Assembly: GCF_003751265.1 (NCBI RefSeq)
Contig: NZ_RJKN01000007.1
Span: forward strand, 1-64,000
Direction of reading: 5' to 3'
Source: Pseudokineococcus lusitanus
GTDB lineage: Bacteria > Actinomycetota > Actinomycetes > Actinomycetales > Quadrisphaeraceae
Length of the DNA: 64,000 bases
In this document: positions 1 through 64,000 of the stretch, piece after piece
Layout of the letters: the number at the start of each line of letters is the position of its first letter
Numbering within the stretch: position 1 is the first letter of the stretch
Position numbers and translations under genes: made by a program
Notes under the pieces: generated by a model
Told to the model about the DNA's origin: nothing
The model's input: the letters and a program-made list of their open reading frames with translations, nothing else
The model's database searches: none

Positions 1-1257
1 CACACCGGGCCGTGCAATGGCCCCGCGCTCAACGTGTCGCTGCCCACGCTGCTCGGCCTCGACGACGAACAGGCGTGGCTCGCCGGCCACGGCGCCGTCC
101 CCGCCGACGTCGCCCGCGAGCTCCTCGCCGCCGGCCACTCCTACCGCCGGATCCTCGCCGACCGCTGGACCGGGAAGGTCCTCGGCGTCGACGGCCACCT
201 CCACCACCTCGACACCGGCAAGACCCGCACGACGACGCCGTCGTCGGCCGGCACCGACGCGACGACCTGGACCACCCAGACCACCCGGAGCACCGGTCTG
301 CCCATCCCCGGCGTCACCGACGACGGTCCGGCGGCTGCACCGCCCACCACCGCTCCACCGACCATCCCGCCTGCTCCGGTGCCTGACGCAGACCCGGTCT
401 CCGACGTGGTCCCCTACCCGCCCGGTGACCAAAGGACCGGCATGCCACCCGCGCCCCCACCGACACCCAGCACGCGACAGGTGCCAGCCGGCCTCGCCGA
501 CAAGCTCACCCGCATCGCCGATGCCGTTACGCCCGACGCCGTCACGCCCGGCACCACCACGCCCGGCGCCACCACACCCGGCGCCACCACGCCCGGCGCC
601 ACCACGCCCGGCGCCACCACGCCCGGCACGGACGCGCCCGGCACCACCGCGCCTCCCTGGGCCCGGACAGGAGCTGACGCGTCCGACGCGGCGACGCCGC
701 CCTCGTCGACCTGCCCTCTCGCCGGCCTACCCACCGACTACGTCCCGACCGCCGAGCAGTCCCGCTACATCCGCGCCGCCCTGCCCGAGTGCACCCACCC
801 CGGCTGCACCCAGCCCTCGGTCCGCTGCGACCTCGACCACCAGGTCCCCCACAGCGCCGGCGGACCGACCTGCGAGTGCAACCTCCGACCCCGCTGCCGC
901 AAGCACCACCAGTGCCGCACGCACTACGACTGGCAGGTCGAGGCCATCACCGACGACCCGACCGACCCGTACGGCCTCGGCACCCGGTGGACCTCACCGC
1001 TCGGGCTCGTCCACGACGACCCCGCACCGCCCTTCCTGCCCAGACCCATCACCAGTCGCGACGGCGACGGCACGCCGCTGCCCGCCGGCTGGGGCGACCT
1101 CGGTGAGTCCCTCGACTGCCACTACCCGAGCGTCGACATGGCCTGGCCCGGCGCCCTCGCCCTCGAGACCGCCGCCACCGCGACCGACCATCGCCGCGCA
1201 GCCCCGCCGGCCCCGCCGGCGCCGCCCACCGACGAGGACGGCCCCCCGCCCTTCTGA
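1..1257 (+). CDS. HNH endonuclease (DUF222/HNH-type), 5' end outside window
   Basis: The reading frame is open from base 1, so the true start lies upstream. An ATG-like start at 34 would cut into conserved sequence (LPTLLGLDD). The first ~70 residues resemble the domain that precedes the nuclease in DUF222/HNH proteins. The C-terminal ~160 residues carry the HNH core: CTHPGCTQPSVRCDLDHQVP, then a Cys/His cluster (CECNLRPRCRKHHQ) expected to bind a structural metal and the catalytic metal. Between them lies an unusual ~180-residue Pro/Thr/Ala-rich linker with pentapeptide repeats. The family is abundant in actinobacterial genomes, often as many paralogues whose cellular role is poorly known. 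The nuclease call is firm; the biological target cannot be stated. No partner gene is visible because the upstream side is cut. Confidence 0.85.
   Translation, partial: HTGPCNGPALNVSLPTLLGLDDEQAWLAGHGAVPADVARELLAAGHSYRRILADRWTGKVLGVDGHLHHLDTGKTRTTTPSSAGTDATTWTTQTTRSTGLPIPGVTDDGPAAAPPTTAPPTIPPAPVPDADPVSDVVPYPPGDQRTGMPPAPPPTPSTRQVPAGLADKLTRIADAVTPDAVTPGTTTPGATTPGATTPGATTPGATTPGTDAPGTTAPPWARTGADASDAATPPSSTCPLAGLPTDYVPTAEQSRYIRAALPECTHPGCTQPSVRCDLDHQVPHSAGGPTCECNLRPRCRKHHQCRTHYDWQVEAITDDPTDPYGLGTRWTSPLGLVHDDPAPPFLPRPITSRDGDGTPLPAGWGDLGESLDCHYPSVDMAWPGALALETAATATDHRRAAPPAPPAPPTDEDGPPPF
523..657 (+). repeat. 15-bp tandem repeat coding (A/T)(T/V)TPG pentapeptides
   Basis: Nine in-frame 15-bp units inside the HNH gene encode AVTPD, AVTPG, TTTPG, four copies of ATTPG, then TDAPG and TTAPP. 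The central units are nearly identical at the DNA level, which points to recent slippage or unequal exchange. All changes keep the frame, so the linker length can vary without losing the nuclease domain. Confidence 0.9.
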
Positions 1258-1709
1258 TCCGGAGGGGGCGACGGTGGGTGGCCGCGCCCTCCGACCGGCC
1301 GCCGTAGGGGAGCGGGCCGGTCCGTCGCCGTCGGTGGGGACCCGGCCGGGCGACGACTGCGGCGTACGACCCGGCGTCGCGCACCCGCTCGTGCGTCCTC
1401 GACGCCGAGGCGTCGCGCACCCGCCCGTCCGCCGTCACCCCCACCCGGCGTCCTCACCCGCCGTCGCGTCGACATCCCGAACCTGACCCGGACCCGGACC
1501 CGGACCCGGACCCGGACCCGGACCCGGACCCGGACCCCGACCCCGACCGCGACCCCGACCGCGACCCCGACCGCGACCCGGACCCCGCCCGCACCCGCCG
1601 TCGCTGCCCCGTCCGGGGGACCTCGGACGGACGCCGGACGGCCTCCTCGCCGCCCGTCGTGAAGGTGCCGGAGGCACGCGCCGACGGAGAGGACGTGAGA
1701 GGTCTCCCC
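1258..1709. other. Gene-free stretch between the HNH gene and the FN3 gene
   Basis: About 450 bases without a supportable gene. The middle is a hexanucleotide tract (1485-1586). Open frames on both strands through this tract translate to Pro-Gly, Arg-Gly or Ser-Gly runs and are artefacts of the repeat. No convincing promoter pair was recognised. A purine-rich AGAGG at about 1698-1702 is a suitable ribosome binding site for the downstream GTG at 1710. Confidence 0.6.
1485..1586. repeat. Hexanucleotide tandem repeat (GACCCG)n with GACCCC/GACCGC variants
   Basis: Seventeen consecutive hexamers: eight identical GACCCG units from 1485, then a second phase in which GACCCC and GACCGC alternate (a 12-bp higher-order unit, three times), then GACCCG and GACCCC. 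It ends about 120 bases upstream of the FN3 gene start. Confidence 0.95.
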
Positions 1710-4700
1710 GTGGCGCCCGAGGCGCGTCGTCCGCTGCTCGCCGCCCTGCTCGTGGCCGCGGCGACGCTGCTGTGGGCGCTCCTGCCGACCGGGGAGCATG
1801 CGAGCCCCGAGGCCGGGGCGGGGAGCCATCCGCACCCCCCGACCACGGCGCCGTCCCTCGGCGCCGTCCAGCTCGTCGGCGGCTTCCTCGACTTCACGCC
1901 GCCCGCCCGGCCGTCCGGCGTCACCGTCACGACGAAGGACAGCGCCCTCGAGGTGAGCTGGACCGCCAACACCGAGAGCGACATGCGCGACTACCGCGTC
2001 TACGTCGACGGCACTCTCACGGCGACGGTCCTCAAGGGCACGACGACGACCCTCGTCACCGGCCTCGTCAACGACCGCCGCTACGCCATCACGGTCAGCG
2101 CGCGCGACACCCGCCTCAACGAGTCGACGAAGTCGCCGCCCGTCAACGGCACGCCCCGCGACCTCACGCCGCCGGCGGTGCCGACCGGGCTCATGGCGGC
2201 CCGCGGGGACGGCCGCGTCGACCTCACGTGGGAGCCCGGCGCCGACGCGGACCTGCAGACCGTGCGCGTCCTGCGCGACGGCGCCCGCGTCGCCGACCTC
2301 CCGGCGGGCACCACCCGGTGGACGGACACGGGCGTCGTCAACGACCGGACGTACGCCTACTCGCTCATGGCCCTCGACCGGGTCGGCAACGCCTCCCTCG
2401 CGTCCGCCGAGGTGCACGCCACCCCCACCGACCTCACCCCGCCCGCCGTGCCCACCGGGCTGCGCGGCACCGCCGGCGACGCCAGCGCGTCGCTGACGTG
2501 GGACCGCGGCACCGACGCCGACCTCGCGACCGTCCGGGTGCTGCAGGACGGCGTCGTCGTCGCCCAGCTCCCGGCGGGCACGACGTCGTGGACGGGCCGC
2601 GGCCTCCAGGCCGGCCGCGACTACGCCTTCCGCCTCCAGGCGGTCGACGGCCACGGCAACGCCTCCGCCACGACGGCCGCGGTGGTGGTCCGCCCGGTCG
2701 ACCTCACCGCCCCGGACGCGCCGGTGGGCGTGCGCGCCGTCGCTGGCGACACCTGGGTCGACGTCTCGTGGGACGCCGTCGCGGCGACCGACGTCGCCCG
2801 GTACGAGGTCCGTGGGCCGGGCGGCCGCGTCGTCACCGTCACGGCCCCGACGACCCGCGGCAGGGTCACCGGCCTGCCCAACGACGTGGAGGCGACGTTC
2901 ACCGTCGTCGCCGTCGACGGCGCGGGCAACGTGTCCGCGTCGAGCGCCGTCGTGCGGGCCACGCCCACCGACACGACCCCGCCGGCCGTCCCCACGGGCC
3001 TGCGCGGGTACGCCCGCGACGCCGGCGCGGCGCTGACGTGGGACCCCGGCACCGACGCCGACCTCGCGTCGGTGCGGGTGCTGCAGGACGGTGTCGTCGT
3101 CGCGCAGCTGCCGGCCGGGACGACGTCGTGGGAGACCCGCGGGCTCGTCGTCGGCCGTTCGTACGCCTTCCGGCTCGTCGCCGTGGACGGGCACGGCAAC
3201 GCCTCGGCGGCCTCGGCGCCGGTCATGGTCGTCCCCGTCGACCTCACGCCGCCGGCCGTGCCGACCGGCCTCGCCGCGGAGCGCGGCGACACCCGGGTCG
3301 ACCTCACGTGGGCCCCCGGCACCGACGCCGACCTCGACCGCGTGCGGGTCCTGCGCGACGGCCTGCCCGTCGCCGAGCTGCCCGCGGGCACGACCCGCTG
3401 GACCGACACCGGCGTCGTCAACGACCGCACCTACTCCTACGCCCTCGTGGCCCTCGACGGTGCCGGCAACAGCTCGGCGGCCTCGCCGGCCGTCCGGGCG
3501 ACGCCGACCGACCTCACGGCGCCCGGGGTCCCCACGGGCCTGCGCGGCACCGCGGTCGACGGCGGCGCGACCCTCACCTGGGACGCCGGGACGGACCCGG
3601 ACCTCGCCGCCGTGCGCGTCCTGCGGGACGGCGTCGCCGTCGCCGAGGTCCCGGCCGGGACGACGACCTGGACGACGACGGGCCTCGAGGCCGGTCGCCC
3701 CTACGCCTTCCGCCTCGTGGCCGTCGACGGCCACGGCAACGCCTCCGCGCCCTCGGCGCCCGTCACGGTCGTCCCCGTCGACCTCACCGCCCCCGGCGCC
3801 CCCACGGGCGTCCGCGCGGTCGCCGGCGACGGTGTCGTGGACGTCTCGTGGGACGCGGCCGGCCCCGACGTGGTCGCGCACGAGGTCCGCACCGCCGACG
3901 GCACCGTCGTCGCCGTCGTGCCCGCCCCGCGCCGCGCCACCCGGGTCTCGGGCCTCCCGAACGACGTGGAGGTCACGTACGTCGTCGTGGCGCTCGACGC
4001 CGCGGGCAACGTCTCGGGGCCGTCCTCCCCGGTCAGCGCCACGCCGCGCGACCTCACCGCGCCCGACGTCGTGACCGGCGTCGTCGCGACGCCGGTCGAC
4101 CGCGGCCTCGACGTCCGGTGGGCGCCCGTCACGGCCGAGGACGTGGCCTCCTACCGCGTCCTCCTCGACGGCGCCGTCGTCGGCGAGGTGCCCGCGTCGT
4201 CGTCGGGGCTGCAGCTCTCCGGCCTCGAGCCCGGGGAGCCGCACGAGGTCGTCGTCGTCGCGGTGGACCGGGCCGGCAACGAGTCGGCGGCGTCCTCGCC
4301 CGTCGTCGCGGCGGCCGTCGACGCGCCGCCGTCCGCGCCCACGGGCGTCACCGCGGAGCCGCGGCCCGAGGCCCTGCGGGTGACGTGGACGTCGGCGCCG
4401 GAGGCGGACGTCGTCGCGCACCGGGTCACCGTGGACGGTGTCGTCCGCGCGGTCGTGCCGGCGGGCACCTCGGAGGCGGTCGTCACCGGGCTGACCGCCG
4501 GCGTCGAGGTCGTCGTCGTCGTCGAGGCCGTGGACGGCGCGGGCTGGGCCACGGCCGCCGCGGCCGTGCGCGCCGTGCCGGGTGCCGTGCTGCCGACGCC
4601 CTTCTCGTCCGGCGTCCCGCCGCTGGCGGGGACGGGGACGGCCACGGGTGCCGGCCTCGCGGCCAGCCGCAGCGGACGCTGGGTCGTCGTCAGCACGGCG

Positions 4701-5909
4701 GCGTCGCTCGAGCCCTCGGACACCAACACGGCCGTCGAGCTGTACGTCGTCGACCGCCGCGCCGGCACGTCGCGCCGGGTCGCGCCGCTGCCGGCGTCGG
4801 TGCGCGGCGCCACGAGCGACGCGACCAACACGAGCGCCGTCGCCCTCTCCGAGGACGGCCGCTACCTCGTCCTGTCCACGACGGCGAAGCTGCTGCCCGC
4901 CGACACGAACACGCTCCTCGACGTCTACCGTCTCGACCTGCGAGCCCCGGCGGGGACGCCGGGCGGCGGGTGGGACCTCGTCAGCGTGCCGGTCTCCGGG
5001 ACGGTGCAGCCGAAGGTCGCCGGCGCGATGGTGCCCACCGGGGCGTCGGTCTTCGCCAAGAGCCCCGGCGTGGCCGTCAGCGCCGACGGCCGCCGGGTCG
5101 CCTTCCTCACGCCGCGGGCCGACATGGTCGACGGCGACCGGAACGGCGCGCCCGACGTCGTCGTCAAGGACATGGTCACCGGGCTCGTGGAGCGGGCCTC
5201 CGCGCTCGCGGGCGGCGTCGAGACGCCGCTGCGCGCCACCGGCCCGGCCCTGGAGATGACGCCCGACGGCCGCTACGTGCTCTTCCCCGCCCAGGCGGCC
5301 GGCAAGCCCCTCGTCGCGGTGCGGAAGGACATGCTGACCGGCGAGCTGCGCGTCGTGTCGACGATGCCGACGACCGGCGGCGCGTCGCGCGAGGTCGCCG
5401 TCTTCCGCGACACCGGCGACCTGGCGATCTCCGACGACGGCCGCTACGTCGCCTTCTCCTCGGCGGCCAAGCCGACCGCCCCGGCCTCGAGCTGGACGAC
5501 GGGCCTGGCGTACCGGGTCGACACCGTCACGGGGGCCCTGCGCCCGCTCGGCTCCGGCCAGACGGCGTCGTGGGAGCACCAGCTCGGGCTCGACCCGACC
5601 GGCCGCTACGCGTTCTTCTCGACGGCGGCGGCGCTGCTGCCGGCGGACACCAACCGCCGGACCGACCACTACCGCCGCGACCTCGGGACGGGCGAGCTCC
5701 TGCTCGTCACCTCGCGGGCCGACGGCTCCGTCGCCCCGTCGCCGGCGGGCACGATCACGCCGGCGGAGTACGGCTCGGTGCTCGTGCTGTCGGCGGACCG
5801 GGTCCTCGTGGGGTCCGTCCTGCCGATGGTGGCCGGCGACGCCAACAAGAAGCTCGACGTCTACGGGCGCGACCTCGCCCTCGGCGTGGCCGGGTCGGTC
5901 CTCGGCTGA
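1710..5909 (+). CDS. Secreted protein with ten fibronectin type III repeats and a PD40-like propeller domain
   Basis: A 1,399-residue predicted extracellular protein. I chose GTG 1710 because it has AGAGG seven bases upstream and leaves a short Arg-containing N-terminus before the hydrophobic segment LLAALLVAAATLLWALL; GTG 1659 is also in frame. Ten fibronectin-III repeats follow, each opening with a (D)LTPPAVPTGL-type strand and carrying the W of the B strand. They start at bases 1890, 2160, 2430 and so on, in exact 270-bp steps up to 4320. From about residue 965 the sequence changes to repeats such as LSEDGRYLVLSTTAKLLPAD, typical of TolB/PD40 beta-propeller blades. No catalytic motif is visible. 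A binding or adhesion role at the cell surface is plausible, but the ligand is unknown. No sortase motif or C-terminal membrane anchor is seen. Confidence 0.85.
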   Translation: MAPEARRPLLAALLVAAATLLWALLPTGEHASPEAGAGSHPHPPTTAPSLGAVQLVGGFLDFTPPARPSGVTVTTKDSALEVSWTANTESDMRDYRVYVDGTLTATVLKGTTTTLVTGLVNDRRYAITVSARDTRLNESTKSPPVNGTPRDLTPPAVPTGLMAARGDGRVDLTWEPGADADLQTVRVLRDGARVADLPAGTTRWTDTGVVNDRTYAYSLMALDRVGNASLASAEVHATPTDLTPPAVPTGLRGTAGDASASLTWDRGTDADLATVRVLQDGVVVAQLPAGTTSWTGRGLQAGRDYAFRLQAVDGHGNASATTAAVVVRPVDLTAPDAPVGVRAVAGDTWVDVSWDAVAATDVARYEVRGPGGRVVTVTAPTTRGRVTGLPNDVEATFTVVAVDGAGNVSASSAVVRATPTDTTPPAVPTGLRGYARDAGAALTWDPGTDADLASVRVLQDGVVVAQLPAGTTSWETRGLVVGRSYAFRLVAVDGHGNASAASAPVMVVPVDLTPPAVPTGLAAERGDTRVDLTWAPGTDADLDRVRVLRDGLPVAELPAGTTRWTDTGVVNDRTYSYALVALDGAGNSSAASPAVRATPTDLTAPGVPTGLRGTAVDGGATLTWDAGTDPDLAAVRVLRDGVAVAEVPAGTTTWTTTGLEAGRPYAFRLVAVDGHGNASAPSAPVTVVPVDLTAPGAPTGVRAVAGDGVVDVSWDAAGPDVVAHEVRTADGTVVAVVPAPRRATRVSGLPNDVEVTYVVVALDAAGNVSGPSSPVSATPRDLTAPDVVTGVVATPVDRGLDVRWAPVTAEDVASYRVLLDGAVVGEVPASSSGLQLSGLEPGEPHEVVVVAVDRAGNESAASSPVVAAAVDAPPSAPTGVTAEPRPEALRVTWTSAPEADVVAHRVTVDGVVRAVVPAGTSEAVVTGLTAGVEVVVVVEAVDGAGWATAAAAVRAVPGAVLPTPFSSGVPPLAGTGTATGAGLAASRSGRWVVVSTAASLEPSDTNTAVELYVVDRRAGTSRRVAPLPASVRGATSDATNTSAVALSEDGRYLVLSTTAKLLPADTNTLLDVYRLDLRAPAGTPGGGWDLVSVPVSGTVQPKVAGAMVPTGASVFAKSPGVAVSADGRRVAFLTPRADMVDGDRNGAPDVVVKDMVTGLVERASALAGGVETPLRATGPALEMTPDGRYVLFPAQAAGKPLVAVRKDMLTGELRVVSTMPTTGGASREVAVFRDTGDLAISDDGRYVAFSSAAKPTAPASSWTTGLAYRVDTVTGALRPLGSGQTASWEHQLGLDPTGRYAFFSTAAALLPADTNRRTDHYRRDLGTGELLLVTSRADGSVAPSPAGTITPAEYGSVLVLSADRVLVGSVLPMVAGDANKKLDVYGRDLALGVAGSVLG

Positions 5910-5937
5910 CCACCGGGCCGACCGCGGTGCCCACCAC

Positions 5938-5981
5938 GGGCCGGCCTCCTCCCGACCCACGGGGGGCGGGAGGAGGCGGCC
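5938..5981. terminator. Bidirectional hairpin terminator between convergent genes
   Basis: An inverted repeat pairs the GGCCGGCCTCCTCCCG arm (5938-5954) with CGGGAGGAGGCGGCC (5967-5981), a stem of about 15 bp with one irregularity, between the FN3 gene and the SDR gene. Confidence 0.7.
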
Positions 5982-5986
5982 GCGGC

Positions 5987-6034
5987 GTCAGGGCGTCAGG
6001 GCGTCGGGGCGTCAGGGCGTCAGGGCGTCGGGTC
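5987..6034. repeat. 24-bp duplication (six 8-bp GTCAGGGC-type units) over the SDR gene's stop codon
   Basis: Six 8-bp units form two 24-bp copies (5987-6010 and 6011-6034). The right copy contains the last codons and the TGA stop of the minus-strand SDR gene (6020-6022). The left copy repeats that segment just past the stop. Confidence 0.9.
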
Positions 6035-6931
6035 GCCGCCGGTGACGGACAGCGTCGCGCCGGTCGTGTAGCTCGACTCGGCGCAGGCGAGGTGCACGTA
6101 GGCGCCGGCGATCTCGGCGGGCTGCCCGGCGCGGCCGAGCGGGGCCTGCGCGCCGAACTCGGGACGCGCCTCGGGCGGCTGGCCGCCGGAGACCTGCAGC
6201 GCCGTCCAGAAGGGCCCCGGGGCCACGACGTTGACGCGGATGCCCTTCGGCGCGAGCTGCTGCGCCAGCGCCTTGGAGTAGGTGTTGATGGCCGACTTCG
6301 TCGTCGCGTAGTCGAGGAGGTTCGGCGACGGCGTGTACGCCTGGACCGACGACGTCGTGATGATGCTGGCGCCCGGCTGCATGTGCGGCACGGCGGCCTT
6401 CGTGACCCAGAAGAGCGCGTAGACGTTGGTCCTGAACGTCTGGTCGAACTGCTCCGTCGTCAGCTCGGCGATGTCCTCCACCGCCGTCTGCTTGCCGGCG
6501 TTGACGACGAGGACGTCGACGCGGCCGAAGGCGTCGACGGTCTTCTGCACGAGGTCGAGGTTCGCCTGCTCCTGCGACAGGTCGCCCGGCACGGCGAGCG
6601 CGCGGCGGCCGGCCTGCTCGACGAGGGCGACGACCTCCTGGGCGTCGGCCTCCTCGCTGGGCAGGTAGGACAGCACGACGTCGGCGCCCTCGCGGGCGAA
6701 GGCGATCGCCGCGGCCCGGCCGATGCCCGAGTCGGCGCCGGTCACGACGGCGACGCGGTCGGGCAGGCGGTTCGCGCCGACGTAGGTGTCCTCGCCGTGG
6801 TCGGGCTTGGGGTCCATCTCCTGCGCCAGGCCGGGGGCGCTCTGGTCCTGCGGCGGCTGCTCCGGCTGGGGGTAGGCCGTGACGGGGTTGCGAGGCGTGT
6901 TCTGGGTGACCGTGCCGGTGTCGTCGCTCAT
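6020..6931 (-). CDS. SDR family oxidoreductase (YghA/general stress protein 39-like)
   Basis: A 303-residue NAD(P)-dependent short-chain dehydrogenase. After a ~48-residue Pro/Gln-rich leader (PQPEQPPQDQSAPG) typical of the YghA/GSP39 subgroup comes the Rossmann motif TGADSGIGRAAAIAFAREGA, then VLVVNAG (the NAG motif), the catalytic Ser in IITTSSVQAYT, and YATTK with catalytic Tyr and Lys. Family members are often linked to stress or ethanol/glucose dehydrogenase activity, but the substrate cannot be read from sequence. The start at 6931 is an ATG. It stands alone, convergent with the FN3 gene. Its last codons and stop lie in a tandem duplication. Confidence 0.92.
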   Translation of the reverse strand: MSDDTGTVTQNTPRNPVTAYPQPEQPPQDQSAPGLAQEMDPKPDHGEDTYVGANRLPDRVAVVTGADSGIGRAAAIAFAREGADVVLSYLPSEEADAQEVVALVEQAGRRALAVPGDLSQEQANLDLVQKTVDAFGRVDVLVVNAGKQTAVEDIAELTTEQFDQTFRTNVYALFWVTKAAVPHMQPGASIITTSSVQAYTPSPNLLDYATTKSAINTYSKALAQQLAPKGIRVNVVAPGPFWTALQVSGGQPPEARPEFGAQAPLGRAGQPAEIAGAYVHLACAESSYTTGATLSVTGGDPTP

Positions 6932-7000
6932 GCCTCCACCCTGCGGGCGAGGGTGCGCGGGGGCGACCCGGGAGCCGAGGAGCGGGGCGCGGTCGGGGCG

Positions 7001-7741
7001 TCAGGACCAGGCGGCCCAGCCGAGCAGGCCGGGCAGGGCCCCGACCGCGACGGCGAGCAGGAGGCCGGTGAGGCCGCCGCGCCGCCGGCGCCGGGCACGG
7101 GGGAGGGGCGGGAGCGGGCCCGACAGGAGGAGCGCGGCGACGGCGCCGACCGGCGGGACCATCAGCAGGAGCCAGCCCCAGCCCCAGCCGTTCAACCGCC
7201 ACGTGTACGGGCTGCCGAGGAGGGACGCCACGGCGCCGACCCAGACGAGGAGGAGCGGCACGGCGAGCCATCGCGGACCCTCGAAGGAGCCCACCCCGCT
7301 CCACGACGTCGGCAGCGGCCCGCGCGTGACCTGGACCCCGGCGCCGGCGAGGCCGAGGTCGGCCGCGACGTCGCCCACGACGACCGCGTCGCCGACGACG
7401 ACGGCGTCAGGGGCCGGCGCGTCCGTCCCCGGCGCCAGCACGGTCACCTCCGCGGCGCGCAGCAGCAGCCCGTCCCGCCAGCGGACCTCCTGGGTGCGGA
7501 AGCCCTGGTCGCCCTCGGCGACGGGCTCGCCGAGCACCTCGACCGCGGTGACCCGCCCGGCGGTCACGTCTCCCCGCAGGCGGTCGAAGGAGCCGGGGAC
7601 CGCGGCGAGCGCCAGCACGGTCGGGACCAGCGCCACGACCACGACCAGCAGCACCACCCGCACCCGCCACCACCAGCGGGTCCGCGACAGCGTCCCCAGC
7701 CGCCGCCGTCGGGTCCTCGTGCCGTCGCGTCCCCCGCTCAT
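7001..7741 (-). CDS. Hypothetical membrane protein, about four transmembrane segments
   Basis: I do not recognise this protein. From the ATG at 7741 it is 246 residues long. An Arg-rich cytoplasmic start (GTRTRRRRLG) is followed by one strong membrane helix (RVVLLVVVVALVPTVLALAA). Then comes a ~100-residue soluble, probably extracytoplasmic region rich in Val and Gly. Three closely spaced hydrophobic segments near the C-terminus complete it, with a basic loop RARRRRRGG between the last two. An upstream in-frame start at 7801 would run into the divergent HAD gene, so 7741 is preferred. No catalytic motif is visible. Confidence 0.6.
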   Translation of the reverse strand: MSGGRDGTRTRRRRLGTLSRTRWWWRVRVVLLVVVVALVPTVLALAAVPGSFDRLRGDVTAGRVTAVEVLGEPVAEGDQGFRTQEVRWRDGLLLRAAEVTVLAPGTDAPAPDAVVVGDAVVVGDVAADLGLAGAGVQVTRGPLPTSWSGVGSFEGPRWLAVPLLLVWVGAVASLLGSPYTWRLNGWGWGWLLLMVPPVGAVAALLLSGPLPPLPRARRRRRGGLTGLLLAVAVGALPGLLGWAAWS

Positions 7742-7815
7742 CGCCCGACCGTACGGGCGGCACCCCAGCGGTGGCGGCAGGACGGCCGACCACCACGGCA
7801 CGGCAGGATGGCCGC

Positions 7816-8664
7816 GTGGCGACGACGACGAGCACCCCCGCCGGGCACGACGCCGTGGGCGGTGGTCGGCCCCGCCTGGTCGCGTCGGACCTCGACGGCA
7901 CCCTGCTCGGGCCGGGCGGCGTCGCCTCGCCCCGGACGCTGGCGATGATCGCGGCGTGCCGGGCCGCCGGCGTCCACGTCGTCTTCGTCACCGGCCGTCC
8001 CGTCGTGTGGCTGGACCCGGTGGCCGAGCAGACCGGCCACACGGGCGCCGCCATCTGCGCCAACGGCGCCCTCGTCTACGACGCCGGCCGCCGCGAGGTG
8101 CTCTCCGCGACGACGGTCGCGCCCGCCGACGTCCTCGAGGCGGCCGCCCGGCTGCGGCGCCGCCTCGACGGCATCACCGTCGCCCTCGAGACGTTGGAGG
8201 GCTTCCGCAAGGAGCCCGACTACGTCGCCCGCTACGACTGGGGCCGCGACCGTGACCGCGGCGACCTCGCCACGCTGCTCGACCCCGACCCGGGCGTCGT
8301 GAAGATGCTCGTGCGGCGGGAGACCGGGACGGTCGAGGAGCTGCTGGCCGTGGCCCGCGAGGAGCTCGAGGGGCTCGTGCACCCGACGCACTCCGGGCCG
8401 GAGAGCCCCATGGTCGAGATCAGCGCCCTCGGCGTCAGCAAGGCCGCGGCGCTCGCCGCGCACGCGGCCTCGCTGGGCGTCGCGCAGGAGGACGTCGTCG
8501 CCTTCGGCGACATGCCCAACGACGTCGAGATGCTCCGCTGGGCCGGTCGCGGCTTCGCCATGACGGGCGGGCACCCCGAGGCCGTCGCGGCCGCGGACGC
8601 CGCCGCCCCGCCGAGCGCCGAGGACGGCGTCGCCCAGGTGGTCGAGGCGCTGCTCGCGCGCTGA
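7816..8664 (+). CDS. HAD-superfamily Cof-type sugar phosphatase
   Basis: A 282-residue Cof/YbiV-type HAD hydrolase that removes phosphate from small phosphorylated metabolites in the cytoplasm. Motif I is ASDLDGTLL with both catalytic Asp residues, motif II lies in VFVTGRP, and motif IV is GDMPNDVEML for Mg2+ binding. The region between motifs II and IV is the C2-type cap. GTG 7816 is preferred over the in-frame GTG at 7771 because it leaves a 74-base intergenic gap to the divergent membrane-protein gene and gives a compact N-terminus. The exact substrate is not predictable. Confidence 0.88.
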   Translation: MATTTSTPAGHDAVGGGRPRLVASDLDGTLLGPGGVASPRTLAMIAACRAAGVHVVFVTGRPVVWLDPVAEQTGHTGAAICANGALVYDAGRREVLSATTVAPADVLEAAARLRRRLDGITVALETLEGFRKEPDYVARYDWGRDRDRGDLATLLDPDPGVVKMLVRRETGTVEELLAVAREELEGLVHPTHSGPESPMVEISALGVSKAAALAAHAASLGVAQEDVVAFGDMPNDVEMLRWAGRGFAMTGGHPEAVAAADAAAPPSAEDGVAQVVEALLAR

Positions 8665-8665
8665 G

Positions 8666-8686
8666 GGCGCCGGCAGGGACGGCGCC
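8666..8686. terminator. Short GC hairpin after the HAD gene
   Basis: GGCGCCG and CGGCGCC form a 7-bp stem with a 7-base loop just after the HAD stop codon, in the gap to the convergent pentapeptide-repeat gene. Confidence 0.4.
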
Positions 8687-8789
8687 GGACGACCGGACCG
8701 CAGGGCCGGTGGCGTCGCGCCCCGGGCCTCGTCGCCGGTCGGCGGCTCGGGCCTCCGCGGAGGCGACCTCGGTCCTGCACGGGGTCGGC

Positions 8790-9647
8790 TCAGCGCCAGT
8801 GGTCCGGTCGCTCGTGGACGGCCGGGACGGTGGTGCGGGCGTCCCCGCGGGCCGCGGCGAGCTGGGGCCGGGTCAGGAAGAGGGCGGCCGCCAGGCGCGC
8901 GCCGCGGACGTCGGCGCCGCGGAGGTCCGCCCCGAGGAGATCGGCACGGTCGAGGTCCGCCCCGCGCAGGTCGGCGCCGACGAGCAGGGCGCCCCGCAGA
9001 TCTGCCCCGCGCATGTCGGCGCCCGTCAGGTCGGCCCCGGCGAGGTCGGCGTACGGGCCGGTCCCGCGGGGCGGGCGCCCACGGGGGACCCCGCCGCGCA
9101 CCGCCGCGCTCACCCGCCCGAGCAGCGGGCCGACCCGACGGCGGAGCCCGTCGACGTCGACGGCCGTCAGGCGCTCGACCGGCAGGTCGAGCAGGGCCCG
9201 GACGCGGTCGCGCTCGGCCCTGACCTCGGCCGCCAGCCCGCCCGTGGCGGGGTCGCCGGAGGTGTCGGAGGTGTCGGAGGCGTCGGCGGTGACGAGCGCG
9301 GCGCACTCCTCGAGGTGGTGGAGCACCTCCATGACCGCCCGGGCGGGGTCCAGGGCGGCGTGCAGCGTCCGGCGCTGGGCCGAGGAGGGGACGACGTCGG
9401 CACCCCCGAGGGTGAGGGCGACGACGTGCTGCCCGGCGCCGAAGCAGTCGAAGACCGCGCAGCCGGGGAAGCCGCTGCGTCGCAGCCGGTCGTGGATGCC
9501 GCAGCGGTGGTCCGCGCCGAGGTTCGGGCACGGCGTGCCCGCCGGCTTGGTGAGCGCGAAGTCCGCGGAGGCCACGAAGGCAGGCGCGACGCAGCACAGC
9601 CCCACGCAGCGCGAGCAGTCCGCCCGCAGCGCCGTCCGTGCGTCCAC
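8790..9647 (-). CDS. Cys-rich (YkgJ/UPF0153-like) domain fused to C-terminal pentapeptide repeats
   Basis: A 285-residue protein. Its GTG start at 9647 is fixed by an AGGAGG ribosome site four bases upstream, although the frame stays open for about 98 codons further. The N-terminal ~100 residues carry many cysteines (CSRCVGLCC, then [17 protein letters not shown]), a pattern seen in predicted zinc/iron-chelating YkgJ-like proteins. The C-terminal ~90 residues are a right-handed pentapeptide-repeat helix of A(D/N)LxG units ([20 protein letters not shown]). Between them is a Glu/Arg-rich, probably helical stretch. The cofactor and role are unknown. DNA mimicry, known for some pentapeptide proteins such as MfpA, is one possibility, but nothing here proves it. 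Confidence 0.75.
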
Positions 9648-9708
9648 CGGTCCTCCTCCGCCCCGGACGCCGACGCTACGGAAGCTCGCCGACCCGGAGG
9701 CCGGCGGG

Positions 9709-10866
9709 TCAGCCGGCCGGCGGTGGCTCGGCCAGCCACCGGCGGACCTCGGCGAAGGCCGCCGACCGGTCCTCGTGCGCGCTCGCCAGGGCGTCGACCG
9801 CCCCCGCCACCGCGGCCGCGTCGTCGGGGCCGGCTGCCTCGCGGACCGCGTCCACGGCCGCGGCCTCCGGCGGGACGGGCGCCCAGGAGCGCGGTCGGCC
9901 CGGGGGGTCCACCAGCTCGACCTCGATCTCGACGTGGCCACCCGGCTCCTGGTCGAGGAGCCGGTCGAGGACCGAGCCCACGTCGTGCCAGAGGTCGGGC
10001 AGCGGCTCCCTGCGGGACGCGCGGGCGAGGGCGTCCTCCACCCAGCCGCGGTCGGCCACCTCGGCGAGCTCGCAGGTCAGACGAGCCGCACGGACGGCGA
10101 CCGCGCGCTGCCGCGTGGGTGCCAGGGCGGCGAGGAGCCGCGCCAGCTCCGCGTCGGCGTCGGCCAGCTGGTCCGCCCGCTGCCCCACGGCCGGCCAGGT
10201 CGTCGCCGAGACCGTGGCCGCGGCCTCGACCTGCCACCCGACGGGCGCAGCCGCCTGCGCCAGCAGCGCGGCGTGGATCTCGGCCGCCCTCACCTCCTCT
10301 GCGTTCCGGGGGCGAGGCGGCCCGGGCGGCGGCGTCTCGGCGGCGACGTCGTGCCAGTACGCCGCCTGCTCGCTGCCCTGCCGGAGGATGTCGTCAGGTG
10401 CGGGCGGGGCGGGCCATACCTGCAGCAGGTAGCGGTCGGGTGCCGGCTCACCGTCGAGCCGCGTGTCCTGCCGGTGGCCGGCGTCCATCCCCACCGCCGA
10501 CCAGCGCGCCCGGCAGCTGCCGAGGGGCAGGCCCGTCACCGCCGCGCCCCCGTCGAACCCGACGAGGGCGTACTCGTCGTCGGCCACGTCGAACGACACC
10601 TCGACGACGTCCTCCCACCGGTCGTCGAGCACCGGGGCGCCGTCGTGGCGCTCGACGCGGACGGGCACGTCACCCGTGTGCAGCCCGGTCTTCATGACCA
10701 GGTGGTGGGGGAAGCGGGCGCCGCACACGCCGTTCGACTGCCCTCCGCGCGCGGCGAGGAGGTCCTCCAGGACGCGGTCGTCGCGGTCGCCGCGCTCGAG
10801 GACGAGGAAGCCGTAGTGGACGTGGATGTCGCCGTCGAAGAGGACCTGACCCGTCGGGCTGCTCAC
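9709..10866 (-). CDS. Hypothetical protein, possible two-part architecture
   Basis: Not recognised. From GTG 10866 it has 385 residues; GTG 10905 is an alternative. The N-terminal ~150 residues look like a beta-rich soluble domain ([40 protein letters not shown]), the type found in small sensor or immunity-like domains. The rest is Ala/Arg/Glu-rich and probably alpha-helical. There is no signal peptide or membrane segment. It lies head-to-head with the RidA gene and about 60 bases upstream of the Cys-rich/pentapeptide gene on the same strand, so the two could be co-transcribed. Codon use and GC match the neighbours. Confidence 0.6.
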
Positions 10867-10953
10867 CCGGCCATCGTCACCGGCGGCCGCCCGCCCCGCG
10901 GGCACGACGGCGCGTCGTCACCCGGACGGTCCGCGCTCCGGCAGCCTCCTCCC

Positions 10954-11340
10954 GTGGAGCGCACGCGGGTCGGCAGCGGGGCCGGGTGGGAGGAGGCCGT
11001 CGGGTACTCCCGGGCGGTGCGGGTGGGCCCGTGGGTGAGCGTCGCCGGGACGACGGCCGCGCTCCCCGGCGGCGGCGTCGTCGGGCCGGGGGACCCCGGC
11101 GAGCAGGCCCGGGAGGCGCTGCGACGCATCGCGGCCGCGCTGGAGCAGGTGGGCGCCGGGCTGGGCGACGTCGTCCGCACGCGGGTCTACGTCACCGACG
11201 TCGACCGCTGGGAGGAGGTCGGGCGCGCCCACCGCGAGGTGCTCGGCGAGGTGCGTCCCGCCTGCACCCTCGTCGAGGTCTCGCGGCTCGTGGCGCCGGA
11301 GCTGCTCGTCGAGGTCGAGGCGGACGCGGTGGTGGGCTGA
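10954..11340 (+). CDS. RidA/YjgF family protein
   Basis: A 128-residue member of the RidA (YER057c/UK114) family, whose members hydrolyse reactive enamine/imine intermediates released by PLP enzymes. The fold signatures are present: SRAVRVGPWVSVAGTTA at the N-terminus, the helix QAREALRRIAAALEQVGAGL, then VVRTRVYVTDVDRWEEV and RPACTLVEVSRL. The canonical catalytic Arg region (RxCxxV) appears as RPACTLVEV. The frame stays open far upstream, but homology begins only here, so GTG 10954 is used. No clear Shine-Dalgarno sequence precedes it. Confidence 0.85.
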   Translation: MERTRVGSGAGWEEAVGYSRAVRVGPWVSVAGTTAALPGGGVVGPGDPGEQAREALRRIAAALEQVGAGLGDVVRTRVYVTDVDRWEEVGRAHREVLGEVRPACTLVEVSRLVAPELLVEVEADAVVG

Positions 11341-11371
11341 CCCGGGCCGCCGGCCCCGGGGGCCGGTGCGC

Positions 11372-12286
11372 TCACCCCTCGTGCGCCGCCCGCACCTCGG
11401 CGGCCAGCGCGACCAGCTCGTCGAGCACCAGCCGGACGAGCGGGCGCTCCGCCTTGTCCGCGCGCACGAGGGCCTCGACGAGCCGGCCGGCGCGGACGCC
11501 GCGCAGCGGCACGAGCCGCACCCCCGGGTGGTGGCCGCACGTGTACCGCGGCAGCAGCGAGAGGCCGTGGCCCGCGGCGACGAGGGCGAGGACGACGTGG
11601 AAGTCGTTGACGCGGTGGGTCACCCGGGGCGGTCCGTCCGCCCCGGCGACGGCGTGGAGGACCGCGGCCACGGGGAAGCCCTCGCGCACGCCCACCCACG
11701 GCTCGCCGACGACGTCGGCGGGCGTCACCGCCTCGCGGTCGGCGAGGGGGTGGTCCAGCGGGACCGCCACGTCCAGCGGCTCCCGCAGGAGCGGCGTCGT
11801 CAGCACCTCGGCGGGGCGGGCCGTCCAGGCCGGCACCCCCTCGGGACGGTGCGCGACGACGACGTCGAGCCGGTCGGTGAGCGGGGCGAAGGCGTCGAGG
11901 GCGACGTCCTCGTCGGAGCAGCGGACCTCGACGCCGGGCCGACCGGCCAGGCGCGTGAGCAGCCCGGGCAGCAGGAGCTCGCCGCCGCTGGCGAAGGCGG
12001 ACACGTGGACGACGCCGGTGGGGCTCGCGAGAGCGCCGGCGGCGGCGGCGCGGGCCCGCTCCAGGGCCGCCGCGACGTCGACGGCGGCGTCCGCGAGCGC
12101 CTCGCCGGCCGCCGTGAGGCGCAGGCGCCGGCCCTCGCGCTCGGTGAGCGGGGTGCCGGCGGCGCGGGCGAGCGCCGCCAGCCGCTGGGAGACCGCAGAG
12201 GGGCTGACGTGGAGGACGGCGGCCGCCCGCGTCACCCCGCCCTGGCTGCGCACCGCGGCGAGCGCGGCCAACGCCTCGACGTCCAT
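11372..12286 (-). CDS. LysR family transcriptional regulator
   Basis: A 304-residue LysR-type regulator. It has an N-terminal winged helix-turn-helix (MDVEALAALAAVRSQGGVTR, with AAAVLHVSPSAVSQRLAAL as the recognition region). The effector-binding domain runs from about residue 88 (VHVSAFASGGELLLPGLLTR) and resembles a type 2 periplasmic binding protein. ATG 12286 is the first residue of the conserved HTH. It is divergent from the EamA transporter, with a 27-bp palindrome in between, so it probably controls that gene and itself. The inducer is unknown. Confidence 0.9.
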   Translation of the reverse strand: MDVEALAALAAVRSQGGVTRAAAVLHVSPSAVSQRLAALARAAGTPLTEREGRRLRLTAAGEALADAAVDVAAALERARAAAAGALASPTGVVHVSAFASGGELLLPGLLTRLAGRPGVEVRCSDEDVALDAFAPLTDRLDVVVAHRPEGVPAWTARPAEVLTTPLLREPLDVAVPLDHPLADREAVTPADVVGEPWVGVREGFPVAAVLHAVAGADGPPRVTHRVNDFHVVLALVAAGHGLSLLPRYTCGHHPGVRLVPLRGVRAGRLVEALVRADKAERPLVRLVLDELVALAAEVRAAHEG

Positions 12287-12313
12287 GCGCGGCAGCCTGC
12301 CAGCGGGACGGGT

Positions 12314-12340
12314 CGACCGTGAAGCCCTGCTGAACGGTCG
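12314..12340. promoter_or_regulatory. Palindromic LysR-type operator
   Basis: CGACCGT, 13 bases, then ACGGTCG: perfect 7-bp arms in the 69-base gap between the divergent LysR gene and the EamA gene. Position and spacing suit a LysR-type recognition site (classically T-N11-A inside an inverted repeat). Confidence 0.6.
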
Positions 12341-12355
12341 GTGCCGAGATGGTCG

Positions 12356-13615
12356 ATGGACCGCACGGTCGGCGCCCGCCAGGCTCGGGACGTGCCTCCC
12401 CGCGACCGCGCCCTCGCCTGCCTCGTGGCGGTGCTCTGGGGCGTCAACTTCCCGGCCACCGAGCTGGCCCTCGCCCAGTTCCCGCCGCTCCTCCTCGTGG
12501 CCCTGCGCTTCGCCCTCGTCGCCGTGCCGACCGTCCTCCTCGTGCCGCGGCCGCAGGTGCCGGTGCGCTGGCTGGTCGGCTACGGCGTGGGCTTCGGGGT
12601 CCTGCAGTTCCTCTTCCTCTACACGGCGATGGACGTCGGCATGCCGCCCGGCCTCGCGTCGCTCGTCCTGCAGTCCTCGGCCCCCTTCACCGTCCTGCTC
12701 GGGGCGCTCCTCCTGCGCGAGCGGCTGACGCCGCGCCGCGCCGTCGGGGTCGGCGTCGCGGTGGCGGGCCTCGCCGGCATCGCCGTCCACCGGGCGGCCG
12801 ACGACGGGGGCGCGCCCGTGGCCGCCGTGCTGCTGACCCTCGCCGGCGGGCTCGGCTGGGCCCTCGGCAACCTGTCGAGCCGGCTCGCCGCCCCGCCGCG
12901 TCCGCTGCACCTCGTGCTGTGGATGAGCGTCGTACCGCCGGTCCCCATGGCCGCCGCGTCGCTGCTCGTCGAGGGGCCCGACCGCGTGGTCACGGCGCTC
13001 ACGACGGCGACGGCGTCGTCGACGGGCCTGCTGGCCCTCCTCGGGCTGGCGTACGTCGTGCTGCTCGCGACCCTCGTCGGGTCGGGCCTGTGGACCGCTC
13101 TCCTGGCGCGGCACCCGTCGGGCGTCGTGGCGCCGTTCTCGATGCTCGTGCCCGTCGCGGGGATCTCCTCGTCCTGGCTCCTCCTCGGGGACCGCACGCC
13201 GCTCGTCGAGGTGGTGCTGGGGGGCCTGGTCGTCGCGGGCGTCCTCGTGGGGAGCACCACACCGCGGGCGGGCGGGCACCGGTGGCGGCGGGGCCCCCGC
13301 GGTGCTGCCATGGAGGTCTGGCCAAGCCCCCGCCGGGTTCGTCGCGCCGACCGGCACCGCGACGTCCTACCCGCCCGCCGGACGCGAGAGGAGCACGTCA
13401 TGGCCACGACCCAGCCCAGGCCGCCGCTCAAGGAGAGGGCGCTGTCCGCCCTCACCTTCTTCTACGGCCCGGCCGACGTCCGCGACCTCCCGGCGGACAA
13501 GCCGACGACGACCGGTCGCCCCGGCGAGGACGTCGGCGACGGCTACCGCCGGCACGGCGAGCAGGGCCGCCAGTACGTCACGCGCGAGCAGCAGGCCGCC
13601 GACGACCGCGGCTGA
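12356..13615 (+). CDS. EamA/DMT-family transporter with unusual in-frame C-terminal extension
   Basis: The first ~300 residues are a ten-helix EamA (DMT) permease: two repeats, the first opening with ALACLVAVLWGVNFPATELA and the second around LAGGLGWALGNLSSRLAA. These exporters move amino acids or other small metabolites; the substrate is unknown, although the divergent LysR gene suggests inducible control. The transporter should end near GVLVGSTTPRAGG (about base 13280). No stop codon follows in frame until 13615, so the ORF continues through ~40 low-quality Arg/Pro residues and then through the complete small ORF that starts at ATG 13400. ATG 12356 is preferred as start; GTG 12341 and GTG 12392 are in frame. 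Either the stop codon was lost or the tail is genuine. Confidence 0.75.
   Translation: MDRTVGARQARDVPPRDRALACLVAVLWGVNFPATELALAQFPPLLLVALRFALVAVPTVLLVPRPQVPVRWLVGYGVGFGVLQFLFLYTAMDVGMPPGLASLVLQSSAPFTVLLGALLLRERLTPRRAVGVGVAVAGLAGIAVHRAADDGGAPVAAVLLTLAGGLGWALGNLSSRLAAPPRPLHLVLWMSVVPPVPMAAASLLVEGPDRVVTALTTATASSTGLLALLGLAYVVLLATLVGSGLWTALLARHPSGVVAPFSMLVPVAGISSSWLLLGDRTPLVEVVLGGLVVAGVLVGSTTPRAGGHRWRRGPRGAAMEVWPSPRRVRRADRHRDVLPARRTREEHVMATTQPRPPLKERALSALTFFYGPADVRDLPADKPTTTGRPGEDVGDGYRRHGEQGRQYVTREQQAADDRG
13400..13615 (+). CDS. Small hypothetical protein (71 aa) starting inside the extended EamA frame
   Basis: ATG 13400 is preceded by AGAGGAG at a six-base spacing, a stronger ribosome site than most genes here have, and is followed by 71 charged, hydrophilic residues (ERALSALTFFYGPADVRDLP, then GDGYRRHGEQGRQYVTREQQ). 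I do not recognise the protein. It is in the same frame as the EamA ORF, and a strong hairpin terminator follows directly. It is most likely an independent small gene whose upstream neighbour has lost its stop codon. Confidence 0.55.
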   Translation: MATTQPRPPLKERALSALTFFYGPADVRDLPADKPTTTGRPGEDVGDGYRRHGEQGRQYVTREQQAADDRG

Positions 13616-13629
13616 CCGCCGCACCACCC

Positions 13630-13672
13630 GCAGCAGCCCGGCCGCCCCCCGCGGGGGCCGCCGGGCTGCTGC
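13630..13672 (+). terminator. Strong GC hairpin terminator
   Basis: A 19-bp stem with a single mismatch pairs GCAGCAGCCCGG (from 13630) with CCGGGCTGCTGC (to 13672) around a CCGC-type loop, 15 bases after the small ORF. Confidence 0.75.
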
Positions 13673-13703
13673 GCGTCCGGGCGGCCGGGCCTGGCCGGGC
13701 CGC

Positions 13704-13747
13704 TCAGCCCTCGAGCCCGGGCCGGTCAGCCCTCGAGCCCGGCCGCC
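13704..13747. repeat. 22-bp tandem duplication of the EboF-like gene's 3' end
   Basis: The unit TCAGCCCTCGAGCCCGG plus five bases occurs at 13704 and again at 13726. The second copy is the reverse complement of the last codons and TGA of the minus-strand phosphodiesterase gene; the first lies just beyond the stop. Confidence 0.85.
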
Positions 13748-15117
13748 CGCAGCAGCAGCCCCTTGACGTCGGTGGCGTGGACCGCGTCCACCCCCGCGAG
13801 CAGCGCGGCGTCGCTGCACACCAGCAGCGGACCGTCGACGCGCGAGGCCGGCGAGCCGTCCGGCACCCGCCCGTGCGACCCGCGCACCGGCGACGGGTCC
13901 AGCGGCACGGTGCGCATGGCGTAGCGCAGCCCGACCTTCTTGCGGACGAGGTTGAGGCCCGCCTTCAGCTTCGCCGTCGGGTCCGCCGGGTCGAAGAACA
14001 GCTCGGCGGGGTCGTAGCCCGGCTTGCGGTGGATCTCGACGCCCCGCGCGTAGTCGGGCGCCCGCTCGTCGTCCAGCCAGTAGTAGTAGGTGAACCAGGC
14101 GTCCGGCTCCGCGACGAGGACGAGCTCGCCGGCCCGCTCGTGGTCGAGCCCGTGGGCCCGCTTGCCCTCCTCGTCGAGGACCGCGTCGACGCCCGCGAGG
14201 CCCGCCAGCAGCCGTCGCACCGCCGGGACGTCGGCCTCCTCGCGCACGTAGACGTGCGCCACCTGGTGGTCCGCCACGGCGAACGCCCGCGAGGTCCACG
14301 GGTCGAGGTACTCCATCCCCGCCTGCGTGTAGACCTCGAGCAGCCCGGCCTCGCGGAGCACCCGGTTGACGTCGACCGGCCGGGAGGCGCGCGTGATGCC
14401 GTACTCCGACAGCGCGACGACGGCGGTCCCGCTCGCCTCGGCGTCGTCGAGCAGCGGCGCGAGGGCCCGGTCCAGCTCCAGGGCCGCCGCGCGCGCCTGG
14501 CGCGAGTCCGGCCCGAAGCGCTGCAGGTCGTAGTCGAGGTGCGGCAGGTAGGCCATCGTGAGGTCGGCGCCCGGCAGCAGCCGGCGCGTGGCCCCGATGA
14601 TCCACTCGCTGGAGCGGATCGACGCCGTCGGCCCCCAGTACTGGAAGAGGGGGAACTCCCCGAGCGCCCCCACGAGCTCGTCGTGGAGCGCCGGCGGGCG
14701 CACGTAGGCGTCGGGGCTCTTGCGGCCGTCCGCGTGGTAGATCGGCCGCGGCGTCACCGTGACGTCGGTCGACATGCCCATCGCGTACCACCAGCAGACG
14801 TTGACGGTCCGGAAGTCCGGCACCTGCTGCTTGGCGGCCTCCCACACCGGCTCCGCCTGCACGAGGCGGTTGTGCTGGCGCCAGAGGAAGACCTCGCCGA
14901 GGTCGCGGAAGTACCAGCCGTTGCCGACGACGCCGTGCTCGGCGGGCATCGCCCCGGTGAGGAAGGTCGCCTGGACGCTGCACGTGACGGCGGGCAGGAC
15001 GGTGTCCACCGGCGCGGAGGCTCCCGAGGCGGCCACCCGGCCGAGGCGCGGCATGTCCTCCAGCGCCCGCGGGGTCAGCCCGACGACGTCGAGGAGCAGG
15101 ACGGGGCGGCGGCTCAC
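13726..15117 (-). CDS. EboF-like alkaline phosphatase-superfamily phosphodiesterase
   Basis: A 463-residue member of the type I phosphodiesterase/nucleotide pyrophosphatase group, last gene of the Ebo-type operon. Visible features are an N-terminal metal Asp (LLLDVVG), the probable nucleophile Thr45 in LPAVTCSVQATF, the G(V/N)GNGWYF segment, LPHLDYDLQRFG with Asp ligands, and SDHG-like SEYGITR. In the last, Glu and Tyr stand where classical NPP enzymes have Asp and His. A later DHQVAHVYV supplies a His. GTG 15117 overlaps the upstream EboE stop as GTGA, so translation is coupled. In described Ebo clusters EboF belongs to this family, but its substrate is unknown. No signal peptide is seen, so it should be cytoplasmic. 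Confidence 0.85.
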   Translation of the reverse strand: MSRRPVLLLDVVGLTPRALEDMPRLGRVAASGASAPVDTVLPAVTCSVQATFLTGAMPAEHGVVGNGWYFRDLGEVFLWRQHNRLVQAEPVWEAAKQQVPDFRTVNVCWWYAMGMSTDVTVTPRPIYHADGRKSPDAYVRPPALHDELVGALGEFPLFQYWGPTASIRSSEWIIGATRRLLPGADLTMAYLPHLDYDLQRFGPDSRQARAAALELDRALAPLLDDAEASGTAVVALSEYGITRASRPVDVNRVLREAGLLEVYTQAGMEYLDPWTSRAFAVADHQVAHVYVREEADVPAVRRLLAGLAGVDAVLDEEGKRAHGLDHERAGELVLVAEPDAWFTYYYWLDDERAPDYARGVEIHRKPGYDPAELFFDPADPTAKLKAGLNLVRKKVGLRYAMRTVPLDPSPVRGSHGRVPDGSPASRVDGPLLVCSDAALLAGVDAVHATDVKGLLLRAAGLEG

Positions 15118-16427
15118 GCGCCCGCCCCCGTCCCGACCGGGCTGCCCGCCAGCCGGTCCCGGGTCCACGCCAGCTCCGCGGCGATGCCGCCCGCGAGGTC
15201 GGCGGCCGCGGTGCCGGTGCCGCCGGAGCGCTCCCGGTGCGCGGCGGGCAGGACGGACCACGTGTAGGTCTCGACCTCGACGACGTCGACCCGCACCGCG
15301 GGCGGGGCGTCGCGCACGAGGTCGTGCAGGGCGGTGGTGAGCGGTGCGGTCACGGGGCGCACGGGTCCTTCCCAGTCGGCGTGCAGCGGTGCGTGGACGT
15401 GGCAGCGCCACGGGCCGCGGCGGGGCAGCCCGCCGTCGGCGTGGTCGCGCAGGGCGCGGGGCAGGTCGTCGGCCGTCGCGAGGGCGCCGTCGGCGCCCCG
15501 CTCGCGGACCTGGTGGAGGAAGCGCGGCTCGTCGAAGACGGCCAGCGCGGCGCGGTCGGCGTCGTCGGCCGGGTCGTCGAGGTGCAGCGCCGCGGAGGCC
15601 TGCAGCTTGACGACGGGGACCGCGGGGACGGCGTCGGGCCCGGTGCCCGCCGTGAGCCGCCCGACGACGCCGTCGAGGTCGTCGAAGCCGACGGCGCTGT
15701 GGCACGTGTCGAGGCAGACGCCGACGAGGGCGGCGTCGTCGGCGGTCGGCGGCGCGTCGTCCGGCCCGCCGGCGAGGAGGGTCGGCAGCGCGTCGGGGCC
15801 GGCGAGGGCGTCGTCGAGGACCTCCCACACGCAGCCGGGCTCCGGCTCGAGGCCCACGCGGACGCGCCGGCCGGTCGTGCGGGCCACCTCGCCCAGCCCC
15901 GTGGCCAGCGCGCGGAGCGCCCGCCCGGCGGCCGCACGGCGGGCGTCGTCCCACGGGCGGTACCAGGCGAGGGGCAGCGTGCTCACGGCGCCGCCGTCGA
16001 CGTCGTCCGGCAGGAGCGCCGCGAGGACCCGGGCGCACGCGAGGGTGTGCTCGAGGCGGGCGGGCTCGGTCCAGTCGGGGGAGTAGACGGCGTGCTTGAC
16101 CACCGGCGCGTGGAAGTCGCCGTAGGGGAACGCGTTCAGCGTGACGACCTCGAGCCCGAGGCGGTCGAGCTCGGCCCGCAGCCGCCGCACCGGGCCGCCC
16201 GCCGGGGCACCGTCGGCGAGGTCGGCGTCGAGGACCGCGGCCGCGCCGGCGGGGAACCACAGGCCCACGCCGAGCCGCTCGCCGTCCGCGGGCAGCCCGA
16301 GGCGCTCCGCGACCGGGACGGCGACGGTGCGGAGCTGCTCCACGATGCCGTCGAGCGCCGTGGCCGGGTGGACGTTGGTGCAGTAGGCGACGTGGACCGT
16401 GCTGCCGTCGGGACGGGCGACCCTCAC
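15114..16427 (-). CDS. eboE: EboE-like TIM-barrel metabolite protein
   Basis: A 437-residue xylose isomerase-like TIM-barrel protein. The start YCTNVHPATALDGIVEQLRT and the block LNAFPYGDFHAPVVKHAVYS match what I know of EboE. Candidate metal ligands sit in VGLEPEPGC (Glu), GVCLDTCHSAVGF (Asp, His) and CHVHAPLHADWEG (His). GTG 16427 overlaps the eboB stop by four bases (GTGA). Its partners are EboA and EboB immediately upstream. In cyanobacteria the ebo genes are needed for the scytonemin precursor to reach the periplasm; the chemistry of EboE itself is not established. Confidence 0.88.
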   Translation of the reverse strand: MRVARPDGSTVHVAYCTNVHPATALDGIVEQLRTVAVPVAERLGLPADGERLGVGLWFPAGAAAVLDADLADGAPAGGPVRRLRAELDRLGLEVVTLNAFPYGDFHAPVVKHAVYSPDWTEPARLEHTLACARVLAALLPDDVDGGAVSTLPLAWYRPWDDARRAAAGRALRALATGLGEVARTTGRRVRVGLEPEPGCVWEVLDDALAGPDALPTLLAGGPDDAPPTADDAALVGVCLDTCHSAVGFDDLDGVVGRLTAGTGPDAVPAVPVVKLQASAALHLDDPADDADRAALAVFDEPRFLHQVRERGADGALATADDLPRALRDHADGGLPRRGPWRCHVHAPLHADWEGPVRPVTAPLTTALHDLVRDAPPAVRVDVVEVETYTWSVLPAAHRERSGGTGTAAADLAGGIAAELAWTRDRLAGSPVGTGAGA

Positions 16428-17290
16428 GGCCGGGGGCTGCGGGGGCCGCGCAGCACGGAGCTGCCCTCGAACTCGGCCCCCAGCTCGGTGCGGACGTCGT
16501 CGAGGAGCAGACGGCCGCTGCGGCCGAAGAACTCGACGGGGTTGCGCCACAGGACGCGGTCGACGTCGTCCTCGGAGAAGCCCGCGACGAGCATCGCCTC
16601 GCCGACCTTCCGGGTCTTCAGCGGGTCGCTGCGGCCCCAGTCGGCGGCGGAGTTGACGAGCACCCGCTCCGGGCCGCGCTCGAGGAGGATCCGCACCATC
16701 CGGTGCTCGTCCATCTTCGTCTCGGGGTAGACGGAGAAGCCCATCCAGCAGCCGGCCGCGTCGACGTCCGCGAGGGTCGTCTCGTTGAGGTGGTCGACGA
16801 CGACGGCGTCCGCGGCGATCCCCGAGGCCTCGACGAGCTCGAGCGTGCGCCGGGTGCCCGCCGCCTTGTCGCGGTGGGGGGTGTGGACCATGGCGGGCAG
16901 CCCGTGCTCGACGGCCATCGCCAGCTGGCGCGCGAAGGCGTCCTCCTCCGCGGCCGTCATCGAGTCGAAGCCGATCTCGCCGACGGCCACGACGCCGTCC
17001 TTCTCGAGGTAGCGCGGCAGCTCGTCGAGGACGGGCGTGCAGCGGGGGTCGTTGGCCTCCTTGGGGTTCAGCGCGATCGTGCAGTGGTGCGCCACGCCGA
17101 ACTGCGAGGCGCGGAAGCGCTCCCAGCCCAGCAGCCCGTCGAAGTAGTCGAGGAAGGAGCCGACGTTCGTGCGCGGCTGGCCGAGCCAGAAGGCCGGCTC
17201 GACGAGCGCGGCGACGCCGGCGGCGGCCATCGCCTCGTAGTCGTCGGTCGTGCGCGACGTCATGTGGATGTGCGGGTCGAAGATCCTCAT
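16424..17290 (-). CDS. eboB: EboB-like TatD family metal-dependent hydrolase
   Basis: A 288-residue amidohydrolase-fold protein of the TatD group. Metal ligands are visible as DPHIHM (His7, His9), VGEIGFDS (Glu), VHTPHRDK (His), VVDHLNE (His) and VNSAADWG (Asp). TatD nucleases are usually about 260 residues; the extra segment between about 40 and 80 (WLGQPRTNVGSFLDYFDGLLG) is typical of EboB rather than TatD. ATG 17290 overlaps the eboA stop by one base (TGATG). TatD homology alone does not prove nuclease activity; within Ebo operons a small-molecule hydrolase role is equally likely. Confidence 0.88.
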   Translation of the reverse strand: MRIFDPHIHMTSRTTDDYEAMAAAGVAALVEPAFWLGQPRTNVGSFLDYFDGLLGWERFRASQFGVAHHCTIALNPKEANDPRCTPVLDELPRYLEKDGVVAVGEIGFDSMTAAEEDAFARQLAMAVEHGLPAMVHTPHRDKAAGTRRTLELVEASGIAADAVVVDHLNETTLADVDAAGCWMGFSVYPETKMDEHRMVRILLERGPERVLVNSAADWGRSDPLKTRKVGEAMLVAGFSEDDVDRVLWRNPVEFFGRSGRLLLDDVRTELGAEFEGSSVLRGPRSPRP

Positions 17291-18141
17291 CAGCGGGCCT
17301 CCTCGGCGGCGGTGGGGTGGGCGGGGGGCGCGACGCCGAGCAGCGCGCGGGCGGCGGCCGCGGCGGCGAGCCGGTCCGGGGCGCCGTGCTGGGCGGCGTC
17401 GTCGAGGCCGGCCTGCGCCAGCGCGGGCGAGCCGGCGGGCAGGACGGCCGGCACGTCGACGGGCACGGGCCGCCCGGCGGCGACGCGCTCGGCGACGTAG
17501 CGGGCCGCCATCTCGGCGAGGCGCTCGTCCGCACGGTCGGCGAGCCGGTGGACGCAGGACAGCGGCACGCCGACGAAGAGGCACTTGAGCACCGCCTGGC
17601 GCCACACCTCGTCGTCCAGCACGTCGGCGCACGGGCCGACGGCGGCGGCGACGAGCCGGGTGTCGTTGGCGCGCAGCGCGTCCTCGACGAGCGCGGCGGG
17701 GACGGCGCCGCCGGGCAGCGCGGCGGCCGACCGCAGGAGGCCGCGGCGCTCCGTGGCGTCGGCGCGCTCGTGGAGCGAGGGGACCCCGGTGGTGCCGACC
17801 CGGCCCGCCGTGACGGCGTCGGTGACGAGCAGGGCGCGGGCGAGGTCGTCGACCGTCCCGAGCAGGCCCTCGGGGCCCAGCGGGTCCGCGCCGGGGACGA
17901 GCGGGCCGCGGCCCACCGACCGACCGACGGCGGGCAGCAGCACGTCGACGGGGGTGCCGGCGTCGGCCCGGTCGAGCAGCCGCTGCCACCGCGCGCGGAC
18001 GTCGCCCGCGCCGTCGCCCGCCCCGGAGCCGTCACCGAGCCGCGCGGCCAGCGCCCGCCGCCAGGCGTCGGCGCCGTCTCCGGGCTCGGCCCAGCGGGCC
18101 AGCGACCAGCCGTGGGCGTCGTCGGGCCTGGTGCTGCTCAC
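17290..18141 (-). CDS. eboA: EboA-like protein
   Basis: A 283-residue soluble, mostly helical protein with no catalytic motif. I call it EboA from its position next to EboB and from the EboA-like block VLKCLFVGVPLSCVHRLADR, followed by ERLAEMAARYVAERVAAGRP. An N-terminal part rich in Gly/Asp (DGSGAGDGAGD) looks like a flexible loop. GTG 18141 overlaps the upstream isomerase stop (GTGA). EboA is the least understood member of the cluster; a scaffold or substrate-handling role has to stay open. Confidence 0.8.
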   Translation of the reverse strand: MSSTRPDDAHGWSLARWAEPGDGADAWRRALAARLGDGSGAGDGAGDVRARWQRLLDRADAGTPVDVLLPAVGRSVGRGPLVPGADPLGPEGLLGTVDDLARALLVTDAVTAGRVGTTGVPSLHERADATERRGLLRSAAALPGGAVPAALVEDALRANDTRLVAAAVGPCADVLDDEVWRQAVLKCLFVGVPLSCVHRLADRADERLAEMAARYVAERVAAGRPVPVDVPAVLPAGSPALAQAGLDDAAQHGAPDRLAAAAAARALLGVAPPAHPTAAEEAR

Positions 18142-19094
18142 GGGGTGGCCTCCACGGGGTCTCGGGGGATGGCGGTGGTCGCGAGGGCCGCCGCGAGGGC
18201 CGCGGCGAGGGCGTCCCGGCTGCGGCGGGCGACGACGGGCGCGGCGTGGCCGTGCCGGGGGAGCTCGACGGCGGCCAGGCCGGTGTACCCGACCTCGACG
18301 AGGGCGGCGAGCACGTCCGGCAGGTCCACCTCGCCCTCGCCGAAGGGCAGGTGCTCGTGGACGCCGGGGCGCATGTCGTCGAGCTGGACGTTGGCCAGCG
18401 CCCCGGGGGCCAGCGCGTGCGCGCGGCGGACGGTGGCGCCGGGGCTGCGCGGCTCGTTGGCGACGGCGTGGCCGACGTCCAGCGTGAGGCCCAGCCCCGC
18501 AGGGCGTCCCAGGGCGTCGAGGACGGCGAGGGCGTCGTCGAGGACGGCCACGTGGTGGCCGGGCTCGGGCTCGAGGGCCAGCCGGACGCCGGCCTCCTCG
18601 GCGACGGGGACGAGCTCGGCGAGGGAGCGCAGCAGCCGGTCGGTGCCCTCCTCGGGGGTCGAGCCCGCCGGCAGCGGCCCGCTCCAGAAGGAGACGACCG
18701 GGGCGCCGAGCGCGGCGGCGGCCAGCACGGCGCGGTGCAGGAGGTCGACCCGGGCCTCGCGGCCGGGCTCGGAGTCGGTGCCGTCCGGCCCGACGAGCAC
18801 GGGCCAGTGCTTGCGCCACGGGTCGAGGACGTAGCGGCCGCCGGTCTCGACGACGGCCACGAGGTCGCGGGCGCGGAGCTCGTCGCCCACCGCCGCGGCG
18901 CGGCGTCGCAGGTCGTCGGTGCTGCCCGACGGGTCGAGGTGGTGGTGGTCGAGCGTGAGGCCGACGCCGCCGTAGCCCAGCCCCGCGACGAGGTCGAGCG
19001 CCTCGGGCAGCCGGTGGTCGGCCAGGCCGTTGGTGCCGTAGCCGACGACGAAGGGGGTCGCCGGCAGGGCGGGGGCCGCGGCGGGTGCGCTCAC
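18138..19094 (-). CDS. Sugar phosphate isomerase/epimerase (second TIM barrel of the operon)
   Basis: A 318-residue xylose isomerase-like TIM-barrel enzyme. Expected divalent-metal ligands appear in order: LALEPEPGHH (Glu), LTLDVGHAV (Asp/His), VQLDDMRPGVHEHLPFGEG (Asp/His) and AAVELPRHGH (Glu). Relatives isomerise or epimerise sugars or act on inositol-derived ketoses (the IolE/IolH type), which would suit an operon opened by inositol phosphate synthase. It is not EboE, which is encoded separately, so this operon contains two barrels. GTG 19094 overlaps the eboC stop (GTGA). The reaction is not known. Confidence 0.85.
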   Translation of the reverse strand: MSAPAAAPALPATPFVVGYGTNGLADHRLPEALDLVAGLGYGGVGLTLDHHHLDPSGSTDDLRRRAAAVGDELRARDLVAVVETGGRYVLDPWRKHWPVLVGPDGTDSEPGREARVDLLHRAVLAAAALGAPVVSFWSGPLPAGSTPEEGTDRLLRSLAELVPVAEEAGVRLALEPEPGHHVAVLDDALAVLDALGRPAGLGLTLDVGHAVANEPRSPGATVRRAHALAPGALANVQLDDMRPGVHEHLPFGEGEVDLPDVLAALVEVGYTGLAAVELPRHGHAAPVVARRSRDALAAALAAALATTAIPRDPVEATP

Positions 19095-20053
19095 GTGGCG
19101 GAGCCCCAGCGGCGCAGGGCCTTGCCGCCCGCGCCGAGGGCGAGGACGCCGGCGGCCGTGACCGGCTGCCGCAGACCGGCGAGCAGCGAGGCCTGGAGCG
19201 TGACGAGGGCCTTGAGGCCCGCGACGGTCGCCGACCGGGCGTCGCCCCCGGAGCCGGTGCCGGCGGCGGCCTGCACGGGCACGAGCCGCGCGACGTGCGC
19301 GGCGGAGGCGGCGACGCCGAGCGCCGCGCCGGCCACGGCGGACGTCCGGCCGGTGCCCCGCCGGACGGCGCCGACGGCGGCGGCCACGCCCGCGGCGGCG
19401 GAGGCGACGCCGGCGGCGGCCGACACCGCGGCGGCCCGCCGGGCGGTCGCGGGCGACGCGCCGTGGACCTCGCCCCGGGCGAGGTCGGTGACGGCGAGCG
19501 TGTGCAGCCCGACCGACAGCGCCGGCAGCGCCGCCGGGCGGAGCGCGGCGCCGAGGGGGAGGCCCGGTGCGGCCGCCGTCGCCCCGAGGACGACGTCGAG
19601 CAGCCGCGTGACGGCCATGCTGGCCGGCGCGAGCGGGCTGCTCTTGCCGACGAGGTCGTAGGTCCAGACGCCCGCGGCGAGGAGCGCGGCGCACCCGGCG
19701 GACCGGCGACCGCCGGTGAGGCCCGCGACGCCGACCCCCGCCGCGGTGAGCCCGGCCGCGGCGGCGAGCGCGGCCCGCGGGTCCACGCGGCCGCTGGGCA
19801 GCGGCCGCTCGGGCCGCTCGACGGCGTCGAGCTCCCGGTCGGCCCAGTCGTTGAGCACCATCCCGCCCCAGTAGAGGCAGACGGACGCGAGCGGCGTCGC
19901 GGCGGCGCGGGCCGCGGCGCCGCGGCCTCCGGGCCCGCCGGCGGCGGCGAGGCCCACGAGGGCGTCGCCGGGCACGGAGACGACGGCGGGCAGCCGGACG
20001 AGCTCGGCCCACTCGCGCCACGTGCCGAGCCCGCCGGCGGGCACGGTGCTCAT
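19091..20053 (-). CDS. eboC: UbiA-type prenyltransferase (EboC-like)
   Basis: A 320-residue integral membrane protein of the UbiA superfamily, which transfers a prenyl chain onto a small acceptor. The first diphosphate/Mg2+ motif is clear: NDWADRELDAVERPERPLPS. The second Asp-rich site of classical UbiA enzymes appears as a DLARGEVHGA variant, as in the SCO-type actinobacterial subgroup. Several Ala/Leu/Gly-rich membrane helices span the protein. ATG 20053 overlaps the stop of inositol-3-phosphate synthase (ATGA). In context it would attach a lipid tail to the cyclitol product, or to another acceptor. Neither donor nor acceptor can be read from sequence. Confidence 0.88.
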   Translation of the reverse strand: MSTVPAGGLGTWREWAELVRLPAVVSVPGDALVGLAAAGGPGGRGAAARAAATPLASVCLYWGGMVLNDWADRELDAVERPERPLPSGRVDPRAALAAAAGLTAAGVGVAGLTGGRRSAGCAALLAAGVWTYDLVGKSSPLAPASMAVTRLLDVVLGATAAAPGLPLGAALRPAALPALSVGLHTLAVTDLARGEVHGASPATARRAAAVSAAAGVASAAAGVAAAVGAVRRGTGRTSAVAGAALGVAASAAHVARLVPVQAAAGTGSGGDARSATVAGLKALVTLQASLLAGLRQPVTAAGVLALGAGGKALRRWGSAT

Positions 20054-21264
20054 CGGCGGCCGAGCTCCTCGGCGAGACCGAGGAGGGCGCGCCACTGCTC
20101 GCCCAGCGCGTGCTCGTCGCTGCCGGAGGGGTTCTTGAAGAAGAAGCCCAGCTCCGTCACCGCGCCGGTGCGGCCGGCCTCGGCGGCGGCCGCGACGAGG
20201 CGGACGAGGTCGAGCACGAGCGGCGCCGCGAGGGCCGAGTCGCACCCGGCCCACGTGAACTGCAGCGTCATCCGCGTCCCGAGGAAGCCCGTGAAGCCGA
20301 TGTGGTCCCAGGCCGTCTTCCAGTCGCCGAAGTCCGGCACGTTGTCGATGTGCAGGGGGCCCGGGACGGGCCGCCCGACCATCGCCGCGAGGCCGGCGGC
20401 CTTCGTCGCGGTCTTGCTGCGCACCGCCTCGGGGTCGGCGAGGGTCTGCCCGTCGCCGCCGCCGAGGAGGTTGAAGGAGGCCCACGAGTCCACGTGCAGC
20501 GCCCGCTGGACGAACATCGGCGCGAGGACCGACTTCATCAGGGTCTCGCCCGTCTTGCCGTCGCTGCCCGCCCAGGTCGCGCCGGCGCGGCGGCCCTGCT
20601 CGGCCACGGCCGGCAGGTCGACGCCGGGGCTCGGGGTGAAGGCGACGAAGGAGGCGCCGACCTCGAAGGCGGCCCAGGCGTACGTCGCCGAGAGGGGCAG
20701 CGGCGAGCGGCCGGCCTCCCACGCGGAGCGGACCGACTCCGGCGTCGCGAGGTCCGCGGCCAGGGTCTCGTCCGACGGGTCGAGGGGCGGCTGCGTGCTC
20801 GAGACGTCGACGACGACGAGCCGGGCGAGGTCGTGGCGGCGGACGAAGTCGCGCAGGTCGCGGACGAGCGCGTCGACGACGGCGGCCTGGCCCCCCTCGC
20901 CCACGGTGGCGGCGGTGGCGGGAACGAGGACCTCCGCGTCCGCGGCGTCGAGCGCGTCGCCGAGGGCGTCGACGAGCTCGCGCGGCACGACGCGCTGGCT
21001 CGCGAGGAGCTCGGCGCGCTTGCGGTAGGGGACCTCCGAGAGGTCGTGCCCGCCGGTGACGAGGTCGTCGAGGCCGACGAGGTGCGCGCCCTCGAGCGCG
21101 GGCAGCTCGGTGACCATGCCGGTGGGCCCGGCCAGGCGGGCGCGCAGGGCGTGCGCGCCGAGCAGGGCGGTGGTGGCCACCGACCCCTTGGCGCCCACGA
21201 ACCAGACGCCCACCCCTCCCGTGCCGCCGGCGGTCCCGGTCGTGAGGTCGCTGTCGTCCGTCAT
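20050..21264 (-). CDS. Inositol-3-phosphate synthase, first gene of the Ebo-type operon
   Basis: A 404-residue NAD+-dependent enzyme that cyclises D-glucose 6-phosphate to 1D-myo-inositol 3-phosphate. The Rossmann motif GVWFVGAKGSVATT is at residues ~18-31. Active-site signatures are GSDGKTGETLMKSVLAPMF and FNLLGGGDGQTLADPEAVRS with Lys/Asp residues typical of the family, and GFTGFLGTRMTLQFTW. ATG 21264 has a GGGAG ribosome site. It is the first gene of a seven-gene operon whose members all overlap by 1-4 bases. It occupies the niche of a sugar-phosphate cyclase, filled in described Ebo clusters by the DHQS-like EboD. A purely housekeeping role (phosphatidylinositol, mycothiol) is the alternative. 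Confidence 0.9.
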   Translation of the reverse strand: MTDDSDLTTGTAGGTGGVGVWFVGAKGSVATTALLGAHALRARLAGPTGMVTELPALEGAHLVGLDDLVTGGHDLSEVPYRKRAELLASQRVVPRELVDALGDALDAADAEVLVPATAATVGEGGQAAVVDALVRDLRDFVRRHDLARLVVVDVSSTQPPLDPSDETLAADLATPESVRSAWEAGRSPLPLSATYAWAAFEVGASFVAFTPSPGVDLPAVAEQGRRAGATWAGSDGKTGETLMKSVLAPMFVQRALHVDSWASFNLLGGGDGQTLADPEAVRSKTATKAAGLAAMVGRPVPGPLHIDNVPDFGDWKTAWDHIGFTGFLGTRMTLQFTWAGCDSALAAPLVLDLVRLVAAAAEAGRTGAVTELGFFFKNPSGSDEHALGEQWRALLGLAEELGRR

Positions 21265-21442
21265 CGGTGATCGCTCCCAGCGGTCGTCGTGCGTGGTGTG
21301 CGTGGCGTGGGCCCGGGGCCCCGACGCGGGGGGACGGGGGTCCGGGGTGCCGGGCCGGCGCCCGAGGTCCGGCGCCGCAGGTGGCGCCGCGACGTCGCGA
21401 CGGCGTCGTCCCGACAGGCCGCCCGAGGGCGGTCACGAGTTC

Positions 21443-21465
21443 TGTCTAGCACCCGGCACATGTGC
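21443..21465 (-). promoter_or_regulatory. Candidate promoter and palindromic operator of the Ebo-type operon
   Basis: Read on the minus strand, TAGACA (21443-21448) is a good -10 hexamer. A perfect 10-bp palindrome, GCACATGTGC (21456-21465), lies seven bases upstream, where the -35 region would be. No TTGACA-like hexamer is present, which suggests an activator-dependent promoter. The leader to the first gene would be about 170 bases and GC-rich. Confidence 0.4.
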
Positions 21466-21522
21466 TCCACCAGGCAGGTGAGCCGCCGGACCGTCCGCCG
21501 CGGGCGGGGGTCCGACGGCGGG

Positions 21523-22935
21523 TCAGGCCGCCGTCGCGCGGCGCCCGGACGGCGAGCCCTGCGGCAGCCAGCGGCGCAGCTGCTCCCGCCCGAAGAGCTC
21601 GTCGAGGACCATCGCGGCGGCGCCGGCGAGGCCGGGGTCGTCGCCCGCGGCGGCGCTCTCCACGCGGAGGTCGCGCGTCGCCAGCGGCAGCGAGCGCTGG
21701 TAGACGCCCTGCCGCACCGAGGCGAGCAGCAGGTCGGAGCCGGCGCCGAGCCGCCCGCCGAGGACGAGCAGGCCCGGGTCGAAGAAGTTGACGAGCGTGG
21801 CGAGGACCTGGCCGACGAGGTGCCCCGAGGCCTGGACCATCTCGACGCTCGTGCGGTCGCCCTCCTGGGCGGCGCGCACGACCTCCTCCACGCCGAGCCC
21901 GCCCGGCGCCGCCGCGGCGAGCCGGGCCAGCGCCGGGCTCGTGCCGTCGGCGGCCATCTCGGCCGCCCGGCGGACGAGGGCGGCCCCGCCCGCGACCGCC
22001 TCGAGGCAGCCGGTGTTGCCGCAGCGGCAGACGACGTCGGCGCCCCCCGGTGCCTCGACGTGCCCGATGTCGCCGGCGCAGCCGTGCGCGCCGCGCAGCA
22101 GCCGCCCGCGGGCGACGAGGCCGGCGCCGATGCCGGTGCCGACCTTGACGAAGAGCATGTCCTCGGGCTGGTCCGGGCGGTCGCCGAGCGGCGCGCGGCC
22201 CTGGCGGGCGTGCCGCCGGGCGACGACCTCGCCGAGCGCCATGAGGTTCACGTCGTTGTCGACCCACGTGGGGGCGTCCCACCGCTCGGACAGGCGGGCG
22301 CGGACGTCGGCGTCGTCCCAGCCGGGCATGATCGGCGGCCGGTTGGGCCGGCCGGAGAGGAACTCCACCGGCCCGGGCAGCCCGACGCCGACGCCCCAGA
22401 CGGGGACGGGGCCGCGCTCGGCCGCCAGGCCGTCGAGCAGCCGGGCGAAGAGCTCGTCGACGCGGTCGAGGACGGGCCCCGGTCCGTCGGCGATGCTCGC
22501 GGGCTCGTCGAGCGAGGCCAGCAGCGTCCCGGCCAGGTCGGTGACGCCCACGGTGAGGCGGCTGGCGCCGAGCGGGGCGACGAGGACGACGCCGGCGTCG
22601 TGCCGCAGCGCGAGCTCGCGGGGGGCGCGGCCGCCGCTGGACGGGGCCGTGCCGTGCTCGTCGAGGACGCCCAGCTCGAGCAGCCGGGCGACGCGGCCGG
22701 CGACGACGCTGCGGCCGAGGCCGGAGGCGCGGACGACCTCGGGGCGGGTGCGGGCGACGCCCCGGCGGACGAGGTCGAGGACGGCGACGAGGCCGTCGAC
22801 GAGGTCGTCGGGGAGGTCGGCCGGGCCGACCGGGCCGACCGGTCCCTCGGCGCGCGGGGGGATCGTCGGCACCGTCGCGGGGGCCGTGCCGGCGTCCGGC
22901 GTCGCTGCCGGACGCGCACGGGTCGGTGCGGTCAT
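21523..22935 (-). CDS. ROK family transcriptional repressor, divergent from the sugar ABC operon
   Basis: A 470-residue ROK-type regulator. After a ~45-residue Pro-rich N-terminus comes a winged HTH (TRPEVVRASGLGRSVVAGRV), then the ASKHA sugar-binding domain with VDNDVNLMALGE, VKVGTGIGAGLV, the zinc motif CRCGNTGCLEAV and a GH..EAPGG segment. Such proteins release DNA on binding a sugar or sugar phosphate. ATG 22935 lies just beyond its own predicted promoter. It faces the ABC importer genes, and two direct-repeat operators sit in the shared region, so it almost certainly represses both. It is also upstream of the Ebo-type operon on the same strand, but 258 bases separate them. Confidence 0.9.
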   Translation of the reverse strand: MTAPTRARPAATPDAGTAPATVPTIPPRAEGPVGPVGPADLPDDLVDGLVAVLDLVRRGVARTRPEVVRASGLGRSVVAGRVARLLELGVLDEHGTAPSSGGRAPRELALRHDAGVVLVAPLGASRLTVGVTDLAGTLLASLDEPASIADGPGPVLDRVDELFARLLDGLAAERGPVPVWGVGVGLPGPVEFLSGRPNRPPIMPGWDDADVRARLSERWDAPTWVDNDVNLMALGEVVARRHARQGRAPLGDRPDQPEDMLFVKVGTGIGAGLVARGRLLRGAHGCAGDIGHVEAPGGADVVCRCGNTGCLEAVAGGAALVRRAAEMAADGTSPALARLAAAAPGGLGVEEVVRAAQEGDRTSVEMVQASGHLVGQVLATLVNFFDPGLLVLGGRLGAGSDLLLASVRQGVYQRSLPLATRDLRVESAAAGDDPGLAGAAAMVLDELFGREQLRRWLPQGSPSGRRATAA

Positions 22936-22943
22936 GGGGACGG

Positions 22944-22971
22944 ACAGTAGTCGGCTGACTTCTGCTGTCCA
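22944..22971 (-). promoter_or_regulatory. Predicted promoter of the ROK gene
   Basis: On the minus strand TGGACA (22966-22971), a 16-bp spacer and TACTGT (22944-22949) make a sigma-70-like promoter. One copy of the TGACTTCTGC operator occupies the spacer, consistent with autorepression. Confidence 0.5.
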
Positions 22972-22986
22972 GACGTTGACTTCTGC
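22956..22986. promoter_or_regulatory. Twin direct-repeat operators for the ROK repressor
   Basis: TGACTTCTGC occurs at 22956-22965 and 22977-22986, a spacing of exactly 21 bp (two helical turns). One copy lies in the spacer of the ROK promoter; the other overlaps the -35 of the ABC-operon promoter. Confidence 0.7.
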
Positions 22987-23004
22987 ACGCCGACGGCATT
23001 AGAT
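22976..23004 (+). promoter_or_regulatory. Predicted promoter of the sugar ABC operon
   Basis: TTGACT (22976-22981), a 17-bp spacer and TTAGAT (22999-23004) form a near-consensus promoter overlapping the second operator repeat. It leaves a leader of about 190 bases before the ATP-binding gene. Confidence 0.65.
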
Positions 23005-23201
23005 CGTCGGTGACGGGCGGCCATCAGGCCGTACGAGCACTGAAGCACTGTCACGACGCGGTGACCAGACCTCTCGCCGAACATCTCGGCAGCGATCGGT
23101 CACCGCACCCGGCACGACGACGCGCCGGGCGTCACGGGGCGTCACCGACGACACGGACCGCGTCTCCCACGACGCGACCGACAGCCACACGAGGGGGTGT
23201 G

Positions 23202-24704
23202 ATGCGGGACGAGCTGCTCCGCATGACCGGGATCGTCAAGCACTTCCCCGGCGCCAAGGCCCTGGACGGCGTGGACCTCGTGGTCCGTGCCGGCGAGGTG
23301 CACTGCGTGCTCGGCCAGAACGGCGCCGGCAAGTCGACGCTCATCAAGGTCCTCGCGGGGGCGCACGCGCCCACCGCCGGCGAGATCACCTGGCAGGGGC
23401 AGCCGCTCACGCTGGCCAACCCTGTCGCGGCCATCAAGGCCGGCATCGCGACGATGTACCAGGAGCTCGACGTCGTCGACGGCCTCACGGTGGCCGACAA
23501 CATCTACCTGGGCCACGAGATGTCGACGGCCGGGGTGACGAAGCGGCGCGAGGTCGAGCGGCACACGAAGGAGCTGCTCGCGCGCCTCGGCCACAGCGAG
23601 ATCAAGCCGGGCACCGAGGTCGGCTCCCTCTCGGCGGCGGGCAAGCAGATCGTCAGCATGGCCCGCGCCCTCTCGCACGACGCGAAGCTCATCATCATGG
23701 ACGAGCCGTCCGCGGTGCTGGACTCCGAGGAGGTCGACAACCTCTTCCGCACCGTCCGCGACCTCACCGCGGCGGGCGTCGGCATCGTCTACATCTCCCA
23801 CCGCCTCGAGGAGATCCGCGAGATCGGCGACCGGATCACGGTCATCAAGGACGGCCGCTCCGTCGCCACCGACCTCGCCGTGGCCGACGTCCCCACCCCC
23901 GAGCTCATCCGGCTCATGACCGGCCGCACCGTCGAGGGCTTCCCCCAGCGCCCGGCCCTGCCGGCCGACGCCGCGGAGCTGCTCGTCGTCGACGGGCTCG
24001 CCGCGGACGGCGTCTTCGAGGACGTCTCCTTCACCGTCCGCGCCGGCGAGGTCGTCGGCCTCGCGGGGCTCGTGGGCGCCGGCCGCTCGGAGATCCTCGA
24101 GACGGTCTACGGCGCGCGGAAGGCGACCGCCGGCAGCGTGCGCGTGGGTGACAAGAAGCTGCGCGCCGGGTCCGTCGCCGCCGCGGTCGGCGCGGGCGTC
24201 GGTCTGGCGCCCGAGGAGCGCAAGAGCCAGGGCCTGCTCCTCGGCGAGCCGATCTACCGCAACATCACGCTGACGTCCTTCGCCCGCTTCGCCAAGGGCG
24301 GCCTGCTCGACGAGAAGGCCGAGCGGGCCGCGGCCACCGAGCAGATCAAGGCCATGGAGCTGCGGCCGGCCGACCCGGACCGGGTCATCGGCACGCTGTC
24401 GGGCGGCAACCAGCAGAAGGCGATGCTCGCCCGCTGGCTCGTCCACGGCTGCCGCGTCCTGCTCCTCGACGAGCCCACCCGCGGCGTCGACGTCGGCGCC
24501 CGGGCCGAGATCTACGCCCTCATCAACCAGCTGGCCGCCTCCGGCGCGGCCGTCGTCGTGGTCTCCAGCGAGATCCCCGAGGTCCTCGGGCTCGCCGACC
24601 GCGTGCTGGTCATCTCCGACGGGCGGGTCGTCCACACCGGCCCCGCCGACCAGATCGACGAGCACGGGGTCCTCGACCTCGTCATGGAAGGACGCGCGGC
24701 ATGA
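23202..24704 (+). CDS. Sugar ABC transporter ATP-binding protein (RbsA/XylG type)
   Basis: A 500-residue fusion of two ATP-binding domains, the energising subunit of a CUT2-type sugar importer. Domain 1 has Walker A GQNGAGKST, a signature-like SLSAAGKQIVSMARAL and Walker B LIIMDEPS. Domain 2 has the degenerate P-loop GLVGAGRSE usual in this family, signature LSGGNQQKAM and Walker B LLLDEPTRGVD. ATG 23202 has GAGGGGG four bases upstream; an open frame continues 5' without homology. It is followed by the permease with an ATGA overlap. The substrate is unknown; ribose, xylose, inositol and galactose are all used by this class. Confidence 0.93.
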   Translation: MRDELLRMTGIVKHFPGAKALDGVDLVVRAGEVHCVLGQNGAGKSTLIKVLAGAHAPTAGEITWQGQPLTLANPVAAIKAGIATMYQELDVVDGLTVADNIYLGHEMSTAGVTKRREVERHTKELLARLGHSEIKPGTEVGSLSAAGKQIVSMARALSHDAKLIIMDEPSAVLDSEEVDNLFRTVRDLTAAGVGIVYISHRLEEIREIGDRITVIKDGRSVATDLAVADVPTPELIRLMTGRTVEGFPQRPALPADAAELLVVDGLAADGVFEDVSFTVRAGEVVGLAGLVGAGRSEILETVYGARKATAGSVRVGDKKLRAGSVAAAVGAGVGLAPEERKSQGLLLGEPIYRNITLTSFARFAKGGLLDEKAERAAATEQIKAMELRPADPDRVIGTLSGGNQQKAMLARWLVHGCRVLLLDEPTRGVDVGARAEIYALINQLAASGAAVVVVSSEIPEVLGLADRVLVISDGRVVHTGPADQIDEHGVLDLVMEGRAA

Positions 24705-25816
24705 GCCAGAACACGCCCGACCTGGCGACGGCGGGGTCCGTCCCGCCGGACGACAAGAACGGCGGGAGCCCGACGCCGCTGGAGCGCCGCGGTGCGACGC
24801 CGGGCGCCGGTCCCATGCCCCCGGGGGCCGAGGGCAACGCGGTGACCCGCCTCCTGGGCAGCGACACCGGGCGCACGCTCGGTCTCGTGGCCGTGCTCGT
24901 GCTCATCGTCGTCGCCGGCATCGCGACGGCGGGCGGCCAGTTCGCCAGCGTGCCGACCCTCATCACGATCCTCAACCTGGCCGCGGTCATCGGCGTCGTC
25001 AGCATCGGCATGACCTTCGTCATCACCGGTGGCGGGATCGACCTGTCGGTCGGCTCGCTCGTGGGGCTGTCCTCCATCTGGGCCTCCACGGTGGCCACGC
25101 AGACCATCGCGGCCAACAGCCACTGGTCCGTCATGGTCTTCACGGCGGTCGCCGTCGGCGCGGTGGCCGGTCTCGTGACCGGGGCGGTCATCGCCTACGG
25201 CAAGGTCGTCGCCTTCATCGCGACGCTCGCCATGCTCATCGCGGCCCGGGGCCTCGCCGAGCTGATCGCCCAGAACCGCACGCAGATCGTCACGGTCGAC
25301 GGCTACTCCGACGCCCTGACGGGTCGGGTGCTCGGCGTCCCGGTGCTCGTGTGGATCTTCGCGCTGGTCTCCCTCGCCGGCTGGTTCCTCCTCAACCGGA
25401 CGACCTTCGGCCGCCGCACCATCGCGGTCGGTGGTAACCCCGAGGCCGCGCGCCTCGCCGGCATCAAGGTGCAGCGGCACACGATGTACCTCTACGCCCT
25501 CTCGGGCGTCTGCTCCGGGCTCGGCGGCGCCATGATCCTGGCGCGCGTCAACTCCGGCTCGTCGACGAACGGCACCCTCTACGAGCTCGACGCCATCGCG
25601 GCCGTCGTCATCGGCGGCACCCTCCTCGCCGGTGGCCGCGGCACGATCATGGGCACCGTCCTCGGCGTCCTCATCTTCGCGACGCTGACCAACGTCTTCG
25701 TCCAGAACAACCTGTCGATCTCCACGCAGTCCATCGCCAAGGGCGCCATCATCGTCGTGGCCGTCCTCCTGCAGCAGCGCCTCGCGGCGCGCCGGACACC
25801 CCGCAAGGCCGGGTAG
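24701..25816 (+). CDS. Sugar ABC transporter permease (RbsC type)
   Basis: A 371-residue CUT2-family permease with about ten membrane segments after an unusually long, Pro/Gly-rich N-terminus (about 55 residues before TLGLVAVLVLIVVAGIA). Family marks include SIGMTFVITGGGIDLSVGSL in the second half of the first repeat, and GGNPEAARLAGIKV and ELDAIAAVVIGGTLLAGGRG near the C-terminus. Its ATG overlaps the ATPase stop (ATGA), so the two subunits are translationally coupled. It should form the membrane channel of the importer with the flanking ATPase and binding protein. Confidence 0.93.
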   Translation: MSQNTPDLATAGSVPPDDKNGGSPTPLERRGATPGAGPMPPGAEGNAVTRLLGSDTGRTLGLVAVLVLIVVAGIATAGGQFASVPTLITILNLAAVIGVVSIGMTFVITGGGIDLSVGSLVGLSSIWASTVATQTIAANSHWSVMVFTAVAVGAVAGLVTGAVIAYGKVVAFIATLAMLIAARGLAELIAQNRTQIVTVDGYSDALTGRVLGVPVLVWIFALVSLAGWFLLNRTTFGRRTIAVGGNPEAARLAGIKVQRHTMYLYALSGVCSGLGGAMILARVNSGSSTNGTLYELDAIAAVVIGGTLLAGGRGTIMGTVLGVLIFATLTNVFVQNNLSISTQSIAKGAIIVVAVLLQQRLAARRTPRKAG

Positions 25817-25899
25817 TGGCCCCGACCCTCCCGCCCTTGCCCGGGGCTCCTGACCAGACCTCCCCCCACGACCGCCCGACCATCTCAACGAGGAGAACC

Positions 25900-26958
25900 A
25901 TGTCCACCACCACGACCCGCCGCCGCCCCTGGATGCTCGCGGCGAGCTCGCTGGCCGTCGGCTCGCTCCTGCTCACCGGCTGCGTCTCCAACGAGCCGGC
26001 GGGCACGACCGACGACGCGGCCGGCGAGGCCGTCCAGGCGGCGACCGCCAACAACGAGCCCGGTGACACGGTCACCATCGGCTTCACGGCGCCGGCCGCC
26101 GACCACGGCTGGATGTCGGCCATCACGCGGGCCGCCCAGGACCGCGCCGAGCAGTTCGAGGACGTCGACCTGCAGGTCGCCGAGGGCACCAACGACGTCA
26201 ACCTGCAGATCGCCGCCGTCGAGACCTTCATCAACAACGGCGTCGACGCCATCGTCATCCTCCCCTTCGACGGCGCCGCCCTCACCGACGTGGCCACGCA
26301 GGCCATGGAGCAGGGCATCACGGTCATCAACGTCGACCGCGAGTTCACCTCCCCCTTCGCCGCCCGCGCCACGGTGCTCGGCGACAACTACGGCATGGGC
26401 GTCTCGGCCGGCACGTACATGTGCGAGCAGCTGGGCGACAACCCCGACGCCGTCATCGCCGAGATCGCCGGCATCGACTCCCTCCCGCTGACGCAGGACC
26501 GCAGCCAGGGCTTCGCCGACGCGCTGGCCGACTGCGGTCTCGAGGTCAGCAACCGCGTCGCCGCGGACTTCACCGTCCAGGGCGGCCAGACGCAGGCGGC
26601 CAACCTCCTCTCGGCCGCCCCGCAGATCGACGCCATCTGGAACCACGACGACGACCAGGGCGTCGGCGTCCTCGCGGCCATCGAGCAGGCCGGGCGCGAC
26701 GAGTTCTTCATGGTCGGCGGCGCCGGCTCCGCCAACGTCATGCGCGAGATCCAGGAGGGCGACTCCGTCCTCCAGGCCACCGTCGTCTACCCGTCCACGC
26801 AGGCGGCCGACGGCGTCAGCCTGGCCCGCCTCGTCGAGCAGGAGAAGGACATGGACGACCTGGTCTCCAGCCAGGTCCCGCGCCAGGTCCAGCTCTTCGC
26901 GCCCGTCGTGACGGCCGACAACGTGGACCAGTACCTGGACACCGCGTTCGAGTCCTGA
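25900..26958 (+). CDS. Sugar ABC transporter substrate-binding lipoprotein
   Basis: A 352-residue type 1 periplasmic binding protein (Peripla_BP_4 family). ATG 25900 has a strong GAGGAG four bases upstream. The signal peptide is lipoprotein-type: Arg-rich start, hydrophobic core and a lipobox LLLTGC with Cys28 as the lipidation site. Family segments include GFTAPAADHGWMSAITRAAQ, NNGVDAIVILPFDGAAL and AIWNHDDDQGVGVLAAIEQA. It binds the sugar outside the membrane and delivers it to the permease. It ends the importer trio; a strong hairpin follows before the dehydrogenase gene. Confidence 0.93.
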   Translation: MSTTTTRRRPWMLAASSLAVGSLLLTGCVSNEPAGTTDDAAGEAVQAATANNEPGDTVTIGFTAPAADHGWMSAITRAAQDRAEQFEDVDLQVAEGTNDVNLQIAAVETFINNGVDAIVILPFDGAALTDVATQAMEQGITVINVDREFTSPFAARATVLGDNYGMGVSAGTYMCEQLGDNPDAVIAEIAGIDSLPLTQDRSQGFADALADCGLEVSNRVAADFTVQGGQTQAANLLSAAPQIDAIWNHDDDQGVGVLAAIEQAGRDEFFMVGGAGSANVMREIQEGDSVLQATVVYPSTQAADGVSLARLVEQEKDMDDLVSSQVPRQVQLFAPVVTADNVDQYLDTAFES

Positions 26959-26969
26959 CGACCCCCGGC

Positions 26970-27001
26970 GGCGGTGCGGGCACGCAGGTGCCCGCGCCGC
27001 C
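26970..27001 (+). terminator. Hairpin between binding-protein and dehydrogenase genes
   Basis: A 14-bp stem (GGCGGTGCGGGCAC with GTGCCCGCGCCGCC, one G-U pair) around the tetraloop GCAG. There is no T-run, so it may attenuate or protect the mRNA 3' end rather than fully terminate. Confidence 0.6.
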
Positions 27002-27065
27002 GCCCGTCGCGTCCCCGGCCCGCCCCGCGGGCGGCCCGGCGGCGCACAGGTGAGGAGCACCAGAC

Positions 27066-28256
27066 ATGGCAGACAGCACGGCGAAGCAGGGGGCGCCCGC
27101 CCTCGGCGTGGCGATGGTGGGCTACTCCTTCATGGGGGCCGCCCACTCCCAGGCGTGGTCGGTGGCGCCGCGGTTCTTCGACCTCCCGCTCCACCCGCGG
27201 ATGCTCGTGGTGGCCGGCCGGCAGGCCGGCCCGGTCGAGGCCGCGGCCCGCAGGCTCGGCTGGGAGGGGAGCACGACCGACTGGCGGTCGCTGCTGGAGC
27301 GTGACGACGTCGACCTCGTCGACGTCTGCACCCCGGGCGACACGCACGCCGAGATCGCGGTCGCGGCGCTCGAGGCCGGCAAGCACGTCCTCTGCGAGAA
27401 GCCGCTGGCCAACTCGGTCGCGGAGGCGCAGGTCATGGTCGACGCCGCCGAGAAGGCGGCCGTGGCCGGCGTCCGCGCGACGGTGGGCTTCACGTACCGG
27501 CGCGTGCCGGCGATCGCGCTGGCGCGCCAGCTCGTCGCCGAGGGCCGGGTCGGCACCGTCCGCCACGTGCGGGCCCAGTACCTCCAGGACTGGATCGCCG
27601 ACGAGCAGGCGCCGATGTCCTGGCGCCTGGAGAAGGAGAAGGCCGGCTCGGGGGCGCTGGGGGACATCGGCGCCCACGTCGTCGACCTCGCCCAGCACGT
27701 CACGGGCGAGCTGCTCACGGGCGTCTCCGGCCTCCTGCGGACCTTCGTCGAGGAGCGCCCGCTCCCCGGCGCGGGCGGCGGGGCGCTCGGCGGCACCGCC
27801 GGCGAGGGCACCGGCGTCGTCACGGTCGACGACGCCGCGGTCTTCAGCGGCCGGCTGTCCGGGGGCGGGCTCGCGACCTTCGAGGCGACCCGCTTCGCCT
27901 GGGGCCGCAAGAACGCCATCCGGCTGGAGATCAACGGGTCGAAGGGCTCGCTGGCCTTCGACTTCGAGGACATGAACGTCCTGCACTACTACGACGCCAC
28001 CGAGGACGCCCGGGTCGCCGGCTTCCGGCGCATCTACGTCACCGAGCCCGAGCACCCCTACGTGGGCGCCTGGTGGCCGGCCGGGCACGGCCTCGGCTAC
28101 GAGCACGGCTTCGTCCACCAGGTCGTCGACCTCGTCGGCGCCCTGGCCGCGCAGGAGGACCCGGCGCCGACCTTCGCGGACGGCCTCCAGGTCCAGAAGG
28201 TGCTCGCGGCGGTCGAGCGCTCCTCTGCGGAAGGCTGTGCCTGGCAGCAGCTCTGA
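27066..28256 (+). CDS. Gfo/Idh/MocA family sugar or inositol dehydrogenase
   Basis: A 396-residue NAD(P)-dependent oxidoreductase. The Rossmann start is MVGYSFMGAAHSQAW, with the middle Gly of GxGxxG replaced (GYSFMG). The conserved Lys is in CEKPLANS and the catalytic Asp/His pair in GALGDIGAHVVDLAQH. The C-terminal alpha/beta domain runs to the end. ATG 27066 follows GTGAGGAG. It lies just behind the importer genes, separated only by a hairpin, so it probably oxidises the imported sugar or polyol. Relatives include inositol 2-dehydrogenase and glucoside 3-dehydrogenases; the specific substrate is not determined. Confidence 0.9.
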   Translation: MADSTAKQGAPALGVAMVGYSFMGAAHSQAWSVAPRFFDLPLHPRMLVVAGRQAGPVEAAARRLGWEGSTTDWRSLLERDDVDLVDVCTPGDTHAEIAVAALEAGKHVLCEKPLANSVAEAQVMVDAAEKAAVAGVRATVGFTYRRVPAIALARQLVAEGRVGTVRHVRAQYLQDWIADEQAPMSWRLEKEKAGSGALGDIGAHVVDLAQHVTGELLTGVSGLLRTFVEERPLPGAGGGALGGTAGEGTGVVTVDDAAVFSGRLSGGGLATFEATRFAWGRKNAIRLEINGSKGSLAFDFEDMNVLHYYDATEDARVAGFRRIYVTEPEHPYVGAWWPAGHGLGYEHGFVHQVVDLVGALAAQEDPAPTFADGLQVQKVLAAVERSSAEGCAWQQL

Positions 28257-28268
28257 GGTGAACCGGAC

Positions 28269-28310
28269 GGACGGCCCGTCCCGTGACAAGCGTCACGGGA
28301 CGGGCCGTCC
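28269..28310 (+). terminator. Perfect 19-bp hairpin terminator of the sugar operon
   Basis: GGACGGCCCGTCCCGTGAC (28269-28287), loop AAGC, then its exact complement to 28310. It starts 12 bases after the dehydrogenase stop. Confidence 0.85.
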
Positions 28311-28318
28311 CGACGTTC

Positions 28319-28347
28319 TCGACACTTTTGCCGCTCATCGTGCTAAA
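28319..28347 (+). promoter_or_regulatory. Possible promoter for the ThuA/GSDH gene
   Basis: TCGACA (28319-28324), a 17-bp spacer and GCTAAA (28342-28347) lie in a locally AT-richer segment between the terminator and the large secreted-protein gene. The -10 match is moderate. Confidence 0.35.
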
Positions 28348-28461
28348 AACGGTCGACCCCCCGGAGACCACGGCGGGGCAGCAGCACCCGCACGACCGTG
28401 ACGCGACGACGCGTCACCGGCACGCCGCCGCGAGGCGGCCCGCGAGGACGGACGATCGACG

Positions 28462-31400
28462 ATGATCCCTGGTGTCCCCCTGTCCCCACCACGACCACCC
28501 GGTCGACGCCGGCGGCGGCGCAGCGCCCTCGCCGTCGCCCTCGGCCTCGCCGTCCCGGCGTCCCTGCTGGCGGGCGTGCCCGCGGCCGTGGCCGCGCCGG
28601 CCCCCGCCCCGGTGAGCGCCGCCGCGGCGCCCGCCCCGGCCCCCGAGGCCGCGCCGGGGGAGGCCCCCGGCACGACCTCCGAGGCCCTCGTCGGCGACAG
28701 CCTCCTGGCCCCGCCCGCCACGGGCGAGGGCCGCTTCGACGTCCTCGTCTTCTCGAAGACCGCGGCCTTCCGCCACGGCAGCATCGAGGAGGGCGTCGCC
28801 GCCATCGAGCTCCTCGGCGAGGAGAACGACTTCGGCGTCACGGCGACCGAGGACTCCTCCGTCTTCACCGCCGAGGGCCTGGCGCCCTACGACGCCGTCG
28901 TGTGGCTGTCGACCACCGGTGACGTCCTCGACGACGCGCAGCAGGCGGCGTTCGAGGAGTACATCAAGGGCGGCGGCGGGTACGCGGGCATCCACGCGGC
29001 CTCGGACACCGAGTACGAGTGGGAGTTCTACGGCGACCTCGTGGGCGCCTACTTCTCCTCGCACCCGGCCAACCAGACGGCCGACGTCCTCGTCGAGGAC
29101 CCGGTGCACCCGTCGACGGCGGACCTGCCGACGACGTGGACCCGGTACGACGAGTGGTACAACTTCCGGTCCAACCCCCGCGGCGACGTCCACGTCCTCG
29201 CCTCGCTCGACGAGACCTCCTACAACGCGGGTGGTGGCGCCATGGGCGACGACCACCCCATCGCCTGGTGCCAGGACGTCGAGGCCGGCCGCAGCTGGTA
29301 CACGGCCATGGGCCACACCGAGGAGTCCTTCGTCGAGCCCGAGTTCCTCGACCACCTGCTCGGGGGCCTCGAGACCGCCGCGGGCGCGGTCGGCAGCGAG
29401 TGCGGCGCGACGTCGGACGAGAGCTTCTCCGAGGTCGCCCTCGACGAGAACACCTCCAACCCGATGGAGCTCGAGGTGGCCGACGACGGCCGCGTCTTCT
29501 ACATCGAGCGCAACGGCCAGCTGCGCGTCATCGAGACGGGCGGCGCCGTCCGCACCGCCCTCGACCTCGACGTGACGACGGTCCAGGAGTTCGGCCTGCT
29601 GGGCATCACGCTCGACCCGCAGTTCGCCGACAACGGCTTCGTCTACCTCTACTGGTCGCCCGAGGGCGAGGACGCCGACCGCGTCTCCCGCTTCACGGTG
29701 ACCGGCAGCACAGCGGACCCGGCCAGCGAGGTCGTCGTCCTCGAGGTGCCCGTCCAGCGCGACCAGTGCTGCCACGCCGGCGGCGCGCTCGAGTTCGACA
29801 CGCAGGGCAACCTCTACATCGCCACGGGCGACAACACGAACCCGTTCGAGTCCCAGGGCTACACGCCCGTCGACGAGCGCGCGGGCCGCGCGGCCTTCGA
29901 CGCCCAGCGGACCTCGGGCAACACGAACAGCCTCAGCGGCAAGGTGCTGCGCATCACGCCGCAGCCCGACGGCAGCTACCTCGTGCCGGACGGCAACCTC
30001 TTCGCCGAGGGCACCGAGAAGACCCGTCCCGAGATCTTCGGCATGGGCTTCCGCAATCCGTTCCGCATCGGGATCGACCCCGTCACCGACAAGCTCATGG
30101 TGGCGGACTACGGCCCCGACGCCGGCGCGACGAGCCCGACCCGTGGCCCCGACGGCCGGGTCGAGTGGCAGATCCTCAACGCGCCGGGCAACTACGGCTG
30201 GCCGTACTGCCACGGCGCCAACACCCCGTACGTCGACTGGGACTTCGCCAGCAACACCGGCAAGGGCCTCTACGACTGCGACGCGCCCGTCAACGACTCG
30301 CCCAACAACACCGGCCTCACCGAGCTGCCGCCGTCGATCCCGGCGCAGATCTGGTACGGCCGCGAGGCGACGTCCACCTACCCGGGCATCGGCACCGGCG
30401 GCGCGCCCATGGCGGGCCCGGCCTACGTCTACGACGCCGAGCTCGACTCCTCCGTCAAGTGGCCCGAGTACTTCTCGGACAAGGCGCTGCTCGGCGAGTG
30501 GAACACCGGCCAGATGTACACGGTGCAGCTGGACGACGAGCGCTCGCAGCCGCTCAAGGTCAACGAGCTCCTGCCGCGCGGCCAGATCATCAAGCCGATG
30601 GCCTGGGACTGGGGCCCCGACGGCGCGCTCTACGTCATCGACTGGGGCTCGGGCTTCGGCGGCAACAACGCCGACTCCGGCGTCTACCGCATCGAGTACG
30701 CCGACACGGGCGCCCCGGTGGCGCGCGCGACGGCCGACGTGACGAGCGGCCCCGTGCCGCTGGTCGTCCAGTTCTCCTCCGAGGGCACGACCGACCCCGA
30801 CGGCACCGAGCTCACGTACGCGTGGGACCTCGACGGCGACGGGTCGACCGACTCGACCGAGGCGAACCCGACCTGGACCTACACCGAGCCGGGCGCGTAC
30901 CAGGCCCTGCTCACGGTGACCAACGCCGCCGGCCGCTCGGCCACCGCCGCCGTCAACGTCGCGGCCGGCAACACGCGGCCGACGGTCGAGATCACCGGGC
31001 CGCCCGAGGGCGGCTTCACCGAGTTCGGCGACACCGTCGGCTACTCGGTCGAGGTCACCGACCCCGAGGACGACGCCGCCGGCGTCGACACCTGCGCCGG
31101 CGTCCTCGTCAAGCCCGCCCTGGGCCACAACGACCACGGGCACCCGGGCGAGCAGGTCCGCGGCTGCACGGGCGAGTTCACCGCGACGATCGACGACAGC
31201 CACGGCCCCGAGGCCGACGTCTTCGTCATCGTCGAGGCGGACTACACGGATGCGGGTGGCGGTGAGGGCACTGCCGGCGCCCCCGCCCTGACCGGCACCG
31301 ACCTCATCACGCTCCAGCCCAAGACCAAGCAGGCGGAGTACTTCGAGGAGAGCGGCCGCGTCGCGGACGCCAACGGCGCCGGGGACCCGGGCGTCACCCG

Positions 31401-33534
31401 CGAGGCCACGTCCGACGTGGCCGGCGGCTTCCAGAACCTCGGCTACATCGAGGACGGCGACTACGTCGGGTACTCCCCGGTCAACCTCCAGGGCATCGAC
31501 GGGCTCTCCGTCCGGGCGGCCAGCCCGGGCGAGGGCGGTCTCGTCGAGGTCCGCTGGGACGCGCCGGACGGCGACCTGCTGGGCACGATCGACGTGAGCG
31601 GCACCGGTGACTGGCAGCGCTACGGCGACTTCCGCACCGACCTCGCCGACGTGCCCGAGGGCACCGGGACGCTCTACCTCGTCTTCCGCTCGCGCACGGG
31701 CGGCGGCGAGAGCCTCTTCAACCTCAACTGGTTCCAGGCCGAGGGCAAGGGCGTCAGCGCCAACAGCGCCCCGACCCTGGGCGCGGTGACGGCGACGCCG
31801 TCGAGCGGCCCGGCGCCGCTCGAGGTCACCCTGTCCGCCGAGGTCTCCGACCTCGACGGCGACGAGGTCACGGGCAGCTGGACCACCGGCATCCCGGGCG
31901 ACGCCCCCCGCGAGGGCCTCACGACGCAGGCCACGTACACGGAGGTGGGCGACTACACGGCCACCTTCCGCGCCACGGACAGCCGCGGTGCCTTCCGCAC
32001 CACGACCGTCCGGATCACGGTCGACCCCGTGCGGCCCGCGCCGTGCGCCGACGGCCGCGACGACGAGTTCGACGGGACCGAGCTCAGCACCTGCCGCTGG
32101 GAGGTGCTGCGCCCCGAGCCCGAGGCCCTGACGGTCGCGGACGGGAAGGTCACGGTGCTCACCGGCAACGGGGACATCTACACGACCCCGAACGCCGCGA
32201 GCACGACGAACTTCCTCCTGCAGCCGGCGCCGAACGGCGACTGGTCGGTCACGACGAAGATGGACACGTCCGCCCTCGTCGAGCAGTACCAGCAGGGCGG
32301 GCTCATCGCCTACCTCGACGACGACAACTACGTGAAGCTCGACCACGTCGTCACGAGCGGCCGGGGCGCGGCGACGGTCGCGTCGTCGGTCGAGCTCCGC
32401 TCGGAGATCGGCTCCGTCATCCAGAACCCGCAGCCGAGCTCGGGGCAGATCGCCCCGGGCGACGTCTGGCTGCGGATGTCCCTCTCGGGCACCACCTTCA
32501 CGGGCGAGTGGTCGACGGACGGCGTGACCTGGCAGGGCGGCACCTCCGCCCAGGTCGAGAACGCGGCCATCGCGCGGGCGGCGGACCTCAAGGTCGGCCT
32601 CTTCACCCTGGGCACCTCGCAGGCCGCCCGGGTGCCGGTGTCCTTCGACTCCTTCACCGCGGTGACGGACGAGGAGCCCCCCGCGGGCGAGGACACCACC
32701 GCGCCTACCGTCGAGGTCGCCCTCGACCCGGCCGAGCCCTCGGGCGAGGCCGGCTGGTACAGCGGCCCGGTGACCGTCACGGCCACCGCGGACGACGGCG
32801 AGGGCAGCGGTGTCGCCTCCGTCGAGTACCAGGTCGTGCCGGCCGCGCAGGCCGGCACGTGGGACGAGGACGCCACGGTCACCTACGAGGCGCCCGTGAC
32901 GATCTCCGAGGACGGCGACTGGGCCCTGCACGTCCGGGCCACCGACGAGGCCGGCAACACGTCCGCCCCCGTCGTCGTGCCCTTCAAGATCGACGCCACG
33001 GCGCCGACCGCCACGCTCGGCGGCGCCGAGGACGGCGCGACCTACGGCTCCTCGGAGGTGCTGCCCCTGGTCGTCACGGCCGAGGACGCCACCTCGGGCG
33101 TCGCGTCGACGGGCGTGCTGCTCGACGGCGCGCCGGTGGACGTCGCCGACGGCCTCGGCCTCTGGACGCTGGAGCCGGGCGAGCACACGCTCACGGCGAC
33201 GGCGACCGACGTCGCGGGCAACGTCACGGAGGTGAGCGTCACCGTCACGGTGGAGGTGACGACCGCGGACGTCACGGCCGTCGTCGGGATCCTCGAGGGC
33301 GACGAGCTGCTGGACGGCCGCACGGCCGACCGGGCGCTCGCCACCCTCGAGCGGGTCGAGCGCTTCGAGGCGCGCGGCCAGGTGCGGCAGGCGGTCCAGC
33401 AGCTCGAGACGCTGGAGCGCTCGCTCACCCGCACCACCCCGGCCGGCGAGGGGCGCGACGTGCTCCTCGACCAGGTCGTCTGGCTCGCCGAGGCCCTGCA
33501 GGCCCCGGCGGCGGCCCCCTCGGGCCGCCGGTGA
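28462..33534 (+). CDS. Giant secreted ThuA / glucose-sorbosone dehydrogenase / CBM multidomain protein
   Basis: A 1,690-residue exported protein. Order: Arg-rich signal peptide (~1-50); ThuA-like domain (~92-315; VLVFSKTAAFRHGSIEEGV, GGGYAGIHAASDTEYEW); a PQQ-type glucose/sorbosone dehydrogenase propeller (~320-745; QCCHAGGALEFD, EIFGMGFRNPFRIGID, NYGWPYCHG); a PKD domain (~753-835); a CBM6-like module (~955-1097); a second PKD-like domain (~1100-1190); a concanavalin/DUF1349-like beta-sandwich (~1195-1400; DDEFDGTELSTCRWEV); two Ig-like repeats; and a helical C-terminus (~1603-1690). It should bind glycans and oxidise or rearrange sugars outside the cell. GTGA couples it to the next gene. 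ThuA-GSDH fusions are known in actinobacteria; the substrate is not. Confidence 0.88.
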   Translation: MIPGVPLSPPRPPGRRRRRRSALAVALGLAVPASLLAGVPAAVAAPAPAPVSAAAAPAPAPEAAPGEAPGTTSEALVGDSLLAPPATGEGRFDVLVFSKTAAFRHGSIEEGVAAIELLGEENDFGVTATEDSSVFTAEGLAPYDAVVWLSTTGDVLDDAQQAAFEEYIKGGGGYAGIHAASDTEYEWEFYGDLVGAYFSSHPANQTADVLVEDPVHPSTADLPTTWTRYDEWYNFRSNPRGDVHVLASLDETSYNAGGGAMGDDHPIAWCQDVEAGRSWYTAMGHTEESFVEPEFLDHLLGGLETAAGAVGSECGATSDESFSEVALDENTSNPMELEVADDGRVFYIERNGQLRVIETGGAVRTALDLDVTTVQEFGLLGITLDPQFADNGFVYLYWSPEGEDADRVSRFTVTGSTADPASEVVVLEVPVQRDQCCHAGGALEFDTQGNLYIATGDNTNPFESQGYTPVDERAGRAAFDAQRTSGNTNSLSGKVLRITPQPDGSYLVPDGNLFAEGTEKTRPEIFGMGFRNPFRIGIDPVTDKLMVADYGPDAGATSPTRGPDGRVEWQILNAPGNYGWPYCHGANTPYVDWDFASNTGKGLYDCDAPVNDSPNNTGLTELPPSIPAQIWYGREATSTYPGIGTGGAPMAGPAYVYDAELDSSVKWPEYFSDKALLGEWNTGQMYTVQLDDERSQPLKVNELLPRGQIIKPMAWDWGPDGALYVIDWGSGFGGNNADSGVYRIEYADTGAPVARATADVTSGPVPLVVQFSSEGTTDPDGTELTYAWDLDGDGSTDSTEANPTWTYTEPGAYQALLTVTNAAGRSATAAVNVAAGNTRPTVEITGPPEGGFTEFGDTVGYSVEVTDPEDDAAGVDTCAGVLVKPALGHNDHGHPGEQVRGCTGEFTATIDDSHGPEADVFVIVEADYTDAGGGEGTAGAPALTGTDLITLQPKTKQAEYFEESGRVADANGAGDPGVTREATSDVAGGFQNLGYIEDGDYVGYSPVNLQGIDGLSVRAASPGEGGLVEVRWDAPDGDLLGTIDVSGTGDWQRYGDFRTDLADVPEGTGTLYLVFRSRTGGGESLFNLNWFQAEGKGVSANSAPTLGAVTATPSSGPAPLEVTLSAEVSDLDGDEVTGSWTTGIPGDAPREGLTTQATYTEVGDYTATFRATDSRGAFRTTTVRITVDPVRPAPCADGRDDEFDGTELSTCRWEVLRPEPEALTVADGKVTVLTGNGDIYTTPNAASTTNFLLQPAPNGDWSVTTKMDTSALVEQYQQGGLIAYLDDDNYVKLDHVVTSGRGAATVASSVELRSEIGSVIQNPQPSSGQIAPGDVWLRMSLSGTTFTGEWSTDGVTWQGGTSAQVENAAIARAADLKVGLFTLGTSQAARVPVSFDSFTAVTDEEPPAGEDTTAPTVEVALDPAEPSGEAGWYSGPVTVTATADDGEGSGVASVEYQVVPAAQAGTWDEDATVTYEAPVTISEDGDWALHVRATDEAGNTSAPVVVPFKIDATAPTATLGGAEDGATYGSSEVLPLVVTAEDATSGVASTGVLLDGAPVDVADGLGLWTLEPGEHTLTATATDVAGNVTEVSVTVTVEVTTADVTAVVGILEGDELLDGRTADRALATLERVERFEARGQVRQAVQQLETLERSLTRTTPAGEGRDVLLDQVVWLAEALQAPAAAPSGRR

Positions 33535-34463
33535 GCAAGGGCACCAGCAGCAGCCGGGCGGCCGCCACCTCGCGTGGCGGCCGTCCGGCCGGTGCACCCG
33601 CCACCTCCCCGGCCCGGGCCCCGCGCCCGGGCCGGGGGGTGGTGGCGGGCCTGGCCGGCGGCGGTCTCGCCGTCGGCCTCGTCGTCGGCCTGCTCCTCGG
33701 CCCGGCGCTCGGCGGTGCCCTGGGCGCCGGCGCCGACGGGGCTGCGGGAGCCGCGCCGGTGCCGGCGTCCACGGGGACCGCCGAGAGCGGGTCCGCGAGC
33801 ACGGACGGCGCGGGCACGGACGGCGCGGAGGGCGGCGACGACCTCGCCGCCCGCGTCGAGGCGCGGGCGGCCGAGCTCCGCGAGGAGTCCGCGGCTCGCG
33901 ACGCCGAGGCCTTCGCCGTCCTCGTCGACGACGTCCAGGTGGTCGCCGAGGCCGTGACCCCGGTCGTCGAGGCCGCCGGCGCCCACGCCGAGCCGGGCGC
34001 GCCCGCGCCGACGCCCGCGGAGGCGCGGGAGTGGGGCGCCGCGGTCGAGGCCGCGGGCGCCGAGCTCTCCGACCTCGGCAGCGCCGGCACGGACGTCAAC
34101 CTCGTCCGCACGTCCGTCGAGGCCTCGCTGCAGCAGCTGACCACGGCGACCGACGCGCTGGCGCAGGCCGCCGACCGGGCGGCGGCGGGGGAGGACCCCG
34201 CCGGCCCGCTGAGGACGGGCGTGGGCACGCTGCGTGCCGCCGTCCTCACGTGGTCGGTGGGCGCCACCCAGCTCGACGCGGTGAGCGTCGAGCGCGGCCT
34301 CGGCCACCTCCACGTCTACCTGCCCGGCGTGGCCGGGAGCGGCGCCATCACGGCCGACGAGGCCGAGGAGGGCGAGCTGGCGCACGACCACGCGGGCGAC
34401 GACGCCCACGACCACGAGGGCGACGACGCCCACGACGACCACGACGAGGGGACCGCCCCGTGA
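33531..34463 (+). CDS. Membrane-anchored extracellular protein with His/Asp-rich tail
   Basis: A 310-residue protein I cannot assign to a family. An N-terminal basic, Pro/Ala-rich segment precedes one membrane helix (VVAGLAGGGLAVGLVVGLLL). Then comes a ~220-residue Ala/Glu/Asp-rich, probably helical extracytoplasmic region. The last ~30 residues are almost only His, Asp, Glu, Gly and Ala (HDHAGDDAHDHEGDDAHDDH), a likely metal-binding tail. GTG 33531 overlaps the stop of the giant ThuA/GSDH gene, and the downstream gene again starts with a GTGA overlap, so the three proteins should be made together. Metal capture for the extracellular dehydrogenase is a possible role. Confidence 0.7.
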   Translation: MSKGTSSSRAAATSRGGRPAGAPATSPARAPRPGRGVVAGLAGGGLAVGLVVGLLLGPALGGALGAGADGAAGAAPVPASTGTAESGSASTDGAGTDGAEGGDDLAARVEARAAELREESAARDAEAFAVLVDDVQVVAEAVTPVVEAAGAHAEPGAPAPTPAEAREWGAAVEAAGAELSDLGSAGTDVNLVRTSVEASLQQLTTATDALAQAADRAAAGEDPAGPLRTGVGTLRAAVLTWSVGATQLDAVSVERGLGHLHVYLPGVAGSGAITADEAEEGELAHDHAGDDAHDHEGDDAHDDHDEGTAP

Positions 34464-35101
34464 CCGCCTCCGCCCCCACCCGCCGCCCGGCGAGGGCGCT
34501 CGTCGTCCTCCTCGGCGTCCTCGCGGTGCTGCTCGGCGGTGCCATGCCCGCCTCGGCGCACGGCGGGCCGATCGACGTCGACGTGGCCGACGACGGCACG
34601 GGCGCCCTCACCCTCGTGGCCACCTGGCGCGAGGACGGGCACATGGTCGGGCCCGAGGTCGACTTCACCGGGACCGCGACGGGTCCCGACGGCCGCGTCG
34701 TCGAGGGCATCGACTTCGCGCTCCAGGCCGAGGGCGAGGGCTTCCGCGTCTCCACGACCCAGCTGGCGGCCGGCGACTGGGAGGTCGCGCTGCAGGCCGC
34801 CGGCGGGAGCGACCAGAGCTGGGACGTCCCCGTCACCTCGGGCGGGCCGCCCGAGCCGACGGCCTCGCCGACCCCGGCCGCCGCCGCGACGGCGACCCCG
34901 TCGCCGGGGGCCCCCACGGTCACCGACGAGACGACCCTCCGGGCCACCCGGACCGCCGAGCCCGCCGAGCCCGCCGCGGCCACCACCGACGGCACGTCCG
35001 CCGGCCCCGGTGCCGGCGTCGTCGCCCTCGTGGGCGGCATCGTGGTCATCGGCGTCGTGGCCCTGCTCCTCGTCCGCGCGCGCCGCCGCCGCACCCCCTG
35101 A
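34460..35101 (+). CDS. Secreted, C-terminally anchored protein with His at the mature N-terminus
   Basis: A 213-residue protein with a signal peptide ([21 protein letters not shown]) expected to be cut before [13 protein letters not shown], which leaves His at or near the mature N-terminus. A ~110-residue beta-rich domain follows, then a Pro/Thr/Ala linker and a C-terminal membrane helix with an Arg stop ([17 protein letters not shown]). The layout recalls CopC/YcnI-like metal proteins, but sequence similarity is too weak to name a family. It is the third gene of the coupled ThuA/GSDH operon and directly follows the His-tailed membrane protein. Confidence 0.65.
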
Positions 35102-35150
35102 CCGCACCACCCGCACGACCCCCCGACGACCCCGACGACCGGAGGACCCC

Positions 35151-36152
35151 ATGCCCCGCCCCATCACCCTCTTCACCGGCCAGTGGGCCGACCTGCCCCT
35201 CGAGGAGGTCGCGCGCCTGGCGTCGGGCTGGGGGTACGACGGCCTCGAGCTCGCCTGCTGGGGCGACCACCTCGACCCGTGGCGCTGGGACGACGAGGCC
35301 TACGTCCAGGGCCGCCTCGACCTGCTCGAGCGGCACGGGCTGAAGCTCTACGCCATCTCGAACCACCTCAAGGGCCAGGCGGTCTGCGACGACCCCATCG
35401 ACCAGCGCCACCGCGACATGCTCCCCGACGTCGTCTGGGGCGACGGCGACCCGGAGGGCGTGCGGCAGCGGGCGGCCGAGGAGATGAAGAACACGGCACG
35501 GCTCGCGTCGCGGCTCGGCGTGAAGACCGTCGTCGGCTTCACCGGCTCGAGCATCTGGAAGTACGTGGCGATGTTCCCGCCGGCCACGGCGGAGATGGTC
35601 GACGCGGGCTACCAGGACTTCGCCGACCGCTGGAACCCGATCCTCGACGTCTTCGACGAGGAGGGGGTCCGCTTCGCCCACGAGGTGCACCCGAGCGAGA
35701 TCGCCTACGACTACTGGACGACCGTCCGGACCCTCGAGGCCATCGGCCACCGCGAGGCCTTCGGCCTCAACTGGGACCCCAGCCACTTCGTGTGGCAGGA
35801 CCTCGACCCCGTCGGTTTCCTGTGGGACTTCCGCGAGCGGATCTACCACGTGGACTGCAAGGACGCGAAGAAGAACATGACCAACGGCCGCAACGGCCGG
35901 ATGGGCAGCCACCTGCCCTGGGCCGACGGCCGGCGCGGCTGGGACTTCGTCTCGACCGGCCACGGCGACGTGCCGTGGGAGGCGTCCTTCCGGATGCTCA
36001 ACCAGATCGGTTACGAGGGCCCCATCAGCATCGAGTGGGAGGACGCCGGCATGGACCGCCTCGTCGGCGCGCCGGAGGCGCTGGAGATGGTCCGCCGGCT
36101 CGCTTTCGACCCGCCGGCCGCCGCCTTCGACGCGGCTTTCTCGACCCGCTGA
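35151..36152 (+). CDS. Sugar phosphate isomerase/epimerase (TIM barrel)
   Basis: A 333-residue xylose isomerase-like enzyme of the cytoplasm. Family features are [17 protein letters not shown] in the first strands, [31 protein letters not shown] (metal Glu/His), [13 protein letters not shown] (Asp/His), [12 protein letters not shown] (His/Asp) and [14 protein letters not shown] (Glu). ATG 35151 has GGAGGA five bases upstream. It follows the ThuA/GSDH operon by about 50 bases. Enzymes of this subgroup commonly sit with ThuA and Gfo/Idh proteins and handle 3-keto-sugars or inositol derivatives, so it may process what the imported sugar yields; the reaction is not assigned. Confidence 0.88.
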
Positions 36153-36183
36153 CCCGGCGGCGCCGTCCGGCGCCGCACCCGTG

Positions 36184-36221
36184 ACGACGACCCCCGCACC
36201 GCCCGGTGCGGGGGTCGTCGT
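36184..36221. terminator. Perfect 17-bp bidirectional terminator
   Basis: ACGACGACCCCCGCACC, loop GCCC, then its exact complement, placed between the isomerase gene and the convergent small gene. Confidence 0.85.
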
Positions 36222-36224
36222 GCG

Positions 36225-36761
36225 TCAGCGGCCGGGGGGGTCCTCCGGCGCCCACTCGGTGCCGACCGGCGCGTAGAGCGTCCGCTGGACGCGGCCGACG
36301 GTCCGGCCGACGGCACGGGCCTGGCCGGAGGCGACGAGGCGGCGCAGCAGCGCCGCGGCGGCCTGCCACCGGGGCGCGACATGGGGCACGAGGGCGGCGG
36401 CCGTCACGGGGCCACGGGCCATCGTCGTGAGGCGGGCCAGCGCGTCGAGCGCCCGCTGGTCGGAGGCGGTGAGAGGGACCCGCGGGCGGGCGGTGACGTC
36501 CACCTGCGCCCCGGGGGACGGGTCGGTCCCGGGCAGCGCCGCCCAGGCCCCGTCGCTCACCCAGCCGGCCGCGACGAGCTCGCCGTCGGCCAGCTCCTCC
36601 AGCGCGGCGAGCGTCACCGCGACGGGCGGCGGGTGTTCGTCCGGCGCGGCACGCCGCACCGCCAGCTCGGAGCGGTAGGCCCCCCGGCCTCCCGCGTCCA
36701 CGACCTCGAGCAGTGCCCGGTAGCCGTCCCGCTCCAGCACCAGGCGTGCGTGACCACCCAT
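36225..36761 (-). CDS. Hypothetical protein, possible winged-helix C-terminus
   Basis: Not recognised. From ATG 36761 it is 178 residues; an upstream in-frame start at 36848 adds a segment that looks non-coding. The N-terminal half is beta-rich (ARLVLERDGYRALLEVVDAG). The C-terminal half (LTASDQRALDALARLTTMAR, then APRWQAAAALLRRLVASGQA and a basic strand) could form a winged helix. There is no signal peptide. It stands alone, downstream of a bidirectional terminator. Confidence 0.55.
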   Translation of the reverse strand: MGGHARLVLERDGYRALLEVVDAGGRGAYRSELAVRRAAPDEHPPPVAVTLAALEELADGELVAAGWVSDGAWAALPGTDPSPGAQVDVTARPRVPLTASDQRALDALARLTTMARGPVTAAALVPHVAPRWQAAAALLRRLVASGQARAVGRTVGRVQRTLYAPVGTEWAPEDPPGR

Positions 36762-36936
36762 CGACGCCCCCGTCGCCGTCCCGCCGTCGGCCCCTCCGAC
36801 GTGCGTGCCGTAGACCACTTTGATACCGCAGGCACGCACCCGGCGCACGACTTATGTCGAGGTCGGACGAAACTCGGGTGCGGTGAGAGTCGGTCCGCCG
36901 CGGGCCTGCTCGTCCACCGGCGTGGCGTCGGCGGTG

Positions 36937-37476
36937 TCAGCGCGGGGCGGTCCCGAGGTGCTCCCGGGCCGTGGCCACCGCGCGGGAGGCCGCACGGGCG
37001 CGGTCGAGGGCGACGTCGAGCGCGCCCGCCCGGGCGCTGACCCGGGCCATCGTCGCCGCCTCCGAGGCGGTGGCCGCGGCGGTGCCGGCGCGCGAGAGCC
37101 GGCGGTGGAGCTCGTCGGGCAGCCCCTGCTCCGCCGCGGCGGCCGGCGGGACGCGGGGGACGTCGAGGCCCGCGCTGGGCGCGACCGCCTGGGCGCGGAC
37201 GCAGAGGACCTCCACCGTGCCGAGGAGGTCGACGAGGTCGGCGGCCACCGCCTCGAGCGCCGGGACGAGGCCGTCCCGGGCTCCCGGGGCGTCGTCGGCG
37301 ACGACGCCGTCGAGCACCTGGTGGAACCGGTCGACGGACCGGTGGACCCGGTCGTGCGCTCGCCGCCAGACCCCCTCGCCGAGCGCGTCGGCGAGGGCGC
37401 GCTCCGCCCGACGGCGCCCCCGCCCCGGGACGACGCGGTCGGCGAGCCGGCCGAGCGCGCCGCCGCGGCCGCCCAC
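36937..37476 (-). CDS. Hypothetical helical protein encoded directly behind bpa
   Basis: A 179-residue Ala/Arg/Val-rich, predicted all-helical protein with no recognisable family. GTG 37476 lies two bases after the TGA of the proteasome-activator gene, so the two must share a transcript. Visible features are a basic N-terminus (VVPGRGRRRAERALADALGE) and long amphipathic helices (HDRVHRSVDRFHQVLDGVV; LVPALEAVAADLVDLLGTV). Its role is unknown; a link to the proteasome is suggested only by position. Confidence 0.6.
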   Translation of the reverse strand: MGGRGGALGRLADRVVPGRGRRRAERALADALGEGVWRRAHDRVHRSVDRFHQVLDGVVADDAPGARDGLVPALEAVAADLVDLLGTVEVLCVRAQAVAPSAGLDVPRVPPAAAAEQGLPDELHRRLSRAGTAAATASEAATMARVSARAGALDVALDRARAASRAVATAREHLGTAPR

Positions 37477-37478
37477 GC

Positions 37479-38090
37479 TCAGAGGTACTGGCCGGTGCCC
37501 GGCTGGCCGGGCAGGCCCGGGGCGCCGGGATGGGGCCGGTCGCCCGGCTGCCCGGGCTGCCCGGGACGTCCCTGGCCCGCCGGGGCCTGGCCGCCCTGGC
37601 CTCCGGGCAGCGCCCGGCGCATCTGCTCGAGCTGCGCCCGCGCGGCCATCTGCTGGGCGAAGACCGCCGTCTGGATGCCGTGGAAGAGCCCCTCGAGCCA
37701 GCCGACGAGCTGGGCCTGCGCCACCCGGAGCTCGGCGTCGCTCGGCGCCTCGTCCGGGTCGAAGGGCAGCGCGATCCGCCGCAGCTCCTCGACGAGGTCG
37801 GGCGCCAGCCCTTCCTCGAGCTCGGCGACGGACCGGCGGTGCACCTCGGCGAGCCGGGCGCGGCCGCGCTCGTCGAGCGGGGCGCTGCGGACCTCGTCGA
37901 GCAGCTGCTTGACCATGCTGCCGATCCGCATGACCTTGTCGGGCCGCTCCACCTGCTCGGCGGGGTTGGGGGCGTCGCCCCCCGCCACGCCCATGCCCTG
38001 CTGGGTCATGACGACGACGGCCTGCTGCGGCTGCTGCCCCTCCGCCGCGTGCCCGCCCTGCTGGTGGCCGTCCTGCGGCTGCTGGCTCAT
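37479..38090 (-). CDS. bpa: Bacterial proteasome activator Bpa/PafE
   Basis: A 203-residue ring-forming, ATP-independent activator of the actinobacterial 20S proteasome (DUF2587 family). The core helical bundle runs from about residue 45 to 150 (PDKVMRIGSMVKQLLDEVRS; ELEEGLAPDLVEELRRIALP; VAQAQLVGWLEGLFHGIQTA). It is flanked by a Gln/Gly-rich N-terminus and a Pro/Gly-rich C-terminal tail that ends in GQYL, the HbYX-like motif that docks into the alpha ring and opens the gate. ATG 38090 has AGGGAG upstream. Its presence shows that the host has a proteasome. A PAC2-family gene lies 17 kb away. Confidence 0.92.
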   Translation of the reverse strand: MSQQPQDGHQQGGHAAEGQQPQQAVVVMTQQGMGVAGGDAPNPAEQVERPDKVMRIGSMVKQLLDEVRSAPLDERGRARLAEVHRRSVAELEEGLAPDLVEELRRIALPFDPDEAPSDAELRVAQAQLVGWLEGLFHGIQTAVFAQQMAARAQLEQMRRALPGGQGGQAPAGQGRPGQPGQPGDRPHPGAPGLPGQPGTGQYL

Positions 38091-38164
38091 GGGTCTCCCT
38101 GCGCTGTGCCGGTGCGGTGGTGGTGCCGGTGCGGTGGTGGTGCTGCGGCGGGTGGGTGCGTGGC

Positions 38165-39169
38165 TCACCGGCCGGTGAGCAGCAGCACCTTGCCGATGTG
38201 CGAGGACTCCTCGAGCGAGGCGTGCGCGCGCGCGACGTCGTCGAGCGGCACCCGGTCGTGGACGACCGGGCGGACGCGGCCGTCGGCCACGAGCGGCCAG
38301 ACCTGCTCGCGGACGGCGGCGACGACGGCGGCCTTCTCGGCGCGCGGCCGCGCGCGCAGCGACGCGGCGAGCACCGTCCCGCGCCGGGCGAGGAGGCGCC
38401 CGAGGTCCAGCTCGCCGCGGGTGCCGCCCTGCATCCCGATGACGACGAGGCGGCCGCCGGTCGCGAGGACGTCGACGTTGCGCCCGAGGTAGGGCCCGCC
38501 GACGACGTCGAGCACGACGTCCGCGCCGTGCCCGTCGGTGCCCGTGCGGACCGCCTCGACGAAGTCCTCCGTGGAGTAGTCGACGAGCAGCTCGGCGCCG
38601 AGGTCGCGGCACGCGTCGAGCTTGCGGCGGCTGCCGGCCGTCACCGCGACGCGGGCGCCGCGGGCCACGGCGAGCTGGACGGCGAAGGTGCCGATCCCGC
38701 TGCCGCCGCCGTGCACGAGCAACCACTCGCCCGCGCGGAGCCCGCCGGACCCGCCGGAGGCGCCCGGGGCGGCGAAGACGGTCGAGACGACGGTGCAGGC
38801 GACCTCGGGCAGCGCGGCGGCGTCGACGAGGTCGACGCCGTCCGGCACCGGCAGCAGCTGGCCGGCCGGGACGACGACGCGCTCGGCGTAGCCGCCGCCC
38901 GCCAGGAGGGCGCAGACCTCGTCGCCGACGGCCCACCCGGTGACGCCCTCGCCGAGCTCCGCGACGCGCCCCGAGCACTCGAGCCCGAGCACCTCGCTCT
39001 CGCCGGGCGGCGGCGGGTAGTGCCCGCGCCGCTGCATCAGGTCGGCCCGGTTGACGCCGGCGGCGACGACCTCGACGACGACCTCGCCCGGCCCCGGCCG
39101 GGGGTCGGGCACCTCGCCGACGCCGAGGACCTCGGGGCCGCCTGGCTCGCGGACGGTGGCTGCGCGCAC
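38165..39169 (-). CDS. NAD(P)H-quinone oxidoreductase (PIG3/zeta-crystallin type)
   Basis: A 334-residue zinc-independent medium-chain reductase that reduces quinones with NAD(P)H. Visible marks are the GroES-like start (VVAAGVNRADLMQRRGHYPP), the LGLECSGRV segment, the coenzyme motif HGGGSGIGTFAVQLA and the C-terminal HIGKVLLLTGR typical of PIG3/TIGR02824-type proteins. GTG 39169 has an AGGG/GAG-type ribosome site, although the frame continues upstream. It is divergent from the DUF6194 gene (89 bases apart) and upstream of bpa on the same strand. Confidence 0.9.
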   Translation of the reverse strand: MRAATVREPGGPEVLGVGEVPDPRPGPGEVVVEVVAAGVNRADLMQRRGHYPPPPGESEVLGLECSGRVAELGEGVTGWAVGDEVCALLAGGGYAERVVVPAGQLLPVPDGVDLVDAAALPEVACTVVSTVFAAPGASGGSGGLRAGEWLLVHGGGSGIGTFAVQLAVARGARVAVTAGSRRKLDACRDLGAELLVDYSTEDFVEAVRTGTDGHGADVVLDVVGGPYLGRNVDVLATGGRLVVIGMQGGTRGELDLGRLLARRGTVLAASLRARPRAEKAAVVAAVREQVWPLVADGRVRPVVHDRVPLDDVARAHASLEESSHIGKVLLLTGR

Positions 39170-39243
39170 CTCGTCACCCTCGCACGGGGGTCCGACGGGG
39201 ACGACCGGACGGCGACGACCTCCCCGCCGTCGGGCCCGGCCCC

Positions 39244-39257
39244 CTACCGTCGCGCGC
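39244..39257 (+). promoter_or_regulatory. Leaderless-type -10 element before the DUF6194 gene
   Basis: CTACCGTCGCG (39244-39254) contains the actinobacterial -10 form TACCGT, which ends seven bases before GTG 39258. Transcription should start at or next to the start codon. The same 11-mer precedes two other genes in the window. Confidence 0.55.
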
Positions 39258-39824
39258 GTGCCCGACGACGACCCGCAGCCCCCCGCCGACGCCCCCGCCG
39301 AGGCCCCCGACGACGCCCCCGACGACGCCCCCGACAACGCCCCGGGGGGCGCGCTGGGCGTCGACGACGTCCTCCACCACGCGAGCCTGCTGCCCGGCGT
39401 CGTCGTCGAGACGGCGGCCGAGGGCAGCGACGCCCCCGCGGCGGCGTGGGGCGACTCCTTCGTCACGTACGACCCGGACGGCACGGCCGACCGCAGCCGC
39501 TGGCAGCCCTTCGCCACGGTCGTCACCTCCGACTACCCGGGCTTCGACGAGTCGTCGCGGCTCGACCGCCCGGGCGTCTTCCGGGTGAACCTCGGGGTGG
39601 GTCGTGAGCTGTTCGCGGAGCTCCTCGGGTACCCGCCCGCGGCGGCCGCGGAGCACGCGGGCGAGGTCGACCCGGCGACGTCCGACGTCTGGCTGCCGCA
39701 CCCCGCGTACGCCGCGCAGGGCTGGGTCGCCGTCGTCCGCCCGGGGGCGCGGACGGGCGAGCGGCTGCGCCGGCTGCTCGAGCAGACGCACGCCCGCGCC
39801 GCCGCGCGGTACCGGCGGGGCTGA
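39258..39824 (+). CDS. DUF6194 family protein
   Basis: A 188-residue soluble protein. A ~35-residue Asp/Pro/Ala-rich, disordered N-terminus (DDAPDDAPDNAPGG, from short DNA repeats) precedes the domain VDDVLHHASLLPGVVVETAA. The core continues with FVTYDPDG, RWQPFATVVTSDYPGFDESS and FRVNLGVGRELFAELLGY to WVAVVRPGARTGERLRRLLE, which I recognise as the DUF6194/luciferase-like small-domain type. No function is established. GTG 39258 is probably leaderless. It is head-to-head with the quinone oxidoreductase gene and followed by the POT transporter. Confidence 0.7.
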   Translation: MPDDDPQPPADAPAEAPDDAPDDAPDNAPGGALGVDDVLHHASLLPGVVVETAAEGSDAPAAAWGDSFVTYDPDGTADRSRWQPFATVVTSDYPGFDESSRLDRPGVFRVNLGVGRELFAELLGYPPAAAAEHAGEVDPATSDVWLPHPAYAAQGWVAVVRPGARTGERLRRLLEQTHARAAARYRRG

Positions 39825-39890
39825 CGCCGGGAGGGCGGCCGGGGCGCGGGCGCCCCACCTGCGGCGTTGCCGGTGCTCGCGGCACCGGGT

Positions 39891-39905
39891 CTACCGTCGC
39901 GGACC
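39891..39905 (+). promoter_or_regulatory. Leaderless-type promoter of the POT transporter gene
   Basis: CTACCGTCGCG (39891-39901) with -10 TACCGT ending eight bases before GTG 39906; a possible -35, TTGCCG, lies at 39867-39872 (19-bp spacer). Confidence 0.55.
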
Positions 39906-41387
39906 GTGACCGCACCCGCCGACGCCCCCGGGACCACCGATCGCTCCTTCGTCGGCCACCCACGCGGGCTCGCGACGCTGTCCGGCCTCGAGGTCTGGGA
40001 GCGCTTCTCCTTCCTCGGGATGCAGGCGATCCTCGTCCTCTACTTCGTGGCGTCGGACGCGGACGGCGGCCTGGACCTGCCGGAGGGCCAGGCCGCCTCG
40101 GTCGGGGCGGCGTACGGCGTCCTCGTGTACCTCGTGTCCGTCGGCGGCGGGTGGATGGCGGACCGCGTCCTCGGGTCCTACCGCTGCGTCCTGGCCGGCG
40201 GCGTCCTCATCGCGGCCGGGCACTACGTCATGGCCGTCCCCGCCGACGCCGCCACGTGGCTCGGCCTCGTCCTCATCAGCGTCGGGACCGGCCTGCTCAA
40301 GCCCAACGTCTCGGCGATGGTCGGGGCGCTCTACGCGACCGCCGACGAGCGGCGGGACGCCGGCTTCTCGATCTACTACGCCGCCATCAACCTCGGCGCC
40401 TTCCTCGGCCCGCTCGTCACCGGGGCCCTCGGCGAGGGGGTCGGCTGGCACTGGGGCTTCTCCGCCGCGGCCGTCGGCATGACGCTCGGCCTCGTCCAGT
40501 ACGTGCGCGGGCGCCGCCACCTGCCGGGCCACGGCGCCGGCCCCCGCCACCCGCTGCCGCCCGCCGCCCTGCGACGCACGGTGCTGGTGCTCGTCGGCGC
40601 GCTCGTCGCCCTCGTGGTCGTCGTCGCGGTGCTCGCCGCCGCGGGGGCGCTGGGCGTCGGCGGCGTCGTCGACGCGCTGACGGTCGTGGCCGTGGCGGCG
40701 CCGCTGGCCTACGCCGCGGTCCTCGCCCGCAGCCGCCGCGTCACCGCCGAGGAGCGCGGGCGGCTGCGGCCCTTCGCCGTGCTGTGGCTGGCGTCGGTGG
40801 CCTTCAACACCGTGCTCTTCCAGGCGTACACGGTGCTCATCCTCCTCGGCAGCCGCGACGTCGACCGCGGCGTCGGCGGGTGGGACTTCCCGGCCAGCTG
40901 GTTCTCGTCCGCCCTCGGGCTCGGCGAGGTCCTCGTGGCGCCGCTCGTGGCGGGCCTCTGGCTGCGGCTCGGCCCCCGGCAGCCGCACGCCTCGGTCAAG
41001 ATCGCGACGGGGGTCGTCCTCGGCGGGCTGTCGTACCTGCTCCTCGTGCCGGCCCTGGCCGGTGACGCGGGCGAGGGTGCCCGGATCGCGCTGTGGACGA
41101 TGCTCCTCGCGCTGCTGCTCCTCGGCACCGGCGACGTCCTGCTCCAGACGACAGGCCTGTCCGCGACGAGCAAGCTCGCGCCGGCCGCCTTCTCCAGCCA
41201 GGGCATGGCGCTGTGGTTCCTGTCCATCGCGGCCGCCAACGCCGTCGCCGCCCAGACGGTGCAGCTCTTCGGCGTGGTGCCGGACGCGGCCTACCTCGGC
41301 GTGACGGGGGGCGTGGCGGTCGTCGTCGGCGCCGTCGTCCTCCTGCTCCGGCCGTGGCTGGCCCGGACCATGCACCCCGTGCACTGA
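39906..41387 (+). CDS. POT/PTR2 family proton-coupled peptide transporter
   Basis: A 493-residue membrane protein of the proton-dependent oligopeptide transporter family (DtpT-like), with 12-14 predicted helices. The family signature ExxERF appears as EVWERFSFLGMQAILVLYF in helix 1; the second signature region is ADERRDAGFSIYYAAINLGAFLGP. It imports di- and tripeptides with protons. GTG 39906 is preceded by a leaderless-type promoter. The next gene, 28 bases on, encodes a CocE/S15 peptidase-like hydrolase, so the two may form a peptide uptake and cleavage module. Confidence 0.92.
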   Translation: MTAPADAPGTTDRSFVGHPRGLATLSGLEVWERFSFLGMQAILVLYFVASDADGGLDLPEGQAASVGAAYGVLVYLVSVGGGWMADRVLGSYRCVLAGGVLIAAGHYVMAVPADAATWLGLVLISVGTGLLKPNVSAMVGALYATADERRDAGFSIYYAAINLGAFLGPLVTGALGEGVGWHWGFSAAAVGMTLGLVQYVRGRRHLPGHGAGPRHPLPPAALRRTVLVLVGALVALVVVVAVLAAAGALGVGGVVDALTVVAVAAPLAYAAVLARSRRVTAEERGRLRPFAVLWLASVAFNTVLFQAYTVLILLGSRDVDRGVGGWDFPASWFSSALGLGEVLVAPLVAGLWLRLGPRQPHASVKIATGVVLGGLSYLLLVPALAGDAGEGARIALWTMLLALLLLGTGDVLLQTTGLSATSKLAPAAFSSQGMALWFLSIAAANAVAAQTVQLFGVVPDAAYLGVTGGVAVVVGAVVLLLRPWLARTMHPVH

Positions 41388-41415
41388 CCCGCCCCGCGAC
41401 CTCCGAGGAGCCCCC

Positions 41416-43497
41416 GTGCGCACCGCGACCGACCTTCCCCACGCCACCCGCGCCGACGACGTCCGCATCCCCGTCGGCGGCGGCGTCGAGCTGTACGCGC
41501 GGGTCTGGCGCCCGGTCGACGGCCCGCCGGTGCCGGCGCTCCTGGAGTACCTGCCGTACCGCCTCACCGACTGGACGTCGCCCCGCGACGCCCAGCGGCA
41601 CCCCTGGTACGCCGGGCACGGCTACGCCTCGGTGCGGGTGGACGTCCGCGGGCACGGCTGCTCCGACGGCCGGGTCACCGACGAGTACTCCGAGGAGGAG
41701 ACGGCGGACGGCGTCGCCGTCGTCGAGTGGCTGGCCGAGCAGCCGTGGTGCGACGGATCGGTGGGGATGTTCGGCATCTCGTGGGGCGGCTTCAACGGGC
41801 TGCAGGTGGCGGCCCGCGCGCCCGAGGCGCTGCGCGCCGTCGTCACCGTGTGCTCGGCGGACGACCGCTACGACAACGACGTCCACTACAAGGGCGGCTC
41901 GGTCCTCGCCGTGGACATGCACGCCTGGGCGGCGACGATGCTCGCCTTCGCGGCGCGCCCGCCGGACCCCGAGCACGTCGGCCCGGTCTGGCGCGAGCGG
42001 TGGCTGGACCGGCTCGAGCACCTCGAGCCCTTCGTCCACACGTGGCTGGACCACCAGGTCCGCGACGACTACTGGCGCCACGGGTCCGTCTGCGAGGACT
42101 ACGGCGCGATCACCGCGCCCGTCCTCGCCGTCGGCGGGTGGGCCGACCCCTACCGCGACACGGTGCTGCGCCTCGTCGAGCACCTGGACGCCCCGGTCCG
42201 CGGCCTCCTCGGCCCGTGGTCGCACCAGTACCCCGACCGCGGGCTGCCGCCCGGCCCGGCCATCGGCTTCCTCCAGGAGACGCTCCGCTGGTGGGACCAC
42301 TGGCTCAAGGGGGTCGACCGCGGCGTCGAGGACGACCCGGCCCTGCGGGCGTGGGTGAGCGAGTCCGTGCCGCCCGCGACGACCTACGACGTGCGGCCCG
42401 GCCGCTGGGTGGCCGCGGGGTCCTGGCCGACGCCCGACGTCGTCGCCCGGCCCTGGCCCCTGGGCGCCGTCGACGACCCGGCCGTCGAGGCCGCCCCGGT
42501 CGCCGGCGGCGAGCCGGCCCCCGGCCCGCGGCTGCGCACGACGGCGCCCGCCGACGGCGGCGTCCTCGTCGCGTCGCCGCAGCGCACGGGCGTCGACGCC
42601 GGCCGCTACTTCCCCTTCGGCGGGCCGGCGGACCTGCCGCCGGACCAGCGCGAGGAGGACGGCCGCTCCGTCTGCTTCGACGCGCTCCTCGACGAGCGGG
42701 TCGAGGTGCTCGGCCGGGCGCGGGTGCGGCTGCGCCTCGCCTGCGACGCGCCCCGCGGCCAGGTGGTCGCCCGGCTCTGCGACGTCGGGCCCGACGGCGC
42801 GTCGACGCTCGTCACCCGCGGCGTGCTCAACCTCTCCTCCCGGCACGGCCGGGACCGCGTCGTGCCCATGGAGCCGGGCGTGGCCGAGGACGTCGAGGTC
42901 GAGATGGACGCCGTGGGCCACGCCTTCCCGCCCGGGCACCGCCTGCGGGTGGCGCTCTCCTCGGCGTACTGGCCGTGGGTGTGGCCCCAGGCGGGGTCCG
43001 GCGCGCTGCGCGTCGACCCGGCGGGCAGCGCGCTGCTCCTCCCCGAGCGCGACCCGGCGGCCGACGCCGCCCACGCCCCCGTCACCTTCGAGGAGCCGGA
43101 GCAGACCCCGGCGCTCGCGGTCGTGCAGGGGACGAGCGGGCCGGAGCGCCCGGACCGCAGGGTCGAGCGGCAGCAGCCGGGCGACCGCTGGGTGGTCGAG
43201 GTCGACCCGCGCTACGGCGGGACGCGCACCTTCCCGGACGGGCTCGAGATGACCGAGGAGGCGCTGGAGCGCTACGAGGTCGCGGAGGGCGACCCGCTCT
43301 CCGCGCGCACCCGCTCCGACTGGCGGGTGCGGCTGCGCCGCCCGGCCACGGGGTGGGACGTCGAGGTCGTCACACGCTCGGAGATCCGCTGCGACGCCGA
43401 GGCCTTCACCACGACGGACCGCCTCGAGGCGCGCGAGGGCGGCGAGGTGGTCCACGCCCGCACGTGGGAGCGACGCATCCCGCGCACCGCGGGCTGA
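41416..43497 (+). CDS. CocE/NonD family (S15) hydrolase
   Basis: A 693-residue alpha/beta-hydrolase of the CocE/X-Pro dipeptidyl-peptidase family. The nucleophile Ser lies in MFGISWGGFNGLQ, the acid Asp probably in GGWADPYRD, and the catalytic His in LLGPWSHQYPDRG. The C-terminal part (from about residue 400) is the jelly-roll PepX_C domain (LLDERVEVLGRARVRLRLAC). GTG 41416 has GAGGAG five bases upstream. With the POT transporter just upstream, cleavage of imported peptides (perhaps X-Pro) is likely, but ester substrates are also handled by this family. There is no signal peptide, so it should be cytoplasmic. Confidence 0.9.
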   Translation: MRTATDLPHATRADDVRIPVGGGVELYARVWRPVDGPPVPALLEYLPYRLTDWTSPRDAQRHPWYAGHGYASVRVDVRGHGCSDGRVTDEYSEEETADGVAVVEWLAEQPWCDGSVGMFGISWGGFNGLQVAARAPEALRAVVTVCSADDRYDNDVHYKGGSVLAVDMHAWAATMLAFAARPPDPEHVGPVWRERWLDRLEHLEPFVHTWLDHQVRDDYWRHGSVCEDYGAITAPVLAVGGWADPYRDTVLRLVEHLDAPVRGLLGPWSHQYPDRGLPPGPAIGFLQETLRWWDHWLKGVDRGVEDDPALRAWVSESVPPATTYDVRPGRWVAAGSWPTPDVVARPWPLGAVDDPAVEAAPVAGGEPAPGPRLRTTAPADGGVLVASPQRTGVDAGRYFPFGGPADLPPDQREEDGRSVCFDALLDERVEVLGRARVRLRLACDAPRGQVVARLCDVGPDGASTLVTRGVLNLSSRHGRDRVVPMEPGVAEDVEVEMDAVGHAFPPGHRLRVALSSAYWPWVWPQAGSGALRVDPAGSALLLPERDPAADAAHAPVTFEEPEQTPALAVVQGTSGPERPDRRVERQQPGDRWVVEVDPRYGGTRTFPDGLEMTEEALERYEVAEGDPLSARTRSDWRVRLRRPATGWDVEVVTRSEIRCDAEAFTTTDRLEAREGGEVVHARTWERRIPRTAG

Positions 43498-43515
43498 GCC
43501 CGCACGGGCTCAGCC
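43492..43515. terminator. Hairpin containing both convergent stop codons
   Basis: GGCTGAGCCCG and CGGGCTCAGCC pair as 11 bp around CA. The left arm holds the CocE stop TGA and the right arm holds the response-regulator stop on the minus strand. Confidence 0.6.
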
Positions 43516-44172
43516 GTCGAGCAGCCCGGCGTCGCGGGCGAGCACCGCCAGCTGCACGCGGCCCTCGAGGTCCAGCCGCGTCAGCAGGCGCGAGACGTGC
43601 GCCTTGACGGTCGCGGGGGAGAGGAAGAGCTCGGCACCGACCTCGGCGTTGGACAGGCCCCGCCCGACGCCGGCCACGACGTCGCGCTCGCGCGGGGACA
43701 GCCCGGCGACGACGGCCCGGGCACGGTCGTCGCCCGTCTCGCGGACGGCCCGGGCGATGAGCAGCCGGGTCACGGACGGCGAGAGGACCGGCGTGCCCGT
43801 CACGGCCGTCCGCAGGGCCTCGACGATGAGGGCGGGCGGGGTGTCCTTGAGGAGGAAGCCCGCCGCGCCCGCGCGCAGGGCCCGCAGGACGTGGTCGTCG
43901 GCGTCGAAGGTCGTCAGCACGACGACCGCCGGGCGGTGGGCGTCCCGCGGGCCACGGCCGAGGAGCTCCTCGGTGGCGGCGAGCCCGTCGGTGCCGGGCA
44001 TGCGGATGTCCATGAGGACGACGTCCGGCTCCAGCGCGCGGGCGGCCGTGACCGCCTCCGCGCCGTCGGCGGCCTCGCCGACCACCTCGACGTCCTCGGC
44101 GCCGCCCAGGACCATCCGCAGGGCGGAGCGGACGAGGGCGTCGTCGTCGACGAGCAGCACGCGCAGGCTCAC
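43510..44172 (-). CDS. NarL/LuxR-type response regulator
   Basis: A 220-residue response regulator. The receiver domain has the acidic pocket VDDD near residue 9, the phosphorylated Asp55 in VVLMDIRMPG, the switch Thr in VVLTTFDAD and Lys in FLLKDTPP. The C-terminal LuxR HTH is LSPRERDVVAGVGRGLSNAE, then VKAHVSRLLTRLDL. GTG 44172 overlaps the stop of the upstream histidine kinase gene (GTGA), so the pair is made together. Targets are unknown. Confidence 0.93.
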   Translation of the reverse strand: MSLRVLLVDDDALVRSALRMVLGGAEDVEVVGEAADGAEAVTAARALEPDVVLMDIRMPGTDGLAATEELLGRGPRDAHRPAVVVLTTFDADDHVLRALRAGAAGFLLKDTPPALIVEALRTAVTGTPVLSPSVTRLLIARAVRETGDDRARAVVAGLSPRERDVVAGVGRGLSNAEVGAELFLSPATVKAHVSRLLTRLDLEGRVQLAVLARDAGLLDG

Positions 44173-45482
44173 GCGGACGACCCTCCCAGCGCCGCCGCCG
44201 CGCCGCTGCCGGGGGCCGTGGCCGGCAGGTGGACGGCGAGACGGAAGCCGCCGTCGGCGGTGGCGCCGTGCTCGGCGCGGCCGCCCAGCAGGGCGGCCCG
44301 CTCGGCCACGCCGAGGAGCCCGCTGCCCGGGCCGTCCAGCGTCCTCGCGGGCGGGCCGCCGGGCGTGGGCGGCGGACGGTCGTTGCGCACCTCGACCTCG
44401 ACGGCACCCCCGTCCCCGGGCACCACGCGGACCTCGACCACGACCGGGGCGCCCGGCGCGTGGCGGCGCGCGTTGGTGAGCCCCTCCTGGACCACCCGGT
44501 ACGCCGCCCGGCCCGGGCCCGCGGGCACCGCGGCGAGGTCGCCGTCGACGACGAGGCGGACCGGGGTGCCGGTGGCGCGCGCGGCCTCGTCGGCGAGACC
44601 GGCGACGTCCGCGAGCGCCGGCTGCGGGCGCAGGCCGGGGGCGTCCGGGTCGCCGGCCTCGTCACGGCCGTCACGGCCGTCGGGGTCGTCGGAGGAGACG
44701 GCCCGCAGGACGCCGAGGACGTCGCGCAGCTCCTGCAGCGCCTGGTGGGCGCCCTCGCGGACGACGCCGGCGGCCTGCGCCACCTCGCCGCCGACGTCCC
44801 CGGCCCGGTACTCCAGCGCCCCCGCGTGCAGCGCGAGGACCGAGAGGCGGTGCGCCAGCACGTCGTGCATCTCGCGGGCGATCCGGGCGCGCTCCCGCTC
44901 CCGCGCCTGCTCGGCGTGGCGGGCGCGGTCGGCCTCGGCCCGCTCGGCGCGCTCGCGGGCCTCGACGAGCAGCTGGCGGCGGGCACCGACGTAGAGGCCT
45001 ACGCCGGCCGTGGCCCCGAGGAGGAGCACCGCTGCCGTCACGAGGACGGAGGCGCTCTCGAGCCAGGCCCGCCACGAGCCGGCGTCCACCCGGAGGGCCA
45101 GCGCGGCCGTGTACCCGAGGAGGAGCAGGCCCGCGGCCAGCGCCGTCCGCCGCCAGCTGCTGCGGACGGCGACGGCGAGCAGCGCCACGAGCGCGGCCAC
45201 CTGGACCGGCTGACCCGTGAGCAGGAGGAGCGCCGTCCCGGCCGTCACGAGCAGCGGCGCCCTGCGCCGCAGGAGCAGCAGCACGACGACCCCGGCCGCG
45301 GTGACCAGGCGGGGGGCGACCTCGTCGTCGGGCTCGATGCCGAGGGAGAAGGTCATCGACAGCACGGGGAGGCCCACGACGACGACCTCGCGGAGCACGC
45401 GCCGCCACCGCGGCAGGTCGGCGGCCGGGTCGGCCGTCGCGACGGGGGTGGCCGTCGGCGCGGCGGGCGTCGAGGGGGGCAT
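44169..45482 (-). CDS. Two-component sensor histidine kinase (HisKA_3 type)
   Basis: A 437-residue membrane sensor. The N-terminal ~180 residues hold five or six hydrophobic helices without a large extracellular domain, so it probably senses within the membrane. A short coiled coil (EARERAERAEADRARHAEQA) leads to the dimerisation/phosphoacceptor motif IAREMHDVLAHRLSVLALHA, with the active His. The HATPase_c domain follows (RVVQEGLTNARRHAPGAPV for the N box, GSGLLGVAERAALLGG for the G box). ATG 45482 is preceded by CTACCGTCGCGGC, a leaderless-type promoter; the frame runs further upstream without homology. Its partner is the LuxR-type regulator. Confidence 0.92.
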   Translation of the reverse strand: MPPSTPAAPTATPVATADPAADLPRWRRVLREVVVVGLPVLSMTFSLGIEPDDEVAPRLVTAAGVVVLLLLRRRAPLLVTAGTALLLLTGQPVQVAALVALLAVAVRSSWRRTALAAGLLLLGYTAALALRVDAGSWRAWLESASVLVTAAVLLLGATAGVGLYVGARRQLLVEARERAERAEADRARHAEQARERERARIAREMHDVLAHRLSVLALHAGALEYRAGDVGGEVAQAAGVVREGAHQALQELRDVLGVLRAVSSDDPDGRDGRDEAGDPDAPGLRPQPALADVAGLADEAARATGTPVRLVVDGDLAAVPAGPGRAAYRVVQEGLTNARRHAPGAPVVVEVRVVPGDGGAVEVEVRNDRPPPTPGGPPARTLDGPGSGLLGVAERAALLGGRAEHGATADGGFRLAVHLPATAPGSGAAAALGGSSA

Positions 45483-45495
45483 GCCGCGACGGTAG
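45483..45495 (-). promoter_or_regulatory. Leaderless-type promoter of the histidine kinase gene
   Basis: Read on the minus strand, CTACCGTCGCG occupies 45495 down to 45485, and TACCGT ends six bases before ATG 45482. It is the same 11-mer as at 39244 and 39891. Confidence 0.55.
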
Positions 45496-45717
45496 GGCGG
45501 GCCGCGGCGCGCCCGCTGCGGCCGGGAGGCTGCGCCCCCGGTCCGGTCGGCCCCGCCGCCGGTCCGGTCGGACCGCCCGGCCGGGGACCCGGACCGACGC
45601 TCGTCCGGGCGGCCCGCGGCCGGCGCGGTCCGGCCCGCACGACCGGTGCCGACGGCCCGGCCGTCGTCGCCCCTCGGCCGACGACGCGGTCCGGGGCGGC
45701 GGCAGAGCGTCGGCGAC

Positions 45718-46449
45718 ATGAGCGAGACCGCCGCTGCCGCAGCCCCTCCTGCCCCGTCCGGCCGTCACCCGCGGCCCGCCTCCGTCGCCTCGCGCCCCAC
45801 GTGCCCGGCCCCCGGCGCCGTGCGCCGTCGGGCGGCCGCGCTCACGGGCGCGCTCGCCGCGCTCGGGTCGCTGGCGACGCTGTGGGCGGCCCGCCTGCAG
45901 GTCACGGGCGAGGGGGTCTACGTCAGCCAGCTCGGCGCGGACGGGATGCCCACCGCGCCCGCCTTCAACGCCGCCCTGCTCGTCCTCGCCGCCGGGGGTG
46001 CGCTCGTCGGGTGGGCCCTGCGCGGCCACCGGGCGCGCGTCCGGGTGCTGGGGGCGTGGTCGACCGGCACGACGCTCCTCGTCGCGGGCCTCGCCTTCGC
46101 CGTCGCCTCGCAGGTCACGTGCACCGCCGGCTGCCCGGTCCCGCTGACGCCCGGCGCGGGCGCGCAGGACCTCGGTCACACGACGGCCGCCGTCGTCGGC
46201 TTCGGCGCGGCGGCCTGGGCGATGCTGCAGGTGGGGTGGTCGGGCTCCGCGCGCTCCCTGCGCCTCGTCTCGCGCGGGGCCGCGGCGGTGGTGGCGGGCG
46301 CCGCGGCGGCGGGCGGGCTGCTGTCCGTCGCCGGCCTCGGCACGGACGTCGGGGCCGGCCTCGAGCACCTGGCGACGACGGTGGCCGTCCTGTGGCTGGC
46401 CGTGCTCGCCGGGCACGCCGCCGTGCGCCGGACGAGCCCCATGCCCTGA
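45718..46449 (+). CDS. DUF998 domain membrane protein
   Basis: A 243-residue protein with about six membrane helices. An N-terminal Ala/Pro-rich stretch of ~35 residues precedes the first helix (AAALTGALAALGSLATLWAA). The extracellular loop VTGEGVYVSQLGADGMPTAP and the short CTAGCP loop before DLGHTTAAVVGFGAAAWAML resemble DUF998 (FrhG-like) proteins of unknown function. ATG 45718 was chosen because the upstream frame is not membrane-like. It is divergent from the histidine kinase gene (235 bases apart), making it a possible target of that system. Confidence 0.75.
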   Translation: MSETAAAAAPPAPSGRHPRPASVASRPTCPAPGAVRRRAAALTGALAALGSLATLWAARLQVTGEGVYVSQLGADGMPTAPAFNAALLVLAAGGALVGWALRGHRARVRVLGAWSTGTTLLVAGLAFAVASQVTCTAGCPVPLTPGAGAQDLGHTTAAVVGFGAAAWAMLQVGWSGSARSLRLVSRGAAAVVAGAAAAGGLLSVAGLGTDVGAGLEHLATTVAVLWLAVLAGHAAVRRTSPMP

Positions 46450-46456
46450 CGCCGGC

Positions 46457-47128
46457 TCAGCCGGGCGCGTCGTCGAGCAGCGCCCGCGCCCGCTCCAGGG
46501 CGGCGGGGTCGTCGACGTCGAGGGCGGTCCGGGCGTCCACCGGCACCGTCACGACGCGGCGCGCCCCGGCCAGGAGGGCCCGCGCGGGACCGTCGACGAG
46601 CGCCGCGGGGTCGAGCGCGGCGAGGAGCGGCGCGGCGACGGCGAGCAGGAGGTGCTGGCGGCGCCCGTCGGGCCCCTCGGCGACGGCGGCGTCGGCCCCC
46701 GCGAGGGCCGCGAGCAGCCGGGGGACCGCCGCGCCCGCCCACGGCGCGTCGCCCGGGACCACGGCGACCGCCCCGACGCCCGGGGTCCCGGCCAGGTGCC
46801 GTGCCCCGGCGAGGACGCCGGCGGCGGGCCCGCTCCCGGCGGGCTCCTCCTGCACGACGGCGACGCCCGCGGGCAGGGCGTCCGCGCGCCCGGGCGGGCC
46901 GACGACGACGACCACCGCGCCCGGCACGGCCGCGAGCACCCCGTCGACGGTGCGGCGGAGCACCTCCCGGCCGCCGAGGTCCGCGGCCAGCTTGTCGGCG
47001 CCGAAGCGGCGCGACCCGCCGCCCGCGAGGACGACGACGCCCGGCCCCGCTCCCTCGCCGTCCACGGCGGCACCCTCCCCGACGACGACGGGCGCCGCCC
47101 CACGAGGGGGAGCGGCGCCCGTGGTCAC
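46457..47128 (-). CDS. MobA-like NTP transferase
   Basis: A 223-residue nucleotidyltransferase of the MobA/IspD-like fold. The nucleotide-binding start is GVVVLAGGGSRRFGADKLAA (G-rich loop, Arg and Lys), and the metal Asp is in VVPGDAPWAG. A homologue would transfer GMP or CMP to molybdopterin or a related acceptor. No other molybdenum-cofactor gene is visible nearby, so the true acceptor is uncertain. GTG 47128 gives a ~25-residue N-terminal extension; a later GTG could be the real start. It is convergent with the DUF998 gene (7-base gap). Confidence 0.8.
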   Translation of the reverse strand: MTTGAAPPRGAAPVVVGEGAAVDGEGAGPGVVVLAGGGSRRFGADKLAADLGGREVLRRTVDGVLAAVPGAVVVVVGPPGRADALPAGVAVVQEEPAGSGPAAGVLAGARHLAGTPGVGAVAVVPGDAPWAGAAVPRLLAALAGADAAVAEGPDGRRQHLLLAVAAPLLAALDPAALVDGPARALLAGARRVVTVPVDARTALDVDDPAALERARALLDDAPG

Positions 47129-47152
47129 GGCCGTGCGGGGTGGTGCGAGGGA

Positions 47153-47995
47153 TCAGTCCGGGACGTAGTCGAACGTGTCCGGGTTCGGGCCCGTGCGGCC
47201 CTCCTCGCCCTTGTCGAGGGCGGTGATGCGGCGGATGTCCTCGTCCGTGAGGCCGACGTCGAAGATGTCGGCGTTGGCCCGCACGCGCTCCGGCGTCACG
47301 GACTTGGGGAAGATGATGTCGCCGCGGGCGATGTGCCACGCGAGCGTCACCTGCGCCGTGCTCTTGCCGACGCGCTCCGCGATCTCCACGAGCGTCGGGT
47401 CGTCGAGCACCTTGCCCTGGGCGATGGGCGACCAGGCCTCGGTGGCGATGCCGTGCTCCGAGCCGTAGGCGCGGACCGTCTCGTTGGTGAAGTACGGGTG
47501 CACCTCGACCTGGTTGACGGCCGGGACGGTGCCGGTCTCGGCCGCGAGGCGGTCGAGGTGGGCCGGCTGGAAGTTCGAGACGCCGATCGAGGTGGCGCGG
47601 CCGTCGGCCTTGAGCTCCTCGAGGACCTTCCACGTGGAGACGAAGTCGCCGTCGTAGAGGGTCGGGAGCGGCCAGTGGATGAGGAAGAGGTCGACGTGCG
47701 AGCCGATCTTCTCGATCGTCTCGTCGAAGGCCCTCCGGGCGTCGTCGGGACGGTGGAAGCCGTTGTTGAGCTTGCTCGTGACGTAGACGTCCGCGCGGTC
47801 CAGGCCGGACGAACGGAGGGCGGCGCCCACGCCGGCCTCGTTCTGGTACATCTCCGCCGTGTCGATGTGCCGGTAGCCGGCCTCGAACGCGGTGAGCACG
47901 GCCTGCTCGGTCTCCGCGGGGTCGATCTGGAAGACCCCGAAGCCGAGCTGGGGGATCGTCGTGCCGTCGTTGAGGGTGATCGTGGGGATGGCCAC
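47153..47995 (-). CDS. Aldo/keto reductase (2,5-diketo-D-gluconate reductase type)
   Basis: A 280-residue NADPH-dependent aldo/keto reductase. The catalytic tetrad is visible: Asp45 and Tyr50 in [11 protein letters not shown], Lys75 in VYVTSKLNN, His107 in LFLIHWPLP. The NADPH-binding end includes [23 protein letters not shown] 47995 has AGGAG five bases upstream. It is divergent from cysK with 326 bases between. Members of this subgroup (AKR5-like) reduce diketogluconate and many aldehydes; the physiological substrate is unassigned. Confidence 0.92.
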
Positions 47996-48321
47996 GGGTG
48001 CTCCTTCGTCTCGTCCGTCGGGAGGCGCGTCGCGGGCCTTCCCGGCCGTCCTGCGACCGGGGGCCACGCTCGTCGCGCCGTCAGGAGCGTCCAGCACATC
48101 GGCGCGCCCGGCCATTCCGAGCGGGGGTGCCCCCGCCCAGCGTCTCGGCCCTCGACCGCCGGACGTCCACGGATGCGTCCCACCATGCAAGACGACTGGC
48201 CCGACCGGAAGCGTGCGGGGCCGTCGGTGCGTTGTGCTGCCCCGGACGACGCCGCGGCGCTCACCCCGTGGGTGGACGGGCGTCGGCACGCGACCGTCCA
48301 CGGACCGAAGGAGAGCACCAG
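47996..48321. other. Divergent promoter region between the aldo/keto reductase and cysK genes
   Basis: 326 bases without a gene. It includes the GAAGGAG ribosome site of cysK at about 48307-48313. I looked for a SAM-type riboswitch, because cysteine/methionine genes sometimes carry one, but found no recognisable core. No clear -10/-35 pair stands out. A short GC hairpin (GCGGGGGTGCCCCCGC) lies near 48123-48138. Confidence 0.4.
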
Positions 48322-49251
48322 GTGCCCATCTACGACGACGTCACCCAGCTGGTGGGGCGCACGCCCCTCGTGCGGCTCAACCGCATCACCGACGGGGCGG
48401 GCGCCACGGTGGTCGCCAAGCTCGAGTTCTACAACCCGTCGAGCAGCGTGAAGGACCGCATCGGCGTGGCCATGGTCGACGCCGCCGAGCGCTCGGGGCA
48501 GCTGAAGCCGGGCGGTCGCATCGTCGAGGCGACGAGCGGCAACACCGGCATCGCCCTCGCCATGACCGGTGCCGCCCGTGGCTACAAGGTCACCCTCGCG
48601 ATGCCCGAGACGATGTCGAAGGAGCGCCGCGCCCTGCTGCGCGCCTACGGCGCGGAGCTCGTCCTCACCCCGGGCAGCGAGGGCATGCGCGGGGCCGTCA
48701 GCAAGGCCGAGGAGATCGGCGCCCAGGACGGCGCGGTGCTCGTCCGGCAGTTCGCCAACGAGGCCAACCCGCAGATCCACCGGACGACGACGGCCGAGGA
48801 GATCTGGGAGGACACCGACGGGGCGGTCGACGTCGTCGTCGCGGGCATCGGCACCGGCGGCACGATCACCGGCATCGGCCAGGTGCTCAAGGAGCGCAAG
48901 CCCGGCCTGCGCGTCGTCGGCGTCGAGCCGGCGGAGTCCCCGATCCTCAACGGCGGCAAGCCCGGCCCGCACAAGATCCAGGGCATCGGCGCCAACTTCG
49001 TCCCCGAGATCCTCGACACCGAGGTCTACGACGAGGTGATCGACGTCGACGCCGAGACCTCGGTCACGTGGGCCCGGCGCGCCGCCTCCGAGGAGGGCAT
49101 CCTCGCGGGCATCTCCTCGGGCTCCGCGCTGTACGCGGCCGTGCAGGTCGCCCGCCGCCCCGAGATGGACGGCAAGACGGTCGTCGTCGTCGTCCCGTCC
49201 TTCGGCGAGCGGTACCTGTCGACCATCCTCTACAGCGACCTGATGGAGTGA
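48322..49251 (+). CDS. cysK: Cysteine synthase A (O-acetylserine sulfhydrylase)
   Basis: A 309-residue PLP enzyme that makes cysteine from O-acetylserine and sulfide. The PLP Lys is Lys44 in [11 protein letters not shown]. The substrate loop is [12 protein letters not shown], the phosphate-binding glycine loop is [10 protein letters not shown], and ISSGSA near the C-terminus contacts the PLP ring. The length equals that of typical CysK. GTG 48322 has GAAGGAG eight bases upstream. The serine acetyltransferase gene follows with an overlap or 8-base gap, so the two-step pathway is encoded as cysKE. The C-terminus of CysE (DPAIWI, ending in Ile) is right for docking into CysK as the cysteine synthase complex. 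Confidence 0.96.
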
Positions 49252-49922
49252 CCGGCCCCGTGACGAGCACCTGGGCCGGACGTCGGCGCCGCTCCACCGC
49301 CGCCGGCGTCCAGCCCAGCCCGGTCCCGCCGGCGCACCCGGCGGCCGACGCGGACCTCACGTGGCGCGAGCGGCTGCGGGAGGACCTCGACACGGCGGCG
49401 CGCCGCGACCCCGCGGCGCGCAGCCGCGCCGAGCTGGTCCTCGCCTACCCGGGCCTGCACGCCGTGTGGGTCCACCGGTTCAGCCACCGCCTGTGGCGGC
49501 GGGGCGGGCGGCTGCCCGCGCGGGTGGTGTCGCACCTGGCCCGCGCGGCCACCGGCGTGGAGATCCACCCGGGCGCGACCATCGGCCGGCGCTTCTTCGT
49601 CGACCACGGCATGGGCGTCGTCATCGGCGAGACGGCCGTCGTCGGCGACGACGTGATGATGTACCACGGCGTCACGCTGGGCGGCCGCAGCCTCCAGGGC
49701 GGCAAGCGCCACCCCACCGTGGGCGACGGCGTCACCTTCGGCGCGGGCGCCCGCGTCCTCGGCGCCGTGAGCATCGGCGCGGGCGCGCAGGTGGGGGCCA
49801 ACGCCGTCGTCGTGCGCGACGTGCCGGCGGGCGCCGTCGTCGTCGGCGTGCCCGGACGGGTCGTCGAGCGGGCCCCGGCCGCGGCGGCCGAGGACGACGT
49901 CGACCCGGCCATCTGGATCTGA
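49248..49922 (+). CDS. cysE: Serine O-acetyltransferase
   Basis: A 224-residue enzyme (220 if GTG 49260 is used) that acetylates serine with acetyl-CoA. GTG 49248 overlaps the cysK stop as GTGA, a pattern common in this genome; GTG 49260 is better placed relative to the GGAG at 49244. The left-handed beta-helix of hexapeptide repeats begins at [19 protein letters not shown], with catalytic His residues in [10 protein letters not shown] and [10 protein letters not shown]. The N-terminal helical domain is short, as in actinobacterial and Gram-positive CysE. The protein ends in DPAIWI, whose terminal Ile is the residue that inserts into CysK in the complex. Confidence 0.94.
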
Positions 49923-49954
49923 CCCACCTCCGCCGGCCCACGGGGCCGGGGACG

Positions 49955-49991
49955 GCAGCGGCCGCGCCCCCCGAGGGGACGCGGCCGCTGC
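49955..49991. terminator. Bidirectional terminator between cysE and xylA
   Basis: GCAGCGGCCGCG (49955-49966) pairs with CGCGGCCGCTGC (49980-49991), extended by CCCC/GGGG in the loop side with one bulged A. Confidence 0.75.
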
Positions 49992-50016
49992 GGCGTGCGG
50001 GGCGGTCGGCTGCCGG

Positions 50017-51216
50017 TCAGCCCGCCGCGCCGAGCACGTGCTCGACGACGAGCTGGTCGAGCAGGACCTGGCCGCCGTGGCGCGCGCCCGCGGCGTCGGC
50101 GTCGTAGTCCTCGAAGGCGGTCCGGTCGGCCTTGATGTCGGCCAGCGTCTCGCCCTCGGACAGCGTGGGCTGCGAGAGCTCGAGGACGCCGGCCTCCTCG
50201 AGGGCCTTCTGCACGCGCGGGTCGGCGCGGAACGCCAGCGCGCGCTCCTTGAGGAGCAGGTAGGTGGCCATGTTGGCCTCGGCCGAGGTCCACACGCCGG
50301 CCGTGCCCTCGGAGCGCAGCGGCTTGTAGTCGAAGTGGCGCGGGCCCTGGTAGCGGGGGCCGCCGCCCGGGAAGCCGTTCTCCAGCAGGTCGACCGTCGA
50401 GAAGGCGCTCAGCAGGTCGCCGTGGCCGAACACAAGGTCCTGGTCGAACTTGGGCCCGTGCTGGCCGTTGAGGTCGATGTGGAAGAGCTTGTCCGCGGCC
50501 AGCGCCTGGGCGATGCCGTGGGTGAAGTTGAGGTTGGACATCTGCTCGTGGCCGACCTCGGGGTTCACGCCGACGAGGTGCGGGTGCTCGAGGGTGTGCG
50601 TGAAGGCGATGGCGTGGCCGACCGTCGGCAGGAGGATGTCGCCGCGGGGCTCGTTCGGCTTCGGCTCGATGGCGATCCGCATGTCCCAGCCCTGCTCGAC
50701 GATGTGCGTCGTCAGGAGGTCCACGACCTCCTTGTAGCGGGCGAGGGCGGCGTTGACGTCCTTGGCGACGTCGACCTCGCTGCCCTCGCGGCCGCCCCAC
50801 ATGACGAAGGTCTTGGCGCCGAGCTCGGCACCGAGCTCGAGCTGGCGCAGGGCCTTGCGGAGGGCGAACCGCCGCACGCCGCGGTCGTTGGCCGTGAAGC
50901 CGCCCTCCTTGAACACGGGGTGGCTGAAGAGGTTGGTCGTGACCATCGGCACCTGGAGGCCGGTCTCGTCCAGCGCCTTGCGGAGCTTGTCGAGGATCCG
51001 GTCCCGCTCGGCGGCGTCGCGCAGGCCCGTCTCGAAGGGGACGACGTCGTCGTCGTGGAAGGTGATGCCGTAGGCGCCCAGGTCCGAGAGGCGGTGCACG
51101 GCCTCGGCGGTGTCGAGCACGTCGCGCGTCGCGCCGCCGAAGGGGTCGACGCCCTGCCATCCGACGGTCCAGAGGCCGAAGGAGAACTGGTCGTCGCGGG
51201 TGGGCTGGGGGGCCAT
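50017..51216 (-). CDS. xylA: Xylose isomerase
   Basis: A 399-residue class I (actinobacterial) enzyme converting D-xylose to D-xylulose, and D-glucose to fructose. Landmarks are [19 protein letters not shown] at the N-terminus, the catalytic His in [12 protein letters not shown], metal ligands in [19 protein letters not shown] and [15 protein letters not shown]. The length is close to Streptomyces XylA (about 388). ATG 51216 has GAGGAG upstream. The promoter and a palindromic operator overlap its transcription start, and a ROK regulator is divergently encoded, the standard xyl arrangement. No xylulokinase gene is visible here. Confidence 0.96.
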
Positions 51217-51243
51217 GAGGAGCTCCTCGTCGTCGAGCGGGCT

Positions 51244-51260
51244 TTCGTCCAGTGGCTGAA
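51244..51260. promoter_or_regulatory. Palindromic operator at the xylA transcription start
   Basis: TTC-GT-CCA-G-TGG-CT-GAA is a 17-bp interrupted palindrome centred on 51252, where xylA transcription should begin. It is the best candidate site for the divergent XylR-type repressor. Confidence 0.55.
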
Positions 51261-51287
51261 CATAATCGGCGGTGCGACCTCGGTCAA
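51259..51287 (-). promoter_or_regulatory. xylA promoter
   Basis: On the minus strand TTGACC (51282-51287), a 17-bp spacer and TATGTT (51259-51264) form a near-consensus promoter in a locally AT-richer stretch. Confidence 0.7.
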
Positions 51288-51338
51288 CGCCCGGCACGTC
51301 GTGCACCCACGGGCGCGCGGCGTGGGAGCCTCCCGCCC

Positions 51339-52562
51339 GTGGACATCACGCGCCAGGTCGACCTGCGGGAGCGCAACAGCGCCGCGCTCCTGGCCCGGGT
51401 CGCCGCCGCCGTCGATCCTCCCTCACGGGCGGCGCTGTCGGCGGCGACGGGCCTCACCCGCACGACCGTCTCGACCCTCGTCGACCAGATGGTCGGCGCC
51501 CGGCTCCTCGAGGAGACGGCGCCGCGCGTCGTGGCGCGAGGGCGTCCGGCGCAACGGCTCCGGCTCTCGGGCCGCCGGGTGGCCGGTCTCGGCGTCGAGG
51601 TCGGCGTGCGGCACCTGGCCGCGGGCGTGCGCGACCTCTCCGGGGCCACCCGCGTGCTGCGCGTGCGCCCGGGCGACCAGCGCGACGCCCCGCCGGCCGA
51701 GGTCCTCGGGCGCGCGGCCGACCTGGCCGACGAGGCGCTCGCGGAGGCGGCCGACCTGGGCCTCGAGGTCGTCGGCGCCGCCTGGGGGCTGCCCGGGCTC
51801 GTCGACGCGGCCGCCGGGCGCGTCCGCCTGGCCCCCAACCTCGGGTGGCGCGACGTCGACGTCGCCGCCCCCCTGCGGTCGCGGGGCGCCGGCGTCGGGC
51901 TGCTGCCCACGGGCTGGGAGAACGAGGCGGCGCTGGCCACGCTGGCCGAGGCGTGGGCGCCCGGCCGCACCGGCGGGCCGAGCACGGGCTTCCTCCTCGT
52001 CACCGGCGAGGTGGGCATCGGGGCCGGCGTGCTCGTGGGCGGCCAGCTCCTGCGCGGCGAGCACGGCTGGGGCGGCGAGCTCGGCCACGTGACCGTCGAC
52101 CCGGCCGGTCCCGTCTGCGGGTGCGGCGCGACGGGCTGCCTCGAGGTCTTCGCCGGGCAGGACCCGCTCCTGGCCGCCGCCGGGCTCGACCCGGACGGCA
52201 CCACCGCGGCCGAGGGCGGTGGGGTCGGCGCGGTGCTGGCCTCCGCCGCGGCCCGGGGGGAGCGGCGCGTCCTCCACGCCCTGCGCGACGCGGGGCGGGC
52301 CCTCGGCGTCGCCGCGTCGTCGGCGGTCAACGTCCTCGACGTCGGCGCCGTCGTGCTCGGCGGCGTCTACGCGCCGCTCGCGCCGTGGCTCGCGCCCGTC
52401 GTCGCGGAGGAGCTCGGCCGCCGCGTCCTGCGGGCGCGGCTGGCGCCCGTGGAGGTGCGCGCCGCGCGGCTGGGGGCGGACGCCGTCGTGCTCGGCGGGG
52501 CGGCCCGCGTGCTCCAGGAGGTCCTCGAGCGCCCGGGGCCGCTGCTGGCGCCGGTGGCCTGA
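51339..52562 (+). CDS. XylR-type ROK family regulator
   Basis: A 407-residue repressor. The N-terminal winged HTH is [20 protein letters not shown], then [20 protein letters not shown]. The sugar-binding ASKHA domain has [30 protein letters not shown] and the zinc motif [17 protein letters not shown] sugar kinases have Asn-Asp at the catalytic site; here the segment reads ENE, as in DNA-binding XylR-type members that are not kinases. GTG 51339 has GGGAG upstream. Divergence from xylA and the operator between them indicate xylose-responsive control of xylA. Confidence 0.88.
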
Positions 52563-52571
52563 GGGGGAGCC

Positions 52572-53234
52572 GTGGCGGACGACGGGACGACGGGCGGCGC
52601 GACCGGCGGGGACGGCGCACCGGCCCGCAGGGCGGCGTCGCGGCGGCGGCCCGAGCAGCCGGTGCTCGTCGTGGCCGACGCCGCCGCCTGGCGCGCGTGG
52701 CTCGACGAGCACGAGGGCACCTCGGACGGCGTCTGGCTGACGCTCGCGCGCAAGGACGCCGTGGACGCCGGGCGCGGCCCGACGACCCTGCGGTACGCCG
52801 CCGCGCTCGACGAGGCCCTCTGCAGCGGCTGGGTGGACGGCCAGGCGCGGGGCGGCGACGCCGACACCTACGGCCAGCGCTTCACGCCGCGGCGGGCACG
52901 CAGCCTGTGGTCGGCGCGCAACGTCACCTACGTGGCGCGCCTGCGGGACGAGGGGCGGATGCGCCCGCGCGGCGAGGCGGAGGTGACGCGGGCGCAGGCC
53001 GACGGCCGGTGGGACCGGGCCTACGCCGGCCCGGCCACCATGGCGGTGCCGGACGACCTGCGGGCGGCGCTCGACGCCGAGCCCGCGCTCGCGGACGCCT
53101 TCGCGGCGCTCGGCGGCCAGGACCGCTACGCCGCCTGCCACCGCGTCGTCACGGCGACGACGCCGGCCGTCCGGGCCCGGCGGGTGGCCGCGGTGCTCGA
53201 CGGGCTGCGGGCCGGCACGTCGGACGGTGCGTGA
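52572..53234 (+). CDS. YdeI/OmpD-associated family protein
   Basis: A 220-residue cytoplasmic protein. After a ~25-residue Gly/Ala/Arg leader the conserved core reads DAAAWRAWLDEHEGTSDGVW, LRYAAALDEALCSGWVDGQA, TYGQRFTPRRARSLWSARNV and a helical C-terminus, matching the YdeI/OmpD-associated (BOF-like) family, whose function is poorly defined. GTG 52572 has GGGGAG two to three bases upstream. It starts nine bases after the XylR-type gene and may be co-transcribed with it. Confidence 0.85.
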   Translation: MADDGTTGGATGGDGAPARRAASRRRPEQPVLVVADAAAWRAWLDEHEGTSDGVWLTLARKDAVDAGRGPTTLRYAAALDEALCSGWVDGQARGGDADTYGQRFTPRRARSLWSARNVTYVARLRDEGRMRPRGEAEVTRAQADGRWDRAYAGPATMAVPDDLRAALDAEPALADAFAALGGQDRYAACHRVVTATTPAVRARRVAAVLDGLRAGTSDGA

Positions 53235-53236
53235 CG

Positions 53237-53274
53237 CGCCGCAGGCCCGCCCCCGGGGGGACGGGCCTGCGGCG
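53237..53274. terminator. 13-bp GC hairpin terminator
   Basis: CGCCGCAGGCCCG (53237-53249) pairs with CGGGCCTGCGGCG (53262-53274), between the YdeI-like gene and the convergent WrbA-like gene. Confidence 0.75.
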
Positions 53275-53288
53275 AGCGGCGGGGGTCG

Positions 53289-53360
53289 TCAGCCGTCGAG
53301 GCGAGGTCTCCCTCAGCCGTCGAGGCGACGGCTCCCTCAGCCGTTCAGGCGACGGCTCAC
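53289..53360. repeat. Three 24-bp tandem repeats covering the WrbA-like gene's stop codon
   Basis: Units start at 53289, 53313 and 53337, each beginning TCAGCCGTCGAGGCGA or a close variant. The third contains the last codons and TGA of the minus-strand WrbA-like gene; the other two extend past the stop. Confidence 0.92.
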
Positions 53361-53921
53361 CGTGAGGGCGCGGGTGACCATGTGGTCGAGCGCGCCGTTG
53401 GTGACGTCGTCGACCGGCTGGTCGTTGCCGCCGCCGGTGACGTGGCCGACGCCGTAGGGGTTGCCGTCGACGAACTTCGAGCCGTCGGTGTAGCCGGGGC
53501 TCACGACGATGCCGCCGAAGTGGTGGATGGTCGTGTAGAGCGAGAGGAGCACGGCCTCCTGGCCGCCGTGGAGGGTCTGCGAGGCGGTGAAGCCCGCGTA
53601 GACCTTGTCCGCGAGCTGGCCCTGCGCCCACTGCGCGCCGAGGCTGTCGATGAAGACCTTGAGGCGGCCGGCCACGTTGCCGTAGCGCGACGGGGTGCCG
53701 AAGAGCACGACGTCGGCCCACACGACGTCGTCGGCGGTGGGCTGCTGGGGGCGCTCGTCCGAGCCGGGCTGGCCCTGCGCGTCCTCGCGGCCGACGGCCA
53801 GGAGGCGGACCTCGGCGCCCTGCGCCTCGGCGGTGGCGGCCAGGCGCCGGGCCATCGTGTCGATGGTGCCGGTGACGGAGTAGTAGATGATCGCGACCTT
53901 GGTCGCGGGGGCGTCGGCCAT
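53337..53921 (-). CDS. WrbA-like NAD(P)H:quinone oxidoreductase (flavodoxin fold)
   Basis: A 194-residue FMN protein that reduces quinones by two electrons. The FMN phosphate loop is YYSVTGTIDTMARRLA. The isoalloxazine contact is FGTPSRYGNVAG, followed by LADKVYAGFTASQTLHGGQE and TTIHHFGGIVVSPGYTD, all typical of the WrbA/PnpB group. ATG 53921 has GGAGG upstream. It lies 46 bases downstream of the EamA gene on the same strand, with a near-palindrome in the gap that could be the operator of a redox-sensing regulator. Its 3' end is part of a tandem repeat. Confidence 0.9.
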   Translation of the reverse strand: MADAPATKVAIIYYSVTGTIDTMARRLAATAEAQGAEVRLLAVGREDAQGQPGSDERPQQPTADDVVWADVVLFGTPSRYGNVAGRLKVFIDSLGAQWAQGQLADKVYAGFTASQTLHGGQEAVLLSLYTTIHHFGGIVVSPGYTDGSKFVDGNPYGVGHVTGGGNDQPVDDVTNGALDHMVTRALTVSRRLNG

Positions 53922-53952
53922 GGCTGCCTCCGGGGCGTCGAGGGCGGAAGTT

Positions 53953-53970
53953 GAGGGTTGTACTACCTCA
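53953..53970. promoter_or_regulatory. Near-palindrome upstream of the WrbA-like gene
   Basis: GGTTGTACTACC (53956-53967) is symmetric at 10 of 12 positions around GTAC and is flanked by GAG/CTC. It lies between the EamA stop and the WrbA-like start in an AT-richer patch. A quinone-responsive HxlR/MarR site is possible; no such regulator gene is nearby. Confidence 0.35.
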
Positions 53971-54966
53971 CTGTACGCGACGGCGGCGACGCCCGCGCGT
54001 CCTGCGCCCGGTCGTGCGCGAGACGTCCTCCGGACGGGCCGCGCCGACGTCGCCCGGCGTCGGGGCGGCGTCGCGGCGGCGGCTGAGCGCCACGCCCGCG
54101 CTCGCGGCGCTGACGAGCGCGAGCGCGACGACCTCCGTGGGGGCGAGGAGCTGCCCGAGCACGACGAGGCCGGCCAGGGCGGCGGCCAGCGGCTGCAGGC
54201 TCATGAGGACGGCGTAGACGCGCGTGGGCAGGCGGCGCAGGGCGGCGAGGTCGGCGCCGTAGGGGACGACGGACGACAGCAGCGCGACCGCGAGGACGGC
54301 GAGGAGGAGGCCCGGCCGCTCGACGACCCCGAGCGCGCCCCCGACGCCGAAGGGCGCCACGAGCACCGCGCCCACGAGGAGGGAGACGGCGAGCCCGCCG
54401 GTGCCCGGCACGAGCCGGCCGACCCGGGCGCTCGCGAGGATGTAGCCCGCCCAGCAGGCCCCGGCCGCGGCGGCGAGCACGAGGCCGAGGACGTCGAGGC
54501 CCTCGCCTGCGCCGGCGTCGCCGAGGGCCCGCGCGCCGAGGAGGACGACGCCCGCGAGGGCGAGCCCCGACCAGAGGACGTCCTGCGCCCGCCGCGCCTG
54601 CACGACCGACAGGACGAGCGGGCCGAGCAGCTCGACGGACACGGCGACGCCGAGCGGCAGCCGGTCGAGCGAGAGGTAGAAGAGGCCGTTCATCCCGGCC
54701 ATCGCGAGGCCGAGGAGCGCGCACCCGCCCAGCGCGCCCGCCGACCAGCGGTGCACGGCCGGCCGCAGGACGGCGGCGAGCAGCAGGCCCGCCAGCAGCA
54801 GCCGCAGGAGCACGGTGCCCGGCGCGCCGAGGACGGGGAACAGCGTGCTCGCGACGGCGCTGCCGGTCTGGACGCTCCCGATGGACACCGCCATGAGCAG
54901 CGGGGCGGGCACCCGGTCGACAGGGCCGGGGGCGGGCGTCGTCGTCGCGCCCGGCGGGGAGGTCAC
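53968..54966 (-). CDS. EamA family exporter (RhtA-like)
   Basis: A 332-residue ten-helix DMT-family permease, most like threonine/homoserine exporter RhtA: VSIGSVQTGSAVASTLFPVL in helix 1, RLPLGVAVSVELLGPLVL in the fourth helix region, and VLMSLQPLAAALAGLVVLGQ near the end. The C-terminus is a long Arg-rich cytoplasmic tail (TTGRRTRGRRRRRV). GTG 54966 is the start. The WrbA-like gene follows on the same strand. The substrate cannot be fixed from sequence. Confidence 0.88.
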   Translation of the reverse strand: MTSPPGATTTPAPGPVDRVPAPLLMAVSIGSVQTGSAVASTLFPVLGAPGTVLLRLLLAGLLLAAVLRPAVHRWSAGALGGCALLGLAMAGMNGLFYLSLDRLPLGVAVSVELLGPLVLSVVQARRAQDVLWSGLALAGVVLLGARALGDAGAGEGLDVLGLVLAAAAGACWAGYILASARVGRLVPGTGGLAVSLLVGAVLVAPFGVGGALGVVERPGLLLAVLAVALLSSVVPYGADLAALRRLPTRVYAVLMSLQPLAAALAGLVVLGQLLAPTEVVALALVSAASAGVALSRRRDAAPTPGDVGAARPEDVSRTTGRRTRGRRRRRVQ

Positions 54967-55040
54967 GCGTGCTTCCTACCCCGCCGGCAGGCGCGACGTC
55001 GGACACGTCCGCGGGATGGCGTCACGGCGGACGTGGCTGT

Positions 55041-55262
55041 CGACGTCGGCTCCCGGAAGCCTTCCCGACGTCGCCCCGGGAGCCTCTGGGCGTCGACGTC
55101 GCTGCCGACGTCGTCGGGCGGAAGATCGTCAGGTCGACGTCGCTGCCGAGGTCGGGGAACGAGCGCCCCGGGGCCCGACTTCGCTGCCGACGTCGTCCCA
55201 GGGAGGACCCGGAAGCCGACTTCGGCAGCGAAGTGGGGAAGGGGTGGCGTGTCCCCGGTGGG
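55041..55262. repeat. 41-bp degenerate tandem repeat with GACGTC-GCTGCC-GACGTC cores
   Basis: CGACGTCGCTGCC-type cores start at 55094, 55135, 55176 and 55217, exactly 41 bp apart; two partial copies lie at 55041 and 55066. The last copy is partly inverted (GACTTCGGCAGCGAAGT). This fills the ~300-base gap upstream of the EamA start and downstream of the PAC2 gene's stop; no gene is seen in it. Confidence 0.8.
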
Positions 55263-56312
55263 TCAGGTGCGGGGGGCGGGGTCCCCGCCGTCGCCGTCGT
55301 CCGACGTCCCGTCGTCCGCCCGGTCCGCGGTCGGGTCCGGCGCCCCGACCGCGGGGCCGGGGTCCGGCGCCCAGGGGCGGTCGCGGTCGTCGCCGGACTC
55401 GTCGAGCCCGCGGAGGTAGGCCTCGAGGTCGGCGGCGAGCTCCTCGCCGTCGGGCATCTCGTCGTCGGGCAGCGACGGCGTCGCGAGGCCGGGGCCCTCG
55501 AGGGCGCGGCCGGCGAGGACGGCGTCGTAGGTGCGCTCCATCGCCGTGACGGCGGTGCGGGTGTCCTCGTCCGCCGCGACCTGGCGGTCGACCTCCTCGA
55601 GGACGGTCGCGCCCGCGGCCTGGAGGTCCGCCGTCGGCAGGGCGAGGTCGGCGGTCTCGGCGAGGGCGTCGAGGAGCGCGACCGCGGCCGGCGGGAACTC
55701 CGCCTGCGCGAGGTAGTGCGGCACGTGGGCGGTGAAGCCGACGGACGGCACGCCCGCCTGGCCGAAGCGCTGCTCGAGGAGCGCGCCGACGTGGCCCGGC
55801 ACCTCGACCTCGCCGATCCAGCGCGGCCGGCCCGCGATGAGCGAGCGGTCCGACGCGTGCGGCGAGAGCCCGACGGGACGGGTGTGCGGCGAGGCCCACG
55901 GGATGCCGTGGAGGCCGACGGCCATGCGGACGTCGAAGCGCTCGGCGAGCAGGCGGACGGCCGCGGCGAAGCGCTCCCACTGCAGGTCGGGCTCCGGCCC
56001 GGTGAGGAGCAGGAAGGGCGCGCCCCGCTCGTCGCGGACGGCGTGCAGGAGGATCTCCGGCATCGCGACGGCGTCGAAGCGGTCGCTGCGGAAGGTCATG
56101 CGCGGCCGGCGGTCGCGGTAGTCCACGAGCTGGTCGGCGTCGATGCGCGCCACGACCTCGTTCTCCAGCCCGGACAGCAGGGCGCCGGTGGCGAGGGTGC
56201 CGGCCTGGCCGGCGTCGACGAAGCCGCGCAGCGCGTGCACGAGCACGGGTCGCTCGCCGGGGGTGAGGTCGGAGGTCTCGTAGACCTCCACGAGGTCGAG
56301 GGGATCGAGCAT
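55263..56312 (-). CDS. PAC2 family protein (proteasome assembly chaperone-like)
   Basis: A 349-residue soluble protein of the PAC2 family. Core segments are ERPVLVHALRGFVDAGQAGT near the start, FLLLTGPEPDLQWERFAAAV, MAVGLHGIPWASPHTRPVGL and AGVPSVGFTAHVPHYLAQAE. The last ~45 residues are an acidic, disordered tail. ATG 56312 is the only start that keeps the family's N-terminus (MLDPLDLVEVYE). The fold is shared with archaeal/eukaryotic proteasome assembly chaperones; in actinobacteria the role is not proven, but this genome does carry the proteasome activator Bpa. It is divergent from the SMP-30 gene. Confidence 0.9.
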   Translation of the reverse strand: MLDPLDLVEVYETSDLTPGERPVLVHALRGFVDAGQAGTLATGALLSGLENEVVARIDADQLVDYRDRRPRMTFRSDRFDAVAMPEILLHAVRDERGAPFLLLTGPEPDLQWERFAAAVRLLAERFDVRMAVGLHGIPWASPHTRPVGLSPHASDRSLIAGRPRWIGEVEVPGHVGALLEQRFGQAGVPSVGFTAHVPHYLAQAEFPPAAVALLDALAETADLALPTADLQAAGATVLEEVDRQVAADEDTRTAVTAMERTYDAVLAGRALEGPGLATPSLPDDEMPDGEELAADLEAYLRGLDESGDDRDRPWAPDPGPAVGAPDPTADRADDGTSDDGDGGDPAPRT

Positions 56313-56421
56313 GCCCGCTGCAACACCGCGTCGGCCCCGGAGCATCCCGGCCCTCCCGCGGCCCGCCCCGCGCCCCGTCGCCGACCCCTCGGCCGGCCCC
56401 GTCCTCGGGCACGATGCGCGG

Positions 56422-57372
56422 ATGGACGACGACGCCGCCGGCCGCCCGAGCACGCCCGACGCGGGCCCGGAGGTGCCGCACCTGCCCGCCCGCCGGGTGA
56501 CGTCCCCGCTCGCCCACCACGGCGAGGGGCCCGTCTGGGACACCGCCGAGGCGACGCTGCGGTGGGTCGACATGCTCCGCGGCGACCTCCTGTCGTGGAC
56601 GCCCCCGCCCGGGTGGGCGGGCGAGGAGGTCGCCGACGGCGCGGTGCGCCGCGACCACCTCGGCGACGTCCTCGCCGTCGTCCGCCCGCGCCGGGACGGC
56701 GGGCTCGTCGTGGCGCTCGAGCGCTGCCTGGCCCTCCTCGGCCCCGGCGACCTCGGCGCGGTGCCGCCCCGGCGGCTGCCCGAGGTCTGGTCCGACCCCG
56801 GCGTCCGCTTCAACGAGGGCGGCTGCGACCCACACGGCCGCTTCTTCGTCGGCTCCATGGCCTACGACCAGCGGCGGGGCGCGGCCTCGCTCTACCGCCT
56901 CGACCCGGACCTGTCCGTCCACGTCGTGCTCGAGGGCCTCACCATCTCCAACGGCCTCGGCTGGACCCCGGACGGGTCGGCGGCCTGGTACCACGACACG
57001 CAGACGCAGTCCCTCGACCGCCTCGTCCTCGACGACGCCGGGGAGGTCGTCTCGCGCACGCCCGTCCGGGAGACGCCCGACGAGCGCGGCGGCCCCGACG
57101 GGCTCGCCGTCGACGCGGAGGGCTGCGTGTGGGCCGCGCTCTTCGGCGGCTCGGCCCTCCACCGCATCTCGCCCGACGGCGAGCTGCTCGCCGTCGTCGA
57201 CGTCGGCGCCCGGCAGGTGACGGCGTGCGCCTTCGGCGGGCCGGACCTCGCCGACCTCTTCGTCACGACGTCGGCGGACGGCCTCGACGAGGGGGAGGAC
57301 CCGGCCGCGGGCGCCCTCTTCCACCTCCGGCCGGGCGTGCGCGGGCTCCCGCTGACGCCCTTCGCGGGCTGA
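56422..57372 (+). CDS. SMP-30/gluconolactonase family protein
   Basis: A 316-residue six-bladed beta-propeller of the SGL family, which hydrolyses sugar lactones with a bound divalent cation. Expected ligands are Glu in HHGEGPVWDTAE, Asn in ISNGLGWTPDG, and Asp in GGPDGLAVDAEG; the blade RFNEGGCDPHGRFFVGSM is also characteristic. ATG 56422 is preferred; the upstream frame is Pro/Arg-rich and overlaps the divergent PAC2 start. With the sugar dehydrogenases nearby, a role in a lactone-forming sugar oxidation route is possible but not shown. Confidence 0.88.
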   Translation: MDDDAAGRPSTPDAGPEVPHLPARRVTSPLAHHGEGPVWDTAEATLRWVDMLRGDLLSWTPPPGWAGEEVADGAVRRDHLGDVLAVVRPRRDGGLVVALERCLALLGPGDLGAVPPRRLPEVWSDPGVRFNEGGCDPHGRFFVGSMAYDQRRGAASLYRLDPDLSVHVVLEGLTISNGLGWTPDGSAAWYHDTQTQSLDRLVLDDAGEVVSRTPVRETPDERGGPDGLAVDAEGCVWAALFGGSALHRISPDGELLAVVDVGARQVTACAFGGPDLADLFVTTSADGLDEGEDPAAGALFHLRPGVRGLPLTPFAG

Positions 57373-57618
57373 CCGCCGGCGCCGCCCCGGGCCGGCCCGG
57401 GACGGCGCGGGCAGGCGCCCGTCGTCGTCGCCCGTAGACTGGACGGGACGGCCGCAGGGTCGGCCCCCTCCCGCCCGCCGCCGCGCGGTCGGTCTCGACG
57501 GGGGGCCGAGGTCCCGGCCGGCGGGCGGCGACGTCGCCCGCAGCTCTTCTCGCAGCCGCCTCGGGCGCACCTCGGTGCGGACGGCGGCGGCCGCCGACCT
57601 GAGAGGCCGGGTGGCCGG
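57373..57618 (+). promoter_or_regulatory. mrp operon promoter and long GC-rich leader
   Basis: TAGACT (57435-57440) is an excellent actinobacterial -10; no good -35 is seen. Transcription from there gives a ~170-base leader with several GC-rich complementary segments (for example GGCGGCGACGTCGCC near 57525-57540). I did not recognise a known riboswitch. Confidence 0.5.
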
Positions 57619-60600
57619 ATGACCGTCCTGATCGGCGCCCACGCCGTCGCCGCGCTCGTCGCGCCCACGCTCGTCCGGCTCCTGGGCCGTCGGGCCTTCC
57701 TCCTGCTGGCGCTCGTGCCGCTGGCGTCCTGCGCCTGGCTCGTCGCGCAGCTGCCGACCGTCCAGGCGGGCGGCGACCGGGTCGAGACCGTCGCCTGGGC
57801 GCCGCTGCTGCAGCTCGAGCTGGCCTTCCGGGTGGACGGCCTCGCGCTCGTCCTCGGGCTGCTCGTCGCCGGCGTCGGGGCCCTCGTCCTCGCCTACTGC
57901 GCGGCCTACTTCGACGACGGCGAGACGGGCCTCGGCCGCTTCGCCGGCGTCCTCGTGGCCTTCGCGGGCGCGATGCTCGCGCTCGTCCTCGCCGACGACC
58001 TGCTCCTGCTCTACGTCATGTGGGAGCTGACGACGGTCTTCTCCTACCTGCTCATCGGGCACCTCACCGAGCAGCGCAGCAGCCGCCTCGCCGCCATGCG
58101 CGCGCTCGTCGTGACGACCTTCGGCGGCCTGGCGATGCTCGTCGGGCTCGTCCTGCTCGGTGAGGCCGCGGGCACCTACCGGCTGTCCGAGCTCGTCGCC
58201 GCGCCGCCCGCTCCCAGCGGCGTGGTGACGGCCGGCCTCGTGCTCGTGCTCGTCGGCGCGCTGTCGAAGTCCGCGATCTGGCCGTTCTCGCTGTGGCTGC
58301 CGAGCGCCATGGCCGCGCCGACGCCGGTCAGCGCCTACCTCCACGCCGCGGCGATGGTGAAGGCCGGCGTCTACCTGCTGGCCCGCCTCGCGCCCGGCTT
58401 CGCCGACGTCCCCGTCTGGCGGCCGCTCGTCCTCACCCTCGGCGTCGTGACGATGCTCGTCGGCGGGTACCGGGCGCTGCGGCAGCACGACCTCAAGCTG
58501 CTCCTCGCCTACGGCACCGTCAGCCAGCTGGGCTTCATGACCGTGGTCGTGGGCCTCGGCGGCCCCGACGGCGCGCTCGCCGGCCTGGCGCTCGTCTGCG
58601 CCCACGCCCTCTTCAAGTCGACGCTCTTCCTCACGGTCGGCGCGATCGACCACGCCACCGGCACCCGCGACCTGCGGCGGCTCTCCGGGCTGCCGCGGCA
58701 GATGCCCGTGCTGACGGCCGCGGCCGTCCTCGCGGCCCTGTCGATGGCGGGGGTCACGCCGATGGCGGGCTTCGCCGCCAAGGAGTCGGCGTTCGACGCG
58801 CTGCTGCACGGCGGGTCGTCGCTCGCGACGGCCGCGCTCGTCGGCGTCGTGCTCGGCTCCTGCCTCACGGCCGGGTACACGGCGCGCTTCCTCTGGGGCG
58901 CCTTCGCCGCCAAGGGCCGGCAGCCCACCCCGGTGCACGCGCCGGGGCCCCTGCTGACCGGCGTGCCCGTCGTCCTCGCGGTGTCCGGCCTCGTGCTCGG
59001 CCTCGCCGGGCCGGCCTGGCAGCGCGTCCTGGAGCCGTACGTCCTCACGGTCGGCGAGCCCGAGGTGTACCTGCGTCCCTGGTACGGGCTGACGGCGTCC
59101 TTCGGCCTCTCGCTGCTCACCCTGGCCGTCGGCGCGCTGCTCTTCCTCGGGCGGCGCCGGGTCGTGCGGGCGCAGGCCCTGGCGCCGGTGCTCGTCGACA
59201 CCGAGCGCGGCTACGGCCGCCTCGTCCGGCTCGTCGAGCGCCTCGCCGTCGAGGCGACGGGTGCCACGCAGCGCGGCTCCCTGCCCGCCTACCTCGCCGT
59301 GATCTTCGTCGTCCTCGTCGTCGGGCCCGGGACCGCCGCGGTCCTCGCCGGCCCGTGGGACGCCCCGGTCCGGCTGTGGGACACCCCCGCGCAGCTGGCC
59401 GCGGGCGTCGTCGTGGCCGTCGCCGCCGTGGCCACCGTCCGGGCCCGCCGCCGCCTCAAGGCGGCCGTGCTCCTCGGCGTCACGGGGTACGGCGTCGCGC
59501 TGCTCTTCCTCCTCCACGGCGCGCCCGACCTCGCGCTGACGCAGGTGCTCGTGGAGACGGTGAGCCTCGTCGTCTTCGTGCTCGTCCTGCGCCGGCTGCC
59601 GCTCTACTTCTCCGACCGGCCGCTGCGCCGCAGCCGGTTCCTGCGCGCCGGCCTCGCCGTGGCGGTGGGCGGCGTCGTCAGCCTCCTGGCGCTCGTGGCC
59701 GTGGCCGCGCGGACCGCCACGCCGATCTCCACGGTCTTCCCGGAGCAGGCCTACGACTTCGGCGGCGGCCGGAACGTCGTCAACGTCATCCTCGTCGACA
59801 TCCGCGCGTGGGACACCGTCGGCGAGCTGTCGGTGCTCCTCGTCGCCGCCACCGGCGTCGCGAGCCTCGTCTTCCTCGGCCGCCGGTTCGGCCACCTCGA
59901 CGTCAGCGCCGAGGCGGAGGAGGAGGCGGCCCGGCTGGCCTCGGCCGACCGCGGCCCCGGCGGCACCACCGGCAGCGTCGACGCCGCGGACGCCGCCCCG
60001 GCGAGCACCGCGGCCGGCGCCGACGGCCACCTCGGGGACGCCCCCGCCGAGGAGGTCCGCCCGGCCGGGCGGTGGCAGGGCCCGCCGGAGCTGCCCGCCG
60101 AGCGCCGCTCGGTCATCTTCGAGACGGTCACGCGGCTCACCTTCCACACCGTCGTGCTCTTCTCGCTCTACCTCGTCTTCGCCGGCCACAACCAGCCGGG
60201 CGGCGGCTTCGCCGGCGGGCTCGTCGCGGGCCTCGCCCTCATGGTCCGGTACCTGTCCGGCGGCCGCCGCGAGCTCGACCGCGCGGCCCCGGTGCCCGCG
60301 GGCCTGCTGCTCGGCAGCGGCCTGTTCCTCTCCGCCGGCGTCGGCCTGCTCGCCGCCCTCCTCGGCTTCACGCCGCTGCAGAGCGCGATCTTCGAGCCCA
60401 CGGTGCCGGTGCTCGGCGAGGTCAAGCTCGTGACCGCCCTCTTCTTCGACATCGGGGTGTACCTGCTCGTGATCGGCCTCGTCCTCGACGTCCTCCGCAG
60501 CCTCGGGGGAGGGGTCGACGCGCACATCGAGGCGGACGCCGAGCGCGACCCCTCCTCGACGGCGGCCCTGTCGATCTCCGGCTCGGTGGGCGACCTCACC

Positions 60601-60699
60601 GAGGGGTCCGGGGAGGTCGAGCCCGAGCCCGAGCGCCCGGCGGCGGGCGCCGCCGCGACGCCGGCCGGCGGCACGGGGCACCCGGGCGGTGCGCGGTGA
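57619..60699 (+). CDS. mrpA: Na+/H+ antiporter subunit A with fused MrpB domain
   Basis: A 1,026-residue membrane protein, the largest subunit of the multisubunit Mrp cation/proton antiporter, related to complex I NuoL. The proton-translocating core includes MWELTTVFSYLLIGHLTEQ, SKSAIWPFSLWLPSAMAAPT (conserved Lys) and HAAAMVKAGVYLLARLAP. The MrpA C-terminal domain extends to about residue 760. A charged ~75-residue linker leads to an MrpB domain (SVIFETVTRLTFHTVVLFSL, AGHNQPGGGFAGGLVAGLAL). The fusion explains the absence of a separate mrpB. ATG 57619 follows a purine-rich stretch. The next gene overlaps by GTGA. Confidence 0.95.
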   Translation: MTVLIGAHAVAALVAPTLVRLLGRRAFLLLALVPLASCAWLVAQLPTVQAGGDRVETVAWAPLLQLELAFRVDGLALVLGLLVAGVGALVLAYCAAYFDDGETGLGRFAGVLVAFAGAMLALVLADDLLLLYVMWELTTVFSYLLIGHLTEQRSSRLAAMRALVVTTFGGLAMLVGLVLLGEAAGTYRLSELVAAPPAPSGVVTAGLVLVLVGALSKSAIWPFSLWLPSAMAAPTPVSAYLHAAAMVKAGVYLLARLAPGFADVPVWRPLVLTLGVVTMLVGGYRALRQHDLKLLLAYGTVSQLGFMTVVVGLGGPDGALAGLALVCAHALFKSTLFLTVGAIDHATGTRDLRRLSGLPRQMPVLTAAAVLAALSMAGVTPMAGFAAKESAFDALLHGGSSLATAALVGVVLGSCLTAGYTARFLWGAFAAKGRQPTPVHAPGPLLTGVPVVLAVSGLVLGLAGPAWQRVLEPYVLTVGEPEVYLRPWYGLTASFGLSLLTLAVGALLFLGRRRVVRAQALAPVLVDTERGYGRLVRLVERLAVEATGATQRGSLPAYLAVIFVVLVVGPGTAAVLAGPWDAPVRLWDTPAQLAAGVVVAVAAVATVRARRRLKAAVLLGVTGYGVALLFLLHGAPDLALTQVLVETVSLVVFVLVLRRLPLYFSDRPLRRSRFLRAGLAVAVGGVVSLLALVAVAARTATPISTVFPEQAYDFGGGRNVVNVILVDIRAWDTVGELSVLLVAATGVASLVFLGRRFGHLDVSAEAEEEAARLASADRGPGGTTGSVDAADAAPASTAAGADGHLGDAPAEEVRPAGRWQGPPELPAERRSVIFETVTRLTFHTVVLFSLYLVFAGHNQPGGGFAGGLVAGLALMVRYLSGGRRELDRAAPVPAGLLLGSGLFLSAGVGLLAALLGFTPLQSAIFEPTVPVLGEVKLVTALFFDIGVYLLVIGLVLDVLRSLGGGVDAHIEADAERDPSSTAALSISGSVGDLTEGSGEVEPEPERPAAGAAATPAGGTGHPGGAR

Positions 60700-61238
60700 C
60701 CGGCGTCACGACGGCGCCCCCCGCCGTCGTCCTCGTCGGCGTCGTCTTCGTCCTCGTCGCGACGGGCGTCTACCTCGTCCTCGAGCGCAGCCTCACCCGC
60801 GTGCTCGTCGGCGTCATCCTCCTCGGGAACGGCATCAACGTGCTGTTCCTCGTGGCCAGCGGCCGGGCCGGCAGCGCGCCGCTCGTCGGCAGCAGCGAGC
60901 CGGAGGACATGAGCGACAGCCTCCCGCAGGCCTTCGTGCTGACCGCCATCGTCATCACCCTCGGCCTCACGGCGTTCCTCCTCGCGATGGCCTACCGCAG
61001 CTGGCAGCTGCACGGCCACGACGAGGTCCAGGACGACGTCGAGGACCGCCAGGTCCGCGACCGCGCCGTCCGCGACGAGACGTCGGGCAGCTACGACCCT
61101 GACGACAGCAGCGACGACCGGTCCGACACCGGGGAGGACGCCGAGGGCGCCGACCGCACGGTCGGCGACACCGCGCTGCGGCACGTCCCCGGCAGCGGCA
61201 GCCGCCCCGCCGGGCGCCGGGACGGGGGCCCGGCGTGA
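60696..61238 (+). CDS. mrpC: Na+/H+ antiporter subunit C
   Basis: A 180-residue NuoK-like subunit with three membrane helices in the first ~110 residues (VVFVLVATGVYLVLERSLTR; GVILLGNGINVLFLVASG; AFVLTAIVITLGLTAFLLAM). These contain the family motif LVGVILLGNGINVL and DSLPQAFVLTAIVI. The C-terminal ~70 residues are a highly charged Asp/Glu/Arg tail not usual in the ~115-residue family, probably cytoplasmic. GTG 60696 overlaps the mrpA stop. Confidence 0.95.
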   Translation: MTGVTTAPPAVVLVGVVFVLVATGVYLVLERSLTRVLVGVILLGNGINVLFLVASGRAGSAPLVGSSEPEDMSDSLPQAFVLTAIVITLGLTAFLLAMAYRSWQLHGHDEVQDDVEDRQVRDRAVRDETSGSYDPDDSSDDRSDTGEDAEGADRTVGDTALRHVPGSGSRPAGRRDGGPA

Positions 61239-63085
61239 TCCCCCTCCTCGCGGCCGTCGCCGACCAGGGCCAGCGGGCCACCCAGGGCCAGGTGCTCGAG
61301 TGGCCGACGCTCGTCCCGCTGCCCGTCCTCGTGCCGCTCGTCGGCGCGGGCCTCGCCCTCGCCCTCGCGCGGCACCGCCGTGCGCAGGCCGCCGTGAGCA
61401 TCACCGCGCTGACCGTCGTGGCCGTCACCGCGCTGGCCATGCTGCTGGCCGTCCAGGACGTCGGGACGCTCGTCGTCGCCGTCGGCGGCTGGGACTCCGG
61501 CGTCGGCATCAACCTCGTCGCGGACCAGCTCTCGACGCTCATGCTCAGCGTCTCGAGCGCGGTGACGCTCGCGGTGCTCGTCTACTCCGTGGCGCAGGGC
61601 GCCGCGGACGGGGACGACGGCGCGCCCGTCGCGATCTTCCACCCCACCTACCTCGTGCTGTCCGCGGGCGTCAGCAACGCCTTCCTCTCGGGCGACCTGT
61701 TCAACCTCTACGTCGGCTTCGAGATGCTGCTGGCGGCGAGCTTCGTGCTGCTGACGCTCGGCGGCACGAGCGCCCGCATCCGTGCCGGCTCGACGTACGT
61801 CGTCGTGAGCATCGCCAGCTCGCTCGTCTTCCTCACCGCCGTCGCGCTCGTCTACGCGGCCACGGGGACGGCGAACCTCGCCCAGCTGCCCGAGCGGCTC
61901 GACGCGCTCGACGACGGCGTCCGCCTGGCCCTCCAGCTCCTGCTGCTCGTCGCCTTCGGCATCAAGGCGGCCGTCTTCCCGCTGTCGGCGTGGCTGCCGG
62001 ACTCCTACCCGACGGCGCCCGCGCCGGTCACCGCGGTGTTCGCCGGCCTGCTGACGAAGGTCGGCATCTACGCGATCATCCGGACGCAGACGCTGCTCTT
62101 CCCCGACGGGCGGCTCGACGACCTCCTCCTCGTCGTGGCGCTGGCGACGATGCTCGTCGGCATCCTCGGCGCCGTCGCGCAGACGGACATCAAGCGTCTG
62201 CTCTCCTTCACCCTCGTCAGCCACATCGGCTACCTCGTCATGGGCATCGCCCTGTCGTCGCAGCTCGGGCTGGCCGCGGCGGTCTACTACGTCATCCACC
62301 ACATCACCGTGCAGACGACGCTCTTCCTCGTCACCGGCCTCGTCGAGCGGCGGGGCGGGACGACGTCGATGGACCGTCTCGGCGGGATGGCGGCCCTCTC
62401 GCCGCTGCTGGGCGTCCTCTTCTTCGTCCCGGCCATGAACCTCGCGGGCATCCCCCCGCTGTCCGGCTTCCTCGGCAAGGTCGGCCTCGTCCAGGCCGGC
62501 GTGGCCGACGGCGGGACGCTGCCGATGGTGCTCGTCGTCGCCGGCGTCCTCACGAGCCTGCTGACCCTCTACGCCGTCGCGAAGGCCTGGAACCGTGCCT
62601 TCTGGAGCCGTCCCTCGACGGTCGGGCGCGAGGAGGAGACGGCGGCGCGCGAGGAGGAGGTGCCGGCCGCGACGACGGCCGTGACCGGCGTCGGCGGCGT
62701 CGAGGTCCGGGAGGACGCCGCGCGCCAGGCTCGTGGCGGCTCGGTGCTCGGCGACGACGGGAGCCGGGTCACCGGTGCCCTCACCGGTGCGGCCGTGGAC
62801 ACCGCCGAGCTGCCCGTCGACGCGCGGCGGCTGCCCGCGTGGATGGTCGCGCCGACGGCCGGCCTCGTGGCGCTCGGCCTCCTGCTCACCGTCCTCGCCG
62901 GACCGCTGCTCGCCGTGTCCTCGAGCGCGGCCGAGGAGCTGCGCGGGCGCGCCCCCTACGTCGAGGCGGTGCTCGGCGACGGGACCGCCGCCGGGCTGGC
63001 CCCGGTCGGAGGTCGCGGCGGCGCCGAGGCCGTCGGCACCGCGGGCAGCGCCGCCGGTCCCGGCGGCGAGGGGGGCGACCGATGA
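61235..63085 (+). CDS. mrpD: Na+/H+ antiporter subunit D
   Basis: A 616-residue NuoN/NuoM-like subunit of the antiporter. Core motifs are NLYVGFEMLLAASFVLLTLG (conserved Glu), FGIKAAVFPLSAWLPDSYPT (conserved Lys) and DIKRLLSFTLVSHIGYLVMG. An insert of ~90 charged residues (about 465-525) before the last helix lengthens the protein relative to the usual ~500 residues. GTG 61235 overlaps the mrpC stop, and the mrpE start overlaps its own stop (ATGA). It forms a proton path in the membrane with MrpA. Confidence 0.95.
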   Translation: MIPLLAAVADQGQRATQGQVLEWPTLVPLPVLVPLVGAGLALALARHRRAQAAVSITALTVVAVTALAMLLAVQDVGTLVVAVGGWDSGVGINLVADQLSTLMLSVSSAVTLAVLVYSVAQGAADGDDGAPVAIFHPTYLVLSAGVSNAFLSGDLFNLYVGFEMLLAASFVLLTLGGTSARIRAGSTYVVVSIASSLVFLTAVALVYAATGTANLAQLPERLDALDDGVRLALQLLLLVAFGIKAAVFPLSAWLPDSYPTAPAPVTAVFAGLLTKVGIYAIIRTQTLLFPDGRLDDLLLVVALATMLVGILGAVAQTDIKRLLSFTLVSHIGYLVMGIALSSQLGLAAAVYYVIHHITVQTTLFLVTGLVERRGGTTSMDRLGGMAALSPLLGVLFFVPAMNLAGIPPLSGFLGKVGLVQAGVADGGTLPMVLVVAGVLTSLLTLYAVAKAWNRAFWSRPSTVGREEETAAREEEVPAATTAVTGVGGVEVREDAARQARGGSVLGDDGSRVTGALTGAAVDTAELPVDARRLPAWMVAPTAGLVALGLLLTVLAGPLLAVSSSAAEELRGRAPYVEAVLGDGTAAGLAPVGGRGGAEAVGTAGSAAGPGGEGGDR

Positions 63086-63834
63086 GCCGCACCCGCCGCG
63101 CCGTCGTCCAGTGGCCCGTCCTCGTGTGGACGGCGCTCGTCTGGGTCCTCCTGTGGGGGGACCTGTCCGTGGCCAACGTGCTGTCCGGCGTCCTGCTGGG
63201 GCTGCTCGTCGTCCTCGTCTTCCCGCAGCCGCCGCTGCGCTTCCCGGGAGCGGTGCGGCCGGTGGCGGCCCTGCGCCTGCTCCTCGTCTTCGTCCGCGAC
63301 GTCGTCGTGGCGTCCGTGCAGGTGGCGCTCGTCGTCCTCACCCGCCGGGCCCCCACGAGCTCGGTGCTCGAGGTCCACCTGCGGACGGCGAGCCTGTCCC
63401 ACCTCACCGCGACGGCCGAGCTCATCTCGCTCGTCCCCGGCAGCGTCGTCGTCGAGGTCCGGCCGGGGACGCAGAGCCTCTTCGTGCACGCGCTCGACAC
63501 CCCCGACCTCGAGGCCGCCGAGCGGGCCCGCCGCGACGTGCTCGCGGTCGAGGCTCGCGTCGTGCGCGCCTTCGGGACCGACGAGGAGGTCGGGGACCTC
63601 GAGCGGGGCGACCCGAGCGGCCACGGCCGCCACCCCCGGCCGCCCGTGCGCCGGCGCGTCGTCCACGGCGGCGGTCGGACCGCCCGGCAGGGGGAGCCGG
63701 CCCACGAGGTCGGCGCCCCCGCCTCTGCCGTCGCCCCCGCGGAGCCCACCCCCGCGGTGACCGCGCCCGCCGAGCAGCCCGCCGCGGGCCGGCCGCGCGG
63801 CCGCCACGCCGCCCCCCGAGAGGACCAGCCCTGA
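63082..63834 (+). CDS. mrpE: Na+/H+ antiporter subunit E
   Basis: A 250-residue subunit. The MrpE domain covers the first ~170 residues: two hydrophobic helices (VLVWTALVWVLLWGDLSVAN; VLSGVLLGLLVVLVFPQPPL), LLLVFVRDVVVASVQVALVV, then ISLVPGSVVVEVRPGTQSLF, FVHALD and a soluble C-terminal part. A ~75-residue Pro/Arg/Ala tail follows. ATG 63082 overlaps the mrpD stop. Confidence 0.93.
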   Translation: MSRTRRAVVQWPVLVWTALVWVLLWGDLSVANVLSGVLLGLLVVLVFPQPPLRFPGAVRPVAALRLLLVFVRDVVVASVQVALVVLTRRAPTSSVLEVHLRTASLSHLTATAELISLVPGSVVVEVRPGTQSLFVHALDTPDLEAAERARRDVLAVEARVVRAFGTDEEVGDLERGDPSGHGRHPRPPVRRRVVHGGGRTARQGEPAHEVGAPASAVAPAEPTPAVTAPAEQPAAGRPRGRHAAPREDQP

Positions 63835-64000
63835 TGCTCCCCACCGGCACCCTCGTCGTCGCGCTCGTGCTCGGCTCGGCCCTGCTCGTCGCGGCCCTCT
63901 GCGTCGTCGCCCGGGCCGTCATGGGCCCGACCATCCTCGACCGGGTCGTCGCCCTCGACGTCCTCGTCGTCGTGCTCGTCGCGTCCTTCGGCCTCTACGC
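63834..64000 (+). CDS. mrpF: Na+/H+ antiporter subunit F, 3' end outside window
   Basis: The first 55 residues of MrpF. ATG 63834 overlaps the mrpE stop (TGATG). A membrane helix (LVVALVLGSALLVAALCVVA) leads to the family motif RAVMGPTILDRVVALDVLVV. mrpG is expected next, beyond the window. Confidence 0.93.
   Translation, partial: MLPTGTLVVALVLGSALLVAALCVVARAVMGPTILDRVVALDVLVVVLVASFGLY

Follow-up and report, generated by a model that had tools for sequence, protein, structure and literature searches.

We found that Pseudokineococcus lusitanus carries a variant ebo operon in which the usual ring-forming enzyme, EboD, is missing and a predicted inositol-3-phosphate synthase (MIPS) is present together with a partner TIM-barrel protein that we call TIM3. 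The operon lies within the window that we analyzed, a 64,000-nt stretch of contig NZ_RJKN01000007.1 (assembly GCF_003751265.1), where seven minus-strand genes occupy positions 13726-21264. Ebo genes were found in about a quarter of the sampled Actinomycetes, the class of soil and antibiotic-making bacteria (EboE in 90 of 395 genomes), and in nearly all of the loci examined the same exchange was seen; it was also made separately in another phylum. We found no paper describing this variant.

The seven genes, their coordinates and their overlaps were as the first-pass annotation had described them, so the observation itself is confirmed, and the assignments from profile searches are collected in the table below. 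One refinement was needed, since MIPS had been said to fill the slot of EboD: MIPS does not sit in the position of EboD but heads the operon, and the swap involves two genes rather than one.

Coordinates, junctions and profile matches of the seven operon genes (bit scores; curated cut-offs in brackets where given)
Gene	Position	Strand	Junction with next gene	Assignment	Profile matches
MIPS	20050..21264	-	ATGA	MIPS-family cyclase, 404 aa	PF07994 118; PF01658 106; TIGR03450 mycothiol_INO1 28.5 (638)
EboC	19091..20053	-	GTGA	EboC-like UbiA prenyltransferase of the SCO3242 family, NDxxDxxxD motif	PF01040 68.5; NF045897 SCO3242_trans 269 (260); NF035940 EboC 111 (250)
TIM3	18138..19094	-	GTGA	xylose-isomerase-like TIM barrel, signature LTLDHxHLDP	PF01261 125
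EboA	17290..18141	-	TGATG	EboA-domain protein	NF035938 EboA domain 129 (50); narrower EboA family model 51.6 (320)
EboB	16424..17290	-	GTGA	TatD-like metal-dependent hydrolase	PF01026 TatD_DNase 49
EboE	15114..16427	-	GTGA	TIM-barrel protein	NF035939 344 (250)
EboF	13726..15117	-		type I phosphodiesterase/nucleotide-pyrophosphatase family	PF01663 208

To determine whether this arrangement could be a chance neighborhood, we examined Ebo loci from other genomes. The order MIPS-C-TIM3-A-B-E-F recurred in 17 of 20 Ebo loci from a 396-genome phylum sample (window included), and MIPS plus TIM3 occurred in 29 of 33 loci with four or more core genes from a class sample, across many families. In total, 46 Actinomycetota loci with four or more core genes held both MIPS and TIM3, and chance was rejected on this basis. 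Among 124 Ebo loci with at least four core genes, 48 had MIPS, 71 had EboD, five had neither and none had both. We note that 80 loci retrieved from genome contigs had been ranked against an EboD-type EboF, so they say nothing on the relative frequency of the two types. Of the cyclase-less loci, L024 is a second copy in a genome whose other locus (L026) is MIPS-type, L209 is also a second copy whose partner lay outside the loci read, and genomes G279 and G778 carry MIPS and TIM3 elsewhere, like those of the YcaO cluster, leaving L182 unexplained.

The first-pass annotation had named three conditions that would overturn its central inference, namely that an unrelated sugar-phosphate cyclase stands in for EboD, and we found that the inference survived each of them: the EboA and EboE assignments hold, MIPS is recurrently linked to EboA-bearing operons, and no EboD lies in the operon or elsewhere in this genome. 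Searching the genome with PF01761 returned a single DHQ-synthase homologue, identified as AroB (TIGR01357, 343 bits against a cut-off of 305) near aroQ, and a true EboD query gave only 34% identity. EboD was likewise absent genome-wide from every actinobacterial MIPS-type genome checked, where only hits at about 30-40% identity were found, at the level of AroB, compared with 56% for the true EboD in G792, a Gemmatimonadota MAG. Its interpretation was nevertheless only partly supported, since it missed that the TIM-barrel gene belongs to the swap, and it did not note that its predicted product, a prenylated cyclitol, had already been proposed for EboD-type operons (PMC5133447, PMC6092422).

We next looked more closely at the two exchanged genes. 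The operon MIPS, the only PF01658 hit in the genome, is archaeal/Bacteroides-like rather than of the mycothiol INO1 type, with its best PDB matches to 1u1i from A. fulgidus (E 1e-56) and 7nwr (E 2e-43). The four catalytic lysines of the A. fulgidus enzyme are kept: K284, K288, K316 and K377 are invariant and match K274, K278, K306 and K367 of 1u1i, of which K278 and K367 are the residues changed to Ala in 3qvw and 3qvx. A relative listed as five-membered-cyclitol-phosphate synthase (6k96) makes another ring, but it is a far weaker match (E 1.5e-9). TIM3 is a discrete subfamily, as a dedicated profile scored intact members at 364 bits or more and all other proteins at 52 or less. The possibility that TIM3 is a duplicate of EboE was rejected, since this profile scored EboE at 45 bits or less; an earlier iterative profile had drifted onto EboE, and its TIM3 scores above 270 bits were read as EboE in the tally of 124 loci. 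A candidate TIM3 in the EboD locus L091 scored only 52 bits and is not a member. The AF2 model of TIM3 (pLDDT 92) fitted best to sugar 3-epimerases (MJ1311, Z 31.6; UlaE, Z 28), and both Glu and the Asp of the canonical Glu-Asp-His-Glu metal site are kept, although the His position is Q/H/S/T in the family.

TIM3 accompanied MIPS almost always and never EboD. MIPS of this class and TIM3 occurred in exactly the same 24 of 396 genomes, although three MIPS-bearing loci (L187, L205 and L207) lack TIM3. A fused TIM3-EboA reading frame in 4 of 40 loci read from the class sample (L175, L178, L200 and L211) links TIM3 to Ebo. The AF2 model of EboA (pLDDT 82, all helical) gave no Foldseek match with E under 0.001, and we claim nothing from it.

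The remaining proteins tie the operon to the known Ebo core. MIPS-type Actinomycetota loci formed one clade in the EboA, B, C, E and F trees (support 96-100), with EboB grouping with EboB proteins (clade support 96). Although the operon UbiA protein falls below the narrow EboC model, it is placed among EboC proteins in the tree and shares its motif with EboD-type EboC. EboB is 64-74% identical to EboB of the MIPS-type loci of the phylum sample and 41% identical to an EboD-type EboB, while EboF is 56% identical to EboF of an EboD-type actinobacterial operon. Genes for prenyl supply lie beside several such operons, including polyprenyl synthase in L035 and L177 and IPP isomerase in L037, L175 and L179. 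Several operons also lie next to sugar-uptake genes (ABC transporter, ROK regulator, Gfo/Idh), but a role of the neighboring ABC transporter as an inositol importer was not supported, since the Gfo/Idh neighbor fits levoglucosan dehydrogenase best and below cut-off.

A second exchange was found in Gemmatimonadota, the only other phylum around whose genomes kin searches were made, so MIPS-type operons in further phyla are not excluded. There, the order EboG-B-F-C-MIPS-TIM3, with a divergent EboE and no EboD, occurred (L223 and L224) on a different EboF backbone (AU p=0.0044), showing that the exchange happened at least twice, although the many loci reflect only about two independent events. This second, separate swap strengthens the inference that an unrelated cyclase stands in for EboD. 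MAG G792 holds an EboD-type locus (L119) and, on a separate contig, an EboC-MIPS-TIM3 stretch (L217). Joining these into one locus with both cyclases was ruled out, as the two EboC fragments overlap in the profile but differ in sequence, and are therefore two genes. The two operon types may thus not be fully interchangeable.

Taken together, we favor, with moderate confidence, the reading that MIPS plus TIM3 supply an inositol-derived cyclitol to a conserved Ebo pathway in place of the product of EboD. In this view, MIPS would turn glucose 6-phosphate into 1D-myo-inositol 3-phosphate, TIM3 would reshape it into the acceptor, for example by epimerization, isomerization or phosphate handling, membrane-bound EboC would attach a prenyl chain, and EboA, EboB, EboE and EboF, kept in both operon types, would scaffold and finish the molecule. 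Our analysis establishes the gene content, the conserved lysines of MIPS, the absence of EboD, the recurrence and at least two exchanges on different backbones, while the activity of each enzyme, including that of MIPS on glucose 6-phosphate and the reaction of TIM3, the order of steps and the product are inferred. That product may be a prenylated or lipid-linked inositol derivative, perhaps a carrier that helps move a metabolite across the membrane, as ebo does for the scytonemin monomer in Nostoc. Weighing against this reading, no activity or product is known in vivo for any Ebo enzyme, and the EboC homologue Ubi-297 farnesylated quinoline acids in vitro (PMC9235831), though that assay used aromatic acceptors and did not address cyclitols.

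The main alternative, which we regard as possible but unlikely, is that the MIPS-type operon is a sister pathway that reuses the Ebo backbone with another cyclitol to make a chemically different end product, so that MIPS/TIM3 and EboD would be alternatives in evolution without being functionally equivalent. If EboD acts on sedoheptulose 7-phosphate as proposed (PMC5133447), its product would be a C7 phosphate-free cyclitol, whereas MIPS makes a C6 inositol phosphate; EboC also splits into two curated families, SCO3242 for the actinobacterial MIPS type and EboC for the cyanobacterial type, and G792 holds both kinds. On the other hand, EboF and EboB are well conserved between types, and the same swap on an EboA-type and on an EboG-type backbone suggests that the downstream enzymes accept both inputs. 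It is much less likely that the operon MIPS only supplies housekeeping inositol for mycothiol or phosphatidylinositol and is merely co-transcribed with ebo. It is the only MIPS in this genome, although MshA of mycothiol synthesis is present (490 bits, cut-off 462.5), but most other MIPS-type genomes of the phylum sample have further, weaker MIPS-family matches besides the operon gene (though some extra rows are pieces of one gene), and MIPS never shared an Ebo locus with EboD and was swapped in twice together with TIM3. Least likely of all is that the actinobacterial operon is not a working Ebo pathway but a remnant or an unrelated sugar-metabolism operon with Ebo-like folds, for which the sugar-uptake neighbors could speak, since EboA and EboE pass curated cut-offs, all five core proteins tree with Ebo proteins and the operon is conserved in nearly all loci read.

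The Ebo product is unknown, although the operon is widespread and is required for scytonemin export in Nostoc and, in Pseudomonas, for resistance to nematodes, both known as phenotypes only (PMC6282210). While the substrate of EboD can only be guessed from its superfamily, the MIPS family makes inositol 3-phosphate from glucose 6-phosphate, so the MIPS-type operon names a concrete precursor that can be fed, labeled and traced in genetically tractable actinomycetes. Two exchanges of an unrelated cyclase also argue that the conserved core (EboB, C, E and F) needs a cyclitol, turning a guess into a testable claim. More tentatively, Ebo operons could define a family of prenylated cyclitol lipids whose ring can be built by two unrelated cyclase routes, in which case the product in roughly a quarter of sampled Actinomycetes genomes would be an inositol-derived prenyl lipid, a class of bacterial lipid that to our knowledge has not been described, acting as a carrier for moving metabolites across the membrane.

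Among known systems, the archaeal/Bacteroides-type MIPS enzymes (1u1i, 7nwr) share family, catalytic lysines and a near full-length alignment with the operon MIPS, but are not known to be linked with Ebo operons. In S. coelicolor, SCO3242 and SCO3243, a transferase and a myo-inositol phosphate synthase, are listed with the CDA cluster (PMC3610822); the operon UbiA passes the SCO3242 model and a MIPS gene is its neighbor in both, and we infer, without having read that genome, that SCO3243 is of the same MIPS clade, although no Ebo role has been assigned there in the literature we found. TIM3-EboA hybrid proteins were noted in Actinobacteria in 2016 (data not shown in PMC5133447), a fusion of the same two parts as found here, but were not connected with MIPS or with loss of EboD. 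Compared with the Ebo operon of the ABCDEF type (Yurchenko et al. 2016, PMC5133447; Klicki et al. 2018, PMC6282210), the P. lusitanus operon likewise holds EboA, B, C, E and F homologues in one tight operon, including the UbiA prenyltransferase, TatD-like hydrolase, EboE TIM barrel and phosphodiesterase, but it differs in lacking EboD, in carrying MIPS and TIM3, in gene order and in its SCO3242-family EboC. The eboG-type operon (PMC5133447) is the backbone that, in Gemmatimonadota, also carries MIPS plus TIM3 instead of EboD, whereas the operon in the window has EboA, not EboG.

We first examined the gene content of the window, which holds a seven-gene operon whose order and start/stop overlaps are as described in the first-pass annotation, so that this observation was confirmed. 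Family searches identified, in order, MIPS (PF07994, PF01658), a UbiA prenyltransferase (above the cut-off of the SCO3242 family model, but below that of the EboC model), a xylose-isomerase-like TIM barrel protein (here called TIM3), an EboA-domain protein, a TatD-like EboB, EboE, and a PF01663 phosphodiesterase corresponding to EboF. A related sugar-binding protein and, in most cases, a Gfo/Idh dehydrogenase and an ABC permease lie next to the MIPS-type Ebo operon in several families (the window and loci L035, L187, L189, and L202). In the window these genes are divergent, with a ROK regulator between, and the Gfo/Idh protein is levoglucosan-dehydrogenase-like.

Coordinates of the features discussed in this section
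Feature	Sequence	Coordinates	Strand
Seven-gene Ebo operon	window	21264-13726	minus
Neighboring sugar-binding protein, Gfo/Idh and ABC permease genes	window	21523-28256	
MshA of mycothiol synthesis	same genome (G000), contig C4	386147-387406	
Type 2 IPP isomerase, directly after EboF	L027, EboD-type actinobacterial locus	12122-13162	

To determine whether EboD might be encoded elsewhere, we searched the 3.84 Mb, 98% complete assembly in which the window lies. PF01761 (DHQ synthase) hit once, on another contig; the protein passes the AroB model, lies about 1.2 kb from aroQ, and is only 34% identical to a true EboD, so we concluded that EboD is absent. PF01658 also hit only once, on the operon MIPS itself. 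Since MshA of mycothiol synthesis is present although no INO1-type inositol phosphate synthase was found, the operon MIPS may also feed housekeeping needs such as mycothiol, or inositol may be imported.

We next asked how widely this arrangement recurs. In a 396-genome sample of the phylum, 18 genomes have EboE above cut-off, and of the 20 loci read (window included), 17 carry MIPS-EboC-TIM3-EboA-EboB-EboE-EboF. Of the remaining three, one (L027, from genome G381) is an EboD plus EboG operon without MIPS or TIM3, one (L024, from genome G128) is a second copy without MIPS, and one (L041, from genome G279) lacks both cyclases. In 395 genomes of the class, 90 have EboE above cut-off, and of 40 loci read, 33 keep at least four core genes; 31 of these have MIPS and none has EboD. 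A scan seeded with EboF retrieved 80 loci from Cyanobacteria, Bacteroidota, Proteobacteria, Acidobacteria, Planctomycetes and others, of which 73 have EboD and none has MIPS within the DNA retrieved. In total, among loci with four or more core genes, 48 have MIPS, 71 have EboD, 5 have neither, and none has both, although these counts do not represent independent events, and the number of switches must be read from the trees described below. L024 and L209 (from genome G660) are second Ebo copies without MIPS but with TIM3, and in L024 an amine-oxidase-like flavoprotein and an inositol-monophosphatase-family protein lie just upstream. We also found isolated EboE-like proteins in L186, L212, and L213 (genomes of family f95) that match mainly the first two thirds of the EboE model, without other Ebo genes nearby.

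We next examined TIM3 and found that this gene belongs to the swap. A profile built from TIM3 alone separated cleanly, with intact members scoring 364 bits or more and everything else 52 or less, and TIM3 is present in almost all MIPS-type loci and in none of the EboD-type loci. In the 396-genome sample, the genomes with TIM3 and those with the MIPS class scoring above about 187 bits are the same 24, although the 187-bit line was drawn after seeing the scores, at a gap to the next match at 152 bits. In 4 of the 40 loci of the class sample TIM3 and EboA are one ORF, matching the xylose-isomerase/EboA hybrids that Yurchenko et al. mentioned for Actinobacteria without pursuing them (PMC5133447). 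The AF2 model of TIM3 (pLDDT 92) fits sugar 3-epimerases best, but the canonical metal-binding histidine is not conserved, while His246 and His248 are invariant; an isomerase or epimerase is only the likeliest class for this protein.

The same MIPS and TIM3 subfamilies also occur in a second, non-Ebo cluster, in L163, L164, and L166-L169 (actinobacterial family f19) and in L216/L219 (an Acetobacteraceae MAG). Read gene by gene in L168, this cluster (here called the YcaO cluster) comprises MIPS, a roughly 300-aa protein of no known family, a Gfo/Idh oxidoreductase, a metallo-beta-lactamase-like protein, a YcaO protein, and TIM3, and a glycosyltransferase follows TIM3 in L163 and L216. Two genomes whose Ebo operons lack any cyclase, G279 (L041, L165) and G778 (L102, L216, L219), both carry MIPS and TIM3 elsewhere, similar to those of the YcaO cluster, which could serve Ebo in trans.

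To estimate how often the exchange took place, we built trees of EboA, B, C, E, and F. In these, the actinobacterial MIPS-type loci (with the two MIPS-less loci L024 and L041 inside) form one clade with support 96-100, lying among EboD-type operons when rooted on Bacteroidota. In Gemmatimonadota, two genomes (G863 and G872) carry EboE facing EboG-EboB-EboF-EboC-MIPS-TIM3 without EboD, and EboD is absent genome-wide. Their EboF and EboC are sisters of an EboD-type Gemmatimonadota locus, their EboB falls with EboG-type, EboD-bearing operons, and holding all MIPS-type EboF together is rejected (AU p=0.0044). From this, we concluded that MIPS plus TIM3 took over on two different Ebo backbones. As to whether the pair itself moved between the phyla, the trees disagree, since the TIM3 tree nests the Gemmatimonadota proteins inside the actinobacterial ones while the MIPS tree does not.

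To assess whether the MIPS CATALYTICALLY is sound, we compared the protein with solved structures, of which the closest are A. fulgidus MIPS and 7nwr. The catalytic lysines K274, K278, K306, and K367 of the A. fulgidus enzyme (two of which are mutated to alanine in 3qvw and 3qvx) correspond to K284, K288, K316, and K377 of the window protein, and are invariant across the clade, the Gemmatimonadota proteins, and the YcaO-cluster proteins aligned. The protein is not the actinobacterial mycothiol INO1, as it scored 28.5 bits against a cut-off of 638.

Our analysis thus establishes the gene content, its conservation, and the exchange, while the chemistry is inferred. MIPS enzymes convert glucose 6-phosphate to inositol 3-phosphate, and UbiA enzymes prenylate. 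We infer that MIPS plus TIM3 would deliver an inositol-derived acceptor, which EboC would prenylate and EboB, E, and F would finish, with EboA as a helical helper. Supporting the prenyl part, polyprenyl synthases adjoin two of these operons on the same strand (L035 and L177), and IPP isomerases lie beside three more (L175, L179, and L037) and beside L027, the only EboD-type actinobacterial operon of the samples, consistent with a prenyl product. A carrier role is extrapolated from Nostoc, where all ebo deletions trap the scytonemin monomer in the cytoplasm (PMC6282210). It also remains possible that the MIPS and EboD types make different products, the main reason being one fragmented Gemmatimonadota MAG (G792) that has an EboD locus (L119) and, on another contig, an EboC-MIPS-TIM3 stretch (L217), in which the two EboC fragments are different genes; this is the only co-occurrence seen in one genome. 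The first-pass interpretation, that MIPS stands in for EboD in a pathway to a prenylated cyclitol, is partly supported: the substitution is well supported at the genomic level, while the chemistry is inferred.

We next compared this operon with what has been described. Three Ebo papers that we searched for the word (PMC5133447, PMC6282210, PMC9235831) never mention inositol, and the variant, which is real and recurrent and carries MIPS in place of EboD, is apparently undescribed, as judged from open-licence papers only. A prenylated cyclitol product was, however, already proposed for EboD-type operons. NCBI curators recognize a separate SCO3242 prenyltransferase family, and SCO3242/SCO3243 (transferase, myo-inositol phosphate synthase) are listed with the CDA cluster of S. 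coelicolor (PMC3610822), from which we infer that this operon is probably present there, unrecognized.

Follow-up and report, generated by a model that had tools for sequence, protein, structure and literature searches.

The window analysed here is a stretch of 64,000 nucleotides (GC content 77%) from Pseudokineococcus lusitanus, whose genome (G000) amounts to 3.84 Mb in 19 contigs. On its minus strand, between coordinates 53,337 and 53,921, lies a gene coding for a 194-residue protein of the flavodoxin fold, which matches the Pfam family FMN_red (PF03358) with an E value of 3e-15, above the cut-off, and two NCBIfam WrbA/quinone oxidoreductase models at 1e-32 and 8e-31, both below the curated cut-offs. 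We refer to it as WrbA-like because the WrbA models are matched, although below those cut-offs. A plus-strand gene for an OmdA/YdeI-domain protein (52,572 to 53,234, start codon uncertain) converges on it, and a terminator-like 17-pair hairpin without a T tract is situated between the two (53,237 to 53,274). The stop codon of the wrbA gene lies within three head-to-tail 24-bp units that extend from 53,289 to 53,360. Coding on the plus strand over this array was considered and set aside; the open reading frame at 53,227 to 53,457 crosses both gene ends and was never called as a gene.

TRF reports the array at 53,289 to 53,358 with a period of 24, 2.9 copies, 91% matches and a score of 112. At a lag of 24 the array matches itself at 43 of 48 bases, against a window mean of 18.2 (standard deviation 3.9), and no site within the window scores higher at this lag. 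In the sense of wrbA, units 1, 2, and 3 read GTGAGCCGTCGCCTGAACGGCTGA, GGGAGCCGTCGCCTCGACGGCTGA, and GGGAGACCTCGCCTCGACGGCTGA, and counting from these letters gives three substitutions between units 1 and 2, two between units 2 and 3, and five between units 1 and 3. All three lie on the minus strand. Unit 1, next to the gene (53,337 to 53,360), contains the codons for VSRRLNG and the TGA stop; unit 2 (53,313 to 53,336) is an in-frame copy with TGA at its end and a perfect 8-bp hairpin with a 3-nt loop; and unit 3 (53,289 to 53,312) is the outermost in-frame copy, also ending in TGA, in which the hairpin is lost. Because the unit length of 24 is divisible by three, the stop is in frame in every unit. 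A sequence-only reading had described the stop-codon segment as duplicated in tandem, with three 24-bp units running past the stop, RRLNG and the stop in the gene-proximal unit, and outer units that had diverged. TRF and the lag-24 match confirm the units, their letters place RRLNG and the stop as described, and the copies differ at two to five of 24 bases. The array scores 64 in the site scan described below, in which none of 707 shuffled stop regions reaches 30, and it exceeds chance expectation.

Comparison was made with three genomes of the same genus (G001 to G003, taken as Pseudokineococcus marinus JCM 14547 and two uncultured Pseudokineococcus sp.). Their wrbA orthologues are 88% identical; at the homologous position they terminate in VSRRLTS* or VSRKLTA*, and none of the three has the 24-bp array at the wrbA end. 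Because these orthologues end there without an array, unit 1 represents the ancestral gene end, which bears out the view of the gene-proximal unit as the original one, and units 2 and 3 are lineage-specific additions. The leucine codon is CTC in the outer units and in the relatives, and CTG in unit 1. At fourfold sites this gene differs from its genus relatives at 24–37% of positions; the array copies, with differences at two to five of 24 bases, are thus in keeping with an origin of the array after the genus split.

The unit is confined to a single locus. Allowing two mismatches or fewer, the 24-bp unit has no match in the genome outside the array, the only matches being two within the array itself, and none in 18 relatives, and for the array as a whole the best similarity at any other genomic position has an E value of 0.003 over 27 bp. 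A dispersed genomic repeat unrelated to gene ends, the finding that would have told against the earlier claim, is therefore not what we see, and membership of a dispersed family of the MIRU or REP/BIME kind is ruled out. Mycobacterial MIRU/VNTR loci do resemble the wrbA array in being tandem arrays at gene borders in a high-GC actinomycete, but MIRUs are reported as a dispersed family present at 41 places in M. tuberculosis (PMC2734929), whereas the wrbA unit is restricted to a single place. REP elements likewise share with the unit a palindromic core outside genes, but are described as being of high copy number throughout the genome (PMC3733652), which the wrbA unit is not.

We are confident that the array is a neutral, single-locus minisatellite that arose in this lineage after the genus split, although we infer both its cause, which is presumably slippage, and its neutrality, which is probable. 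After the split from the genus relatives, the 24-bp segment with the last wrbA codons and the TGA would have been duplicated in tandem to give three copies, with replication slippage on a GC-rich and partly self-complementary segment as their likely source. A duplication that begins within a gene and finishes beyond its stop repeats the stop codon, and translation still ends in the first copy. Because translation ends at this first stop, the protein is unchanged whatever the length of the unit, and the survival of the array is explained by the gene-proximal copy, which preserves the stop, so that the duplication is tolerated. The copies would now be drifting apart.

The folding of the units is one point on which this account can be questioned. 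Unit 2 forms its perfect 8-bp hairpin at −13.5 kcal/mol (z −3.0 relative to shuffles), unit 1 folds more weakly (−8.6, z −2.4), and the 72-nt array as a whole gives a better fold than 198 of 200 shuffled versions (z −2.8). This would suit a selected hairpin and counts against a neutral origin. Under a hypothesis in which selection maintains the units as RNA hairpins, for stabilising the 3' end of the wrbA mRNA or for aiding termination between the convergent genes, unit 2 and the fold of the array would be the evidence. However, the hairpin is lost in unit 3 (−5.2, z +0.33 relative to shuffles), the gene ends of the same-genus relatives do not form it, and the array is already adjoined by the 17-pair hairpin, which at −41.3 kcal/mol is far stronger. 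The T tract is also absent: no intrinsic terminator of stem and T tract was found at 53,000 to 54,100, in a scan that is blind to the T-poor terminators of high-GC bacteria, and the sole Rfam match at E values up to 1 lies elsewhere and below the gathering score. We therefore regard selection for hairpins as improbable. The sequence-only reading had also raised an RNA structure affecting wrbA mRNA stability; the predicted folding of units 1 and 2 faintly suggests such an effect, and the lost hairpin of the outermost unit speaks against it.

In G001 and G002 the OmdA gene and wrbA are separated by genes for TrkH and TrkA, and G003 has a 90% TrkA orthologue approximately 4 kb from wrbA; the window genome has only a 45% match, located elsewhere. 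The TrkH/TrkA pair is absent from the window at 53,234 to 53,289 (compare G001:C60, G002:C5, and G003:C13), most simply because it was lost in this lineage. The array could be a scar left when a rearrangement removed the pair from this site, as the position of the pair in G001 and G002, and the TrkA orthologue near wrbA in G003, would allow, but the hairpin that separates the array from the OmdA gene argues otherwise. A perfect 16-bp hairpin begins 14 nt beyond the wrbA stop in both G001 and G002 (a 7-bp one begins at 22 nt in G003), and the 17-pair hairpin begins 62 nt beyond it here, a difference of 48 nt, which is precisely the length of two units and is what insertion of the array alone in front of an old hairpin would produce. 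The sequence likeness of the hairpins is nonetheless weak, with shuffles scoring as well in 29 of 500 cases for G002, 79 of 500 for G001, and 196 of 500 for G003. A connection between the TrkH/TrkA loss and the array is unlikely, and we give the scar explanation very little credence.

To place the array among others we scanned the window together with 40 stretches of 20 kb, a sample of 864 kb that is 87% coding and has 746 genes called by a home-made composition caller, whose stops are more dependable than its starts. Arrays scoring at least 30 span six of 707 stops (711 were called, the others being near stretch ends), one of 718 starts, one of 742 gene midpoints, and none of the 707 shuffled stops; between genes they span 12 of 409 midpoints. 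At one of the six stops (L142) the array overlaps no more than the final base of the stop codon. Stops differ from intergenic midpoints with p 0.012, from starts with p 0.068, and from gene midpoints with p 0.064. The frequency of arrays is thus highest in intergenic DNA, falls at stops, and is lowest at starts and within genes, a gradient that is based on few arrays. Nor do TRF arrays overlap stops in this sample in excess of random placement: 11, 8, 8, and 5 were seen at score thresholds of 50, 60, 70, and 85, against 17.9, 11.5, 7.0, and 4.8 expected. The special tie of duplications to gene ends that had been suggested is therefore not upheld (8 overlaps against 11.5 at a TRF score of at least 60, and fewer hits at stops than at intergenic midpoints), and a duplication process specific to gene ends is not needed, since random placement accounts for the overlaps. 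Gene ends are not a target for arrays but are tolerant of them, because the stop is retained in the first copy, which leaves the protein as it was.

The window itself departs from this pattern. Arrays span three of its 51 stops, compared with three of the 656 stops sampled outside it (p 0.006), although the window was picked after such cases had been listed, and this excess is a point against the neutral minisatellite reading, which does not explain it. It is conceivable, but we think very doubtful, that stop-spanning duplications are locally favoured here, and that hairpin-bearing copies provide an evolvable 3' end that would tune the transcript between the convergent genes through copy number. 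The further stop-spanning arrays in the window are at 5,984 to 6,032 (8/24-bp units) and 13,695 to 13,746 (22-bp units).

Stop-spanning arrays also occur at other wrbA-like genes. In an orthologue comparison with the best 80 of 327 relatives, 94 of 97 loci were used (L023 to L025 were dropped, and at least six contigs are present twice); at six of the 94 the alignment ended before residue 185 and the next in-frame stop was taken as the gene end. Arrays scoring at least 30 span the stop at four of these 94 loci, including the window locus, each with a unit of its own: the others are L018, from the same family (14 bp), L096, from Actinotalea soli (14 bp), and L063, from Streptomyces carminius (11 bp). 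The presence of unrelated arrays at three other loci among the 94 suggests that the accident recurs with different units. The 14-bp units of L018 lie around the stop of the wrbA-like gene there and are unrelated to those of the window. Short tandem repeats of the GGGCCCTCGACCC and GGGGCCCTCGCCCT types, equally unrelated to the window array, are present 3' of the wrbA stop in L011 and L012.

The in-frame TGA that a multiple of three places at the end of each unit might be taken as a fail-safe against stop-codon read-through, but we find this barely credible, as a 24-bp unit yields in-frame stops without selection, the array is absent from the three genus relatives, translations of G001 to G003 show no in-frame stop kept just 3' of the wrbA stop, and a eubacterial survey reports finding no selection for additional stops (PMC6764699).

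The genus contains a separate type of array, which looks more unusual than the one at the wrbA stop. Among 53 mostly non-coding TRF arrays scoring at least 60, nine lie between genes, repeat with a period of 40–42 bp, and have a palindromic core in each unit, such as CGAACAGGCGCCTGTTCG. Arrays of this period are located at L126:5487-5721, L126:11729-11912, L144:4587-4774, L145:12531-12798, L129:7062-7201, L113:19702-19815, L115:4710-4855, L116:198-301, L119:9321-9433, L135:7247-7365, and L128:6816-6982. Paired cores of the CGAACAGGCGCCTGTTCG type give 17 matches in the window genome (one site being counted on both strands), 16 at a period of 41 and one at 42, and none in 18 relatives; the reversed control also gave none. 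A different core, GGCGAGTCGTCGCC, is paired at a period of 40–43 in 33, 19, and 3 matches in G001, G002, and G003, respectively, and in none in the window genome. The spacing of approximately 41 bp is thus constant in four genomes of the genus and the core differs between species. Non-coding satellite families are described as rare in prokaryotes in one survey (PMC6749651). In G001 (P. marinus) a 41-bp palindrome array (L146:845-975, with cores at 876, 917, and 958) extends from the TAG stop of the OmdA gene; it occupies the same intergenic stretch as the wrbA array of the window genome, but is of a different type. Kinship of the wrbA array with these palindrome arrays was rejected, as both period and core differ.

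The wrbA array, with head-to-tail copies of one unit and the stop codon inside, belongs with the stop-overlapping minisatellites and VNTRs that have already been described, and is known here from one genome of its species. In Yersinia pestis, 10 of 88 VNTR loci are reported to overlap stop codons and six to overlap starts, and the authors expect changes at stops to have less effect than those at starts, on account of the reading frame (PMC3689786). Those loci resemble the wrbA array in having short tandem units with a stop codon inside the repeat; they differ in organism and units, and strain variation is known for them (PMC3689786), whereas the array described here comes from a single genome. 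On its own the array has little significance, although it could be used to tell strains apart. More generally, when a stop codon is included in a tandem duplication the protein shows no trace of it, and short arrays therefore persist at gene ends, if less often than between genes.
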